Assembly (NCBI GenBank): GCA_900319865.1
Contig: ONQD01000018.1
Span: 1 to 48,872, forward strand
From: an uncultured Bacteroidales bacterium
Lineage (GTDB): Bacteria; Bacteroidota; Bacteroidia; Bacteroidales; P3
DNA length: 48,872 nt
Reading direction: 5' to 3'
In this document: piece after piece, positions 1 to 48,872 of the stretch
How positions within the stretch are numbered: the first letter of the stretch is position 1
How the letters are laid out: the number at the start of each line of letters is the position of its first letter
Program-made: the position numbers and the translations under genes
The notes under the pieces: generated by a model
The model's input: only the letters and a program-made list of their open reading frames with translations
Database searches by the model: none
Told to the model about the DNA's origin: nothing

Positions 1-1401
1 ATATAATGCCTGACATAGTTTTGAATTGAATACTTTTTTTCGGTCCTCAACAATTGTTAAACGTTGAATCCAGATTTGTAGATACTCTGTATTAGGTACA
101 GAATCAAATTTACGTAATATCCGATTGATTATTTCTTTTCTCTTTGTTTTGTCAGACTCAATAGTTAACATCTTTCCGATGATAGCTATTACATGCGGAT
201 ATGTTTTGGGATTGCGGTATGCAATATCTATTAATATGGCAATAAGCACATCCGTATCGTACTCTTTCAAGACTTTCAATGGATAGATACGTTCAAGAAA
301 TTCTGAAAGGGCTCGAATAATACTTCCTGAATTTGGATAATCCTCAGATAAACCATGTATGAGTAGAAGGTGTTTCTGTAAAGAACTTTGCGAGTTCTTC
401 GCTTTATTCCAATATATCTTGTCCGGCTTGATAGCGGACGTGATTATTTTATCAGTAATGAAAGTTTTTTGCACATTAAGTTTAAAATTCAAGTCGGCAA
501 GGACAGATGATAGTATTTTTGCTATTCTTGCTGCATCTTCTTGTGTGTGGGTGAATATCCTATAGTCATCACGATAGCGTATTATCTTATAGTCCCCTAT
601 TTGCAAACTTTTACTGCCTTTATTAGCTGTATTGTATTCTTTGATTTTTTCTACAAGTGTTTCATCTGCATAACAAAGAACGATTTCAGCAATGAAATCC
701 ATCAATACACTTCCTTGTGGAATGCCATTTGTTTGGTTGTATGTTGACCATCTAAGTATAGTGTCTATCTTATCTCCAAGCAGTTTCCCTCGATTTCCCT
801 TTTCTTTGGAGACTTCTATACCATGTAATGCCCATGAAATAGCGTGAGTGTATAAAGCACCATAGCAGTCTGTAATATCTGTATTTAGCATATACTGATA
901 ATCAATTGACATCTTTATTGACTGCTGTTCTATTTCTTTCCACCAATTAATAATTATGTCTTTTCTTTCAACTTCAGATTCCTTCTCGTCGAAAGGAAGG
1001 CTATAACATATTATACTCTTATTTTTCCTTATCTTACGGATTTTACTACAAATTATCTTCCAATTATCATCCTCAGTGATAAGATTTACCAAAACCACAT
1101 ATACAAAAGGATTGATAATCTGCAAAGGACGCCAAGCATATTTCCCATCTTTATTAGAATATAGTTTATAATTTACATCCTTATGTTTTTCCGGATGGGT
1201 TATTAGGTTTATTTTCCCTTTTGAAATATTACTACATTTCTCATTTAGTGACCATCCTTTCTTTAATTCATTCGATATTTCATCAAGTATCGGTTGGAAA
1301 TCGAAATAGACAGGCAAATCTATATCACAATAGTTTTTTGAACGTAAGAAGAATCTTTTTGCTTCCTCGCCGGTCATTTCAATAATGCTGGTCTTGTTCA
1401 T
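1..1401 (-). CDS. Reverse transcriptase, possibly defence-associated (3' end outside window)
   Basis: The frame is open from the ATG at 1401 to the window edge: 467 codons with no stop, so the C-terminus is missing. RT motifs appear in order: a palm aspartate in ITDCYGALYTHA (D178), NGIPQGSVLMDF (PQG at 228-230), and the catalytic box IIRYRDDYRIF (D278, D279). The downstream residues LNFKLNVQKT resemble the motif that follows the active site. No maturase or group II HNH part is visible, and the residues after the palm look helical. The YTH...WALHG and PQGSVLMDF signatures recall the unknown-group/Abi RTs used in phage defence (DRT family; DRT2 comes to mind, from memory only). The 484 bp upstream are non-coding, as expected if an RNA template is encoded there. 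The function is inferred; the RT call itself is firm. Confidence 0.85.
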   Translation of the reverse strand, partial: MNKTSIIEMTGEEAKRFFLRSKNYCDIDLPVYFDFQPILDEISNELKKGWSLNEKCSNISKGKINLITHPEKHKDVNYKLYSNKDGKYAWRPLQIINPFVYVVLVNLITEDDNWKIICSKIRKIRKNKSIICYSLPFDEKESEVERKDIIINWWKEIEQQSIKMSIDYQYMLNTDITDCYGALYTHAISWALHGIEVSKEKGNRGKLLGDKIDTILRWSTYNQTNGIPQGSVLMDFIAEIVLCYADETLVEKIKEYNTANKGSKSLQIGDYKIIRYRDDYRIFTHTQEDAARIAKILSSVLADLNFKLNVQKTFITDKIITSAIKPDKIYWNKAKNSQSSLQKHLLLIHGLSEDYPNSGSIIRALSEFLERIYPLKVLKEYDTDVLIAILIDIAYRNPKTYPHVIAIIGKMLTIESDKTKRKEIINRILRKFDSVPNTEYLQIWIQRLTIVEDRKKVFNSKLCQALY

Positions 1402-1885
1402 ATATCAATTCATCATTAATTGTTAATTAGTCCTTCTTTCTGGGTTCTTCAATCCTTCTTTGGCCATTCTACCTGTCAACTGTTTTTCTCTTCTGTTCAT
1501 TTTATCATTTTTCTGTTTTCATGTTTTCTCTTTCTCTGTGGCGCGGGCGATGCCGCATCCTTTTCTTCTCATAACCATATAGGGTTTTGCCACCTCAAAT
1601 CTATCATCGGACATTGAAAAAAACTAAAGCTTGGCTAGTCTCATCCCTCAGTTCCCCCACCGTGAGGTAAGGGTAGCTCCCATCGTTATTCTCTTGTTTT
1701 CCACTTGTTCCTTGGTCGTTCTTCACTTTAAAAGTGTAGAAATAGTGTTGAAATAGTGTCGAAGTAGTGTTGAAATACCGTTGATATGAGGAAGGAACCA
1801 TGAGTTTTCTTATTTGTTAAACCGTAGTGAATTGAGAATTGAGTTTTTTGTCATAGAAATTAGTTCTTAGTTTTTACCTTTTACC
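1402..1885. other. Non-coding gap upstream of the reverse transcriptase
   Basis: These 484 bp separate the RT start from the 3' end of ATPase 1, and I recognise no gene. A 65-codon minus-strand ORF at 1604-1801 has no family likeness. The stretch holds an 11-bp tandem repeat (1740-1783) and a near-palindrome CACTTTAAAAGTG (about 1724-1736). Defence RTs often carry a structured RNA directly upstream, so this is where such an RNA would be expected. I did not find an obvious TAnnTTTG promoter reading toward the RT. Confidence 0.4.
1740..1783. repeat. Four tandem 11-bp repeats
   Basis: Four adjacent 11-mers: AAATAGTGTTG, AAATAGTGTCG, AAGTAGTGTTG and AAATACCGTTG. A partial fifth unit lies just before 1740. 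The period equals roughly one DNA helical turn. They lie about 340 bp upstream of the RT start, inside the region suspected of encoding an RNA. Confidence 0.8.
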
Positions 1886-3235
1886 TCAAAGTAGTGGTGT
1901 CATATAGTATGGTAGATATACCACATCGTTTTCTGTCTTGAAATCTTTGTCATGGATGATGTAAGAGGTTGAAAGGTATTGCCCATATTTAGCCCGTAGC
2001 TTTTGAAGTGACACAGTTGTGTAATTCTTGCCAGACTTCACCTCGATGGGCGAGATATTGTGCCTGCTGGTTGGCATGGGTTTGCGAATCAGGAAGTCTA
2101 TCTCCATTCGCTCCTCAGCCTTCTTCGAGGTGGATGAGTAGAAATATAGCCTATGCCCTGAGGCACGGAGCATCTGCGCCACAATATTCTCCACCAGCAT
2201 CCCTTGGTTAATCTCGATTTTGTCGAGCAGGAGTTTGCGGTATATTTCACCGTTCGCGATGTCGCTTTCGTCAAAAGCAAGGCTGATAAGAAGCCCTGTA
2301 TCGGCCATATAACACTTCAATGTTGTGTTGTCGGCGTTCATCCTCAGCCCCACATTGGGTGCAGTGGTATTATGGCAGATGTTGACAATCATGGCTTCGT
2401 TCAACCAGAGAAAGGAGTTTTCATAGTCTTTGAACCTTGCCCCTTTTACCAATGCCGCCAAGGTAAACTTCTTCTCGTGCTTTTGGAGTTGCGAAGGTAT
2501 CAAATCCAACACAGAGGCCACTTTTGATTCATACCCGTCGGCATACTTATATATGTCCGACCTATATAAGTCGATAATATCCCGTTTGACGCGGTCGGTC
2601 TGCTCAAAGTCGCGGGTGGCAACAAAGGTTGATACGGCCTGTGGCATTCCGCCCACAATAAGATACTGGCGGAACAAGTCCATGGCTTTCCGATGCATCA
2701 GGGGACCCATTGGTTGCTGCTTTTCGAAGTGGCTGCGAATGAAGTCCATCAATACATCATTGCCAGTAGCCCATAGGAATTCCTCAAAGTCCATCGGGTA
2801 CATCTTCAGATGCCGTTCCTCCGATGGAATGATAATCTCTTTTACATTTCGCTGGAGGGAGGTGAGTGAGCCAGTCTCGATATAGTCGTACCTTCCGTCT
2901 GCAACCAAATACTTAATGGCAGCTCTGGCCCGGGGACATTCCTGAACTTCATCGAACACCACCAGCGACTTACGCGGAATGAGTTTGACCCCATAATAGG
3001 TGCTAAGGTTCATAAACAGCGTATCCAAGTCGTCGAGGTATTCCTCAAACATCTGCTTTACAGATATAGGGGCTCTGCCAAAATCAATTATCAGTGATGA
3101 ATCGTACTCGTTTTGTGCAAATTGTTGGACAATATAGCTCTTGCCCACACGTCGGGCACCATCTATCAACAGGGCTGTATGCCCTTGTTCTTTGCCTTTC
3201 CAATCTAACAATGTGTTGTATATCTTTCTTTTCAT
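1886..3235 (-). CDS. AAA ATPase with DUF4143 / PD-(D/E)XK-like C-terminus (ATPase 1)
   Basis: Predicted cytosolic protein of about 449 residues. The start was set at MKRKIYNTLLDW (3235) rather than an ATG five codons upstream, because the paralogue at 4126-5475 has the same MKRKIYN start. Walker A is DGARRVGKSYI (about residues 24-34) and Walker B is LVVFDEVQ. The C-terminal half is DUF4143-like: it has a helix with LVENIVAQ, then EIDFLI and PIEVKSGK, the spacing of a PD-(D/E)XK nuclease-like fold. Members of this family (AAA_14 + DUF4143, COG1373) are common in Bacteroidota and archaea but their job is poorly known. Three direct repeats of 33-bp period lie directly upstream. It is the first of five family members in this region. 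Confidence 0.9.
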   Translation of the reverse strand: MKRKIYNTLLDWKGKEQGHTALLIDGARRVGKSYIVQQFAQNEYDSSLIIDFGRAPISVKQMFEEYLDDLDTLFMNLSTYYGVKLIPRKSLVVFDEVQECPRARAAIKYLVADGRYDYIETGSLTSLQRNVKEIIIPSEERHLKMYPMDFEEFLWATGNDVLMDFIRSHFEKQQPMGPLMHRKAMDLFRQYLIVGGMPQAVSTFVATRDFEQTDRVKRDIIDLYRSDIYKYADGYESKVASVLDLIPSQLQKHEKKFTLAALVKGARFKDYENSFLWLNEAMIVNICHNTTAPNVGLRMNADNTTLKCYMADTGLLISLAFDESDIANGEIYRKLLLDKIEINQGMLVENIVAQMLRASGHRLYFYSSTSKKAEERMEIDFLIRKPMPTSRHNISPIEVKSGKNYTTVSLQKLRAKYGQYLSTSYIIHDKDFKTENDVVYLPYYMTPLL

Positions 3236-3246
3236 ATACCCCAATA

Positions 3247-3345
3247 ACACAAAACGAGATTTTTTATTGTACGAAAACTACACAAATCGAGATTTTTTAT
3301 CTTCGTATTTCTACACAAATCGAGATTTTTCCGCCCTTCTGTTTC
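3247..3345. repeat. Three 33-bp-period direct repeats upstream of ATPase 1
   Basis: The core ACACAAATCGAGATTTTT (first copy ACACAAAACGAGATTTTT) starts at 3247, 3280 and 3313, exactly 33 bp apart, with less conserved DNA between. The array ends 12 bp before the ATPase 1 start codon. A conserved box, TCTACTTTTCATGGTGC, follows at 3344-3360. The layout is like iterons or phased operator sites. Each neighbouring ATPase has an array of the same period but a different sequence. Confidence 0.9.
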
Positions 3346-3432
3346 TACTTTTCATGGTGCAACATATCATAGTATTCAGTGGTTTGTTTGCCATAAAATT
3401 ACTTCAAAAGGTAATAATCTAAAAAAAAGTTG

Positions 3433-3440
3433 TATATTTG
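3433..3440 (+). promoter_or_regulatory. Promoter -7 box for the small ORF/HTH pair
   Basis: TATATTTG fits the Bacteroidota -7 consensus TAnnTTTG. It is preceded by an A-run and TTG and lies 27 bp before the ATG at 3467. Confidence 0.6.
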
Positions 3441-3503
3441 CATTTGAATTATAAACAATATGTAGGATGACAAGAGTTTACATAGAAAAGGTTCAAAACC
3501 AAG

Positions 3504-3722
3504 ATGCGATTGTATTGCTTGCGTATGTCCGACAGTGTTCTTATTGTTGGCAATGGCGGAATTAAAAGAACCAAGACATATGAGGAGGACGAGAGCCTTA
3601 ACGGGTATGTCATAACCTTGCAAAAACTTGACAAACTTCATAATCATGCTATAAAAAGTGGTAAGGTGATTATTGAAGAAACCATGATATCAGGTATAGA
3701 CAAAACAGAATTTGACCTATGA
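3504..3722 (+). CDS. Small unknown protein coupled to an HTH regulator, probably frameshifted
   Basis: I do not recognise the family. The open frame gives 72 residues ending SGIDKTEFDL. Its stop overlaps the ATG of the next gene in an ATGA arrangement, so the two are translationally coupled, as toxin-antitoxin pairs often are. The best-placed start after the promoter, however, is the ATG at 3467 in another frame, which reads MTRVYIEKVQNQDAIVLLAY and stops at 3565. Joining that N-terminus to the second frame near 3525 (MSDSVLIVGNGG) would give a protein of about 85 residues. So this is either a shorter protein starting at 3504 or 3525, or a gene broken by a one-base indel. A toxin role is only inferred from its position. 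Confidence 0.4.
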   Translation: MRLYCLRMSDSVLIVGNGGIKRTKTYEEDESLNGYVITLQKLDKLHNHAIKSGKVIIEETMISGIDKTEFDL

Positions 3723-3988
3723 GCAAGACAACTGATCTTTTCAACGAATGTGTCGCGTCTACTCCACAGGACGTTAAACAGCGTGTCGATTGGTCTTTCC
3801 AAATTGCCGACAAGATAGACCATATACATAAAGAACGTGGTATGACACAGAAAGACTTTGCCAAACAGATTGGCCGTTCAGAGGCAGAGGTGAGCCGTTG
3901 GGTTGGCGGTACGCATAACTTCACTTTGGCAACCCTCGCAAAAATATCGACGGTACTGGAAATACCATTGATAAGTGTCGCTGTATAA
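3719..3988 (+). CDS. XRE-family helix-turn-helix regulator, antitoxin-like
   Basis: 89 residues. The helix-turn-helix lies at about residues 37-70: MTQKDFAKQIGRSEAEVSRW, then a short wing and TLATLAKISTVLEIPL. This is the Cro/C1-type fold, probably a dimeric DNA binder. It is co-transcribed with the upstream small ORF, whose last codons it overlaps, so a role as autoregulator or antitoxin of that pair is likely though not shown. It lies between two DUF4143 ATPase genes on the opposite strand and could also affect their arrays; nothing in the sequence tests this. Confidence 0.8.
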   Translation: MSKTTDLFNECVASTPQDVKQRVDWSFQIADKIDHIHKERGMTQKDFAKQIGRSEAEVSRWVGGTHNFTLATLAKISTVLEIPLISVAV

Positions 3989-4125
3989 TTTTGGTTATCC
4001 ATTCCTCTGATATGTTGACGTGTTAATATGTTGGTTTCTTCGCAACCGTCGTTTTCTCGCCTCGGCATAGTGCAAACACTGCGTGATTTGCCCTCTGCAC
4101 CCGGCTTATCGAAAACGTTCTTTAA

Positions 4126-5475
4126 TCAAAGGCATTGGGTCATGTATAAGGGAATATATGTGATGCCTTCTTTCTCACAATAGTTGCCCGAATGTATCAC
4201 ATAAGGTGTTGCCATGTATTCCCCATACTTGGCCTTGCATTTTCTCAGTGACGATAAGGCATAGTGGGTTGACGACTTCACCTCGATTGGAGTGATATTG
4301 TGCCGGGAAGTGATAGATGGCTTTCTGACAAGGAAGTCAATTTCCATATTATCCTCTCTGTTATGGGATGGGTTGGAGTAAAAGTACAATTTGTTGCCAG
4401 CAGTATGAAGCATCTGCGCTACAACATTCTCAACCAACATACCTTTATTGATTTCCAATTTGTCAAACATCAGTTTCTTATATATCTGACCCACCTGTAT
4501 GTCGTTTTCATCAAATGCCATTGCAATGAGCAACCCTGTATCGGCCATATAGAGCTTCCGCTTGGCATCATCACGGCTCAGACTTAGGCTCACATTGGGT
4601 TCTGTAGCAGCATAGCAGACATTAACCACCCTGGATTCTTCAAGCCAAAAGAAAGCATTGGCATAACTGCGTGTTCGTGCTCCTTTCTCCACTTCACTGA
4701 TACGAAAACGTTTTTCGTGACGTTGCAACTGCGAAGGGAGCGTATCGAAAATGCGGGTCACTTTTTGTTCGTAACCAGTGGCATATTTGCTGATATCTGC
4801 ACGATAGAGGCTTAAGATGTTTCGCTTGATATGGTCCACCTTGTCGAAGTCTTTGTCGTGGGTATATGACTCAACCGCCTGAGGCATGCCACCAACTATC
4901 AGATACTCGCGAAAAAGGGTCATCGCTTTGCGATGCAGAGCCTCGCCCAAGGGTTTGCCCGATGCGAAGCAGTCTCTAATATAGTCCATGAGTTCATCGT
5001 TCCCCATAGCCCATAAGAATTCCTCGAAATCCATCGGGTGCATATTGATGCGCTCTTCTTCTGACGGAATGACAATATCCTTCACATTCTTGTTGATACT
5101 GACCAGCGAACCTGTTTCGATATAGTCGTATCTGCCATCTTTAACAAGATGTTTGATTGCGGCTCTTGCAGGTGGGTATTGCTGTACTTCATCAAAAACA
5201 ATTACAGACTCACGCGGATATAGCTTTACATCCTTCATTAGCGACAACATTCGAAAGAAAGTATCCAAGTCGCTGAGCTGCTCTTCGAACAAGAGTTTCA
5301 GCTGCTTGTCCTCCTTACTAAAGTCTAAAAGGATGTATGTCTTATACTCGTTTCGTGCAAATTCTTCTACTATGTAGCTCTTGCCAACACGCCGGGCACC
5401 ATCAATCATAATGGCTGTTTTACCATTCCAAGTATTTTTCCATTCGAGTAATTTATTGTAAATCTTTCTCTTCAT
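4126..5475 (-). CDS. AAA ATPase with DUF4143 / PD-(D/E)XK-like C-terminus (ATPase 2)
   Basis: 449 residues from MKRKIYNKLLEW. The longer frame adds ten codons that run back into the promoter repeats, so I reject that start. Walker A is DGARRVGKSYIVEEF; Walker B is VIVFDEVQQYPPARAA. The C-terminal half carries MLVENVVAQMLHTAG, MEIDFLVRKP and ITPIEVKSS, a PD-(D/E)XK-like set, and ends IPLYMTQCL. It is close to ATPase 1 along its whole length, so the two are true paralogues. A TATATTTG promoter box sits at 5503-5510 within its own 34-bp-period array. A deleted copy of this same gene lies at 5936-6046. Confidence 0.9.
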   Translation of the reverse strand: MKRKIYNKLLEWKNTWNGKTAIMIDGARRVGKSYIVEEFARNEYKTYILLDFSKEDKQLKLLFEEQLSDLDTFFRMLSLMKDVKLYPRESVIVFDEVQQYPPARAAIKHLVKDGRYDYIETGSLVSINKNVKDIVIPSEEERINMHPMDFEEFLWAMGNDELMDYIRDCFASGKPLGEALHRKAMTLFREYLIVGGMPQAVESYTHDKDFDKVDHIKRNILSLYRADISKYATGYEQKVTRIFDTLPSQLQRHEKRFRISEVEKGARTRSYANAFFWLEESRVVNVCYAATEPNVSLSLSRDDAKRKLYMADTGLLIAMAFDENDIQVGQIYKKLMFDKLEINKGMLVENVVAQMLHTAGNKLYFYSNPSHNREDNMEIDFLVRKPSITSRHNITPIEVKSSTHYALSSLRKCKAKYGEYMATPYVIHSGNYCEKEGITYIPLYMTQCL

Positions 5476-5484
5476 AATATTATT

Positions 5485-5586
5485 GCACCAAATTAGACTT
5501 TGCAAATATACGAATTTTACACCAAATACAACTTTTTGGCAGTATTATTTTTACACCAAATATGGGTTTAGCACCATTCTGAGTGT
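5485..5586. repeat. Three 34-bp-period direct repeats upstream of ATPase 2
   Basis: The core (G/A)CACCAAAT starts at 5485, 5519 and 5553, exactly 34 bp apart. The second and third units also share CAACTTTTT/ATTATTTTT-type flanks. The sequence is unlike the ATPase 1 repeats. The shared box TCTACTTTTCATGGTGC follows at 5586-5602. Confidence 0.9.
5503..5510 (-). promoter_or_regulatory. Promoter -7 box of ATPase 2
   Basis: On the minus strand this reads TATATTTG, 28 bp before the start codon at 5475. It lies between the first and second repeat cores, so a protein bound to the repeats would cover the promoter. Confidence 0.6.
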
Positions 5587-5692
5587 CTACTTTTCATGGT
5601 GCTTCAGGTGCTCAATAATGCAACAGCCTGAAAAAGCGGACCGCACTTGGTCTGTACCGCATTGAAAAAGTGGGCTACACTCTGAAATGGGT

Positions 5693-5812
5693 CTATCCAA
5701 ACTGACGAATCGAATAGGACTTTCCCGTTTGTCTGGCTCCGGTAAGAAGCAATGTCTTATTGGTACTTTTATAAAATCTACATAAATGACTATTAATCTT
5801 CCTTTTAAGCAT
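5693..5812 (-). pseudogene. N-terminal remnant of a DUF4143-type ATPase
   Basis: From the ATG at 5812 the frame reads MLKRKINSHLCRFY, then LLLTGARQTGKSYSIRQFG and a TAG at 5693-5695. The start and the Walker A box are clearly those of the ATPase family, but nothing of the remaining 400 or so residues follows. The DNA beyond (5602-5692) is unrelated and includes short repeats of AAAAAG. Its upstream array of TTTTCCA cores is still present, so the promoter region outlived the gene. Confidence 0.8.
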
Positions 5813-5824
5813 AATAATGTCCGC

Positions 5825-5896
5825 TTTTCCAATTACAATTATACAAAAAATGCCTGATTTTCCAACATTATTTTTGTCAAAACATTACTTTTTCCA
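5825..5896. repeat. Three 32-33-bp-period repeats upstream of the ATPase remnant
   Basis: TTTTCCA occurs at 5825, 5858 and 5890, spaced 33 and 32 bp. The core is shorter than in the other arrays, perhaps through decay. The box at 5906-5922 (TCCATTTTTCATGGTGC) differs from the other copies at two positions. Confidence 0.7.
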
Positions 5897-5935
5897 CCTC
5901 TCCGTGTCCATTTTTCATGGTGCAACAGGTGCAAC

Positions 5936-6046
5936 AAAAGGCATTGGGTCATGTATAAGGGAATATATATGATGCCTTCTTTCTCACAATAGTTGCCCGA
6001 ATGTATCTTTCCATTCGAGTAATTTATTGTAAATCTTTCTCTTCAT
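5936..6046 (-). pseudogene. Deleted copy of ATPase 2 (both ends joined)
   Basis: On the minus strand, the start and first 13 or so codons of ATPase 2 (MKRKIYNKLLEWK) run directly into its last 23 or so codons. The join at about 6004-6008 falls at a shared GTAT. About 1.25 kb is missing, and the join is out of frame, so translation stops after 20 codons. The upstream array (cores at about 6056, 6090 and 6124) and the box at 6157-6173 are also copied almost unchanged. This is a recent duplication followed by a large internal deletion. Confidence 0.85.
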
Positions 6047-6055
6047 AATGTAATT

Positions 6056-6156
6056 GCACCAAATTAGATTTTGCAGATATACGATTTTTACACCAAATAC
6101 AACTTTTTGGCAGTATTATTTTTACACCAAATATGTGTTTAGCACCATTCTGAGTG
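6056..6156. repeat. Second copy of the ATPase 2 repeat array
   Basis: Nearly identical to 5485-5586, with only a few changes (for example TTTTGCAGATATACG in place of CTTTGCAAATATACG). It keeps the 34-bp period apart from a small indel and the GCACCATTC end. Confidence 0.8.
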
Positions 6157-6178
6157 TCTACTTTTCATGGTGCACAGG

Positions 6179-7407
6179 TTACAAGAACATGATATAGTAA
6201 ATTGGCATATATGTGGTGGCATTCTCAGTTCGGGAGTCGCCCTCATTGGACAGAACTAAGGCGGACTGCACCCGGTAGTCAGGATTGGCAATGAAACGAT
6301 CGAGAGCCCGATGGGTGGAGTAGTCTTTGCCCGACTTCACCTCGATAGGCAACACCGTGAGGCTGTCGTAGTCATCTATCAAAAAGTCCACCTCGCCCTT
6401 CTGCTTGTTATCGTAATAGAAAAGCGTATGCCCATGAGCCTGCAACTCGGTGGCGACAACGGTTTCATACACCGAGCCAAGATTGATGCTGAGCTGGTCA
6501 TCCTTGATGGCAGTGACATTGTTCCGAAACAGAACATACGACAACAGCCCCACGTCGTTCAGATAGAGTTTCAACAGGTTCTTTTTGGCCGAGCTTATCA
6601 ACGGGAATGTGGGATTGGCTATTGCCCGCACCTCAAGAGCCACCCCTGCACTAATAAGGTACTCTATGTCGTCTTCGTAGTCGCGTGCCGCCTTCCCCTT
6701 TTTCTCTTCCACATCATTGAAATGGAGGCGTTTCTTGAGAGGTTGAATATCTCTTCGTGTATCTTGCGGACACGGTAGATATTCTGTGAGTCGAGATAGG
6801 TGTTGACTGCTTGAGGCAGGCCTCCGACCAAAAGGAATGTCTTGAACAGTTCCAACATGTGGCGGTGCAGACCGTCGCTGTGGCTTTCGCCGTTCTTAAA
6901 CTTCGTCCTCATGCTCTCAATCAACTCGTCGCCAACGCTATTAGCCCAGAGAAACTCCTCGAAGTCGAGCGGGTACATGTGCTCTACCTGTATTCGTCCT
7001 CCAGGGATGGACAGCGTTTTATGCATGGTCACACCCAGGAGGGAACCGCTGACAACGTAGGTAAATCGCCCTTCGTCAGACAGAAACTTCAGCAAGGTGA
7101 GCATGGAGGGGTAGGCCTGTATCTCGTCAAGAAAGACCAACGTATTGTCTTTCGTCCCCAAACGCCTACCGGCAACAGCACTCAGACGTACATAGAAATC
7201 TTCCGTCCCTTTCACATCGGCAAAAACACGTGCCCCATCCCTGTCGTCAATCATGTTTATCTCGACAAAATTGGGGAAAGCGGCACGTCCTTCGTGCTGA
7301 ATAATGTACGACTTCCCCACCTGACGAGCTCCATCAATGATGAGAATTTTGCTTCTGTCAGAACTAAAATACTCTTTGAGCGTTTGTTGTATCTTTCTCC
7401 TTAGCAT
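6179..7407 (-). pseudogene. DUF4143-type ATPase 3, broken by an internal frameshifting deletion
   Basis: The 5' part starts at 7407 (MLRRKIQQTLKEYF), with Walker A IDGARQVGKSYII and Walker B LVFLDEIQAYPSML. It reads normally to HEEIFNLS near 6740 and then leaves frame, ending at 6664. The other frame picks up at KKRLHFNDVEEKKGKAARDY and continues to the normal C-terminus with VDFLIDDYD and PIEVKSGKDYS. Alignment by eye with ATPases 1 and 2 shows about 28 residues missing between the halves (the IYKYA...IPSQL segment). So roughly 80-85 bp, not a multiple of three, were lost. The protein should be non-functional unless each half acts alone. Confidence 0.85.
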
Positions 7408-7429
7408 ATCGTAGCTGTATTTGACAGTG

Positions 7430-7437
7430 CAAAAATA
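7430..7437 (-). promoter_or_regulatory. Promoter -7 box of ATPase 3
   Basis: It reads TATTTTTG on the minus strand, 22 bp before the ATG at 7407, and abuts the first GGAAAAAGTTGTA repeat unit. Confidence 0.65.
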
Positions 7438-7546
7438 CAACTTTTTCCAAAATTAGCAGGTTATTTTTACAACTTTTTCCATTTTTTAGAGGCAACTTTT
7501 ACAACTTTTTCCAATTATACAGGGGTGTTATTTACAACTTTTTCCA
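7436..7546. repeat. Four 32-33-bp-period repeats upstream of ATPase 3
   Basis: TACAACTTTTTCCA occurs perfectly at 7436, 7468, 7500 and 7533, spaced 32, 32 and 33 bp. On the coding strand the core is TGGAAAAAGTTGTA, and the unit nearest the gene merges into the promoter box. The array ends 4 bp from the stop codon of the next operon. Confidence 0.95.
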
Positions 7547-7550
7547 TTTT

Positions 7551-8795
7551 TTAGTTCGTAACAAACGTCCGCTGCTCGCCATAGACGGTGCCAGCACTGT
7601 TGGTGGCGTAGGCCCTAACATAGTAGGTGGTATGTGTGCTAAGCCCTGTCATCTGACTCACAAAGGAGCCTAGTCCCACGCCATCGTTAGTGTGGAGACC
7701 AGCAATAGTCGGGTCGGGAGAGGTGCTATAACAAATGCCCCTGTTGGTGATGGGGAAGCCCCCGTCGGCGATGACGGTACCTCCACCAATGGCAGTGGTG
7801 CTGGTGACATTGACCACATCGGCAGTGGTGACAGTGGGTAGACCACTCTGAGTGGTGAAACTGACCTGCTCGCCGTATGCCACGCCGGCACTATTACGTG
7901 CATAGGCTCTGAGATAGTAGGTGGTACCGGGCTCAAGACTGGCGATACTGCTTAAAAATTCGCCCAGGCCTGTACCGTCGGTGGTGTGGTTGTTGTTGAC
8001 GGTAGGCTGCATGGCGGTACTCCAGCAGACCCCTTTGGCGGTGACGGGGAAGCCACCGTCGGCACTCACATGGCCTCCTGCCGTGGCTGTGGTGGAGCCG
8101 ACATTGCTGACCTGACGTGTGCTCACGGTGGGAAGCCCATCCAAAGTGGTGACAACCATCTGTTCGCCATATCCCACGCCGACACCGTTGCGGGCGTAGG
8201 AGCGGATATAGTAGGTGGTGTGCGGCGAAAGGCCTGAAAGCGTGGCATCGAATGTCCCTACACCATGTCCCACAGCTTGCTTCAAGTTATCGACTGTGGG
8301 GTACTGCATCTGTCCATAGACAAAGCCCCGCTCCACGACGGTGGAATTGCACGAGTCAGTGACCTCGCCATAGCAATGCACGGTGGAGGCGGTGACATCG
8401 GCAGTGGAGAGGGTGAGAACCACCGGCACATTGGGACCTGCAAGATAGATGGTGCCAAGGTCGTAGGTCTCGACTCCATAACGTATATTGCTAAGGCTGA
8501 CATCACGGCTGTTGTACAAGGAGTCGGCCTCGATATGCAGATAGTATCCTTTGCCCTGCTCGTCCAGGCTGACGCTGATGTCAAAGCGCCCTTCGGCAGT
8601 TGTGTAGACGACAGCAGAGGTCATGGTGCCATCGGTTGAGAGCACCCGTATTCCTTCAAGGGGGTGTTGGGTACGTTGGTCAAGCACAACACCGTGACAT
8701 TTTGTCGCTTCAAAATGTCCCTCCTCCTGCAAATCCTTGACACAGGACGAAAAGAGCAGTAGTGACAGTAATGTGATGAGTAAGGGTCTATGCAT
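7551..8795 (-). CDS. Surface lipoprotein with carboxypeptidase-like domain and Fn3-like repeats
   Basis: 414 residues. A lipobox ends at Cys18 (LLLFSSC), so it is exported and lipid-anchored. Residues of about 30-115 resemble a carboxypeptidase-regulatory beta-sandwich (GVVLDQRTQHPLEGIRVLST). Three copies of a repeat of roughly 95 residues follow, each ending in a strand such as TTYYVRAYATNSAGTVYGEQ, the pattern of fibronectin-III-like domains in Bacteroidota surface proteins. These domains usually mediate binding; no catalytic residues are visible. It is the last gene of the sigma/anti-sigma operon and starts 3 bp after the previous stop. The ligand cannot be told from the sequence. Confidence 0.8.
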   Translation of the reverse strand: MHRPLLITLLSLLLFSSCVKDLQEEGHFEATKCHGVVLDQRTQHPLEGIRVLSTDGTMTSAVVYTTAEGRFDISVSLDEQGKGYYLHIEADSLYNSRDVSLSNIRYGVETYDLGTIYLAGPNVPVVLTLSTADVTASTVHCYGEVTDSCNSTVVERGFVYGQMQYPTVDNLKQAVGHGVGTFDATLSGLSPHTTYYIRSYARNGVGVGYGEQMVVTTLDGLPTVSTRQVSNVGSTTATAGGHVSADGGFPVTAKGVCWSTAMQPTVNNNHTTDGTGLGEFLSSIASLEPGTTYYLRAYARNSAGVAYGEQVSFTTQSGLPTVTTADVVNVTSTTAIGGGTVIADGGFPITNRGICYSTSPDPTIAGLHTNDGVGLGSFVSQMTGLSTHTTYYVRAYATNSAGTVYGEQRTFVTN

Positions 8796-8798
8796 AGG

Positions 8799-9617
8799 CT
8801 AAAAGTTAAGAGTAAGACTGAGGGATGGTGCCAGAGAAGAAGGAGTGGCAATGAGTGAGGGCTCGAATGCCAATACCTGACTCCGTTTGGGCTGCATGGT
8901 GACGGCACGTACCAAGTTATAGACATACAAGGCACCCGCTGCACCCCATGCAATGTAGGATGTGGTACGATAGGTGTTGTAACTGTTACGGGCGGCTGTG
9001 TACTGGTCGAAAGTGATGTTGCTGCTATTCATCGTTTGGAGTTGGTCTTGTGCAAGGTAGTAACAGCCCACACCACCTCCAATCAATGCCAGCTCACCCA
9101 ACAGGGTGAATACACCTTCGCCATAGTAACCTTTGCCCATCTGACCCAATCCAGGAATGACGGCGGATTTGAGCAAAGATGTCCAAGGGCTACTCTCTCC
9201 CTGCCGTTCAAGGGTTCCCCATACGGGTTGGACGTTGCCCGCCACTGCCACCTGACATAGGACGAAGACACGATAGGTGCCATCTTTCAACCGGCTCTCG
9301 TATTGGTCCACTTTGTTGATGGGGATGTTGTATTGCTGGGAAAGGACTTCGTAGCTGGTGCCATCTTGCAGGGCACTGTTGATCTTTTGGGAGTCGAAAG
9401 GCTGTCCCAAACGGTTGGCAGTGCTTTGGAATACCCGTGCCATGGCTTGGTTGAGGGCATCGTTGATGGTAGCGCCTTCACCCGACTCGCGCACATACAT
9501 GTAGGTATTATTGCCCGGCTTGGGCAACTCGTTCATCCACGAGGGAACACGCTGTGCCTGACAAGCGATTGTTGCCAAGCACAGAAGCGTAATCAAAGAG
9601 AGAAAAAAGCGGTTCAA
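8799..9617 (-). CDS. Exported DUF5683-like membrane protein
   Basis: 272 residues with an N-terminal signal sequence ending near ATIACQAQ. The first 130 residues (VPSWMNELPKPGNNTYMYVR, then an Ala-rich helix) resemble the LPP20-like domain of the neighbouring gene, suggesting the two proteins are related or work together. The segment SLLKSAVIPGLGQMGKGYY is the signature of DUF5683-type proteins. Two hydrophobic segments flank it (about 165-190 and 218-238), so the C-terminal half is probably membrane-embedded. It is the fifth gene of the ECF operon. The function is unknown; cell-envelope assembly is the reasonable guess. Confidence 0.7.
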   Translation of the reverse strand: MNRFFLSLITLLCLATIACQAQRVPSWMNELPKPGNNTYMYVRESGEGATINDALNQAMARVFQSTANRLGQPFDSQKINSALQDGTSYEVLSQQYNIPINKVDQYESRLKDGTYRVFVLCQVAVAGNVQPVWGTLERQGESSPWTSLLKSAVIPGLGQMGKGYYGEGVFTLLGELALIGGGVGCYYLAQDQLQTMNSSNITFDQYTAARNSYNTYRTTSYIAWGAAGALYVYNLVRAVTMQPKRSQVLAFEPSLIATPSSLAPSLSLTLNF

Positions 9618-9635
9618 AACGATGTGTTTTAATGA

Positions 9636-10202
9636 TTATTTCCTGTAGTTCTTCAAGTATTCCTCAGCCCATTTGCGGAACTGGTCGCGATTGAAGAGGG
9701 TTTCGAGTTTGTCGTTTTCGCTAAGAGCGGTGGCAGTCTTCTGAGCCAGTTCTTTCTTCGAGATACGGATGGCGATGTGGCTCTGGTAGGTGCCGTTCTG
9801 TGTCTGGTACATCTTCTCGCAGGTCTGCTCGACATCATTCATCATACGGTCGATGACTTGGGTGACCTCACGCTCGACGATACCTTGTACATCCTGCTGT
9901 GCCACGTTGCCACCCATGGTGCGGCTATAGTCGGTGGCAAGACCTTTGGCAATACCTCCGATTTTGGCATTAATCATCTGTTTGGCGGCATTGAGGGCGG
10001 CAAGACGGGCGTTCTGCATATTGACATTCTCGCCGATGCCCATGCCGGTGAAATACTCGTCGGAGTCATGGTCGTAGCCGGCACAGGGGAGTTCAATCTC
10101 CTTGTTGCCCAACTGTTCCTGAGTGGTGACTTTGGTGGATTTGCAACCAGTGAATGTGATGGCGGTAAGTGCCAGTGCGATGAAAAAAATCCTTGTTTTC
10201 AT
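9636..10202 (-). CDS. LPP20-family lipoprotein
   Basis: 188 residues. The lipobox ITFTGC gives a lipid anchor at Cys20. The mature part contains YFTGMGIGENVNMQNARLAA, the G-x-G-x-A/N-x-x-x-A-R-x-x-A pattern typical of LPP20-like proteins, in which a conserved alpha/beta domain is built around alanine-rich helices. It has no catalytic motif. It lies 18 bp from the next gene, whose N-terminal part has the same fold pattern, so the pair may form a complex at the outer membrane. Confidence 0.7.
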   Translation of the reverse strand: MKTRIFFIALALTAITFTGCKSTKVTTQEQLGNKEIELPCAGYDHDSDEYFTGMGIGENVNMQNARLAALNAAKQMINAKIGGIAKGLATDYSRTMGGNVAQQDVQGIVEREVTQVIDRMMNDVEQTCEKMYQTQNGTYQSHIAIRISKKELAQKTATALSENDKLETLFNRDQFRKWAEEYLKNYRK

Positions 10203-10212
10203 GACTATTGAT

Positions 10213-11670
10213 TTAAGCTGTTTGTATTATTTTTGGTGATTGTTTTTTGTATCGGTTTGATATCTGACCCACTTTGGCACCCTTGCAGGTGGGGTCGCAT
10301 ACCACATATCGATTGTTCTTGTACAGATAGTAGTCGCCTTTGACATTGGCATCCTTGGGAAAGCATACGGCAGCGGCCACATGGTCGGCATACTCCAGAA
10401 GCACCACATCGACACCCACAAACATACGGACAAGATAGCTGAAGAGCAGTGCCCTGTCCTCACAGTCGTTGGCGGGATAATAGAAGTTCTCCTCGCAGAA
10501 ATAGTTCTTCTCCCGACCGAACTGGAGGTTGTCGACCTGATAGGCGAAACCCTCCTGGACATATTGCAGCAAGGTTGAGACTGCACGATAGGTGTTTTTG
10601 CCTTCAATCAAAGGCTTGATATTACGTTCCAAGGCCAAGTAAAAGACTTCATCGATAGCGGAGTTGGCATACATGTGAAGCTCCATCTGGGGATAATGGG
10701 CATAGAAGTCCATCAGGCCTTGGTTGACATAGATGGTAATGTCCCTCCCTCCAAATGAGTTTTTATAGGGGTTGGAACAGAGTCTGCCGCCCAACTGCGG
10801 GGTTTCGTTCACAAGGAGGTCGATGCCGTGATTGGCTCCATCGAGCTGATTACCGTAGGTGTACAATCTGCCTTTGAGTTCTTCGTTGGCTCCAAAGGGT
10901 CGGAAGGCATAATAACGGACATTGCTCACCACGGTGAAAGGAGTGTCGTAGATTTTGCTGACAGAAGCCATCAGGATGACCAGATTGCCCCCGACACGTC
11001 CCATTCTTACGTCGTAATGCATCGCGTTAAGGAGGTAAACAGAGAGGGCTACCTGTTGGTCGGCATTGTTCGGGTATATCTGGGCAGCGAGTAGGCGGGT
11101 CAGATCGAAAAGGCCCCACCCGTTCAGTCGTAGCTCCTGTTTTTGCCCAGCCAGTTGAAGCGTCACTTGGTTCATTTTCTCATGATTCAACAGCTGCCAA
11201 TAATTCGAAATCTGTTGTTCACGGGTTCCCGAGAGCTTTATCTTGGATACATTGACAGGCACCTTGAACGTGAGCTGTTTTCCATAAAAAGTGATATTGA
11301 ACACCTCGGCAACATGGGTGGCGACTTTATCTGTTGTGGTAGGTTGGAATTGTTCAACTTGGAGTGTCACCATATCGCCTATGGGCAACTGTTCGGAGTG
11401 GAGGGTGTCGGGGAGCGTATCCGATTCGGGCTGGAGGACAGGCTCGGGTCGGACAGGTTGTTGTTCGCCTTTGAACAGCTGCATTTCGTCCCAGCGTTGC
11501 TTCAGATATTGGATGAACTGCTCGTTGATAGAATCCTTGTATTCCTCAAATTGCTTTTGATATTGCTGCTTATACTCCTCCATGGCTCTTTTCCTTGCCC
11601 CAGTGTCAACCTGAGACATGGCCACCATAGGCAGTAGCAGCAATATCATTATGAGCAATCTATTCTTCAT
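10213..11670 (-). CDS. Exported transglutaminase-like protein
   Basis: 485 residues with a signal peptide (MKNRLLIMILLLLPMVAMSQ). A charged, probably coiled region follows at about 25-75, then a beta-rich middle. The C-terminal part has a papain/transglutaminase-type triad in order: Cys in YYPANDCEDRALLFSYL (about residue 401), His in YADHVAAAVCF (about 429) and Asp in RYVVCDPTCKG (about 460). Such domains act as proteases, peptide crosslinkers or inactive binding modules. It overlaps the anti-sigma gene upstream by 11 bp, so the two are co-translated. Enzyme activity is inferred from the triad alone. Confidence 0.7.
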   Translation of the reverse strand: MKNRLLIMILLLLPMVAMSQVDTGARKRAMEEYKQQYQKQFEEYKDSINEQFIQYLKQRWDEMQLFKGEQQPVRPEPVLQPESDTLPDTLHSEQLPIGDMVTLQVEQFQPTTTDKVATHVAEVFNITFYGKQLTFKVPVNVSKIKLSGTREQQISNYWQLLNHEKMNQVTLQLAGQKQELRLNGWGLFDLTRLLAAQIYPNNADQQVALSVYLLNAMHYDVRMGRVGGNLVILMASVSKIYDTPFTVVSNVRYYAFRPFGANEELKGRLYTYGNQLDGANHGIDLLVNETPQLGGRLCSNPYKNSFGGRDITIYVNQGLMDFYAHYPQMELHMYANSAIDEVFYLALERNIKPLIEGKNTYRAVSTLLQYVQEGFAYQVDNLQFGREKNYFCEENFYYPANDCEDRALLFSYLVRMFVGVDVVLLEYADHVAAAVCFPKDANVKGDYYLYKNNRYVVCDPTCKGAKVGQISNRYKKQSPKIIQTA

Positions 11671-12031
11671 TGTAGGGGAGCATTTCGCTGGTGATTGAGT
11701 CGGTCATATCAATTGTGTCCTGTTCGGCAAAGGCAGGAGACTGTGTTATCTGCATTCCATTGTTTCTAGTTGTGAAGAACCATGCAAGGCCCACCAACAA
11801 CAAGACGGAGGCAGCTGCTGCCCATGGAATGAAACGGTGAGTTTCTTTCTTGGTGGCAAGGCTGGTGGCTTTCTTTTGTGCTTCGATGGCGGCGACAATG
11901 TTCGTCAAGTCATCTATGTTCTCGTCGCTTTGAGACATATAGTCCAACACCTCGGACTCTTCGGCTTCTGTGCATTGTCCGCTGAGGTACTTGGCAAGCA
12001 GCTCATCAGATATTTCTTTTTTGTTCTCCAT
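11660..12031 (-). CDS. Anti-sigma-factor-like inner-membrane protein
   Basis: 123 residues. The cytosolic N-terminus (ISDELLAKYLSGQCTEAEES, then VLDYMSQSDEN) matches the start of FecR-type anti-sigma domains. One transmembrane segment follows at about 70-88 (FIPWAAAASVLLLVGLAWFF), and only about 35 residues lie outside, so it lacks the full periplasmic sensor of FecR. It starts 4 bp after the ECF sigma gene. It probably holds that sigma factor at the membrane; how the signal is passed is unknown, and the overlapping transglutaminase-like gene is a candidate partner. Confidence 0.75.
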   Translation of the reverse strand: MENKKEISDELLAKYLSGQCTEAEESEVLDYMSQSDENIDDLTNIVAAIEAQKKATSLATKKETHRFIPWAAAASVLLLVGLAWFFTTRNNGMQITQSPAFAEQDTIDMTDSITSEMLPYNEE

Positions 12032-12035
12032 GGTG

Positions 12036-12617
12036 TCAGTCTTTATAGTCTACTAAATGTTGTTTTATCAATTTTGCTATCGCTCGGCGCTTGATGTTGT
12101 ATAAGTTGTCTACTGTTACATTGTGTTGTTTCGCCACAGTTTCCGGCTCCTCATCTCTTAGCAATAGGGCTTCGAGTATCTGACTGTCTCGCGGAGGCTT
12201 CAATTTTGAAATGGCCCGTTTGATATCCATCATTATCGTTCCGATAGTCCCATTGCTCATGAAGGCCGTCTGGTGGTCGTTCATGTTGGAAATAGGAATT
12301 TGGTTAGCGGAATCTATCATTGAACGTGAAAAATCTTTGAAAAATCTGTACGACACCACCGAGAACCAGTTGACAAAAGGCCTTTCGGGATTGTACTTGC
12401 GAAGTTTCTCCCAGTCGTTATTGCTTAAATAGAGATATAGCTCCTGTACCAAATCGTCGTATTCCACTTGTTTTGTGCCAGCAGCTTTATAGGCATTCAT
12501 CTTCAAAAGAGGATTGAAGTGGTCATAGAAAACATAGTGCAGCGCCCCCTCGTTTCCCGCCAAGAGTTCTGCTACCAACTGAGCATCATCTTTATAAATG
12601 AAGAGACTTTTGGGCAT
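12036..12617 (-). CDS. ECF-type RNA polymerase sigma factor
   Basis: 193 residues. Region 2 includes YDDLVQELYLYLSNNDWEKL and PFVNWFSVVSYRFFKDFSRS, which bind core polymerase and the -10 element. Region 4 near the C-terminus (LLLRDEEPETVAKQHNV, then NLYNIKRRAIAKLIKQ) is a helix-turn-helix for the -35 element. It is the first gene of a six-gene minus-strand operon ending at 7551. Its partner is probably the anti-sigma protein encoded just downstream. A TATCTTTG box at 12686-12693 suggests basal expression from a housekeeping promoter, possibly with self-activation. Confidence 0.85.
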   Translation of the reverse strand: MPKSLFIYKDDAQLVAELLAGNEGALHYVFYDHFNPLLKMNAYKAAGTKQVEYDDLVQELYLYLSNNDWEKLRKYNPERPFVNWFSVVSYRFFKDFSRSMIDSANQIPISNMNDHQTAFMSNGTIGTIMMDIKRAISKLKPPRDSQILEALLLRDEEPETVAKQHNVTVDNLYNIKRRAIAKLIKQHLVDYKD

Positions 12618-12685
12618 ATTGCTATATATTTAAACATCTGTATTCAAAAACCTTACTTAAGGATGAATGAACCAAGTCAAACATA

Positions 12686-12693
12686 CAAAGATA
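12686..12693 (-). promoter_or_regulatory. Promoter -7 box of the sigma/anti-sigma operon
   Basis: TATCTTTG on the minus strand, 68 bp before the sigma-factor ATG. Confidence 0.55.
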
Positions 12694-12943
12694 CCAAATA
12701 TTTCGCATATTTAATCCAAATCGATCATTGGGCCGACATCTCCAAGTCAAAAGACAAGCATGTATGTACTTTACCTTGTCCGCTTCCTGAAGACCCGTTC
12801 GGCTTTTCAAGGCATATGGTCTGCCTTGGACCATTTTGATTTACCAAATAAAGTCTAATGACCGACTTGGGGGAGTTTAACTCTTTTTAACGCCATGGGC
12901 TGTAAGATTTTTGCAATTTATGCGTTTTAATATCGTTAGAAAT

Positions 12944-12951
12944 TATTTTTG
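12944..12951 (+). promoter_or_regulatory. Promoter -7 box of the lipoprotein at 12980
   Basis: TATTTTTG, 28 bp upstream of the ATG at 12980. Confidence 0.55.
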
Positions 12952-12979
12952 TAACATCTTCAACAAATAACAAACAATC

Positions 12980-13954
12980 ATGATGAGAAAAAGCAAATTA
13001 TTTATTGCTGCGATGGCTGTCGTATGCCTTTTTGCAGCATGCTCGGAGAAAGAAGGGGTTTATAACCCTAAAAAGAAAATCACCAACATCTACAGGGCCA
13101 GCGAAAGAATCGATTCTTGGAATTCGGATGAAGGTGTTGTCAACGACACTAACATTCAACCCAAAACTCTTGCAGAGACTTGGACTTGGGACGGAAACAA
13201 GTTGATGAAAATCACCTACTGGGAAAACCAGATTGATCCGATTGGAAAGGCTGATGTTTCGGATGTATACAACTTCTACTATGACGGCAAACAATTGTCC
13301 AAAGTGGAAAGCGATGGTGAGAGAATGCTGTTCACCTACGATGGAAAGAAACTCAAACAAGCCGAGATTGTTGATATTGAGGACAATAAAACTATGGCTA
13401 CATTTGAGTTTGTTCATGATGGCAAAAAGATTACCAAAATCAATGTCACGTCAGAAACAGGCGATATCGAACCCTCCAAACACATGGTTTCAATCCTGAT
13501 GCGCGATATTATGCCGACACTTGAGAATGCCAACGATATGGTTGCCGCTATCCGCGAGGCAATGCCTGCCGGTGGGGCTAAGGCTACAACCACAATCCCC
13601 ATCGAACTGACATGGGACGGCGACAATGTGAGTAAGATGAATGCCAATATGTATGGTGCTACTATTAGTGTTGATTACACTTTCGACAACAAGAATAACC
13701 CCTATCAGAATTCAGTCTTCGGCTTCATCACTGCGATGGAACAACCCGACGGCATGATTATGTTCAATAAGAACAATGTCACCAAGATGGTTATGAAAAT
13801 GAACTTGATTTTCATGAACGATGTTGATGAGTATAATTTTACTTACACATACGACGGTGACTGGCCCTTGACTCAGATAGCCAAACAAGTCGATACTGAT
13901 GAAGGTGGAAATAGCTCCTATACCGTTACTACTTGGTTTGAGTATGCCAAATAG
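12980..13954 (+). CDS. Lipoprotein of unknown function with YDGK/WDG-type beta repeats
   Basis: 324 residues, lipobox VVCLFAAC (Cys21). The mature protein contains several short strand-turn units such as TWDGNKLMKITYW, YYDGKQLSKVESD, TYDGKKLKQAE and TWDGDNVSKMNA, the meander seen in DUF4595-type Bacteroidales lipoproteins, loosely like RHS/YD repeats. No enzymatic residues are evident. It has its own promoter 28 bp upstream and a good terminator at 13985-14016, so it is a single-gene unit, divergent from the sigma operon. The family assignment is from pattern only. Confidence 0.65.
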   Translation: MMRKSKLFIAAMAVVCLFAACSEKEGVYNPKKKITNIYRASERIDSWNSDEGVVNDTNIQPKTLAETWTWDGNKLMKITYWENQIDPIGKADVSDVYNFYYDGKQLSKVESDGERMLFTYDGKKLKQAEIVDIEDNKTMATFEFVHDGKKITKINVTSETGDIEPSKHMVSILMRDIMPTLENANDMVAAIREAMPAGGAKATTTIPIELTWDGDNVSKMNANMYGATISVDYTFDNKNNPYQNSVFGFITAMEQPDGMIMFNKNNVTKMVMKMNLIFMNDVDEYNFTYTYDGDWPLTQIAKQVDTDEGGNSSYTVTTWFEYAK

Positions 13955-13984
13955 TTGAAGGCTAATATAATATTGGCTTATAAG

Positions 13985-14016
13985 GGCAAGCACTTCACGC
14001 AAGGTGCTTGCCTTTT
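13985..14016 (+). terminator. Rho-independent terminator
   Basis: Perfect 9-bp stem GGCAAGCAC/GTGCTTGCC with a 10-nt loop, followed by TTTT. It ends the lipoprotein unit. The rest of 13955-14251 shows nothing recognisable. Confidence 0.85.
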
Positions 14017-14251
14017 CACTTTGAAAACTTCCGATTTCAAAGAACTGTAGGGATTGAAGGAAACCATTATCTGCAAAGAGAGATTACGGTTCGAAGAAGG
14101 TTATGGGAAGCTTCGCTGTACCTTCGCTCCTAAGCTGCTGGTGTGATTCTTTGTGTCCGGTGTTTCGGAGTTTTGGATGGGACGGGACTGGGAGCAAAAG
14201 ATTTTTAATAGAATTAATACTTAAAGAATGTGCGATATGAAAAAAAAAATG

Positions 14252-14259
14252 TATTTTTG
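14252..14259 (+). promoter_or_regulatory. Promoter -7 box of cysS
   Basis: TATTTTTG preceded by an A-run, 24 bp before the cysS ATG. Confidence 0.65.
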
Positions 14260-14282
14260 CAAACTATTATAATGACGATATT

Positions 14283-15746
14283 ATGCAGCAATTATTGATT
14301 TACAATACTCTTTCGCATCAGAAAGAGCTGTTCAAACCCATTACCCCCGACCATGTAGGCATGTATGTGTGCGGTCCTACCGTATATGGCGACGGCCATC
14401 TGGGACATGCCCGCCCTGCTATCACTTTCGATGTTCTGTACCGCTACCTCACCCATTTGGGCTATAAGGTGCGTTATGTGCGCAACATCACCGATGTGGG
14501 CCATCTGGAACATGATGCCGATGAAGGAGAGGACAAAATTGCAAAAAAAGCCCGTTTGGAGCAGTTGGAGCCGATGGAAGTGGCTCAGTACTACACCAAT
14601 CGCTACCATGCCGCTATGGATGCGCTGAATGTGCTGCGGCCCAGTATCGAGCCGCTGGCTTCGGGACATGTGATGGAACAGATAGAACTGGTGCAAAAAA
14701 TACTGGATGCCGGCTATGCTTATGTGAGCAACGGCAGCGTCTATTTTGATGTCCGCAAGTACCACGAGCATTTCAAAAGTTACGGGCGTTTGAGCGGAAG
14801 AGTGATAGACGAGATGCTCTCAACCACACGCGAATTGGACGGTCAGTCCGAGAAACATGATACCGCCGACTTCGCTCTCTGGAAGAAGGCCTCTCCCGAG
14901 CATATTATGCGTTGGAATTCGCCTTGGAGCGTTGGATTCCCCGGATGGCACACCGAGTGCACCGCCATGGGTACCAAGTATCTGGGCGAGACTTTCGACA
15001 TTCACGGTGGCGGCATGGACCTCATGTTCCCTCACCACGAAAGCGAAATAGCACAGCAAACATCGGTGTGCGGTCACGGCCCCTGCAAGTACTGGATGCA
15101 CAACAACATGATTACCATCAACGGACAGAAGATGGGCAAATCGTTGGGCAATTTCATCACTTTGGACGAATTCTTCACCGGCAGTCATAAGCTTTTGCAG
15201 AAAGCCTATTCGCCTATGACCATCCGTTTCTTCATTCTGCAGGCCCATTATCGCAGCACTGTGGATTTCAGCAACGAGGCTTTGATTGCTGCAGAGAAAG
15301 GCTATTCACGTCTCATGCAGGCCTATAAGACCCTGGGACGGCTGCAGCCCTCGAAAACCAGCAGCGTGGATGTGAAGGAATACCGCCAGAAGTGCTACGA
15401 TGCAATGAACGACGACCTCAACACCCCCATCGTCATCAGCCACCTGTTTGATATGGCCAAGACCATCAATACGGTGAACGACCGTAAAGCCACACTCACA
15501 CAGGCCGATATCGATGAACTGAAGGGTGTGATGGACACTTTTGTGTTTGACGTGATGGGTCTGCGCGATGAATCGGCCACCGACAATACAGCCCTTATCG
15601 ACGGACTGATGCACATGATTCTGGACATACGCGCTACCGCCAAGGCCAATAAAGATTGGGCCACAAGCGACAAGATTCGCGACGAACTGGGTGCCTTGGG
15701 CGTAACGGTGAAGGACGGCAAGGACGGAGCCACGTGGGAGATTTGA
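14283..15746 (+). CDS. cysS: Cysteine--tRNA ligase
   Basis: 487 residues, the usual length. It charges tRNA-Cys with cysteine using ATP in the cytosol. The class I signatures are present: [17 protein letters not shown] (HIGH box as GHLGHA) and [11 protein letters not shown] (KMSKS variant KMGKS). Zinc ligands are expected at the first Cys, at WHTECTAM and at FPHHESE, all visible. The C-terminal anticodon-binding helices end [11 protein letters not shown]. It is the first gene of a run of closely spaced plus-strand genes reaching at least 20321. Confidence 0.97.
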
Positions 15747-15774
15747 TGTTAGTGATGTAAAACAAAAGCCACCG

Positions 15775-16218
15775 ATGTACACCTACAAATATCCTCGCCC
15801 GGCACTGACAGCAGACTGTCTGGTGGTGGGCATTGGCAACGATGGTGAGCGCTTTGTGCTACTGGTGAAACGGGGTCATGAACCCTATGAAGGTTGCTGG
15901 GCCTTGCCCGGAGGATTCATGGAGATGGAAGAGACTCTGGAAGCCTGCGCACAAAGGGAGCTGGCCGAGGAAACCGGTTTGACGCTAGCTGGTCACTGGG
16001 TGGAGCTGGGCAGTTTTAGCCGTGTGGACCGCGACCCCAGGGGCCGTACAGTGACGGTGGTGTTCGGCACCAAGGTGCCCATCGCGCCTGTCAAGGGGGC
16101 TGACGATGCTGCTGAGGCAGCGTGGTTCAGCATTGACAGCCTTCCACCGTTGGCTTTCGACCATCAAGAGATACTGCAAGTGGCTTTGCCTCGTTTGGAC
16201 AGCCGCTACTCGAAATGA
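15775..16218 (+). CDS. NUDIX hydrolase
   Basis: 147 residues. The NUDIX box is complete: GGFMEMEETLEACAQRELAE followed by ETG, with the Glu residues that bind Mg2+. It hydrolyses a nucleoside diphosphate linked to another group; the substrate cannot be read from the sequence. The start MYTYKYPRPALTADCLVVGI is typical of the NUDIX subgroup resembling ADP-ribose pyrophosphatase or NrtR N-terminal domains. No DNA-binding domain is attached, so it is an enzyme rather than a regulator. It follows cysS by 28 bp. Confidence 0.9.
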   Translation: MYTYKYPRPALTADCLVVGIGNDGERFVLLVKRGHEPYEGCWALPGGFMEMEETLEACAQRELAEETGLTLAGHWVELGSFSRVDRDPRGRTVTVVFGTKVPIAPVKGADDAAEAAWFSIDSLPPLAFDHQEILQVALPRLDSRYSK

Positions 16219-16264
16219 ATATTGCGACACAATAATAATGGTTTGACGCCGTTATCGGGACGTT

Positions 16265-17884
16265 ATGACGAATAATAAGAAAACAACCTACTCGCTTGGA
16301 ATTGTGCTGCTGGCTGCTGTACTGGGTGTGCTGGTGGGACTGATGTTCGGCCCCAAATTGAGTTGGGACAATAGGGACAGCTTTTATGACTTCACCAATA
16401 GCTCTCCCATCGACCAGATGATGACTTTGGTGGAGAATACCTATGTGGATTCTATTGACCGCGACTCGCTTACGACTATGGCCATGAGTTCTTTGCTCTC
16501 CTCACTCGACCCCCACAGCACTTTCCTGCCTCCCAAATCGTTCGAGGAAGAGCGGGAGATGATGACAGGCAGTTTTGAAGGCATAGGTATCAATCTGTTG
16601 TATCTCAACGATACTGTATTTATTTCGAATGTGCATGCAGGGGGTCCCGCCCACAAAGCGGGTGTACATGCCGGCGACCGTATCATCTATGTCGACACCA
16701 CCAAGGTGTCGGGTGTGGGCATTGCCAGCGTTTCGGGCGATGTGGTGAGTCTGATACGCGGACCCCGTCACAGCAAGGTGACCCTGAAAGTGAATCGTGA
16801 CGGTTCAAACAAACTGATTCCCATTAAGGTGAGCCGGGATGTGATTATGCATCCCTCCATTCCCGCAGCTGTCATGCTCAACAAACAGACCGGTTATATA
16901 CGTATTTCGCACTTTTCCGAGACTACAGCCAACGAATTCCACTCCTCATTGCTTCAACTGCTAAATGAGGGTATGCAGCATTTGGTGCTGGATTTACGTG
17001 GCAATTCGGGCGGAGTTCTGGAGAGTTCCATTTATGTTGTCAACGAGTTGCTGCCCCAAGGCGATCTGATTGTCTATACACAGGGTGCGCACCATCGCCG
17101 CAAAAACGTCAAGGCCACTTCTGGCGGTTTGTTTGAAACCGGGAAACTAACCGTGATGATAGACGAATATTCCGCCAGTGCCAGCGAGGTAGTAGCCGGT
17201 GCCATACAGGACAACGACCGTGGTCTAATCATGGGTCGGCGTAGCTTCGGTAAAGGTTTGGTGCAACAACAGTTTGAACTCTCCAACGGTGGAGCCATGC
17301 TTTTGACCATTGCCCGCTATTACTCGCCTTCCGGCCGCTGTATCCAGCGTCCCTACGACAAAGGAACCGATGCATACTATACGGATTATCTCAACCGCCT
17401 TCTGAATGATTATGCTTCGGCCGACTCACTGCTCAGCGCCCCCGGCGACACGACCCAGGTTTTTTATACCAAGAAAGGGCGTAAAGTGTATGGAGGTGGC
17501 GGCATACAGCCCGATGTCTTCCTATCCTACCTTATTGACACACATTTTGTTTATTGGAACAGACTTATATCGAAGAATGTGATGGAGGAGGTTTTGTTCG
17601 ACGAGCTTTACCATCACTATAATGACTTGAAAAAAAGGTTCCCCACTGTGGAAGCTTTTGAGAAAGGGTATAAGGTGAGCGACGCCACGTGGCAACGGGT
17701 GCTGACATTGGGCGAGAAGAAAGGTGTGCCCCGCAATAATGCAAGTATAGCAAAATACGACAGCACGATGCGCAACAGGTACAAGGCTTTGATGGCTCAG
17801 TCTTTGTTTGACGATAATGCATTCTACAAGGTCAATCTGCCCTATGACCAAGAGTTGCAGAAGGCATTGCAAAGAAGTAAATGA
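16265..17884 (+). CDS. S41-family C-terminal processing peptidase
   Basis: 539 residues. An N-terminal hydrophobic segment (about 11-28, LGIVLLAAVLGVLVGLMFG) serves as signal or anchor, so the enzyme works in the periplasm. A PDZ domain covers about 100-190 (FEGIGINLLYLNDTVFISNV). The Ser/Lys dyad is clear: a SASASE motif at 303-308 and Lys330 in RRSFGKGLVQ. Such proteases trim or degrade periplasmic proteins from the C-terminus. A long C-terminal extension (about 400-539) follows the catalytic core, as in other Bacteroidota members. It is probably co-transcribed with the NUDIX gene and with the thioredoxin gene 21 bp downstream. Confidence 0.93.
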   Translation: MTNNKKTTYSLGIVLLAAVLGVLVGLMFGPKLSWDNRDSFYDFTNSSPIDQMMTLVENTYVDSIDRDSLTTMAMSSLLSSLDPHSTFLPPKSFEEEREMMTGSFEGIGINLLYLNDTVFISNVHAGGPAHKAGVHAGDRIIYVDTTKVSGVGIASVSGDVVSLIRGPRHSKVTLKVNRDGSNKLIPIKVSRDVIMHPSIPAAVMLNKQTGYIRISHFSETTANEFHSSLLQLLNEGMQHLVLDLRGNSGGVLESSIYVVNELLPQGDLIVYTQGAHHRRKNVKATSGGLFETGKLTVMIDEYSASASEVVAGAIQDNDRGLIMGRRSFGKGLVQQQFELSNGGAMLLTIARYYSPSGRCIQRPYDKGTDAYYTDYLNRLLNDYASADSLLSAPGDTTQVFYTKKGRKVYGGGGIQPDVFLSYLIDTHFVYWNRLISKNVMEEVLFDELYHHYNDLKKRFPTVEAFEKGYKVSDATWQRVLTLGEKKGVPRNNASIAKYDSTMRNRYKALMAQSLFDDNAFYKVNLPYDQELQKALQRSK

Positions 17885-17905
17885 TAGAAGAAAGGAGTTG
17901 ACAAT

Positions 17906-18955
17906 ATGAAGAAGTTTTTAGTTTTAGTGGTCTTATGTGTAGCGGCTTTGTGTGGATTGCATGCACAACGGTGTACATTCAGCGGCACTTTCAGCGATTT
18001 TCCTGAGGGTTTTCAGACAGTGCTTCTTAAAGTGAATAACAATAAGATGGAGTTGGTGGACACGTTGAAGTTGGACAAGAAAGGTCATTTTAAAATTACG
18101 CTTACGCATAAAGAGCCCACCCTGTATGTAATTCCTATGCCCGACCGTGAGAGTGGTGTGTGCCACTTGATGTTGGAGCCAGATAGCAAGGTGACGGTGG
18201 ACATTCAGTATCTGCCAGCCATGAAAATGTTTAGGATAACCAATTGTAAAGGCTCGGAGAATGTGGCACTATATAAGAGTTTCAATGACATCCTGCTGAA
18301 TGCCAATACTCCAGAAGAACAGGTGAAGGTGCCCGATTTGGTGGAACAGTTGCTTCGGGAGAATAAGAATACTTTGATGAGTGCATTCTTGGTCACCTTT
18401 TTCGAACAGAACTTCGACAGCTATGCTTCGCTTTATTCCGATGTGCGCGATGCATTGGTGACAAAGTATCCCAACGACAGTTTTGTCAATCATCTGAACG
18501 AACGTTTGCGCGGATTGCTGTTGCCCGGAATGATGGCACCGGAGATTGAGATGAGTGATCCCGACGGGGTGACCCGCAGGTTGTCTGATTTGAGGGGACA
18601 GGTGGTGTTGATTGACTTTTGGGCTTCGTGGTGCGGGCCTTGTAGAAGAGAAAATCCCAATGTGGTGCGTGTGTATAAGAAGTTTCACGACAAGGGATTC
18701 GAGATTTTTAGCGTTTCGCTGGACAACACCCGCAGTGCATGGACCGCTGCCATAAAAAAGGATGGTTTGGTTTGGCCTAACCATGTGAGCGATTTGACTG
18801 GATGGACTTCGTCGGGTGGCAAGACTTATGGCATCACTTCAGTGCCGGCCACTGTGCTGGTGGACCGCGAAGGGAAAATTGTGGCACGCAATTTGCGAGG
18901 CGGTGATTTGGAGCGCGCCTTGGACCAACTTTTCCAAGGGGAAACCGAAAAGTAG
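17906..18955 (+). CDS. TlpA-like thioredoxin with DUF4369-type N-terminal domain
   Basis: 349 residues. A signal peptide ends near CGLHAQ. The N-terminal beta-sandwich (about 22-120) has the DUF4369 pattern. The C-terminal thioredoxin fold carries IDFWASWCGPCRRENPN with the redox pair Cys243/Cys246 and the cis-proline stretch ITSVPATVLVD. It acts in the periplasm, probably reducing disulfides in cytochrome maturation or in other exported proteins. In Bacteroidota such fusions are numerous and their individual partners mostly unknown. Confidence 0.9.
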   Translation: MKKFLVLVVLCVAALCGLHAQRCTFSGTFSDFPEGFQTVLLKVNNNKMELVDTLKLDKKGHFKITLTHKEPTLYVIPMPDRESGVCHLMLEPDSKVTVDIQYLPAMKMFRITNCKGSENVALYKSFNDILLNANTPEEQVKVPDLVEQLLRENKNTLMSAFLVTFFEQNFDSYASLYSDVRDALVTKYPNDSFVNHLNERLRGLLLPGMMAPEIEMSDPDGVTRRLSDLRGQVVLIDFWASWCGPCRRENPNVVRVYKKFHDKGFEIFSVSLDNTRSAWTAAIKKDGLVWPNHVSDLTGWTSSGGKTYGITSVPATVLVDREGKIVARNLRGGDLERALDQLFQGETEK

Positions 18956-18991
18956 ATTAATTCAGATAGTACTGAGAAATAGATAACGGAT

Positions 18992-20056
18992 ATGATTACT
19001 TCTACAATGATAGAAATGGCGTTGAGCCATGTGAATGACCCCGACTTGGGCCGCAGCCTTATTGAGTTGGGAATGATAGAGAATATAGCCATCGACGGCA
19101 AAAAGGTGTCGTTCGATTTGGTGCTGACTACTCCGGCTTGTCCGATGAAGAAACGTATGAGCGACGATTGCGTCAATGCTATACACGAATATGTGGACCG
19201 CGAGGCCGAGGTGACGGTGAACCTGACATCGCGTCAGGTGGAACAGCCCGACCCTCACTCTTTGATGCCCGGTGTGAAGAAAGTGATAGTGGTTGCCTCC
19301 GGTAAAGGAGGTGTGGGCAAGAGCACGGTGGCTGTCAATTTGGCTGTATCGCTGGCCAAGACCGGTGCATCGGTAGGATTGATGGATGCTGATATCTATG
19401 GCCCGTCCATTCCTATCATGTTCAATCTGGGACAAGAAGATGTGATAGGTGAAAATCACGACGGCAAGACTTATATGCTACCCATTGAGAGATATGGGAT
19501 TAAGCTGATGTCGATAGGTTTTTTGGTTGATCCCGACAAAGCGTTGGCTTGGCGCGGACCTATGGCATCGGGTGCTTTGAAGCAGTTGGCAACAGAGACT
19601 TGGTGGGGCGATATAGACTATTTGGTAGTGGATATGCCTCCGGGAACGGGTGATGTACAATTGACGTTGGCTCAGACTTTGCCGGTGACGGGAGCCATTA
19701 TTGTGAGTACTCCCCAACAGGTGGCTTTGGCCGACGTGGTGAGAGGTGTTGAGTTGTTCCGCAATCCCGCTTTGAACATCCCGGTGCTGGGTTTTGTTGA
19801 GAATATGGCCTATTTTACCCCTGCAGAATTGCCGGACAACAAGTATTACATCTTCGGTAAGGAGGGCTGCAAGAAGCTGGCAGCTGAGATGAATATGCCA
19901 TTACTGGGCGAAATCCCGTTGGTGCAATGTATTGCCGAAAGTGGCGATAGCGGTAAGCCGGTATCGCTGTGGTCGGATACTGAGACCCCGGAGAGCAAGG
20001 CCTTTATGGAACTTGCCGAAAACACTATCAGAGAATTGTGCAAAATTGAAAAATGA
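18992..20056 (+). CDS. mrp: Mrp/NBP35-type ATPase (iron-sulfur cluster carrier)
   Basis: 354 residues. An N-terminal DUF59/MIP18-like domain (about 1-95, with VLTTPACPMKKRMSDDC) precedes the P-loop ATPase with VASGKGGVGKSTVAVNLA and MDADIYGPSIP. The family carries Fe-S clusters to target proteins. The C-terminal CxxC that bridges the cluster in E. coli Mrp is absent: the region reads ENMAYFTPAELPDNKYYIFG. The Cys-containing DUF59 part and Cys in GKEGCKK remain. This gene lies 19 bp before an Nfu-type gene, which fits a shared Fe-S role. Confidence 0.93.
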   Translation: MITSTMIEMALSHVNDPDLGRSLIELGMIENIAIDGKKVSFDLVLTTPACPMKKRMSDDCVNAIHEYVDREAEVTVNLTSRQVEQPDPHSLMPGVKKVIVVASGKGGVGKSTVAVNLAVSLAKTGASVGLMDADIYGPSIPIMFNLGQEDVIGENHDGKTYMLPIERYGIKLMSIGFLVDPDKALAWRGPMASGALKQLATETWWGDIDYLVVDMPPGTGDVQLTLAQTLPVTGAIIVSTPQQVALADVVRGVELFRNPALNIPVLGFVENMAYFTPAELPDNKYYIFGKEGCKKLAAEMNMPLLGEIPLVQCIAESGDSGKPVSLWSDTETPESKAFMELAENTIRELCKIEK

Positions 20057-20075
20057 TATCTAAAAACGATAGATT

Positions 20076-20321
20076 ATGACAGACCAAGAGAAAAGCATTG
20101 TAGAGGTAAAAGTGAAGAACGCTCTTGAGCAGATACGCCCTTATTTGCAGCAGGATGGTGGTGATGTGGAGTATGTGGATATGACCAACGAGGGTGTGGT
20201 GATGGTGCGACTCCAAGGCCATTGCGGTACTTGTCCGCATGCTTTGCAGACCCTGAAACAGGGGATTGAGACAGCCGTGAAACGCGTTATTCCCGAGGTG
20301 AAGTCGGTTGAGCGTGTGTGA
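20076..20321 (+). CDS. NifU C-terminal-domain (Nfu-type) Fe-S scaffold
   Basis: 81 residues, a stand-alone Nfu domain. It has the conserved start IRPYLQQDGGDVEYVDM and the cluster-binding CGTCPHAL (CxxC). Nfu proteins bind a 4Fe-4S cluster between two subunits and pass it to apoproteins. The gene directly follows the Mrp gene, so the two very likely act in the same delivery step. The 132 bp after it contain a GTGTGGC/GCCACAC hairpin without a T-run. Confidence 0.92.
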   Translation: MTDQEKSIVEVKVKNALEQIRPYLQQDGGDVEYVDMTNEGVVMVRLQGHCGTCPHALQTLKQGIETAVKRVIPEVKSVERV

Positions 20322-20453
20322 TCTGTGTGGGATAATCTCGCCGAGGTACTAACCAAGAGACCGCCCCGGTGGGAAATGAGGCAGTTGATAGAGAAAAAAG
20401 GTGTGGCTGGGAAATGGCCACACATTCGGTGATATGTCAATACAGAACTAACT

Positions 20454-20993
20454 ATGATATATACTAAGACAGGAGACAAGGGAAGTACTTCGCTAGTGGG
20501 TGGCACACGTGTTTCGAAATGCCATCCCCGGGTGGAGGCTTATGGTACCGTGGACGAACTGAATGCCCATGTGGGTTTGTTGGCCGAGATGATACGCCAA
20601 ACTGATGCTGAACAGTATGATATATTGAAGAAGGTACAGCGCAATTTGTTTATAGTCCAGACACTGCTGGCCACCGAGGCGGACGCTAAGTTTGAGCTGC
20701 CACAATTGCCCGACGATGTGGTGCAGGATATGGAGCATCAGATAGATGCTGTTCAAGCTATGGTGCCTCCATTCCGCAGTTTTGTAATTCCCGGTGGCAA
20801 TGCTGCATCGGCACAATGCCATGTGGCAAGAACTGTGTGCCGTCGGGCGGAACGCCGCATTGTTCAGCTGGCAGAGACCGAGAAAGTGGATGCAAAGTTG
20901 CTGTGCTATGTGAACCGCCTATCCGACTACCTTTTTGTTCTTTCCAGGCATTTGGTGGTATCGCGGGGAGATGAGGAATCGCTCTACAAGTAA
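20454..20993 (+). CDS. Cob(I)alamin adenosyltransferase, PduO type
   Basis: 179 residues. The N-terminal MIYTKTGDKGSTSLVGGTRV is the ATP-binding signature of PduO-type ATRs. The four-helix bundle includes IPGGNAASAQCHVARTVCRR, with the Arg residues typical of the family. It transfers the adenosyl group from ATP to cob(I)alamin to make coenzyme B12. No B12 riboswitch or other cobalamin gene is nearby, so cofactor use must be elsewhere in the genome. Confidence 0.93.
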   Translation: MIYTKTGDKGSTSLVGGTRVSKCHPRVEAYGTVDELNAHVGLLAEMIRQTDAEQYDILKKVQRNLFIVQTLLATEADAKFELPQLPDDVVQDMEHQIDAVQAMVPPFRSFVIPGGNAASAQCHVARTVCRRAERRIVQLAETEKVDAKLLCYVNRLSDYLFVLSRHLVVSRGDEESLYK

Positions 20994-21062
20994 GGTCTCA
21001 ATTTGTTCAGGATGAGGATGATGAATGTGGGACTGGATGTGTTAAGTATGTTTATAGAAAAA

Positions 21063-21097
21063 TATATTTGCAAGTATAGAAAAAAAGTGTACTTTTG
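21063..21097 (+). promoter_or_regulatory. Two candidate -7 boxes upstream of the DUF2795 gene
   Basis: TATATTTG (21063-21070) and TACTTTTG (21090-21097) both fit the consensus. The second has the better A-rich upstream and gives a leader of about 95 nt. Confidence 0.55.
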
Positions 21098-21196
21098 CAA
21101 AAAATATCAGTGGCAATAGCGCTCTGAAAACATCGGTAACATAGTTAAATATACTCTATTACGATAGAGTTAATAGAGATGCAAAAGAGATAAAAT

Positions 21197-21418
21197 ATGT
21201 ATTGGACATTAGAATTGGCAACAAAGTTGGAGGATGCTCCCTGGCCTGCAACAAAAGATGAGTTGATAGATTATGCACAGCGTACAGGAGCACCGATGGA
21301 GGTGATAGAGAATCTTATGGAGATTGAGGATGAGGGAGACCCGTATGACAGCATTGAAGATCTGTGGCCAGACTATCCCACAAAAGAAGACTTTTTTTTC
21401 CAAGAGGACGAATACTAA
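21197..21418 (+). CDS. DUF2795 domain protein
   Basis: 73 residues, acidic. MYWTLELATKLEDAPWPATK, then DELIDYAQRTGAP and VIENLMEIEDEGD, is the DUF2795 pattern common in Bacteroidota. The function is unknown. It is 15 bp from the DUF2520 gene and probably co-transcribed with it and the tatD-like gene. Confidence 0.85.
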   Translation: MYWTLELATKLEDAPWPATKDELIDYAQRTGAPMEVIENLMEIEDEGDPYDSIEDLWPDYPTKEDFFFQEDEY

Positions 21419-21433
21419 TACTACTACATTACT

Positions 21434-22201
21434 ATGAGAGTTTCCTTTATTGGCTCAGGCAATGTGGCTACTCATCTTGCCTTAGCCTTGTTTAACCGTG
21501 GGCATGTTATAGACCAGATTTGGTCCCGCGACATTGAACATGCCAAATTACTTGCCAACAGGGTGGAAGCCCATCCCATAGATGATTTGGGACAGTTGTA
21601 TGGCAATGCAAACATTTACATTATTGCGGTGTCAGACGATGCCATTGAGGACGTGGCAAGGCAGTTGCATATGCAAAATGCTATTGTGATGCACACTTCA
21701 GGTGCCACGCCTATGGATGTTCTTTCTACTACCAGCAAACGCTACGGGGTGCTATGGTCTCCCCAGACTTTTGTACGCGATGTGGCATTGGATTATTCCG
21801 AGCTGCCTTTCTGCATAGAGGGTAATACTCTTGATACGGAAAATTCTATTGCAGAGTTTATCGGCATGATATCGAACCATATTTTCCGTACCGACTTCCA
21901 ACAACGCCAGTACCTTCATCTCTCAGCTGTTTTTGTTAACAATTTCACAGATGGTCTCTATGCCGTGGCTCAGCGTATCTGCCGTGAGCATGATGTGCCT
22001 TTCGAGATATTGAATCCGTTGGCTGTTACCACTGCTAAAAAATTGCAGTGGGGCGATGTGCGCTATCAAATAACCGGTCCAGCCACACGCAACGACAAAA
22101 AAACTCTGAGCGCTCACCGTCACTTGCTCGAAGACGATCCAGAGGCGTTGGAGCTCTACAATCGTATGACCAATCTCCTTCTTGAGGTTAAGAATGGTTG
22201 A
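21434..22201 (+). CDS. Rossmann-like / DUF2520 oxidoreductase-family protein
   Basis: 255 residues. The N-terminal NAD(P)-binding fold starts MRVSFIGSGNVATHLALALF (GxGNVA). The C-terminal helical part (about 130-255, with HLSAVFVNNFTDGLYAVA and GPATRNDKKT) is DUF2520. It resembles pyrroline-5-carboxylate reductase and F420-dependent reductases in layout, but the substrate is unknown. It overlaps the following tatD-like gene by 8 bp, showing translational coupling. Confidence 0.88.
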   Translation: MRVSFIGSGNVATHLALALFNRGHVIDQIWSRDIEHAKLLANRVEAHPIDDLGQLYGNANIYIIAVSDDAIEDVARQLHMQNAIVMHTSGATPMDVLSTTSKRYGVLWSPQTFVRDVALDYSELPFCIEGNTLDTENSIAEFIGMISNHIFRTDFQQRQYLHLSAVFVNNFTDGLYAVAQRICREHDVPFEILNPLAVTTAKKLQWGDVRYQITGPATRNDKKTLSAHRHLLEDDPEALELYNRMTNLLLEVKNG

Positions 22202-22967
22202 TACGCATTGCCATCTTTATGATGAAGCATTCGACACCGACCGTGACGAGGCTGTTGAAAGGGCTGTCACGGCCGGTGTCGATACGCTATTACTTCCAGC
22301 CATTGACAGCAATAGTCACAGCAGGCAGGAGGCTTTGGCATCTGCCTATCCTGACGTTTTCTTTCAAATGATGGGTTTGCATCCCACTTCGGTGGACGAT
22401 GCTTTTGAAAAAGAGCTGGCTATCGTACAGCAAAAATTGTTTGCTGTGGATAGTCCAGTGCGTTATGTGGCTGTTGGAGAGATCGGTCTTGATCTTTATT
22501 GGGACCGTACCTATTTTGAACAGCAACGAGAGGTGTTGCGCCGTCAGATGGAGTGGGCAAGTCAGTTGTCGTTGCCTGTGTGTTTGCATGTGCGGAAAGC
22601 TTATAACGAGCTTTTCGGCTTGTTGCGTGACCTCAACCAGAGACGATACAGCGGTGTAATGCATTGTTTTGGAGGAAGCGTACAGGAGGCGTTGCGTGCA
22701 GTCGAAATGGGCTTCCACATTGGCATAGGTGGTGTGGTGACATTCAAGAATGCCACCCTTGCCCAGGTGGCCGCCGCAGTGCCATTAGAAAGTATTCTGC
22801 TTGAAACCGATGCTCCATACCTGGCTCCTGTGCCCTATAGAGGTAAGCGGAATGAAAGTGCATACATCCCTGTCATAGCCCAAAAGATAGCTGAGCTTCG
22901 AGGGGTGAGTGTCGACGAAGTGGCACAAGTCACCACCCAATCAGCCCAAGTGCTTTTTGGATTATAG
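22194..22967 (+). CDS. tatD: TatD-family metal-dependent DNase
   Basis: 257 residues when started at MVDTHCHLYDEAFD (22194). An ATG four codons upstream is less like the family, whose proteins begin close to the metal-binding HxH. Metal ligands are visible: THCHL, GEIGLD, VCLHVRKA, VMHCFGG and ETDAPYLAP. It is a TIM-barrel 3'-5' nuclease acting in DNA repair or RNA quality control. Confidence 0.92.
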   Translation: MVDTHCHLYDEAFDTDRDEAVERAVTAGVDTLLLPAIDSNSHSRQEALASAYPDVFFQMMGLHPTSVDDAFEKELAIVQQKLFAVDSPVRYVAVGEIGLDLYWDRTYFEQQREVLRRQMEWASQLSLPVCLHVRKAYNELFGLLRDLNQRRYSGVMHCFGGSVQEALRAVEMGFHIGIGGVVTFKNATLAQVAAAVPLESILLETDAPYLAPVPYRGKRNESAYIPVIAQKIAELRGVSVDEVAQVTTQSAQVLFGL

Positions 22968-23496
22968 TTGGGATAAAAGAATCTGGCACATAGTATTGTA
23001 CACGCCATTAATTATACTGAATGCCAAGCTGTTTCATGTATCGTTGCCTCTGAATCCGCGAGCAGGAGTGCACACCGACACGCTACGAAGGCGGAATAGT
23101 AATCTTCTGAGAAAAATCCAGCTTTGCTTCCTGTCCACTTTCAAATCACTCTTTTTTACAGGCATTCTTCACTGCTGTGGTAAATAGAAGGTTTCTAAGG
23201 GGTCAATAGGAACTTAAGAGTTAGCGAACCTGGAATGGAGTGTGTTTTCCTGAAATCGTCCTAATGACCGATGTGGGTTTATTGGGATGATGGTGTAGTG
23301 TTGCTGGTGTTTTTGTATTGTGTTTCAGTGGATTGTGTGGCTTATGAGACAGAGGCTGAAATTAATTTTGAGGTTAGTGTTAAAAAAGACGAATATCTTA
23401 ATTATTTTTTGTATCTTTGTAAATTAGTGGGAGAAGGTTTTGTTCCCATCATATTATTGTTATACAAAAAGATATACAAAATAGTTTACATTTATT
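22968..23496. other. 529-bp non-coding leader region
   Basis: I see no convincing gene. An 80-codon plus-strand ORF (23271-23513) runs through the promoter of the next gene and has no family features. The region holds one copy of a dispersed 16-mer (23074-23089) and the promoter at 23412-23419. A short GGGA/TCCC hairpin lies in the leader at about 23428-23449. Confidence 0.5.
23412..23419 (+). promoter_or_regulatory. Promoter -7 box of the OadA/PycB-like gene
   Basis: TATCTTTG preceded by a T-run, 78 bp before the ATG at 23497. Confidence 0.7.
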
Positions 23497-25284
23497 ATGG
23501 CAAGAGAAATTAAGTTTAGTTTGGTTTATCGCGACATGTGGCAGTCATCGGGCAAGTATCAGCCGCGTATGGATCAGTTAGTTCAGGTGGCACCTGCAAT
23601 TGTTGAGATGGGTTGTTTCGACCGTGTGGAGACCAATGGTGGTGCCTTCGAGCAGGTGAACCTTATGTACGGTGAAAACCCCAACAAGTCGGTACGCGCT
23701 TGGACAAAAGAGTTTAACAAGGCTGGCATTCAGACCCATATGCTTGAGCGTGCGTTGAATGGCTTGCGCATGTATGGTGTCCCCAAGGATGTGCGTCAAC
23801 TAATGCCCAAAGTGAAGAAAGCCCAGGGTGTGGACATTATGCGTTCGTTTTGCGGTTTGAATGACCACCGCAACCTCGAACTCTCCATTAAATATGCCAA
23901 AGAGGCCGGTATGATTAGCCAGGCTGCACTTAGCATAACCTATTCGCCCATCCATACGGTGGATTATTATATGGGTATTGTCGACAAGATGGTTGAGTAT
24001 GGTGCCGATGAGATCGCATTGAAAGACATGGCAGGTATCGGCCGCCCCACTATGTTGGGCAAATTGGTGTATGAAATCAAGAAGAAATACCCCCATATTA
24101 TAGTGCAGTATCATGGACATTCGGGTCCAGGTTTTGCAATGGCCTCTGTGCTCGAGGTGGCCCGTGCGGGCGCTGATATCATTGATACCGCCATGGAACC
24201 CCTCGCATGGGGTATGGTTCATCCCGGCATCATCGCTGTTCAGGCTATGCTCAAGGAGGACGGTTTCCTGGTAAAGGATATCAATATGAAGGCTTATATG
24301 GAAACCAGAGCTCTTACCCAGTCATTCCTCGACGATTTTCTTGGCCTCTATGTTAACCCCGCCAACCGTATATGCACTTCTATGCTGGTGGGTTGTGGAT
24401 TGCCTGGCGGCATGATGGGTAGCATGATGAGCGACCTGAAAGGTGTGCATCATGCCATCAACTTGGCACTGCGCAAGAATGGTAAACCTGAGGTGACTTT
24501 CGATGAACTCACTGTTCAGCTATTCCAAGAAGTGGCCTACATATGGCCCATGCTGGGCTATCCTCCATTGGTGACCCCCTTCAGCCAGTACACCAAGAAC
24601 ATTGCTTTGATGAATATCATGTCGTTGGCCCAGGGCAAGCCCCGTTTCTGCCAAATTGACAAGGATAGCTGGAATATGATTCTTGGCCGTGCCGGTAAGT
24701 TGCCCGGACCTTTGGCTCCAGAGATTATAGAGCTTGCCAAGAAGAATAATTTGGAGTTCTATACAGGCAATCCGCAGGATGCCTATCCCGATGCCCTGCC
24801 TGAGTATATCAAAGAGATGGAGGAGAATGGCTGGGACCGTGGGGAGGATGATGAAGAACTCTTCGAATTGGCAATGCACGACCGTCAATATCGCGACTAT
24901 AAGTCTGGACTTGCCAAGGAGCGTTTCGAGAAAGAAGTGGCTCAGCTTCGTGCCGAGAAGAACATTGCAAAGGCTCCCGCTTCAAGTAGTGCGCCCTCAT
25001 CCTCTGCTGTAACACTTACCCCCAACTATATCACCGAGAAACATGCCAATGCTATTCCCGTTGTGGCTAGCGTCAGCGGGCAGTTGTTATGGGAACTCGA
25101 TTTCAACTCGTCGGTTCCTCCTGCTCCTGGTCGGGAATACAAGGAAGGCGATACTTTCTGCATCATCCAGGCCAGCTATGCCCTCGAGAATGTGTTGGTT
25201 AATAAGTCCGGCCGCCTTATTGACACTTGCGTCAAGCAGGGTCAGATGGTCAAGAAAGGCGACATTCTGGGTTGGATAGAATAA
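23497..25284 (+). CDS. Carboxyltransferase of the OadA/PycB family lacking the biotin-accepting lysine
   Basis: 595 residues. The N-terminal TIM barrel is a pyruvate/oxaloacetate carboxyltransferase, with YRDMWQSSGKYQPRMD, a metal-binding YHGHSGPG and IALKDMAGIG. The post-barrel conserved region follows (about 300-480). In typical OadA or PycB the last 70 residues form a biotinyl domain with AMKM. Here the matching place reads GDTFCIIQASYALENVLVNK, so the acceptor Lys is absent, although the flanking SGRLIDTCVKQGQMVKKGDI keeps the fold. It may use biotin carried by another protein or bind a partner differently. No OadB/OadG or biotin carboxylase gene is adjacent. A strong terminator follows. 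Confidence 0.85.
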   Translation: MAREIKFSLVYRDMWQSSGKYQPRMDQLVQVAPAIVEMGCFDRVETNGGAFEQVNLMYGENPNKSVRAWTKEFNKAGIQTHMLERALNGLRMYGVPKDVRQLMPKVKKAQGVDIMRSFCGLNDHRNLELSIKYAKEAGMISQAALSITYSPIHTVDYYMGIVDKMVEYGADEIALKDMAGIGRPTMLGKLVYEIKKKYPHIIVQYHGHSGPGFAMASVLEVARAGADIIDTAMEPLAWGMVHPGIIAVQAMLKEDGFLVKDINMKAYMETRALTQSFLDDFLGLYVNPANRICTSMLVGCGLPGGMMGSMMSDLKGVHHAINLALRKNGKPEVTFDELTVQLFQEVAYIWPMLGYPPLVTPFSQYTKNIALMNIMSLAQGKPRFCQIDKDSWNMILGRAGKLPGPLAPEIIELAKKNNLEFYTGNPQDAYPDALPEYIKEMEENGWDRGEDDEELFELAMHDRQYRDYKSGLAKERFEKEVAQLRAEKNIAKAPASSSAPSSSAVTLTPNYITEKHANAIPVVASVSGQLLWELDFNSSVPPAPGREYKEGDTFCIIQASYALENVLVNKSGRLIDTCVKQGQMVKKGDILGWIE

Positions 25285-25302
25285 CGGATTTGTTGATACA
25301 TC

Positions 25303-25338
25303 AATGGTGCCCTTCTCTTAACGGAGAGGGGCACCATT
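25303..25338. terminator. Bidirectional rho-independent terminator
   Basis: A 15-bp stem AATGGTGCCCTTCTC/GAGAGGGGCACCATT (one wobble pair) closes a TTAACG loop between two convergent genes. It probably serves both. Confidence 0.85.
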
Positions 25339-25359
25339 TCCATCATGTGGGTCTGCCAT

Positions 25360-25995
25360 TCAGAATGCCCAACCCACTTTGAACCCTGTGGTCAGAAGAG
25401 CAAAGTTGATGACACTCAAGCCGGGCTCTTGTATGGTATGAAAAGGACCGCCAATCCATAATGGGATGTTCACCCCAAAGTAGGGAGAGAGTGTCAGCCC
25501 GTTTTTGGTTACAAGTTGCACCCCCAATATCAATGCGCAGTGGATGCTCTGTTCATGGAATGTCCGCTTCAGTGTGTGAATATCCCACCCGTCGTTACCC
25601 ACGTAGGTGTTGTACGAGCTCCATTGCCGCATATAGGCCAGCCGCATTTTTAGATAAAAGCTCTCCCGTGGCAGGCATCCATCGGTTGTCAGTTCCCGGT
25701 TCTTTTTGCCCAAGGGCAGAAAGTATTTATAGCCTGCCGCTACAGCAAATCCAGGCCGCATGTGGACATTCATCGGGACATCATGATGTTTTTCCCATTG
25801 CCACCCTTGCACCCCGGCGTCTATCTCTATTCCGGCATGAGGCAGGGTGTGCTCATAGGCCATTAACAGCCCACCGCCCATCAACGGTAAGGGGTTCACC
25901 GTAATGGCATTACGAAATGTTCGCACTGAGTCTTGTGCCCCAACTGATCCACACAGTATTATTGATACCGCAAACAATAGTATTCCTTTTTTCAT
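25360..25995 (-). CDS. Exported outer-membrane beta-barrel-like protein
   Basis: 211 residues from MKKGILLFAVSIILCGSVGA. Two earlier ATGs would put three residues before this signal peptide and are less likely. The mature part alternates amphipathic strands (ITVNPLPLMGGGLLMAYEH, VAAGYKYFLPLG, LKMRLAYMRQWSS) and ends in aromatic GFKVGWAF, typical of small outer-membrane barrels (DUF3575-like). It is the last gene of the radical SAM/ECF operon, 5 bp from the preceding lipoprotein stop. Its role there is unknown. Confidence 0.75.
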   Translation of the reverse strand: MKKGILLFAVSIILCGSVGAQDSVRTFRNAITVNPLPLMGGGLLMAYEHTLPHAGIEIDAGVQGWQWEKHHDVPMNVHMRPGFAVAAGYKYFLPLGKKNRELTTDGCLPRESFYLKMRLAYMRQWSSYNTYVGNDGWDIHTLKRTFHEQSIHCALILGVQLVTKNGLTLSPYFGVNIPLWIGGPFHTIQEPGLSVINFALLTTGFKVGWAF

Positions 25996-26000
25996 GAACA

Positions 26001-26390
26001 TCATTTTTCAATTGTTTTTTGGGGATAGATTATGAAATTGATATAGTTGCCAGGTTGATTGCCCATAAAAAGCGTATCCTCTTTATAAGTTATTATAAAT
26101 CGAGGTTGTTCAAACTGGAATTTACTCTCGTAATGAGGGTCCCACCGGTCAATGTCCACATTCCAAAATAGGAACCCGAACCGTCCGTGACTGTCAGTAG
26201 ATGTACACCCCAGGCATTTGCTACCGGCTCCCCACATATAGTTATAGAACCACAATGTGTCGTTGGCAATCGGTGTTGTGAGCGTACTGTCAGTATATGC
26301 AGTTCCGGTGATTTGGGTGCAGTACTCACTCCGCTCACATCCTACACATAGCAGTATTAATAATGAAATGATAGGAATTATTTTTCTCAT
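26001..26390 (-). CDS. Small lipoprotein next to the radical SAM enzyme
   Basis: 129 residues from MRKIIPIISLLILLCVGC (lipobox Cys18). The frame stays open 66 codons further upstream, inside the radical SAM gene, but that part lacks any signal and is rejected. The mature part has a second cysteine-rich stretch (GAGSKCLGCTSTDSHGRFGF) and a beta-sandwich look like that of a carboxypeptidase-regulatory domain. It lies 23 bp after the radical SAM gene, so it may be a partner or second substrate of that enzyme. Confidence 0.75.
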   Translation of the reverse strand: MRKIIPIISLLILLCVGCERSEYCTQITGTAYTDSTLTTPIANDTLWFYNYMWGAGSKCLGCTSTDSHGRFGFLFWNVDIDRWDPHYESKFQFEQPRFIITYKEDTLFMGNQPGNYINFIIYPQKTIEK

Positions 26391-26413
26391 GATATTATGT
26401 TGTTTTGATTCAA

Positions 26414-27484
26414 CTATGCTTGTAGTATTTTGTTGTAATGGCAGTTGAGCACCTCCTTGCAGTCTCCATGCCAGTTGTGCATCCCGTTGCCAAGACAGTT
26501 TTTGAACATTTTGCACTCCTTGCATTGGCCTTTTAGTGCCCAATCTCTGTTGCGGAAAGGCTGGAATCTGTTTTGCCACACTTCCCATAGATTGTCCCGA
26601 TATATATTGCCCTGAGCAAATACTTGGCGGTCAATATTGGGACACCCGCATATGGTGCCGTCAATCAGTACTGAGGCAATATTGATGCCCGCATGGCACA
26701 TGTAGGGATTTTGCCTCACTTCGCGTTCATATTTGCCCAGATAACCCTCACAACCAAAACTCACCTGCATGGCTGCCTCTTTATGCTGTCGTTTCTCCTT
26801 GATGAATTCCATGAGTTGTACAAACTGGTTGTTGCTCAAATGCAGTTCCGGGCTGTCTTTTGCTCTGCCTATGGGGATGATTGTGAACAGTCGCCAGCGT
26901 TTCACCCCCAATGAGGCCAGGAGGTCATGAATTTGTTGTAGTTGCGGTAGATTACGTTGGTTCACACAGGTCACTACATCGAAGTTCAGCCAGTATTCTT
27001 TCACCGCTATTGTGATGGCATTCAGTGTGCGGGAGTAGCACCCTTTCAGTCCGCGCATCCAGTCGTGTTCTTCTTCCAGTCCGTCCAGACTTATAGTCAG
27101 TGCGCCCAAACCGGCCGACATCAAACGGCTGTGCAGCTGTTGGCTATACCAGTATCCGTTGGTTACCATGCTCCATCCGACCCTTCTTTGTTGCAGTGCT
27201 TTGCCTATTTCTTCAATGTCTGGCCGCAATAGTGGCTCGCCACCAGTCAGCACTACTGTCATCTCATCGCTCATCCGCTCGAGTGGAAGGGTGTCGAATG
27301 CACGCAGGAAATCTTCTAAGGGCATATCCTTTTCGCTGCCTGGTGCGGTGCAGTCGCTCCCACAGTGCCTGCAGTGCAGGTTGCAGCGGGTGGTACATTC
27401 CCAAAACAGGTAGTTCAGTTCATGTATCCGTGTCTCGTTGGCCCGGAACAATCGGAACAATCCGTCTACGATTCTATTCTGCAT
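26414..27484 (-). CDS. Radical SAM/SPASM enzyme of the rSAM/lipoprotein system
   Basis: 356 residues. The 4Fe-4S cluster that cleaves SAM is held by CNLHCRHC (Cys34, Cys38, Cys41). GGEPLLRPD is the SAM-binding GGE motif. The C-terminal SPASM region has the expected cysteines: GTICGCPNIDRQ, CKECKMFKNCLGNGMHNWHG and a last NCH. The combination with an adjacent small lipoprotein matches the Bacteroidales rSAM/lipoprotein system (TIGR04133 type, recalled, not searched). It overlaps the lipoprotein gene at 27474 by 11 bp. It probably modifies that lipoprotein; the chemistry is unknown. Confidence 0.88.
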   Translation of the reverse strand: MQNRIVDGLFRLFRANETRIHELNYLFWECTTRCNLHCRHCGSDCTAPGSEKDMPLEDFLRAFDTLPLERMSDEMTVVLTGGEPLLRPDIEEIGKALQQRRVGWSMVTNGYWYSQQLHSRLMSAGLGALTISLDGLEEEHDWMRGLKGCYSRTLNAITIAVKEYWLNFDVVTCVNQRNLPQLQQIHDLLASLGVKRWRLFTIIPIGRAKDSPELHLSNNQFVQLMEFIKEKRQHKEAAMQVSFGCEGYLGKYEREVRQNPYMCHAGINIASVLIDGTICGCPNIDRQVFAQGNIYRDNLWEVWQNRFQPFRNRDWALKGQCKECKMFKNCLGNGMHNWHGDCKEVLNCHYNKILQA

Positions 27485-27848
27485 GGTCTTTTTTGATCAT
27501 CGCAATGTTGATAGTGTCGCGACTGATGTATTTGAATGTAGTGTCTTTTACAGCATAGTTACTATCGCTGGGTGTAAAACAATAGTCGTTGTTGCTATTA
27601 CTAATCACATACAATCGGATAACACCCTCTTCGTCCGTCTTTCCGTCACTCTGCCATTCGCCAAAAGAGTGATTGTTCCATCTATGTTTTACCTCCACAT
27701 CTTTCAGAGGCTGATTGTCTTCAGCCGACACCACTTTGAACATCACTTCTTCCATACTTAATGCAGGTTCTGTTCCGTAGCAGGCTTGGAACACGAACAG
27801 AACTGAAGTCAAGGATATACCTTTAAGAATCTTTCTCAGTAGTTTCAT
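27474..27848 (-). CDS. Lipoprotein partner of the radical SAM enzyme
   Basis: 124 residues, lipobox VLFVFQAC (Cys23) directly followed by YGTEP, the C-x-YG-x-P type of start I associate with radical-SAM-linked lipoproteins (TIGR04134 type). The mature part is a carboxypeptidase-regulatory-like sandwich (VVSAEDNQPLKDVEVKH, then GVIRLYVIS). The overlaps with the radical SAM gene (11 bp) and with the membrane-protein gene upstream (26 bp) show tight co-expression. It is the likely substrate of the modification. Confidence 0.8.
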   Translation of the reverse strand: MKLLRKILKGISLTSVLFVFQACYGTEPALSMEEVMFKVVSAEDNQPLKDVEVKHRWNNHSFGEWQSDGKTDEEGVIRLYVISNSNNDYCFTPSDSNYAVKDTTFKYISRDTINIAMIKKDHAE

Positions 27849-28419
27849 TGTATTCTGTTTTTAAATTACTTATATCTTTTTCTAGTTTTCTGAACGAAAT
27901 GAAGGCGATTGTGAAGTTCAGTATCACCACCGTAGCGGTAAGGGCTATCCAGATGTTCCTTACCCACACCACAGCAAAGGGGTTGATGCCCAGCGGCGGC
28001 CAAATCAATGCAACCACACATACGGTCAATGGTACTTTCACGTAGAGGGTATACCTCCGGTCCCATTTGTGTATCAGCTCCAGGCGGTTTATATATTTTG
28101 CCACTTCATCCACTCCACGCGAAGGATTGACATGTTGAAAGGCCAGGTTCATCTGTAAGGCAATGAGCACACGCAGAAGGGTGATGAGCAGCACTATGCA
28201 GTAGCATGTCATGTATCCTGCGTTGTCCCAATAAAGGGGAGCCATACATCCTACGGCTGTCATCAACGCTATGCTGCCCGGCAACCCTAAATGCAGGCGC
28301 AACTTGATGGACTCATAGGTTGTGCGGCGTTGTTTGGGACGTACACTATGAGAGAGGGGAGTGGGCAGTGGTGGCTGTTCCATCCGTTGTTGTCTCAAAT
28401 AGTCAATTATATCTTCCAT
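27823..28419 (-). CDS. Membrane protein of unknown function in the ECF/radical SAM operon
   Basis: 198 residues with four hydrophobic segments (about 50-65, 70-92, 130-147 and 155-177) and a basic N-terminus. The layout suggests a small anti-sigma or accessory membrane protein, but no anti-sigma domain is recognisable. It overlaps the sigma gene by 13 bp, the place where an anti-sigma gene is usually found. That is the best guess for its role. Confidence 0.65.
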   Translation of the reverse strand: MEDIIDYLRQQRMEQPPLPTPLSHSVRPKQRRTTYESIKLRLHLGLPGSIALMTAVGCMAPLYWDNAGYMTCYCIVLLITLLRVLIALQMNLAFQHVNPSRGVDEVAKYINRLELIHKWDRRYTLYVKVPLTVCVVALIWPPLGINPFAVVWVRNIWIALTATVVILNFTIAFISFRKLEKDISNLKTEYNETTEKDS

Positions 28420-28898
28420 GATTGAGTGTGCATTTCTTTCAACTTTTGTTTTATACGGTGTATTCTCACCCCCACAGCCGAAGTACTTATGCCCAGTATT
28501 TCGGATATTTCTGCCTCGCTGTTGCCGTCTATATAGAGGTATATGAGTGCTTGGTCGGCTTTGGGCAGTTGTTCTATCAGTTGGTATAGTTCGTCTATCA
28601 GCGGGTTGTCGGGTTCATTGCGCAGTTGTTGTTCCATTTCCTCGGGCAGTGGGATGGTTTGTGGCTTTTTTGTCTCTTTGCGCCATAGTGAAATTGCAGT
28701 GTTCAGAGCCACGCGGTACATCCAGTTCTTGGGCGAACAGTCGCCCTGATACTGTCGTCGGTTGCTCCATAAGTTGCACACCATCTCTTGGTACAGGTCG
28801 CGCAAATCCTCGCGGTTGCCCTTGGCGAAGGTGTAACCTATGTGGTACAGCAACCATTCGTTCTGTTCCAGCAGCGTTGTGAACTCGTCGTCGGTCAT
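28407..28898 (-). CDS. ECF-type RNA polymerase sigma factor
   Basis: 163 residues starting at MTDDEFTTLLEQNEWLLYHI. The frame is open 45 codons further upstream, but that stretch is the lipoprotein gene in another frame. Region 2 has NREDLRDLYQEMVCNLWSN and SPKNWMYRVALNTAISLWR; region 4 has QALIYLYIDGNSEAEISEIL followed by GISTSAVGVRIHRIKQKLK. The start overlaps the stop of the upstream lipoprotein gene (ATGA). It probably directs transcription of this seven-gene operon. Confidence 0.88.
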   Translation of the reverse strand: MTDDEFTTLLEQNEWLLYHIGYTFAKGNREDLRDLYQEMVCNLWSNRRQYQGDCSPKNWMYRVALNTAISLWRKETKKPQTIPLPEEMEQQLRNEPDNPLIDELYQLIEQLPKADQALIYLYIDGNSEAEISEILGISTSAVGVRIHRIKQKLKEMHTQSWKI

Positions 28899-29365
28899 TC
28901 GCTCCGGTTGTAGTCGTCGTTTGTGATAACAAGGGTATAGCGGCAATAACCCGCGCGACCCTTGAACATCCGGGTATTCATCCGCGGAGCATATCGGTAT
29001 CGAGTCCCCAATGCATTGGTGTCGGCAAAGCAATAGAGCCCTCCGTTAGTGTCATTTCCTATATAGTATTTCAAGTACCTCCCGTTGTCAAAGGTTACTT
29101 TCACGCTGTCGCAGTATATGCCCGTGCGAATGTTGGTCGATATCTCGGCTATTTCGGCAAAGCCCATACCCGAACCACCGAACACAACAGTATCACTCTT
29201 TGCTGGAGCATACACGCTCTTTAAATTAGGGCGCGTGTTGTCCAACGACTGTATGGTCACACCTTGGTCGGTGCGGTTGTCGATAGCAAAGTCAAAACTA
29301 TATCCCGGGTCGCAGGCTGTGGCAAACAGGGATGCAATAAGAAGTGGGAGGATACTTTTTTTCAT
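28895..29365 (-). CDS. Small lipoprotein at the head of the ECF/radical SAM operon
   Basis: 156 residues, lipobox ASLFATAC (Cys18). The mature part is beta-rich (YSFDFAIDNRTDQGVTIQSL) with no recognised domain. It is translationally coupled to the sigma-factor gene. Being first in the operon, it may act as the envelope sensor or simply as a target of the sigma factor. No TAnnTTTG box is evident upstream, which would fit transcription by the ECF sigma factor itself. Confidence 0.7.
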   Translation of the reverse strand: MKKSILPLLIASLFATACDPGYSFDFAIDNRTDQGVTIQSLDNTRPNLKSVYAPAKSDTVVFGGSGMGFAEIAEISTNIRTGIYCDSVKVTFDNGRYLKYYIGNDTNGGLYCFADTNALGTRYRYAPRMNTRMFKGRAGYCRYTLVITNDDYNRSE

Positions 29366-29501
29366 CTTTCACGTTCTTTGTTGTATATATAGACGCAGAA
29401 TCCTCCCATTTCTTACATGTCAATCGAAAAAAATCTTGTTCCGTCTTTTGTTTATAAAAGATAGTGCACAATGAACCGACACGCTACGAACAAAGGGGTG
29501 C

Positions 29502-30536
29502 TCAGTTCTGTGAGAACTCCTTGATACGCTGTTCTTCGCTGCGTCGGCACACCAGAATGCTCCCGCCTTTCTCCGACACAATATAGCTGTCCAGCCCCTG
29601 AAGCACCACTTTCTTGGCATCTTCGGCATGAACCACGCAGTTGTTGCATTCGTATAAGTGAATATTGCCTACCGCACCGTTGCCATCTGTGTCGTGGCTC
29701 AGTTTGTCGTGTAGCGAGGCCCAGTTCCCAAGGTCGCTCCATCCAAAGTCGGCAGGATGGGTGTACACTTTGCCTTCGGCTGCTGCTGGTTCCATCACGG
29801 CATAGTCTATCGAGATTTTTTCGCAGTTGGGGAATACGCTTTGCACATCGGCATCGGTTTTCATCCGTTCCATGTCGCTGGCCAAGTTGGGTTTGTATGT
29901 CTCAATGGCGTGGGTGATTGTGCCGATGTTCCACACAAATATGCCGGCGTTCCACAAGTAGCCTCCATCAGCCAGATATTTTTCTGCGGTGATATGATCG
30001 GGCTTCTCCTTGAAGGCTTCCACACTTTCTATCTCTCCGTCGTCAGATAGTTTGTGACCGCATTTAATATATCCGTATCCGGTTTCGGGGCGGCTGGGCT
30101 TGATGCCGATGGTGACAATGACATCATGTTTCGAAGTGAATGCCAAAGCGTTGTTTATCACACGGCGAAACTCCTCGGGGTTCATCACTACGGCGTCGGC
30201 AGGTGTCACCACCACATTCGACTCAGGCTCCTCCTCCTTTATCCGCCAGCAGGCCCATGCTATGCAGGGCGCGGTGTTGCGGGCGGCTGGCTCGGCCAGA
30301 ATATGGCTTGCGGGCATATCGGGCAGTTGCTTGCGCACTATGTCCACGTATGCCGCATTGGTCACAACCCAGAAGTTTTCCATTGGGCAGACCCCTTTAA
30401 AACGGTCTACGGTGAGTTGTATCAGTGTGCGTCCGCACCCCAATATGTCGATAAACTGTTTGGGATATTCTGGTGTGCTCAGTGGCCAGAATCGGCTCCC
30501 AATGCCGCCGGCCATGATGACTACTTGGGTTTTCAT
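29502..30536 (-). CDS. Mannose-1-phosphate guanylyltransferase
   Basis: 344 residues. The nucleotidyltransferase signature MAGGIGSRFWPLSTPEYPKQ is at the N-terminus, with the metal-binding VVTPADAVV, PETGYGYIKCG and FKEKPD further on. It makes GDP-mannose from GTP and mannose-1-phosphate for glycan and O-antigen synthesis. It is the shorter, single-domain form without the phosphomannose isomerase part of E. coli ManC. The candidate promoter TACGTTTG lies at 30587-30594. Confidence 0.92.
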   Translation of the reverse strand: MKTQVVIMAGGIGSRFWPLSTPEYPKQFIDILGCGRTLIQLTVDRFKGVCPMENFWVVTNAAYVDIVRKQLPDMPASHILAEPAARNTAPCIAWACWRIKEEEPESNVVVTPADAVVMNPEEFRRVINNALAFTSKHDVIVTIGIKPSRPETGYGYIKCGHKLSDDGEIESVEAFKEKPDHITAEKYLADGGYLWNAGIFVWNIGTITHAIETYKPNLASDMERMKTDADVQSVFPNCEKISIDYAVMEPAAAEGKVYTHPADFGWSDLGNWASLHDKLSHDTDGNGAVGNIHLYECNNCVVHAEDAKKVVLQGLDSYIVSEKGGSILVCRRSEEQRIKEFSQN

Positions 30537-30586
30537 ATTGCAATAAGGTTTTTTTTATGGGGATGTTACCGTAATGTGATATTATG

Positions 30587-30594
30587 CAAACGTA
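30587..30594 (-). promoter_or_regulatory. Promoter -7 box of the guanylyltransferase gene
   Basis: TACGTTTG on the minus strand, 50 bp before the ATG. Confidence 0.45.
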
Positions 30595-30668
30595 TTGTTT
30601 TTGAGTAAGAATCTGGGAAGTGGTTGACGACCTTTTGTCCATTCAGTCTACTCCCTGGTTGTCAGAGT

Positions 30669-31679
30669 TTAGTTTCTGTATCCAATCACGTGGCGCACCT
30701 CGTCGATGGTCTTGCGCGCACTTTCGTGAGCCTTCTCTTTCCCTTGGTTCATCACGCGGCGCAGGTATTCCTCGTTTGAGGCTAGCTCGTTGATACGTTG
30801 ACGGAAAGGCGTCACAAACTTTATCATGTCCTCGGCCAGTTGCTTCTTCATGTCGCCGTAACGGATTTGGCAGCGGTTATATAGGTCGTTGAAATATTCC
30901 ACTGTGTCCGGGGTCGACACTACCTTCATCAGCGTGAAGAGGTTTTCTATCTCCACAGGCTTCTGCTGGTTCATCTCTGTGGGACCGCTGTCGGTCTTGG
31001 CACGCATTATCTTCTTGCGTATAGAGCCGTCCTCTTCGTTCAGGAATATGGCGTTACCTTCGCCTTCACTCTTGCCCATCTTCCCACTTCCGTCCAAACC
31101 CGGTATTTTTACCAGTTCGCTGCCAAAATTGAAAGCCTGGGGCAACGGGAACACTTCGCTGTGGTACATGTTGTTGAATCGTTGGGCAAAAGTGCGTGTC
31201 ATCTCCAGATGCTGCTCCTGGTCTTTGCCCACAGGCACCTTGGTGGCTTTGTGTATCAATATGTCGGCGGCCATAAGGGTTGGATAGGTCAGCAGCCCGG
31301 CGTTCACGTTGTTGGGGTTTTGACGCACCTTATCCTTAAACGAGGTCACCCGCTCCAGTTCACCAAGGTAGGCATTCATGTTGAAAAAGAGGTACAGTTC
31401 TATGGTTTCAGGCAGGTCGCTCTGAAGATATAATGTAGCTTTGTCGGGGTCGAGGCCGCAAGCCAGATACTGCACCAGTATTTGACGGGCATTGCCATAT
31501 AGGTTGTCGGGGGTGGGGTGGGTGGTCAGTGAATGATAGTCGGCAATGAAGAAATAGCATTCCTTTTCGTCCTGCATCTTGACAAAATTGCGCAGGGCTC
31601 CAAAGTAATTGCCCAAATGCAGGTTGCCTGTTGGACGTATGCCGCTACATACGATTTCGCGTTTCTGTGTCTCGCTCAT
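30669..31679 (-). CDS. trpS: Tryptophan--tRNA ligase
   Basis: 336 residues. Class I signatures: SGIRPTGNLHLGNYFGAL (HIGH variant HLGN) and GLDGSGKMGKSEGEG (KMSKS variant KMGKS). It charges tRNA-Trp. A TATCTTTG promoter box sits at 31811-31818, giving a leader of about 125 nt. I looked for a T-box-like or leader-peptide element in that leader and saw none. Confidence 0.97.
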   Translation of the reverse strand: MSETQKREIVCSGIRPTGNLHLGNYFGALRNFVKMQDEKECYFFIADYHSLTTHPTPDNLYGNARQILVQYLACGLDPDKATLYLQSDLPETIELYLFFNMNAYLGELERVTSFKDKVRQNPNNVNAGLLTYPTLMAADILIHKATKVPVGKDQEQHLEMTRTFAQRFNNMYHSEVFPLPQAFNFGSELVKIPGLDGSGKMGKSEGEGNAIFLNEEDGSIRKKIMRAKTDSGPTEMNQQKPVEIENLFTLMKVVSTPDTVEYFNDLYNRCQIRYGDMKKQLAEDMIKFVTPFRQRINELASNEEYLRRVMNQGKEKAHESARKTIDEVRHVIGYRN

Positions 31680-31810
31680 GTTATATTATTCAGTGTTTTA
31701 TATGTTGTTTGTGGCATATCGGCAGACGGTTCCGCATTCCATCGGGCTATTGTAGCCTGTAGCCCTCCGTGGGCTGTTGGCGGCATTTACATTCCGCTGC
31801 CAATAATTTG

Positions 31811-31818
31811 CAAAGATA
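31811..31818 (-). promoter_or_regulatory. Promoter -7 box of trpS
   Basis: TATCTTTG on the minus strand, preceded by an A/T-rich tract. Confidence 0.6.
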
Positions 31819-31843
31819 CAAAAAAAAGTTGAGATACAAAAAA

Positions 31844-31871
31844 AATAAGGCTGGCTAAGGCCAACCTTATT
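31844..31871 (-). terminator. Terminator of the small acidic lipoprotein gene
   Basis: On the minus strand, AATAAGGTTGGC and GCCAGCCTTATT form a 12-bp stem with one mismatch around a CTTA loop, followed by a T-run. Confidence 0.85.
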
Positions 31872-31893
31872 CTTTTGATGTTGTTTGTCCCGA

Positions 31894-32082
31894 TTATTCG
31901 GCAACTTCAGCGGCAGCTTCTTCAGCCACGTTCTCAACAACAGCCATGGTGGTGTCAATAGTCTCTTCAACTACGTTCTCAACAACGGGAGTGTCAACTA
32001 CTGCGGGTTCAGCGGCGTTGTTGTTGCAAGCTGCGAAAGCAAACATGCCGGCGACAGCCATAAGGAACATTACTTTTTTCAT
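31894..32082 (-). CDS. Small acidic lipoprotein
   Basis: 62 residues, lipobox MFAFAAC (Cys19), then a low-complexity tail of Ala, Val and Glu (VVENVVEETIDTTMAVVENV). It has its own promoter and terminator, so it is probably a real and well-expressed gene. The tail contains an imperfect VVENV repeat and may form a helix lying along the peptidoglycan or membrane. Function unknown. Confidence 0.75.
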   Translation of the reverse strand: MKKVMFLMAVAGMFAFAACNNNAAEPAVVDTPVVENVVEETIDTTMAVVENVAEEAAAEVAE

Positions 32083-32170
32083 TTCTTCAATTTTTTAAAG
32101 TTATCTTTACTAGGGTTTTAAAATTTCCTTTTTGTTTTTTGCTCAACGTTTTTTCCTTCGTAAGCGGTTG

Positions 32171-32178
32171 CAAAAGTA
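32171..32178 (-). promoter_or_regulatory. Promoter -7 box of the small acidic lipoprotein gene
   Basis: TACTTTTG on the minus strand, about 89 bp before the ATG. Confidence 0.6.
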
Positions 32179-32354
32179 CTACATTTTCCAAGACTAAAAA
32201 GAAAAAAAATGTCAAAAAATCTTAATGTCTCTCCAAAATGTTAAAATTCAAAATGTTAAAAATGCGTTTTTCAGTACCTATCAACAACTTTTTTTCTTGA
32301 ATTTCAGTCATTTTTGGTATTCAAAAACGCATTTTCAACCACCTTTTCCCTCAT

Positions 32355-32942
32355 TTACGGAAGCGGAACAAGGCCGTTGAAGCCCATAAAGGCCATTGCC
32401 AGAATGCCTGCGGTGACTAATGCGATAGGCACACCTTTCATGCCCTTGGGCACTCCGGTGAGCTCCATCTGCTCGCGAATGCCTGCAAATATCACCAGTG
32501 CCAGAGTGAATCCTACTGCAATACTGGCGGCATACACCACGCTCTCAAGCAGGTTCATGTTTTTCTGTATTACCAGAATGGCCACACCCAGCACCGCGCA
32601 GTTGGTGGTAATCAGCGGCAGAAACACGCCCAGCGTCTGATACAGCGCGGGAGCAATCTTCTTCAATATAATCTCAACCATCTGCACCAGGCCGGCAATC
32701 ACCAGAATGTAGGCTATCGTCTGCAGATAGTCCAACTTCAGTGGGATTAATATGTAGTAATATATTAAATATGTCACCAGTGTGGCAAGCATCATCACGA
32801 ACAATACTGCCCCTCCCATACCCAGCGAGCTCTTTACATCTTTCGATACTCCGAGGAAAGGACATATTCCGAGGAATTGCGCCAACACTACATTGTTGAC
32901 GAAAATAGCGCCAATAATCAAGGCAAAGATATTGATTCCCAT
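32355..32942 (-). CDS. rnfA: Rnf electron-transport complex subunit A
   Basis: 195 residues, six hydrophobic segments. The family signatures VNNVVLAQFLGICPFLGVSK and LPLITTNCAVLGVAIL each carry one of the conserved Cys that hold a membrane iron-sulfur cluster. RnfA/RsxA helps move electrons between ferredoxin and NAD with ion pumping. Usually it sits in an rnfBCDGEA cluster. Here it is alone, with its own promoter at 32991-32998 and unrelated genes on both sides. Either the remaining genes lie elsewhere or the cluster was split. Confidence 0.92.
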   Translation of the reverse strand: MGINIFALIIGAIFVNNVVLAQFLGICPFLGVSKDVKSSLGMGGAVLFVMMLATLVTYLIYYYILIPLKLDYLQTIAYILVIAGLVQMVEIILKKIAPALYQTLGVFLPLITTNCAVLGVAILVIQKNMNLLESVVYAASIAVGFTLALVIFAGIREQMELTGVPKGMKGVPIALVTAGILAMAFMGFNGLVPLP

Positions 32943-33299
32943 AGTTTTATTTATTTAATTGCTATTTCCGGCCTTTACCGGTTCAATTTGCAAAGATACG
33001 ATTTTTTTGTGATATATCAACTAATTTTAATAATTTTCTGTTTTCCCGTCAGCCCTGCGCACTTTCCGCTTAGGCCGCTTTCAGCCTTTGGGGTAGGTTC
33101 GCTATAGGTTCGCTCTTCCTCCGGTTTATCCACCGTCACTCTCCGTCCACGGTTCGACGGTTCTGCCTTGTCTCATCGACCATTCCTCGTCGCCCTTCCG
33201 TGAAACGTTATTTGAAAATACCTCAATTGTCCGCGTAGGGTTTCGTTTCGAAATGGTGTTGCTGGCAGTGTGCACCCTGCGATGCTATAACCAAACTGC
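32943..33299. other. Non-coding gap between rnfA and the C69 gene
   Basis: 357 bp. The part near rnfA holds its promoter. The part 33040-33299 is rich in C and T on the plus strand and shows no gene, RNA or repeat that I recognise. Confidence 0.4.
32991..32998 (-). promoter_or_regulatory. Promoter -7 box of rnfA
   Basis: TATCTTTG on the minus strand, 49 bp before the ATG. Confidence 0.65.
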
Positions 33300-35000
33300 T
33301 CATTTCACTTGCAGCACGTCGCCGTGATCATCTACTATCTGGCGGTAGAACCAGTCGGGGTAGGGGGGCTGTTGCGGGAAACGCACTACTCCCGTTGGGG
33401 TGGTCTCTATCCGGTTGTCTTTCATGTACTTGATATTGCCATCGATGTAGCGTGTGAGCAGCAGTTGGTCCAGCATATTCCATCCGTCCATCATTTCTTT
33501 TGCCAGGCGGTGGCTGAGGCTGGTGAGCTCGGCGGGGGTAGCGTTGTCGGTCAGGAGGTTGACGGTGGCGATGAAGTTCTCCTCGTACGATTTCTGGTAG
33601 GTGCGGACATTCTGAATCATGACATCGTAGCGCAGGTAGCAGAAATTGCTCACGCGGTTAAAGAGCCAGAAGGCGGCGGTGGGGGAGTACTGGCTCATGG
33701 AGCCGTTGCCCTCCCGGAAGCAGAGGGGCACGCTGTCGATGCAGCAGAACATGGGGCAGTAGCAGGTGCTGTATGTGTCGTCGACGCCAAACCAGATGAT
33801 ACCGCCCACGGGGTTGGGCAGCCAGCGACGGCATTGCGCCACGAAGCTGAAGCCGGTCTGCTGGGTGCTGATGGCGCGCTCGTGGATATATTTCTTGCCG
33901 TCCACTTCAAACTCCATAGGCCGCCAGCGGTAGGGGCAGTGGAACGGGCCTGCGCCCACGTCCTGGGTCATATCCATGGGAGTGCCCTCGAAGTGGTCGC
34001 GCATCAGTTCCATTACCTCATGAACGCTGATTTTGTGGTCGGGCTGAATCCATAGGGGCAACCGCTTGGCCTTGGGGTCGCCCATAGCATAGGCTTCATA
34101 TTGTTTCATCCCGTCGGCAACCCGGTTGAACATGGCGTAGACACGCGCCTCGCAGGCACGGAGGCCGGAGAAGGTGAGGGGATTGTATGTGTCGGCAAAA
34201 CTGAAGTCGGCATCGGTGTGATTGGCGTTTCCGTCATAGGCTGCCCATCCGTTCTTTTTGGCAAAGGAGATGACATCGTGGCTGTAGACGCATTCCACCT
34301 CGGGGTTGTTGATATAGTCGAGGTGCAGGCTGCTGATGGCGGGGTGAGGGCCGCGCTTTTTCCATCTGGCTGGCTCCTGTGGGAAAGTGGTGATGCGGGC
34401 CTGGTTGGCGTGGGCGCTGACGTAGCCTTCGGGCACACGGCGTGCCACCCATACTGCCCCTTTCTCCTGTCCCTTGCTGGTAATCTCGAAGAGCCATACT
34501 TCGTCCGGGTCGCATAGGGAGAAGCTTTCTCCGCCGTCGGCATAGCCATAGGTGGCCACGAGGTCAGCCATTATGCGGATGGCCTCGCGGCAGTTGCCGG
34601 CACGCTGCAGTGCCAGGTAGATGAGGTTGCCGTAGTCTATGCCCTCGGAGTTGCCCTTGCTGAGTGGTTCAATTCCGCCCCAGGTAGTTTCGCCCATCGC
34701 AAATTGGCGCTCGTTGATGAATCCTACCACGCGGTAGGTGAACGGAGCCTGCGGGATGTCGATTTGGTGCTTGAGGCTGCCGTAGTTGTACAGGCTGAGT
34801 ATTTCGCCTGCGGGGTGGGCACCGCCGGGGTGGTAGCGCAACTGGCCGTAGCGGGTGTGGCTGTCGGCGGCATAGGTAATCATGGTACTGCCGTCGGCTG
34901 TAGCTCCCCGCGAGAGGAGGAAATTGGTGCAGGCGTTGCCTTGAAGGACGGGCCACAGGCATACTATAATGAATAGGACTGCATGAATGAATCGTTTCAT
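33300..35000 (-). CDS. C69-family dipeptidase
   Basis: 566 residues. A signal peptide ends at QGNA, exposing Cys24 (ACTNFLLSRGATADGS) as the N-terminal nucleophile of the Ntn-hydrolase fold. This is the usual arrangement in PepD-like C69 peptidases. Other conserved blocks include NERQFAMGETTWGG and SLCDPDEVWLFEI. It is probably periplasmic and cleaves dipeptides. An IS sits 95 bp upstream, between its -7 box and the place of its -33 element. Confidence 0.88.
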   Translation of the reverse strand: MKRFIHAVLFIIVCLWPVLQGNACTNFLLSRGATADGSTMITYAADSHTRYGQLRYHPGGAHPAGEILSLYNYGSLKHQIDIPQAPFTYRVVGFINERQFAMGETTWGGIEPLSKGNSEGIDYGNLIYLALQRAGNCREAIRIMADLVATYGYADGGESFSLCDPDEVWLFEITSKGQEKGAVWVARRVPEGYVSAHANQARITTFPQEPARWKKRGPHPAISSLHLDYINNPEVECVYSHDVISFAKKNGWAAYDGNANHTDADFSFADTYNPLTFSGLRACEARVYAMFNRVADGMKQYEAYAMGDPKAKRLPLWIQPDHKISVHEVMELMRDHFEGTPMDMTQDVGAGPFHCPYRWRPMEFEVDGKKYIHERAISTQQTGFSFVAQCRRWLPNPVGGIIWFGVDDTYSTCYCPMFCCIDSVPLCFREGNGSMSQYSPTAAFWLFNRVSNFCYLRYDVMIQNVRTYQKSYEENFIATVNLLTDNATPAELTSLSHRLAKEMMDGWNMLDQLLLTRYIDGNIKYMKDNRIETTPTGVVRFPQQPPYPDWFYRQIVDDHGDVLQVK

Positions 35001-35075
35001 AATGGATTAGTATTTGTTGTTTCGATGAAATGGGTGCCAAACAGTGTCTTCCCCGATGTGGGCTGTTTTGCGATG

Positions 35076-35083
35076 CAAAATTA
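35076..35083 (-). promoter_or_regulatory. Promoter -7 box of the C69 gene, upstream half displaced by an IS
   Basis: TAATTTTG on the minus strand, 76 bp before the ATG. The IS begins 12 bp further out, so the native -33 region has been replaced by the IS end. That end offers a TTTG at 35106-35109 (22 bp spacing). Confidence 0.55.
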
Positions 35084-35085
35084 CA

Positions 35086-35094
35086 CAAATTCTC
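35086..35094. repeat. Target-site duplication, left copy
   Basis: CAAATTCTC, matched exactly at 36367-36375 on the other side of the IS. The perfect match implies a fairly recent insertion. Confidence 0.88.
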
Positions 35095-35198
35095 GGTGTA
35101 ATGGACAAATTTTAGGCTGTTTTAGAGACGTTGTTCTCTAATGGACAAATTTTAGGCTGTTTTTTCGTGTCAAATTATGATACATCGTAAAATGATTG

Positions 35199-35206
35199 TA
35201 TCTTTG
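35199..35206 (+). promoter_or_regulatory. Promoter inside the IS, reading against the transposase
   Basis: TATCTTTG preceded by AATGATTG. It points toward the 3' end of the transposase gene and would transcribe the hairpin region at 35211-35322. Confidence 0.55.
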
Positions 35207-35210
35207 CACC

Positions 35211-35322
35211 GTCGATGAAGCGGAGAGAGGCTCTGCTGGGGAGCAACCCCTCAAGGAATAGTCGACCAGGTTTTATACCGAAGAAAGGGCTGTCGCGTCA
35301 TACGGCAGCCTTCTTTCTTCGG
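35211..35322 (+). ncRNA. Candidate structured RNA within the IS
   Basis: Directly after the promoter box come a GGGG(AGCAA)CCCC hairpin (35239-35251 region) and a long hairpin at 35278-35322. The long one has a 10-bp perfect stem CCGAAGAAAG/CTTTCTTCGG and an inner GGCTG/CAGCC stem. No ORF fits. It may be an antisense or regulatory RNA of the element, or a recombination structure. I do not recognise an Rfam family. Confidence 0.4.
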
Positions 35323-35378
35323 GTAATACCTGCCATGCCTTAAAAAACCCATAGGCGGCCCTTGTGCCGCAATAAATA

Positions 35379-36292
35379 TCAAGCCTGAAAATAGTCGTCA
35401 ATGAGCCTCATCTTACGGACTCTAGAGAGCCCATTATGATTGCGCAGTTTGTTCTTCAAGTCGGAGAACTGCCCGTCCAAGGCATTGGTCGTGTTGGGGA
35501 TGTCTAGTTCTCTCCAATGCTCGAATTCAAACAGGTTGAAGAGGTTGTTCCTTAAACTGCGATATGCGCTGCGCAGTGGCTTGTGGGTGTAGAAAGTCCT
35601 GCCCGTCTCTTCATTGCGGCTTCGCTCGTCCAGCAAGTCCTTCCACCTGGCATACCATTTATCCAGCATGGCAGTGAAGTCGGCCTCGTTACTGTCAACA
35701 AGCCGGAGTACAATATCTCTCAATTCTTTTGCCGCATCAAGCTTGGGATTCTTGGTGAGGTACTTCGTCACAATCTTAACCTGATGGAACTGGCACATCT
35801 GGACGGGAATGTCGGGGAAGGCCTGTACCACACCCTTTCTTCCGTCACATACAATGGCCTGCACACTTATCCCTCGACGCGCTATCTCGGCAATCCCGTC
35901 CAGATACGCCCTCACAGTCTCATTTCTGACATACTTCTTCAACAAAACCTTCTTGTCCAGGCTGTTTTTGAACGCCATCACGCCGAACCTCCTCCCGAAG
36001 TAGGTCGTATCCATGACCACATTCGCCACTGGTGAGAATTCCATCCCCATACGAGGCTTGGCTTTGTCTATGCATCGACGGATTGTCTTCTCTGAGCACC
36101 CGTATTTCTCGGCAAGCTGGCTGTATGTCTGCTTCCCCCTCAAATATTCTGACAGCATCCTCTCTGGATCACGTCTCTCTCCACCTAGAAATTGGCGTCC
36201 GCAAACATGGCATTTGTACATCTGTCGCCCGTTCACCTTGCCATTTTTCTTTGTTATCGGGCTGCCGCAGTGTATGCACTTTTTTTGTTCAT
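35379..36292 (-). pseudogene. IS256-type transposase (variant Zn-binding), frameshifted near its start
   Basis: The main frame (from 36236) begins NGRQMYKCHVCGRQF and contains DDE residues in VVMDTTYFG and IVCDGRKG, with NTTNALDGQFSDLKNKLR near the end, where the family usually has Glu (NALEG). Upstream in the same frame is the first half of a zinc ribbon (KKCIHCGSPITKKNGK), but no in-frame ATG precedes it. The ATG at 36292 reads MNKK and joins that frame only by a -1 shift in a run of seven A (36280-36286). Eight A would make the normal start. So the gene is either broken or uses slippage. Confidence 0.8.
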
Positions 36293-36546
36293 AACCTTTG
36301 AACGCTACAACATGCAGATTATTATAGGCCTTACAAGAATTTTAGCCTAAAATTTGTCCATTAGCCCAAATTCTCTGATATTTCCCCATGAATGTATGTG
36401 ACATTTTATTATTCCCCGAATTATCATGGGGTTATCGTGGGTCAATATGCGGGCAATCAGTGTCTGGTTGTGGCATTATTGGTGGAGGTGGGAATAATTT
36501 TTTCGGGAAAATGGAGAAGAATATTAAGCTATTGTAAAAAAAGTTG

Positions 36547-36554
36547 TATCTTTG
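36547..36554 (+). promoter_or_regulatory. Promoter -7 box of the gene at 36601
   Basis: TATCTTTG directly preceded by AAAAGTTG, a strong Bacteroidota promoter, 46 bp before the ATG. Confidence 0.75.
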
Positions 36555-36600
36555 CAACCCTGATTTATCATCTATTGTAGAACAATATAAACTGTATTAT

Positions 36601-37275
36601 ATGGAATTGAAAGACTCGTTGAAATCATTGGTGTTTGACAAAAGCAGCCTAAAAAAGACAGTATTCGACACCACAAAAGAGGCATTTGAGCTGTTCAGGA
36701 AGACATCGCATGAAATGATTGATCTTTTTCAGGAGCAGGCGGACCGCGAGGGTAGAACGCTGTTGTTGGGATTCAAAGACCACGGCGATTTCGAATTTGA
36801 GGTGCGTTTTGGCAGCGATGTGCTGGTGTTTTTTATGCATACTAATGTGTTCGAGTTTTCGCGCGACCATCAGGTGATGAAGTCTAACTATATCAGAGAA
36901 GACACCCAGCGCTCCTATTGCGGGGTGATTAGAATCTATAATTTCTTGGCAGACTCGTTTATCTATCAACGTGACCAAGATTTGGGTTATATGATTGGTA
37001 GAGTGTTTGTTAATAAGGAGAACCACTACTTCATTGAGGGCAAGCGTGAACTTGGTATGCTATACAATAATTTCAATACTTCGCTGATTACCAATGAGTC
37101 AGTGCAAAGTATTGTGGAGTCGGCAATCGAATATACCACGAATTTTGATTTATTAACACCTCCGTATGATGAAGTGAAGGTGGTTTCGGTGGGTGAAATG
37201 AGGAACGATTTTGATAAAAAATCAATGGCCACTGGCAAGCGTATGGGCTTTAGATTTCAGGCAGATACGGATTAG
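36601..37275 (+). CDS. Conserved cytosolic protein of unknown function
   Basis: 224 residues from MELKDSLKSLVFDKSSLKKT. A longer frame starting at 36544 overlaps the promoter and is rejected. There is no signal peptide or membrane segment. It has an N-terminal amphipathic helix, then a mixed alpha/beta domain (TLLLGFKDHGDFEFEVRFGS and QRSYCGVIRIYNFLADSFIY) and ends FRFQADTD. I do not recognise the family. Its strong promoter and place beside tRNA and ribosomal genes suggest a steadily expressed housekeeping role. Confidence 0.75.
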   Translation: MELKDSLKSLVFDKSSLKKTVFDTTKEAFELFRKTSHEMIDLFQEQADREGRTLLLGFKDHGDFEFEVRFGSDVLVFFMHTNVFEFSRDHQVMKSNYIREDTQRSYCGVIRIYNFLADSFIYQRDQDLGYMIGRVFVNKENHYFIEGKRELGMLYNNFNTSLITNESVQSIVESAIEYTTNFDLLTPPYDEVKVVSVGEMRNDFDKKSMATGKRMGFRFQADTD

Positions 37276-37335
37276 TGAGGGTGACTGTGAACAAAAAAAA
37301 GTGAAAAAATATTTTGTCAATCAAAAAAAAGTTGG

Positions 37336-37343
37336 TAATTTTG
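37336..37343 (+). promoter_or_regulatory. Promoter -7 box of tRNA-Glu/rpsT
   Basis: TAATTTTG with GTTGG upstream and CACCCGC after it. The same TTTTGCACCCGC follows the tRNA-Asp promoter. Confidence 0.65.
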
Positions 37344-37364
37344 CACCCGCTTTTTAAGGCAAAC

Positions 37365-37439
37365 GGTCCGTTCGTCTAGTTGGCCTAGGACGTAAGATTT
37401 TCATTCTTAAAATCGCGGGTTCGAATCCCGCACGGACTA
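37365..37439 (+). tRNA. tRNA-Glu (anticodon TTC)
   Basis: Cloverleaf: acceptor GGTCCGT/ACGGACT, anticodon stem TAAGA/TCTTA with loop TTTTCAT (anticodon TTC), and T-arm GCGGGTTCGAATCCCGC. The CCA is not encoded. It lies 34 bp before rpsT and may be co-transcribed with it. Confidence 0.95.
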
Positions 37440-37473
37440 CAAAAAAAGAAAAAAGATAGTTTAAAGAAAGAAT

Positions 37474-37725
37474 ATGGCACATCACAAGTCTGCAAAAAAA
37501 AGAATTCGTACTAACGAAAAAAGAAGAGTAGAGAACCGTTATTACGCAAGAACTATGCGTAATGCTTTGCGTGATTTCCGCGCTTTGGAAGATAAGCAAA
37601 CTGCTGTTGACAGACTGCCCAAGATGGTTTCCATCATCGACAAGCTGGCAAAACGTTCAGTTATCCATAAGAACAAGGCTGCTAATCTGAAATCCAAGCT
37701 TGCAAAGAAGGTTAACGCTATGTAA
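37474..37725 (+). CDS. rpsT: 30S ribosomal protein S20
   Basis: 83 residues, the usual size, basic throughout. The start MAHHKSAKKRIRTNEKRR and the KAANLKSKLAKK tail are typical of S20, which binds the 5' domain of 16S rRNA early in 30S assembly. A terminator follows 20 bp after the stop. Confidence 0.96.
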   Translation: MAHHKSAKKRIRTNEKRRVENRYYARTMRNALRDFRALEDKQTAVDRLPKMVSIIDKLAKRSVIHKNKAANLKSKLAKKVNAM

Positions 37726-37745
37726 TATTAGCTCCTCAAAAATAT

Positions 37746-37776
37746 AAAAAGCCGATGCATTTGCACCGGCTTTTTT
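37746..37776 (+). terminator. Terminator of rpsT
   Basis: AAAAAGCCG-A-TGCA/TGCA-C-CGGCTTTTT hairpin followed by a T-run. Confidence 0.9.
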
Positions 37777-38625
37777 ATGTTTGTAAGTCCGTTCTGTGAC
37801 GGCATTCCCTCCGGCCGGTTGATTTGGGTGAAGGCCCCATCCCGGGTTGTAAGCATATTGGTTCTGCTGGAATGTGATTCACTACCGAAGTATGTGCTCC
37901 CTGTGGTCTTGCTGATAATAACTAATCTAAAATTGCCGACGGTGGATAATGTTGTCTCCTTCGTTTCCTGTGTTGAAACAAGATTCGTCCCGATCCGTCC
38001 CCTGGTTTTTATTCATTCCTGCGCTGCTACATTTCCCATTCCGTTTTTCCCCGCCTCCGTTTGCATCTAAGCGCTACGTCACGACTTTCTTTCTCCTTCA
38101 TTACCGCAAGGGTTAATATATGGTTATTAAGGAGTGAGTAAATGGTGAAGACTAAGCGGAGCTGGAATGCAGTTGAATTTAGCCCGGAAAGGGAATGGGT
38201 TGGATGGGGAAAGACACAAGAGCGCAATTGCTATCCTGATGAAGGGCGTTCTCGACAAAGGCCGTAGTTTGAAAGACGATAAGTCAGGCAATGGTTTACA
38301 CCAACAGGACAATTCCCATTGCCCAATGGTGGGAAGATGGGATTCTTGAATCTGTTTTTGCACTCATGTTGTCATTTTGAGGGAGGAGATAGTCTCATAG
38401 GTTTTGCCCTTGAGGGCTATTGTCGCTGCTGTTTTTTACTGCGAAATCGTTATCTCCGAAACCTTGAAATTTGCCAAAAAACATGTATTCCGGAACCGTT
38501 TTGCGGGGGTGTTCAAGGTATGATGGGTAAAAAAAGTTTGCTTTTTAATAGTTTGTGGAATAGTCTGTTGCGAATTATTTTCGGAAATATTGATTTTTTT
38601 TCTTTGCTGAATGAAAAAAAAGTCG
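37777..38625. other. 849-bp intergenic region without a recognised gene
   Basis: Two overlapping plus-strand frames (38167-38349 and 38319-38672) have no family features, and the second runs through the tRNA-Asp promoter. I see no hairpin terminators or repeats in the first 600 bp. It may be a decayed gene remnant. Confidence 0.4.
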
Positions 38626-38633
38626 TACTTTTG
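38626..38633 (+). promoter_or_regulatory. Promoter -7 box of tRNA-Asp
   Basis: TACTTTTG preceded by AAAAAAAAGTCG and followed by CACCCGC, 49 bp before the tRNA. Confidence 0.65.
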
Positions 38634-38682
38634 CACCCGCATTTGAGAAAAAAAGAGAGGTCTTTAACATGATGATGCAAAC

Positions 38683-38760
38683 GGTCCGGTAGTTCAGTTT
38701 GGTTAGAATACATGCCTGTCACGCATGGGGTCGCGAGTTCGAGTCTCGTCCGGACCGCCA
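38683..38760 (+). tRNA. tRNA-Asp (anticodon GTC)
   Basis: Acceptor GGTCCGG/CCGGACC, anticodon loop CTGTCAC (GTC), T-arm CGAGTTCGAGTCTCG, discriminator G and an encoded CCA. Confidence 0.96.
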
Positions 38761-38769
38761 AACACAAGT

Positions 38770-38796
38770 AAGCCTCCTAATAAGGAGGCTTTTTTT
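38770..38796 (+). terminator. Terminator of tRNA-Asp
   Basis: Perfect 9-bp stem AAGCCTCCT/AGGAGGCTT with an AATA loop and a T-run. Confidence 0.92.
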
Positions 38797-38829
38797 GTGC
38801 ATTACATATCCAGTATAATTGCAGAAATC

Positions 38830-39222
38830 GGGGCTGACCGGTTTTGACAGCAAGGAGAGGGATTTGTAAGCATGCAGGCTCACGCATCAGCAGCCTTGAC
38901 AACCGATGCAAAAAGATAATAGGCGAAAATAACTACGCTCTTGCTGCCTAACCGAAGTACAGTAGGTTACTGGCTTAATCCCCGCAACAGTTGCGGGGAC
39001 AAGACATCTCCCACACACCATGCCCGTCGGTATGTGATTCGGAGGTGCTCGTGAGAACGGGATAGTCGGTGGAAGGCCCCGTGCCACCGATGAAGTTTTA
39101 GAGGATAAGGCAGGCCTTGGGTGTCCGTGTCCGGAGTCGGCTCGAAAATCAATCGCGGAATAAGCATGTAGAAAGCACGTCTGTCACTTGTTTGGACGAG
39201 GGTTCGACTCCCTCCAGCTCCA
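38830..39222 (+). ncRNA. ssrA: tmRNA
   Basis: 393 nt. The tRNA-like ends pair as GGGGCTG/CAGCTCC, with GACCGGTTTTGACAGC at the 5' end and GGGTTCGACTCCC as the T-arm. The tag reading frame at 38922-38951 (GGC to TAA) gives GENNYALAA, the Bacteroidota-type tag. CCA is not encoded. It rescues stalled ribosomes together with SmpB, which is not in this window. Confidence 0.96.
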
Positions 39223-39319
39223 CTTGGAGAACAAACTTCTCCTTTGAAAAACACTGATAATCAAAAAGATTGTCAGTGTTTTCTTTAAGGAAAGTTCCTT
39301 TTTCAAGTGGAGCTGGAGG
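39211..39319. repeat. Inverted copy of the tmRNA 3' end
   Basis: CCTCCAGCTCCACTTG (39211-39226, the last bases of ssrA) recurs as its exact reverse complement at 39304-39319. The DNA between contains the ssrA terminator and two smaller hairpins, so the whole segment can fold into one large stem. Confidence 0.85.
39248..39282 (+). terminator. Terminator of ssrA
   Basis: AAAACACTGA/TCAGTGTTTT, a perfect 10-bp stem with an inner ATC/GAT pair, then CTTT. Confidence 0.85.
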
Positions 39320-39573
39320 ATAATATCTTCTTTTTATACTTCCCTCTCTTTCTACAATTTACCCTTTTTTTTACTACCTAATAATAATAGACATCAACTC
39401 AAAAAAAAGGGGGTAATTTATTCAATAACAAAGGTATCAATCTTCATCAAAGCAATCAGAACTGTGATATAATTTGGGAGGTGTAGTCGGGTCTGGGATA
39501 ATGTTTCTCACTGCACATATTTTGTCCAAATCCTCTATAAAAGTGTTCGAAAATAGTGCGGTTAGGGGTACAA

Positions 39574-39605
39574 GGGTAACTGAAAACCAATCAGTTGCCC
39601 TTTTT
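39574..39605 (+). terminator. Terminator-like hairpin without an obvious gene
   Basis: GGGTAACTGA/TCAGTTGCCC (one wobble) with a 7-nt loop and TTTTT. No plus-strand gene is seen between here and ssrA. Confidence 0.6.
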
Positions 39606-39650
39606 GTTTGTTTTAGAGGCTTCTTTCTTGAATGGGTGAACGGATATGTG

Positions 39651-39701
39651 AATGGTGAATAGTGACTCGACAATACATTTGTCTAATCACTATTCACCAT
39701 T
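39651..39701. repeat. Perfect 15-bp inverted repeat after the subtilase stop
   Basis: AATGGTGAATAGTGA (39651-39665) and TCACTATTCACCATT (39687-39701) with 21 nt between. It may act as the 3' hairpin of the minus-strand subtilase transcript, although no T-run follows. Confidence 0.75.
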
Positions 39702-39734
39702 CTCAATATACACATTTCACAAAATCGCCAATCG

Positions 39735-42700
39735 CTATTGTTTGACAACGCGTTTGATGGCAGAGCCGTCGCGACCGAATGGGAGCAATGTCTCTCTCCT
39801 TGAGCCGTCGTGCAGCGTGATGCGCAGAGTGTATGCACCTGTAGGCAGATGGTGGATGTCTATCACATTGCTCTCATGGAAGGTGGCAACAATGCGGCCG
39901 TACTGGTCAAACACCTCTATTTTTGCGACACCGTCAGCCACGACGGTTATCTTGCCCGTAGTTGGATTGGGGTAGAGCATGACATTGCCGAGGCTATCTA
40001 CTGCAGTGATACCTACATCAGTGATGGTTAACATCAGCACAATTACGCTGTCGCACCCAGCTTCGGTCTGGCCTTCAAATGTGTACATGCCACTTTCTGT
40101 GTAGGTGTTACCCTGCCACTCGTAGCTACCTGCAGCAGAGTCGACAATAGTGTCGCGACTGCTGTAATTGATGGTGAGGTTCAACGTGATGACACTGTCA
40201 CAATCGCTGTGGTTCGCAATGGTCACAGTAGGCTCATTAGTGGATGCAGTGTAAGTATTACCGTCAATCCAAGTGATGCTGTCGCAGGCTGTGACCGATT
40301 CGGTGGCAGCACTGCTGTAGTTGATGGTGAGGTATAGAGTGATGACACTGTCGCATCCCTGTGCGTTGGTAGCGGTGACACTGTCGACAGTGGATGCAGT
40401 GTAGACCGTTCCATTCCACGTGAGGCTGTCGCAAGCGGTGACAGACTCCGAGGCAGCACTGCTGTAGTTGACAGTCAGGTGGAGTGTCACCGTACTGTCG
40501 CAGCCAGCCATGTTACTCAATACATGCGTGGCATCATTCGTGCTACTTGTGTAATTCGTGTTCCACCAGGTATAGCTGTCACAGGCAGTGGCCATCGTGT
40601 CGCCAGTGTTGCTGTAGTTGATGGAGAGGAGTAGTGTCACTGTGCTATCGCAGCCCGCAGCATTGGTCGAGACAAACGTGGGCGTATTGGTTGAAGCCGT
40701 GTAGACCACGCCATGCCATGCGAAACTGTCGCAGGCGGTAATAGTCTCTATGCCAGCATTGCTGTAATTGACAGTGAGGTAGAGAGTGGTGACACTATCG
40801 CATCCCTGAGCGTTGGTGGTGGTAATGGAGTCAACAGCAGAGGCTGTGTATACGGTTCCGTTCCACATATAGCTGTCGCAAGTTGTGACGGACACCGTGC
40901 CGGCGGTACTGTTGTTGATGGTAAGGTGGAGGGTCACCGTACTATCGCAACCGACAACATTCTGAGTCGTATAAGTGGGAATCTGAGTACTTGCAGTGTA
41001 ACTGTTTCCGTGCCAGATAAAGCTGTCGCATGCCGTGATGGTCTCGGTGGCAGTAGTGCTTTGATTAAGGGACAGGTAAAGGGTGTCGACATTGGTACAA
41101 GCTGAACTTGACTGGGTATGGTCGTAAATATAGATGCCGCTGGAGGTGTACGTCTCACCATTCCATTGATAGCTGTCGCATGCCACAACGTGGTACGCTG
41201 TGTCGTCATGGGTGTTGATATTGAGATGAAGCGTATCAGTGCTGGGACAACCAAAGCTATTCATGTACGCATATTGATATGTGCCAGAGGCGGTATAGTC
41301 GACTCCGTGCCATGTATACACTTCACACGCATCATGATGGTAGCTGTTGTGGGTGCCATAGTTGACCGTCAGATTAAGAGCTATTGTGCTATCGCATCCG
41401 TATGAATTGAGAGTTGAAAACAGGAAATTGGAAGTAGATGCCGTAAAAGTGCTGTCATGCCAGGTGTAATTGTCGCAGGCCGAAACGGTGACTGTGTCAA
41501 AAGCGCTGTAGTTGACAGTTAGGTGGAGCGTCACCGTGCTGTCGCAACCAACGGCATTGGTGGTAGTGTAGGTAGGCATAGCAGAGGCGGTGTAGGTAAT
41601 TCCGTGCCATGTATAGTTGTCGCAAGCCGAAACCGCTTCAGTGCCGGCACTGCTATGGTTGACCGTGAGGTGGAGCGTCACGGTGCTGTCGCAGCCGGCA
41701 ATATTGGAGGTTAAATAGGTGGGAGTGCTGGTAGAACTTGTGTAGGCAGTGCCATGCCATGCGAAGCTGTCGCAAGCCGTGACAGACACAACGGTCGTGT
41801 CGCTGTAGTTTATTGTCAGGTCGAGGGTCACGACACTGTCGCAACCTGCAACATTCTCCAACGTATAGGTCGGAGTGTTAGTACTGGCAGTATAGACCAC
41901 CCCATGCCACGTAAAGGCGTCGCATGCGACTTGCCTGTCGATACCTGTATTACTGTAACCAATTGTCAGGTACAACGTATCGACATTGGTACAGGAAGAA
42001 TTCGCTGCAGAGTGGTCGAACGTGTACATGCCGCTTGATGTGTAGGTTTGTCCATTCCACATATAACTGTCGCAGGCCGTCGCATAAATAGTAGTGTCGT
42101 CATGAATGCTGATATCGAGGTGGAGCGTATCGGTACTGGGACAGCCATCATCATTTAAATACGCATATTGATAGGTACCCGTGGCGGTGTAGTCAGTTCC
42201 GTGCCACGTATAGCTTTCGCAAGTCGTGACCGTCTCCGTATTAGCCGTGCTGTAGTTGATAGTCAGGTGAAGCGTCACCGTGCTATCGCAACCAGCCACA
42301 TTCGTGGTAGAGTATGTTGGGCTTGACGTGCTGGACGTATAAGTATTGCCGTGCCATGTGTAGCTGTCGCAAGCCGTAACCGTCTCCGAAACCGTATCGC
42401 TGTAGTTAATAGTTAGGTTGAGGGTCACCACACTGTCGCAGCCAACGGCATTGGTGGTGGTGTAGGTAGGCGTTGCGGTAGCGGTGTAAGTGGTACCGTG
42501 CCAAGTGTAGCTGTCGCAGGTGGTAAGAGTTTCAGATGAACTGGTGCTGTGGTTGATGGTTAGATGGAGGGTCGCCAAGCTGTCACAGCCATTAATATTG
42601 GTAGTATGGTATGTACGGGTGCCAGACGTGGTAAAGGTGTTGTAGTGCCAGGTGTAGCTGTCGCAGGCAGTGATGTACTCGGTGCCAGAGGTGGCGGTAT

Positions 42701-45700
42701 GAATGGTGAGGTGCAGCGTTGCCACACTGTCGCAGTCGTCGTGGCCAGTGGTGTGATATACATAGGTACCGCTGGAGGTGTACGTCTCGTCATTCCAGGT
42801 ATAGCTGTCGCAAGCCGTCACGTATGTGGTGGAATTGCAGTGCAGTCCCTCATAGAAATCGTACGACACGGACATGTTGCCCGAGCCCTCGGCATCGTGT
42901 ATGGCAAGGTAGCAGACACCATATTCCCATACACGGCAACCCTTCCAAGTCAGCACACTGTCGCCCGATGCGTGCAACACCATCTCTCCGCTCGGAGAAT
43001 ATAGCTGCATGGTGCAGCGGCGGTTGGTATGGAACGAGAGGCTGTCGCCCACGCCCGACTCCAACTTGAACCAGTGAATCTGGCCTGTGCCGGGTGTGGC
43101 AAAATACTTGGTTGTGTCGCGCTCAAGGGTGTCGGCCAATACTGTTTCCACCACCCGACGGTCTACATACTGACGGGTGGCACTTGTCAGCCGCAGGGCA
43201 CTGTTCCAGAAGCGGAAGGTGATGTTGTTACGGGAGCGGATGATGGGTGTACCCCCGTTGGGAACAAACTCGAAGTGGTTGGTATTGATGGGCATTGTGT
43301 CCACCTGCAACAGGGTAATCACCTGTAGAGTATCAACGAAGGGTGTCACATCCACCACTGTCCTATTGTCGAAGTCGTCGTTTATCCAGTACTCATAGCG
43401 GCTGATGCCCTCACCACCTGCGGGCACCGTATAGAACCAGGCTTGGTGTAACGCCATGCTGGTGCCGTCGCTGGTCATCAGACATCCCACAAGCGAGTGC
43501 AACCCTGCACCCGTGTTGTCCACATCCAGATCCATGTGTATCATTCTGTTTTGTGGCGTCACTTGTAGCGTGGGCTTCAGCACCCCGTCGATGGCATAGC
43601 GGTAGACCAATGTCGATGTGTCGGACAATGCCGCATTGCAAGGCACCTTGTAGAAGACATAGCTGCGCAACTCAGCCGAGGCTCCGCTGCCAGTCTGCAT
43701 GTTCAAGGTATGCAGGCCGTCGGTGAGGTTCCCCGTGTTGAGGAGTAGGGTACCCGTTGTGAGTTCGCCGGACACACGGTTGTCGTAGTCCCTGTCGAAC
43801 CAGCAGGTATATACAAGATCTGAACTGCCTTCAAACGGCATCTTGAAGAAGATGAAGCTGCGTAACTCCGCTGTGGAACCCTTGGCTATCTGCATGTTCA
43901 GCGTGTGCGGGCCGTCGGACAGATTCCCCACGTTCAGGAGCAGGGTGCCGTTGTGGAAGCGGCCGGACACACGGCTGTCATAGTCCCTGTCGAACCAGCA
44001 GGTATAGATACGGTCCGAACTGCCCTCAAACGGCATTTTTAAGAAGACGTAGCTGTGCAGCTCTGCCAAGGCACCGTCACCAATCTGCATGTTCAGCGTG
44101 TGCAGGCCGTCACTCAGCCAGTTGACATCCACCTGCATATTGGTGTCGGCAATGGGGAGAGTTTGCCGCGAGGCATAGTTCTGGTCGAACCAGCAGGTGT
44201 AGGTCATGTTGCTGTCGATACCCCTGTAGAACTGTGCCGAACGCGGGGGGCTGCATCGCCCTTCATTGTCGCGCAAGTGTACGTACAACGTATGGAGCCC
44301 GACATCCAACGAGCTGACATCTATCTGTCCCTGCCAGCCCGTAGAAGTCGCCACGGCGGTCTGGCGGATATCGTATTGTTGGTCGAACCAATATTCCACT
44401 ACGTTGTCCACAGGGTTGGTGATTGTCAGATGTAGTGTATCCACCTGTGTGCAGCCGTTGTCATCCGTGAGGCTATGCATGTAGTCGCCCGAATAATAGT
44501 AATCCAAGCCGTACCACGTGTATCTCCAGCCGGCGGTGGCGGTGGTGGCAGTGTGTTCCGGATGGTTGATAGTCAGGTGCAGGACATCTGACTGGGGGTC
44601 ACCGTTGTCATCGGTGTAGGTATAGGTATAGTCACCGCTTTCGGTATAGGTGGTTTCATGCCACGTGTAGCTGTCGCAGGCGGAGACGGTGAGGACGTCG
44701 ATGGGTGGAGCGGCTTCGATATGGATATTGTCGATGGCTGCCCCAGGGTTGTTGCCGCGTCTATTATTATTACGCCAATAGAACACGAGGTTATAATCAC
44801 CCGCTTCGGGGATAGTAATAGTGGAGGACTGGGTAGTCCAGTCAGAATTTTGAATAAGTTGGCTGCCACCATCTATCGGGATATATCCTTCGGACAATAA
44901 ACTATAATTCCAAAATTCTACTGAAGGGAGATGCATATATGCGGGTACCAGTGCGGCACGCAGGTAATCGTAATTCCTTTCGCCGTTGGCCTTCCAGTCG
45001 AAACTGACCGTATAGCAGCCTGCCTCCAAGGAAAGAAGACGATAAGCCATCACCGATGAGGATTCAGTATGAGAATAGCTATCGGTTGTTCCACCGTTCT
45101 TGCTGATGTACAAGGCATGACTACCGCCCTCGGTATGATTGGTTGCCTCCCCTATAGCCCACTGATTGGTGCCGTCATTGCCTACTTTCATCCAGCAACT
45201 GGTATTTCCTTCAAAGTCCTCGGTATAGGGTGGTGCAACAATACACACTGAATCTACCATACCCTTCACATTCACCTTTCCCCAACCCCACAGGTTGCTA
45301 CCTGTGTTGGGATCAATAACGCCAGTAAAACTATCGGTTTTTGCAGAATTATGCAAAAGAGTGATGGCTTGTGCGTATGTCAAGTTGGGATTTGCCTGCA
45401 AGCATAACGCCATTAGACCCGTGACAAAAGGTGCTGCCATTGAGGTTCCAGACATTGCTCCATAATATTCTGTATCTCTATGAAATAATGAATGACGAAA
45501 TGTTGTTGACGATACAATATCTCTACTATCAAAGGCTTCGTCGAACCTGTTGATTGATGATATAATAATATCTCCTGGAGCAACAATGTCTGGTTTTGTT
45601 CTGTCGTCTAATGTCGGACCATGTGAAGAAAAAGTGGATAAAGAGTCTATCGTCGGTATTGGGAGAAAAGTTCGTAAGTTATGTAAGCCAAGAGGTCTAA

Positions 45701-47264
45701 AGTAATTTCTTGTAGCGTATGAGCCAACAGTAATGAAAGAATTACAATTCCCTCCTAATTCGCTAACTGTACAATCGGTATTTCCTGCTGTTGCACTCGA
45801 ATAACCTCCATTGATAAAAGTACAAGCATCTAACCATGTATTGTCCACCCATGCATGAACATTATTGTTCAATGTGCTTTTTATAATAATACCTACATGC
45901 TGACTATTTGAAGTTTGAGCCCTATTATTTACTCTTATGGCAATAGCATTTCTTCCACTAATGTCATCTGTGCTCGAAGCCATAATAAAATTCATTGCTT
46001 GGTCATCTGCATCTATTAGACTACTACTATATGGCTGATTGGATGTAGACATGTATGAATCACTTATGTCTTCAAATGTTCCACTTGCAGAATTGTATAT
46101 GCATACTTTAACCTCAAAAGGTACATTTGGCGAACCTGCAATCCATATCCATCCATTTCCAGATGATGACCCACTAAAATCCAAAAAGGAACATAATAAT
46201 GAATCTTCAACAGAAAGAGACTTGCTAATATGGATATTATTTGCGCCTGCGTTTCCTGCTGAACCAACTAACAACAATCCTCCAGAGGATTCGTTTATAA
46301 TTCTATCGCAGCCTACATCAAACTCTGATGTGCCATCATGCGAACCCAAATGATGCCCAAGGCTTAGATTGATGACACACGGTTTGTGTACTGAATCAGC
46401 ATAGTCTTTTATATACCTGATTCCGTCAAGTACTTTTGTACTGATAGTCAACTCATCCCCAGTATTAGCCACAAGAACAATATCGGCATTTGGGGCAACT
46501 CCACGATAGGTTTTTCCTACATCATCATTGCCACCGCATCCGGCAGCAATGCCAGCAACATGGGTGCCATGAGATTGTGAGGTACCCCGAAAAGAACAAT
46601 GTTGTGCTGCTAATATTGCTTCCTCCGATGTCAATTCCGTACCATACCCAAAAGAATACGGAGAAGGTCCTAATTCGTCATACTGGTCCCAGACGCGCTT
46701 GATGCGGAGGGTGGTGCCGGTGGAATCATAGAATGCCGGATGGCCATATTCAAATCCCCCATCGATGATGCCGACTACCACGCCGGTGCCATCAAGGCCC
46801 TGCCCTAAAAACGAATTGTTGTATATGGTGTTCAGCCCTGTCGAGGCTCTCGCGTTGTCGAGGGTAGGCCTTGCCTCATTACCCACGTCGATGTTCTTGC
46901 ATAGTTTGGACTTGGCAAGCTCGATAAACCGGCTCAATGGTATCTGCACCGTGAGGAGGTCGCCGTAGCGGTGCTTCACGCGGACGCCGTATTCTGCCAG
47001 TTGCTGCTCGACGGCATCACCCTCCATCCGCACAAAGGCCGGAATCTCGATGGCCCCGTTCACCTCCACAAAGTGATACTTGTCCTTGATTTCGCGGTCG
47101 GTCAGTTTACCAAACAGCAAGTCATACATCAGGAAGGCACTCGACGGCGAGAGCCCCTCGGTGGAGAACAGTGTCTCCGAGGGTTTCGGCAGCTGTGCTT
47201 TGTTTTGTGCCGTGGCAAAGGGGATGAATGCCACAACAACCAACATAAACAATAACCTTTTCAT
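39735..47264 (-). CDS. Giant secreted subtilisin-like (S8) protease with repeat stalk and T9SS sorting domain
   Basis: 2509 residues. A signal peptide ends near FIPFATAQ. The catalytic triad is Asp168 (VVGIIDGGFEYGHP), His232 (SHGTHVAGIAAG) and Ser608 (SGTSMAAPFVTG). A jelly-roll of MAM/cleaved-adhesin type follows (about 690-860), then two early repeats of the CDSYTWH kind. About four units carry the motif CWFDRDYD, and a linker lies at about 1230-1480. A tandem stalk of 19 units of about 49 residues fills 1482-2416. The C-terminus (NVMLYPNPTTGKITV, ending IKRVVKQ) is a type A T9SS sorting domain, so the protein should be exported through the outer membrane and attached or released. It follows the beta-helix gene by 15 bp. 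Confidence 0.92.
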   Translation of the reverse strand: MKRLLFMLVVVAFIPFATAQNKAQLPKPSETLFSTEGLSPSSAFLMYDLLFGKLTDREIKDKYHFVEVNGAIEIPAFVRMEGDAVEQQLAEYGVRVKHRYGDLLTVQIPLSRFIELAKSKLCKNIDVGNEARPTLDNARASTGLNTIYNNSFLGQGLDGTGVVVGIIDGGFEYGHPAFYDSTGTTLRIKRVWDQYDELGPSPYSFGYGTELTSEEAILAAQHCSFRGTSQSHGTHVAGIAAGCGGNDDVGKTYRGVAPNADIVLVANTGDELTISTKVLDGIRYIKDYADSVHKPCVINLSLGHHLGSHDGTSEFDVGCDRIINESSGGLLLVGSAGNAGANNIHISKSLSVEDSLLCSFLDFSGSSSGNGWIWIAGSPNVPFEVKVCIYNSASGTFEDISDSYMSTSNQPYSSSLIDADDQAMNFIMASSTDDISGRNAIAIRVNNRAQTSNSQHVGIIIKSTLNNNVHAWVDNTWLDACTFINGGYSSATAGNTDCTVSELGGNCNSFITVGSYATRNYFRPLGLHNLRTFLPIPTIDSLSTFSSHGPTLDDRTKPDIVAPGDIIISSINRFDEAFDSRDIVSSTTFRHSLFHRDTEYYGAMSGTSMAAPFVTGLMALCLQANPNLTYAQAITLLHNSAKTDSFTGVIDPNTGSNLWGWGKVNVKGMVDSVCIVAPPYTEDFEGNTSCWMKVGNDGTNQWAIGEATNHTEGGSHALYISKNGGTTDSYSHTESSSVMAYRLLSLEAGCYTVSFDWKANGERNYDYLRAALVPAYMHLPSVEFWNYSLLSEGYIPIDGGSQLIQNSDWTTQSSTITIPEAGDYNLVFYWRNNNRRGNNPGAAIDNIHIEAAPPIDVLTVSACDSYTWHETTYTESGDYTYTYTDDNGDPQSDVLHLTINHPEHTATTATAGWRYTWYGLDYYYSGDYMHSLTDDNGCTQVDTLHLTITNPVDNVVEYWFDQQYDIRQTAVATSTGWQGQIDVSSLDVGLHTLYVHLRDNEGRCSPPRSAQFYRGIDSNMTYTCWFDQNYASRQTLPIADTNMQVDVNWLSDGLHTLNMQIGDGALAELHSYVFLKMPFEGSSDRIYTCWFDRDYDSRVSGRFHNGTLLLNVGNLSDGPHTLNMQIAKGSTAELRSFIFFKMPFEGSSDLVYTCWFDRDYDNRVSGELTTGTLLLNTGNLTDGLHTLNMQTGSGASAELRSYVFYKVPCNAALSDTSTLVYRYAIDGVLKPTLQVTPQNRMIHMDLDVDNTGAGLHSLVGCLMTSDGTSMALHQAWFYTVPAGGEGISRYEYWINDDFDNRTVVDVTPFVDTLQVITLLQVDTMPINTNHFEFVPNGGTPIIRSRNNITFRFWNSALRLTSATRQYVDRRVVETVLADTLERDTTKYFATPGTGQIHWFKLESGVGDSLSFHTNRRCTMQLYSPSGEMVLHASGDSVLTWKGCRVWEYGVCYLAIHDAEGSGNMSVSYDFYEGLHCNSTTYVTACDSYTWNDETYTSSGTYVYHTTGHDDCDSVATLHLTIHTATSGTEYITACDSYTWHYNTFTTSGTRTYHTTNINGCDSLATLHLTINHSTSSSETLTTCDSYTWHGTTYTATATPTYTTTNAVGCDSVVTLNLTINYSDTVSETVTACDSYTWHGNTYTSSTSSPTYSTTNVAGCDSTVTLHLTINYSTANTETVTTCESYTWHGTDYTATGTYQYAYLNDDGCPSTDTLHLDISIHDDTTIYATACDSYMWNGQTYTSSGMYTFDHSAANSSCTNVDTLYLTIGYSNTGIDRQVACDAFTWHGVVYTASTNTPTYTLENVAGCDSVVTLDLTINYSDTTVVSVTACDSFAWHGTAYTSSTSTPTYLTSNIAGCDSTVTLHLTVNHSSAGTEAVSACDNYTWHGITYTASAMPTYTTTNAVGCDSTVTLHLTVNYSAFDTVTVSACDNYTWHDSTFTASTSNFLFSTLNSYGCDSTIALNLTVNYGTHNSYHHDACEVYTWHGVDYTASGTYQYAYMNSFGCPSTDTLHLNINTHDDTAYHVVACDSYQWNGETYTSSGIYIYDHTQSSSACTNVDTLYLSLNQSTTATETITACDSFIWHGNSYTASTQIPTYTTQNVVGCDSTVTLHLTINNSTAGTVSVTTCDSYMWNGTVYTASAVDSITTTNAQGCDSVTTLYLTVNYSNAGIETITACDSFAWHGVVYTASTNTPTFVSTNAAGCDSTVTLLLSINYSNTGDTMATACDSYTWWNTNYTSSTNDATHVLSNMAGCDSTVTLHLTVNYSSAASESVTACDSLTWNGTVYTASTVDSVTATNAQGCDSVITLYLTINYSSAATESVTACDSITWIDGNTYTASTNEPTVTIANHSDCDSVITLNLTINYSSRDTIVDSAAGSYEWQGNTYTESGMYTFEGQTEAGCDSVIVLMLTITDVGITAVDSLGNVMLYPNPTTGKITVVADGVAKIEVFDQYGRIVATFHESNVIDIHHLPTGAYTLRITLHDGSRRETLLPFGRDGSAIKRVVKQ
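40018..42822 (-). repeat. 19 tandem coding repeats of about 148 bp
   Basis: Each unit encodes roughly TACDSYTWHGTTYTAS, then about 10 variable residues, then GCDSTVTLHLTINYS. The codon sequence is diverged between units, so they are old or under diversifying pressure. Units 5-6 and 11-12 share unusual variants (GTYQYAY...GCPSTDTLHL followed by SSGxYxxDH...CTNVDTLYL), which shows that a block of about six units was duplicated. Confidence 0.9.
43640..44410 (-). repeat. Tandem coding repeats with WFD motif
   Basis: About four units of roughly 60 residues with YTCWFDRDYDxR, then a strand and DGLHTLNMQIxxGxxAELRS. The middle two (with KMPFEGSSD between) are nearly identical at DNA level, which suggests a recent duplication or conversion. 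Confidence 0.85.
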
Positions 47265-47279
47265 CTCACCCCCCCTGCA

Positions 47280-48296
47280 TCATTCATTAGTCACCTCGAT
47301 ATCTACTGGCAGCTGGCCGTTGGCGTTGCTGCGGGGGGCGACGGTGATGCGCCTGATAAGCGGGCTGGTGACATGGGGGTCGAAGGGCATAGTGCCGCCG
47401 TAGATGCCTACCTGTGTGCCGTCGGTACCCAGGTAGGTTGTGGCAACATTATCAAGCAACCGGAAGTCATCGCCTTCTGTGCTGCCATTGAATGATTGGA
47501 ACACATTAGACATACCACGGACAGTCCACAGCGTATGACCTACTATGGGGGAGAACAAATCATCGGCCGAGGAGTCGCTTGCATTCATCTGCACATAGAG
47601 ACAGTTGAAACTGGTGGTACTGTTGTTGGCAGGGGCTACACTATCGGCATAATCCCAATACAGTACACAATTCTGGAACAAGCGGGAAGAGGCATTATTG
47701 GGGTTCTGTTTCAACACACAGTTGATATAGGATTCAGACATTCCGTAATCGTTGCAATCCATTACCACACTATTGTAAAATTGTGTTCCGGAAATTCGAC
47801 CATAATAATTATAAACAGTCCAATGTTCAAGAATGCAATTAACAAAAGAAGCATTATATACGTAGGGGCTAGAATAAACAGACCCCCCTGCATTTCCAAT
47901 CCCTTGAAAATAACACTTTATGAATTGAGGATTATTCGTATTACTACAAGTGATACTACCTAAGGCAAAAATACCCTCAAGTGTAATATGATGTTCAGCA
48001 TCCCCACCAACGCTGATAGTGAAACTATTTCGTATCACAGTGTTTCCACCCGAAGCGTCGGCCCAAGCACCTGCACCACGTATTGTGACAGCCTTGGTGA
48101 TGTTGGTAGCGTTGAACACACCGCTGGAGAGGGTGATAATGTCCCCCGTTTCTGCAGCACTGTGTGCCGATATAAGTGCATCGGCACCATAGTAGACCGT
48201 GATGTCGTTGTTGTGGTTGAGGGTGGCCAGCTGCTGCTGGGCAAAGGTAACAGCTGAAAGCATCAGCATTACAGAAAGGAGTATGTTCTTTTTCAT
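47280..48296 (-). CDS. Secreted beta-helix-like protein
   Basis: 338 residues, signal peptide MKKNILLSVMLMLSAVTFAQ. The mature part begins like pectate-lyase-fold proteins (ISAHSAAETGDIITLSSGVF, then ITKAVTIRGAG), continuing with short strands each ending in Asn/Cys turns (FVNCILEHW, FYNSVVMDCN, YINCVLKQN, FQNCVLYWD). No polysaccharide-lyase active residues are obvious, and no T9SS tail is present. It is the first gene of the operon with the giant subtilase, so it may be processed by or displayed with it. Confidence 0.75.
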   Translation of the reverse strand: MKKNILLSVMLMLSAVTFAQQQLATLNHNNDITVYYGADALISAHSAAETGDIITLSSGVFNATNITKAVTIRGAGAWADASGGNTVIRNSFTISVGGDAEHHITLEGIFALGSITCSNTNNPQFIKCYFQGIGNAGGSVYSSPYVYNASFVNCILEHWTVYNYYGRISGTQFYNSVVMDCNDYGMSESYINCVLKQNPNNASSRLFQNCVLYWDYADSVAPANNSTTSFNCLYVQMNASDSSADDLFSPIVGHTLWTVRGMSNVFQSFNGSTEGDDFRLLDNVATTYLGTDGTQVGIYGGTMPFDPHVTSPLIRRITVAPRSNANGQLPVDIEVTNE

Positions 48297-48421
48297 GGTT
48301 TGTTTCGCCTGTTATTACCCGTCGGCCCCTCGGGGATTGCATTATATTAATAGTGGTTTTTTATTAAGCTGCTTGGGCAGATGGTACTCAGTGACTCCAC
48401 CCAGTTGCTTGTTTTGAACTG

Positions 48422-48429
48422 CAAAATTA
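48422..48429 (-). promoter_or_regulatory. Promoter -7 box of the beta-helix/subtilase operon
   Basis: TAATTTTG on the minus strand with a T/A-rich upstream tract, giving a leader of about 120 nt. Confidence 0.6.
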
Positions 48430-48872
48430 CATTTTTTTTCCAACATATTAGAAAAACTTGGCATAAGGCAACCTCTAATAATTGTCCCTGAATAGGTGCA
48501 TTCATGAAAATTAATACTGATTTTTAAACACGAATTGCCATGTAATTATCAAGAATTCACGACTATTAATGATAATTTGTGTTTAAAAAAGTATTATCAT
48601 TAATTATTATTGCTATGCAATAATATGTTTGATTAATTTTTGGAGGTTACCATAAGTTTCGCTTTTCTTCACATTTCGGATGAGAGACGTTGTCAGTCGC
48701 CAGCATGGTACCTTTCACCGGAATGGTTTCGTAGTGCAGAGGTGCTACTATTTTTGAGCTGGCAAAAGAATATTCGCTCTAGTTTGATTTAGGACTGATT
48801 TTTTACCAGAAGAGGCACAGCTGGTCTCAAAAAGAGAGCCGAGCAGGTCTCCTCAAAAATTGCTGATGCCAC
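48430..48872. other. AT-rich non-coding right edge
   Basis: 443 bp with no recognised gene. There are loose inverted repeats around TTTTTAAACACGAATT/AATTTGTGTTTAAAA (48520-48590) and a more GC-balanced end. Any gene here would start or end beyond the window. Confidence 0.4.

Follow-up and report, generated by a model that had tools for sequence, protein, structure and literature searches.

PDC-S01, a single-gene PADLOC phage defence candidate, is presented in the accessible part of PMC12988326 as one in which an ATPase is fused to PD-(D/E)XK; it ranks there fourth among the commonest defences across prokaryotes, and most such defence candidates still await validation. In the accessible part of a rumen survey, PDC-S01 was the most frequent individual locus (PMC13356809). 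We found no account of its mechanism, and those portions of the main text of PMC12988326 that are available to us hold nothing on PDC-S01 repeats, promoter, upstream DNA or regulation.

The promoter of one phage-defence island carries three 9-bp direct repeats, built around a TAGCTA palindrome, over its -10 box; RptR, a separate small regulator, binds them and thereby represses the island (PMC12255303, accessible part). The arrays analysed here likewise consist of direct repeats near a promoter. In contrast to RptR repeats, their cores are about 16-18 bp long, mostly non-palindromic and 33 or 23 bp apart, TAGCTA is absent from the cores in the window, and the ATPase-nuclease would itself be the reader. 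Toxin-antitoxin operons and restriction controller proteins, as covered in the same part of PMC12255303, resemble the case proposed here in that defence genes control their own promoter. The DUF4143 arrangement differs: it comprises one gene and no antitoxin, and operator recognition would fall to the nuclease itself. Oligomerising proteins that bind helically spaced direct repeats next to a promoter under autoregulation are likewise known, namely Rep (iterons), ParR (parC) and MalT (MalT boxes), the last itself a STAND ATPase; unlike in these systems, the DUF4143 reader seems to be a loop of a nuclease domain. The period of only 23 or 32-34 bp, spacer included, sets the arrays apart from CRISPR arrays.

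DUF4143 ATPase genes and repeat arrays in the window

The window, a stretch of 48,872 nucleotides from an uncultured Bacteroidales bacterium, carries four DUF4143 ATPase genes or gene remains on its minus strand; genes 1, 2 and 4 match the unvalidated PADLOC defence candidate PDC-S01. ATPase 1 (1889-3235, 449 aa, intact) combines AAA_14 and DUF4143 (PF13173, E 1.2e-23; PF13635, E 3.3e-24) and matches the PDC-S01 model with E 2.9e-119. ATPase 2 (4129-5475, 449 aa, intact) has the same domains, also matches PDC-S01 and is 59% identical to ATPase 1 at the protein level. Three-frame translation revealed an N-terminal remnant of a third ATPase at 5693-5812 (MLKRKINSH...TGARQTGKSYSIRQFG, then a stop). 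ATPase 4 (6179-7410) is split over two frames, an AAA part (6664-7410) and a DUF4143 part (6179-6712), each of which matched PDC-S01 when searched separately. Comparison of the window with itself by blastn further uncovered, at 5937-6173 (minus strand), part of a second ATPase 2 unit in a decayed state: its stop end is 98.6% identical over 71 bp, its start together with the array is 95.9% identical over 171 bp, and the middle is absent.

The original prediction had placed repeats upstream of four family members. All four arrays are indeed present, on the minus strand, while only genes 1 and 2 proved to be intact. Array 1 (3246-3327), upstream of ATPase 1, contains three copies of AATCTCGATTTGTGTA at 3246-3261 (2 mismatches), 3279-3294 and 3312-3327, spaced by 33 and 33 bp. 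Array 2 (5481-5562), upstream of ATPase 2, has three copies of (T/A)ATTTGGTG at 5481-5494 (3 mismatches), 5515-5528 and 5549-5562 (spacing 34 and 34 bp), and a copy of it forms a fifth array (6052-6065, 6086-6099 and 6120-6133, minus strand) on the decayed, about 96% identical copy of the gene 2 start. Array 3 (5825-5896), upstream of the third-ATPase remnant, comprises three copies of TGGAAAA at 5825-5831, 5858-5864 and 5890-5896 (spacing 33 and 32 bp) and received no score of its own because the core is too short. Upstream of ATPase 4, array 4 (7436-7546) shows four exact copies of TGGAAAAAGTTGTA at 7436-7449, 7468-7481, 7500-7513 and 7533-7546, spaced by 32, 32 and 33 bp. Arrays 1, 2 and 4 scored 40/42, 36/42 and 42/42, compared to a best score of only 28-29 in their dinucleotide shuffles (60 per array). 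As predicted, the core differs per gene. A promoter box in or beside the array, anticipated for at least two cases, was seen as TAnnTTTG at arrays 2 and 4: the -7 box TATATTTG at 5503-5510 lies between array 2 copies, and at array 4 the -7 box TATTTTTG (7430-7437) runs into the copy nearest the gene, with a second box at 7448-7455. No TAnnTTTG box was found at array 1.

A shared flank, GTGTCTACTTTT, hinted at the boundary of a mobile cassette but is oppositely oriented in the window and in relatives; it is perhaps an IS end. L392 may be a promoter that another gene has captured, although the frame past its array stops after 43 codons.

The protein family and its upstream arrays

In fold, the AF2 model of ATPase 1 (mean pLDDT 89.9) resembles archaeal STAND ATPases and NB-ARC, winged helix included, as expected for a STAND/NLR-like NTPase; the ATPase is also Orc/Cdc6-like, and residues 312-449 show a PD-(D/E)XK nuclease fold and motif. 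The Walker A/B residues G26, G31, K32, D95 and E96 are kept in 128/128 proteins, and so, nearly throughout, are the nuclease residues E349 (126/128), E378 (123/128), D380 (127/128), E398 (119/128) and K400 (121/128). The nuclease domain alone gave no Foldseek match below E 0.001, an absence that carries little weight; phmmer detected no relative of ATPase 1 among Protein Data Bank sequences, and NCBIfam assigned no family to ATPases 1 and 2. Across one genus, DUF4143 matches are patchy (0-22 per genome), and one subfamily recurs across many phyla. The genes lie on genome contigs and, in some cases, on plasmids, and viral contigs queried with ATPase 1 alone returned no match.

Removing redundancy reduced 147 collected upstream regions to 93; genes with <180 bp upstream or many N had been excluded beforehand. 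DUF4143 upstream regions are AT-rich, and a first control set of 188 genes (53% AT versus 65% in the targets) was replaced because it was AT-poorer; six of its genes scored at least 34, two of them through arrays downstream of DUF4143 genes. Under the strict score, an array was present in 36/77 non-redundant DUF4143 genes versus 2/119 AT-matched controls. These family counts are conservative, since the start-codon estimate used for them clipped the last copy of window arrays 1 and 2. Among the best 80 relatives, drawn from many phyla, 53 had a scored array, 51 of these at 33-34 bp. Repeat spacing peaked at 23 and 32-34 bp, the lag profile showed no other clear peaks, and controls stood at about 2% at these periods. 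The arrays are thus real and not due to chance. Two observations had been named in advance as refuting the prediction, namely that most homologues lack arrays or that the period is equally common upstream of random genes; the former is not true family-wide, and the latter is contradicted by the controls. The proposed period of about three helical turns holds for the window arrays (32-34 bp) and fails for one subfamily, which uses 23 bp. Copy number reaches 13.

Arrays are not universal. No array was scored for 39/128 non-redundant DUF4143 proteins, including 6/6, 9/17 and 5/7 members of three subfamilies, or for 7/16 upstream regions of the window's own genome. The sister STAND-nuclease family DUF234 (PF03008), which we take to be PDC-S27-like and to follow a similar overall plan of ATPase and nuclease-like part, had an array in 0/16 genes from the same host family. 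Inspection by eye showed palindromes between promoter and start codon in DUF234 genes instead.

Cores differ among paralogues within one genome. In the 2.9-Mb draft genome, the ATPase 1 core occurs in three places, all in array 1 (at most 2 mismatches), and the ATPase 4 core in four exact copies, all in array 4. The mean core match was 13.4-15.8/16 for protein pairs at least 70% identical, 10.6/16 at 60-70% identity and 9.7-10.7/16 below, showing that a core is common to orthologues and switches below about 70% protein identity. Between orthologues, the cores are conserved and the spacers are not. Genes flanked by array copies on either side, such as L084, L080 and L118, were rare among 48 examined.

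Residue-base covariation and promoter phase

Covariation of core sequence with protein residues, a check proposed with the original prediction, was positive in two clades, in which 54/70 and 46/64 members, respectively, had a usable motif. An MI screen of 449 residues against 18 core positions in the first clade was led by residue 371 with base -6 and residue 369 with base -5. In the second clade, analysed separately, residue 374 with position 11 led, and residues 370, 373, 368 and 372 were also in the top 20. The best-covarying residues of both clades fall in one loop of the nuclease domain (residues 367-375; codons at 2111-2137 of the minus strand in ATPase 1, hand-derived from the gene coordinates), which directly precedes the catalytic residues E378 and D380. 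In tree-based simulations of evolution, the MI maximum of the loop was reached in 0/300 runs for either clade, and the overall MI maximum was matched in 4/300 runs in each; for clade 1, a top 20 containing two residues of the loop arose in 31/300 runs and is hence not unusual. The third-best pair, residue 388 with base -8, was discounted: its signal comes chiefly from ATPase 1 and L093, in which the two half-motifs lie one base closer together. In the residue-base table the registers of these two were shifted by one base by hand, and the simulation null was run without that shift.

Within this table, G at -6 was found in 30/34 rows with Arg or Lys at residue 371 and in 0/27 rows with other residues; of eight independent pairs, on average 6.7 agreed and none was opposed. 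For residue 369 and base -5, there were only four independent pairs, and the association is not significant by itself. A natural pair is provided by L217 (Bifidobacterium panos, H371, CTGCATATCGTG) and L223 (Collinsella, K371, CTGGATATCGTG), whose proteins are 76% identical. The rule is obeyed at both positions in L329 and in L389, which lies on a phage-labelled contig, and GG cores were read by eye in L108, L111 and L114 (Y369, K371), omitted from the table for having too few copies. Exceptions are L213 and L219 (Lys371 without G) and L227 and L219 (Tyr369 without G). L334 has one copy with GG and another with AA, L388 fits at -5 and breaks the rule at -6, and L309 is ambiguous. The original prediction left open whether the ATPase or a partner recognises the array; the loop covariation in both clades supports recognition and, since it points to the nuclease domain, favours the ATPase over a partner. 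It suggests that the repeats are read by the ATPase itself, by way of a small loop adjacent to its nuclease active site.

The promoter search covered only 51 genes with an anchored motif. The -10/-7 box mostly kept one of two phases to a copy, beginning 3-6 or 12-13 bases past a GTG in 14/29 Bacteroidota rows and 16/22 other rows. Among the Bacteroidota rows, 7/29, ATPase 1 included, had no TAnnTTTG box and 7/29 had it elsewhere; seven of the eight Bacteroidota rows with the box at +12 are close relatives. Because of this promoter overlap, the self-regulation option of the original prediction is favoured. Arrays of the 23-bp class stop immediately upstream of the promoter, which would also be compatible with activation.

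A proposed private operator and its alternatives

Judging from these sequence comparisons, each array is probably the private cooperative operator of its own DUF4143 ATPase-nuclease and serves negative autoregulation. The protein, a STAND/NLR-like ATPase with a winged helix and a PD-(D/E)XK domain with a conserved active site, would bind its own core of about 16-18 bp, with loop 367-375 reading the variable half. With a period of ~33 bp (3.1 turns), or of ~23 bp (2.2 turns) in one subfamily, the copies lie on nearly one DNA face, so that an oligomer could line up along the array. One copy extends into the -10/-7 box in many genes, and binding should therefore shut the gene off. Such autoregulation would also hold the nuclease at a low level and tethered, and distinct cores would insulate up to about 20 paralogues per genome from one another.

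Rather unlikely, by our estimate, is that the array serves chiefly for loading or assembly, with the ATPase oligomerising there to be activated or parked, much as initiators do on iterons and partition proteins on centromeres, and with promoter overlap as a by-product. Regularly spaced copies (every 23 or 33 bp, up to 13 of them), the wholly upstream position of the 23-bp arrays and the STAND/NLR and Orc/Cdc6-like fold would suit this role; however, the arrays sit just upstream of the gene, the promoter box often keeps a recurring phase to a copy, and the two tested cores are absent elsewhere in the genome. We regard as improbable that the protein is a selfish or homing nuclease with the arrays as its targets, cutting those that match in other alleles and so spreading its own gene. 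Resident genes retain their own arrays, two-sided copies are rare and the promoter phases would be left unexplained, even though the conserved active site, the copies on either side of the gene in three loci, the patchy copy number, the presence of one subfamily in many phyla and the decayed copies within the window would speak for homing.

Very improbable is a separate regulator encoded elsewhere, an RptR-like or controller protein that binds the arrays: RptR offers a precedent, but paralogues within a genome have different cores, which follow the protein and covary with ATPase residues, and one dedicated regulator per gene would be needed. To chance or function-less AT-rich tandem repeats we give next to no credence. 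The AT-richness of the upstream regions would favour them, yet AT-matched controls and shuffles rule out base composition as the source of the arrays, the lag profile lacks other clear peaks, and orthologues conserve cores rather than spacers.

Beyond the proposed private operator, it is conceivable, though doubtful, that DUF4143/PDC-S01 is a two-part, self-addressed immune system in which the array acts as a molecular latch released by phage interference. An NLR-like ATPase-nuclease would here be paired with a private array read through the nuclease-loop code, and oligomers parked on the array would keep both promoter and nuclease shut. A phage might disturb the complex through competing DNA, through repair or recombination proteins or by taking over the promoter, freeing the assembled nuclease and derepressing the gene, and core diversity would give each paralogue a separate insulated channel.

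A conserved non-coding partner with a residue-base code leads to testable predictions of which DNA is bound, where, and which single changes switch specificity, and the array is a simple annotation mark for family members and fossils. Private cores suggest how one genome keeps some twenty similar nucleases apart, and the latch, if true, would add a new means of holding an NLR-like effector in check.

Direct-repeat arrays upstream of DUF4143 genes

The window is contig 28 in a draft genome of 2.9 Mb. It carries a run of minus-strand DUF4143 ATPase genes at its left end, and the arrays described in the original prediction upstream of four of them were all present with the periods given there. 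The genes were less complete than first read: genes 1 and 2 are intact, whereas gene 4 is split over two frames and 'gene 3' is an N-terminal remnant. A fifth array belongs to a partial, decayed duplicate of gene 2. Repeat scores reached 40/42, 36/42 and 42/42 for arrays 1, 2 and 4, compared with a maximum of 28–29 in 60 dinucleotide shuffles per region. On the far side of several arrays (window 3341, 5583 and 6154, plus strand; loci L095, L100, L103 and L109) lies a stretch near GTGTCTACTTT, perhaps an IS end, whose orientation in the window is opposite to that in relatives. The window also holds a defence reverse transcriptase of the AbiP2/DRT kind extending to the left edge (1–1401, minus strand; PADLOC E 8.2e-173), an antitoxin-like HTH protein (3722–3985, plus strand; PDC-M64C match, 1.9e-27) and a 2509-aa ORF (39735–47264, minus strand), read by eye as having a signal-like start and many ACDSYTWHGxTYT-type repeats.

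The same genome contains 22 DUF4143 matches, 20 of them above the cut-off, and 9 of 16 scorable upstream regions were array-positive (window genes 1, 2 and 4, and loci L006, L007, L012, L014, L015 and L019), leaving seven with none. DUF4143 genes gathered from the genus, family and phylum gave 147 usable upstream regions, reduced to 93 (77 from the own family, 16 from the rest of the phylum) once proteins at least 80% identical were dropped. Using a strict three-copy score of at least 34, the proposed repeat search was positive, with arrays upstream of 36/77 own-family genes versus 2/119 AT-matched controls (7/275 controls in total, taken from 40 segments of the window's own genome) and of 3/16 genes elsewhere in the phylum. 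The array pattern is genome-wide and family-wide, not universal. While the 32–34-bp period recurred as a lag peak, it was not the only one: clear peaks lay at 23 and 32–34 bp and their multiples, with controls flat at about 2% per lag, defining two period classes, 33 ± 1 and 23 bp, about one helical turn apart. In a census of 128 proteins less than 70% identical, using a somewhat more lenient score, 66 of the 83 main-subfamily members carried a 33-class array, and 10 of the 17 that did not score still showed a two-copy pair at lag 32–34; the other subfamilies had arrays in 8/17, 6/8, 7/7 (all 23 class), 2/7 and 0/6. Repeats of 24 and 22 bp, possibly orphan arrays, precede two non-DUF4143 genes (L134, 10236–11754, and L137, 7294–8515, both minus strand), and a control gene that begins like a membrane transporter (L093, 296–1409, minus strand) is preceded by an 18-bp direct repeat, AAACTAGAATATCT.

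A scan of GTDB species contigs yielded at least 394 relatives, of which the best 80, 39–64% identical to ATPase 1, were kept. Their titles, mainly those of metagenome bins whose individual taxonomic labels may be wrong, named Bacteroidales, Clostridia, Spirochaetales, Bifidobacterium, Collinsella, Mobiluncus, Holdemania, Kiritimatiellae and one Thermoplasmata archaeon. Among these best 80, 53 had a scored array (period 33 in 42, 34 in 9 and 32 in 2) and 61 had z > 4; at the archaeal locus two copies could be made out only by eye (score 27). The sister STAND-nuclease family DUF234 of the same host family had arrays in 0/16 usable loci (of 20). Palindromes between promoter and start codon were seen by eye at L370 (around TTACAGTAAT), L373, L378 and other DUF234 loci, and also at L001 (GGAGTCCAACTCC) and L004; these are perhaps private operators of different geometry.

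Privacy and inheritance of the cores

A search of the own genome placed the array 1 core (up to two mismatches) at three sites and the exact array 4 core at four, in each case solely within its own array. The exact core of the L102 type, searched in 189 genomes of the family, had 23 occurrences in 11 genomes, five places adjoining L102-type genes (G002, G005, G039, G060 and G146). L391 (1022–1175) holds a fossil array, three such copies followed by just the first 13 ATPase codons, and L393 has one copy beside a remnant of the ATPase 3' end. At L392 (about 1563–1640, minus strand) the array and promoter precede a 43-codon frame beginning MNFESLVGRINQVQDVLQ, which resembles the start of DUF1016 proteins and is a possible promoter capture. 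Three more lone copies occurred in L394, C36 of the own genome and G133, with no such gene near the L394 copy.

Mean core similarity (of 16) followed protein identity, from 15.8 at 95–100%, 13.7 at 80–95% and 13.4 at 70–80% to 10.6 at 60–70%, 10.3–10.7 at 30–60% and 9.7 below 30%, indicating that cores are kept in orthologues and switched on protein divergence while spacers drift. A host factor common to these genes would hardly account for this pattern of retention and switching. At L084, L080 and L118 the gene is also followed, immediately after its stop codon, by copies of its own array in unchanged orientation; at L084 the next gene begins, by eye, like RNase R.

Covariation between a nuclease-domain loop and the core

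The proposed covariation of core and protein residues was found in two clades, with the best pairs within one nuclease-domain loop. In the first clade (identity to ATPase 1 of 47% or more), the motif was anchored on the constant GTG in 51/70, plus three set by hand. The top two of 449 x 18 residue-base pairs were 371 with base -6 and 369 with base -5, both residues lying in the loop between strands 363–368 and 377–384, just before catalytic E378 and D380 (AlphaFold2 model, mean pLDDT 89.9). In the 61 tabulated rows, G stood at -6 in 30/34 with Arg or Lys371 and 0/27 with another residue; of the four exceptions, L308 and L340 were spurious anchors and L213 and L219 real. Residues other than Arg, Lys or His went with A (13/18), and the nine His371 rows had T, C or no fixed base. 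G at -5 accompanied Tyr369 in 9/12 rows and other residues in 0/49. On the tree, 371/-6 made 12–13 changes, and of eight independent pairs an average of 6.7 agreed and none opposed (median p 0.016); 369/-5 gave only four independent pairs and was not significant.

In the second clade (38–47% identical to ATPase 1; 46/64 genes, with a separate alignment and motif), residue 374 and motif position 11 formed the best pair; the top 20 also contained loop residues 370, 373, 368 and 372. For example, loop KDE-KH went with CGGGG and KDE-TH with CGGTA; one-residue-longer loops (ESGKH, ENGKH) mostly went with TGAG, shorter ones (EN-RH, GN-KH) mostly with TGCG. When evolution was simulated on each clade's tree, built with the loop omitted, the observed loop maximum was reached in 0/300 simulations and the overall maximum in 4/300, in each clade. 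As for the number of loop residues among the top 20 pairs, the second clade's five were matched in 0/300 simulations and the first clade's two in 31/300.

The 371/369 code was also applied to rows that had played no part in framing it. L329 (T369, E371; 71% to nearest) had A and A, and L389 on a phage-labelled contig (Y369, K371; 68% to nearest) GG in 4/4 copies, both matching prediction. Among further Y369, K371 rows, L108, L111 and L114 had GG by eye, whereas L334 was mixed, one copy reading GG and the other AA. The GA of L336 and L340 was as predicted, yet both are close relatives of rows already in the set; L309 was ambiguous, and the Segatella copri plasmid gene L388 (N369, A371) agrees at -5 but disagrees at -6. 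Between L217 and L223, whose proteins are 76% identical, the sole difference from -14 to +2 is C versus G at -6, with His versus Lys at 371.

Promoter geometry and proposed self-regulation

Promoter boxes were sought in the 51 genes whose motif could be anchored. The TAnnTTTG box was found in 22/29 Bacteroidota rows, starting relative to GTG at +3 in five, +5 in one, +12 in eight (seven of them close relatives, including ATPase 2), +15 in one and elsewhere in seven; it was absent from seven, including ATPase 1. In the 22 rows of other phyla, the -10 box belonging to the best sigma-70-like promoter started 3–6 bases past a GTG in 12, 12–13 past it in four, 16 past it in one and elsewhere in five. 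The array is thus met at the same pair of phases by two distinct promoter codes, which is what an operator would show. That the array is instead a loading site for the ATPase seems unlikely, and a target in homing by the nuclease more improbable still. In the 23-bp class the sequences read have the array ending upstream of the promoter, so in that class it may serve activation.

Operator arrays are familiar, as are defence genes under autoregulation, and RptR was the nearest known system found. The passages seen of the PDC-S01 literature describe no array, and no report of such an array system was found in the literature searched, which lies outside bioRxiv and most subscription papers; by that measure, an arrangement in which every NLR-like ATPase-nuclease paralogue has a private array that its nuclease-domain loop reads is apparently unreported.

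The best-supported reading, drawn from sequence, is that the array serves as an operator for the ATPase-nuclease it precedes, through which that protein reads its own address and represses its own gene. Its firmest part is self-recognition: very probably, each ATPase-nuclease reads its own array, and would do so through the nuclease-domain loop. Repression is suggested by array/promoter geometry, the bound protein being predicted to occlude RNA polymerase. In a further proposal, the nuclease would sit tethered and latent on the array, and a phage trigger may release it.
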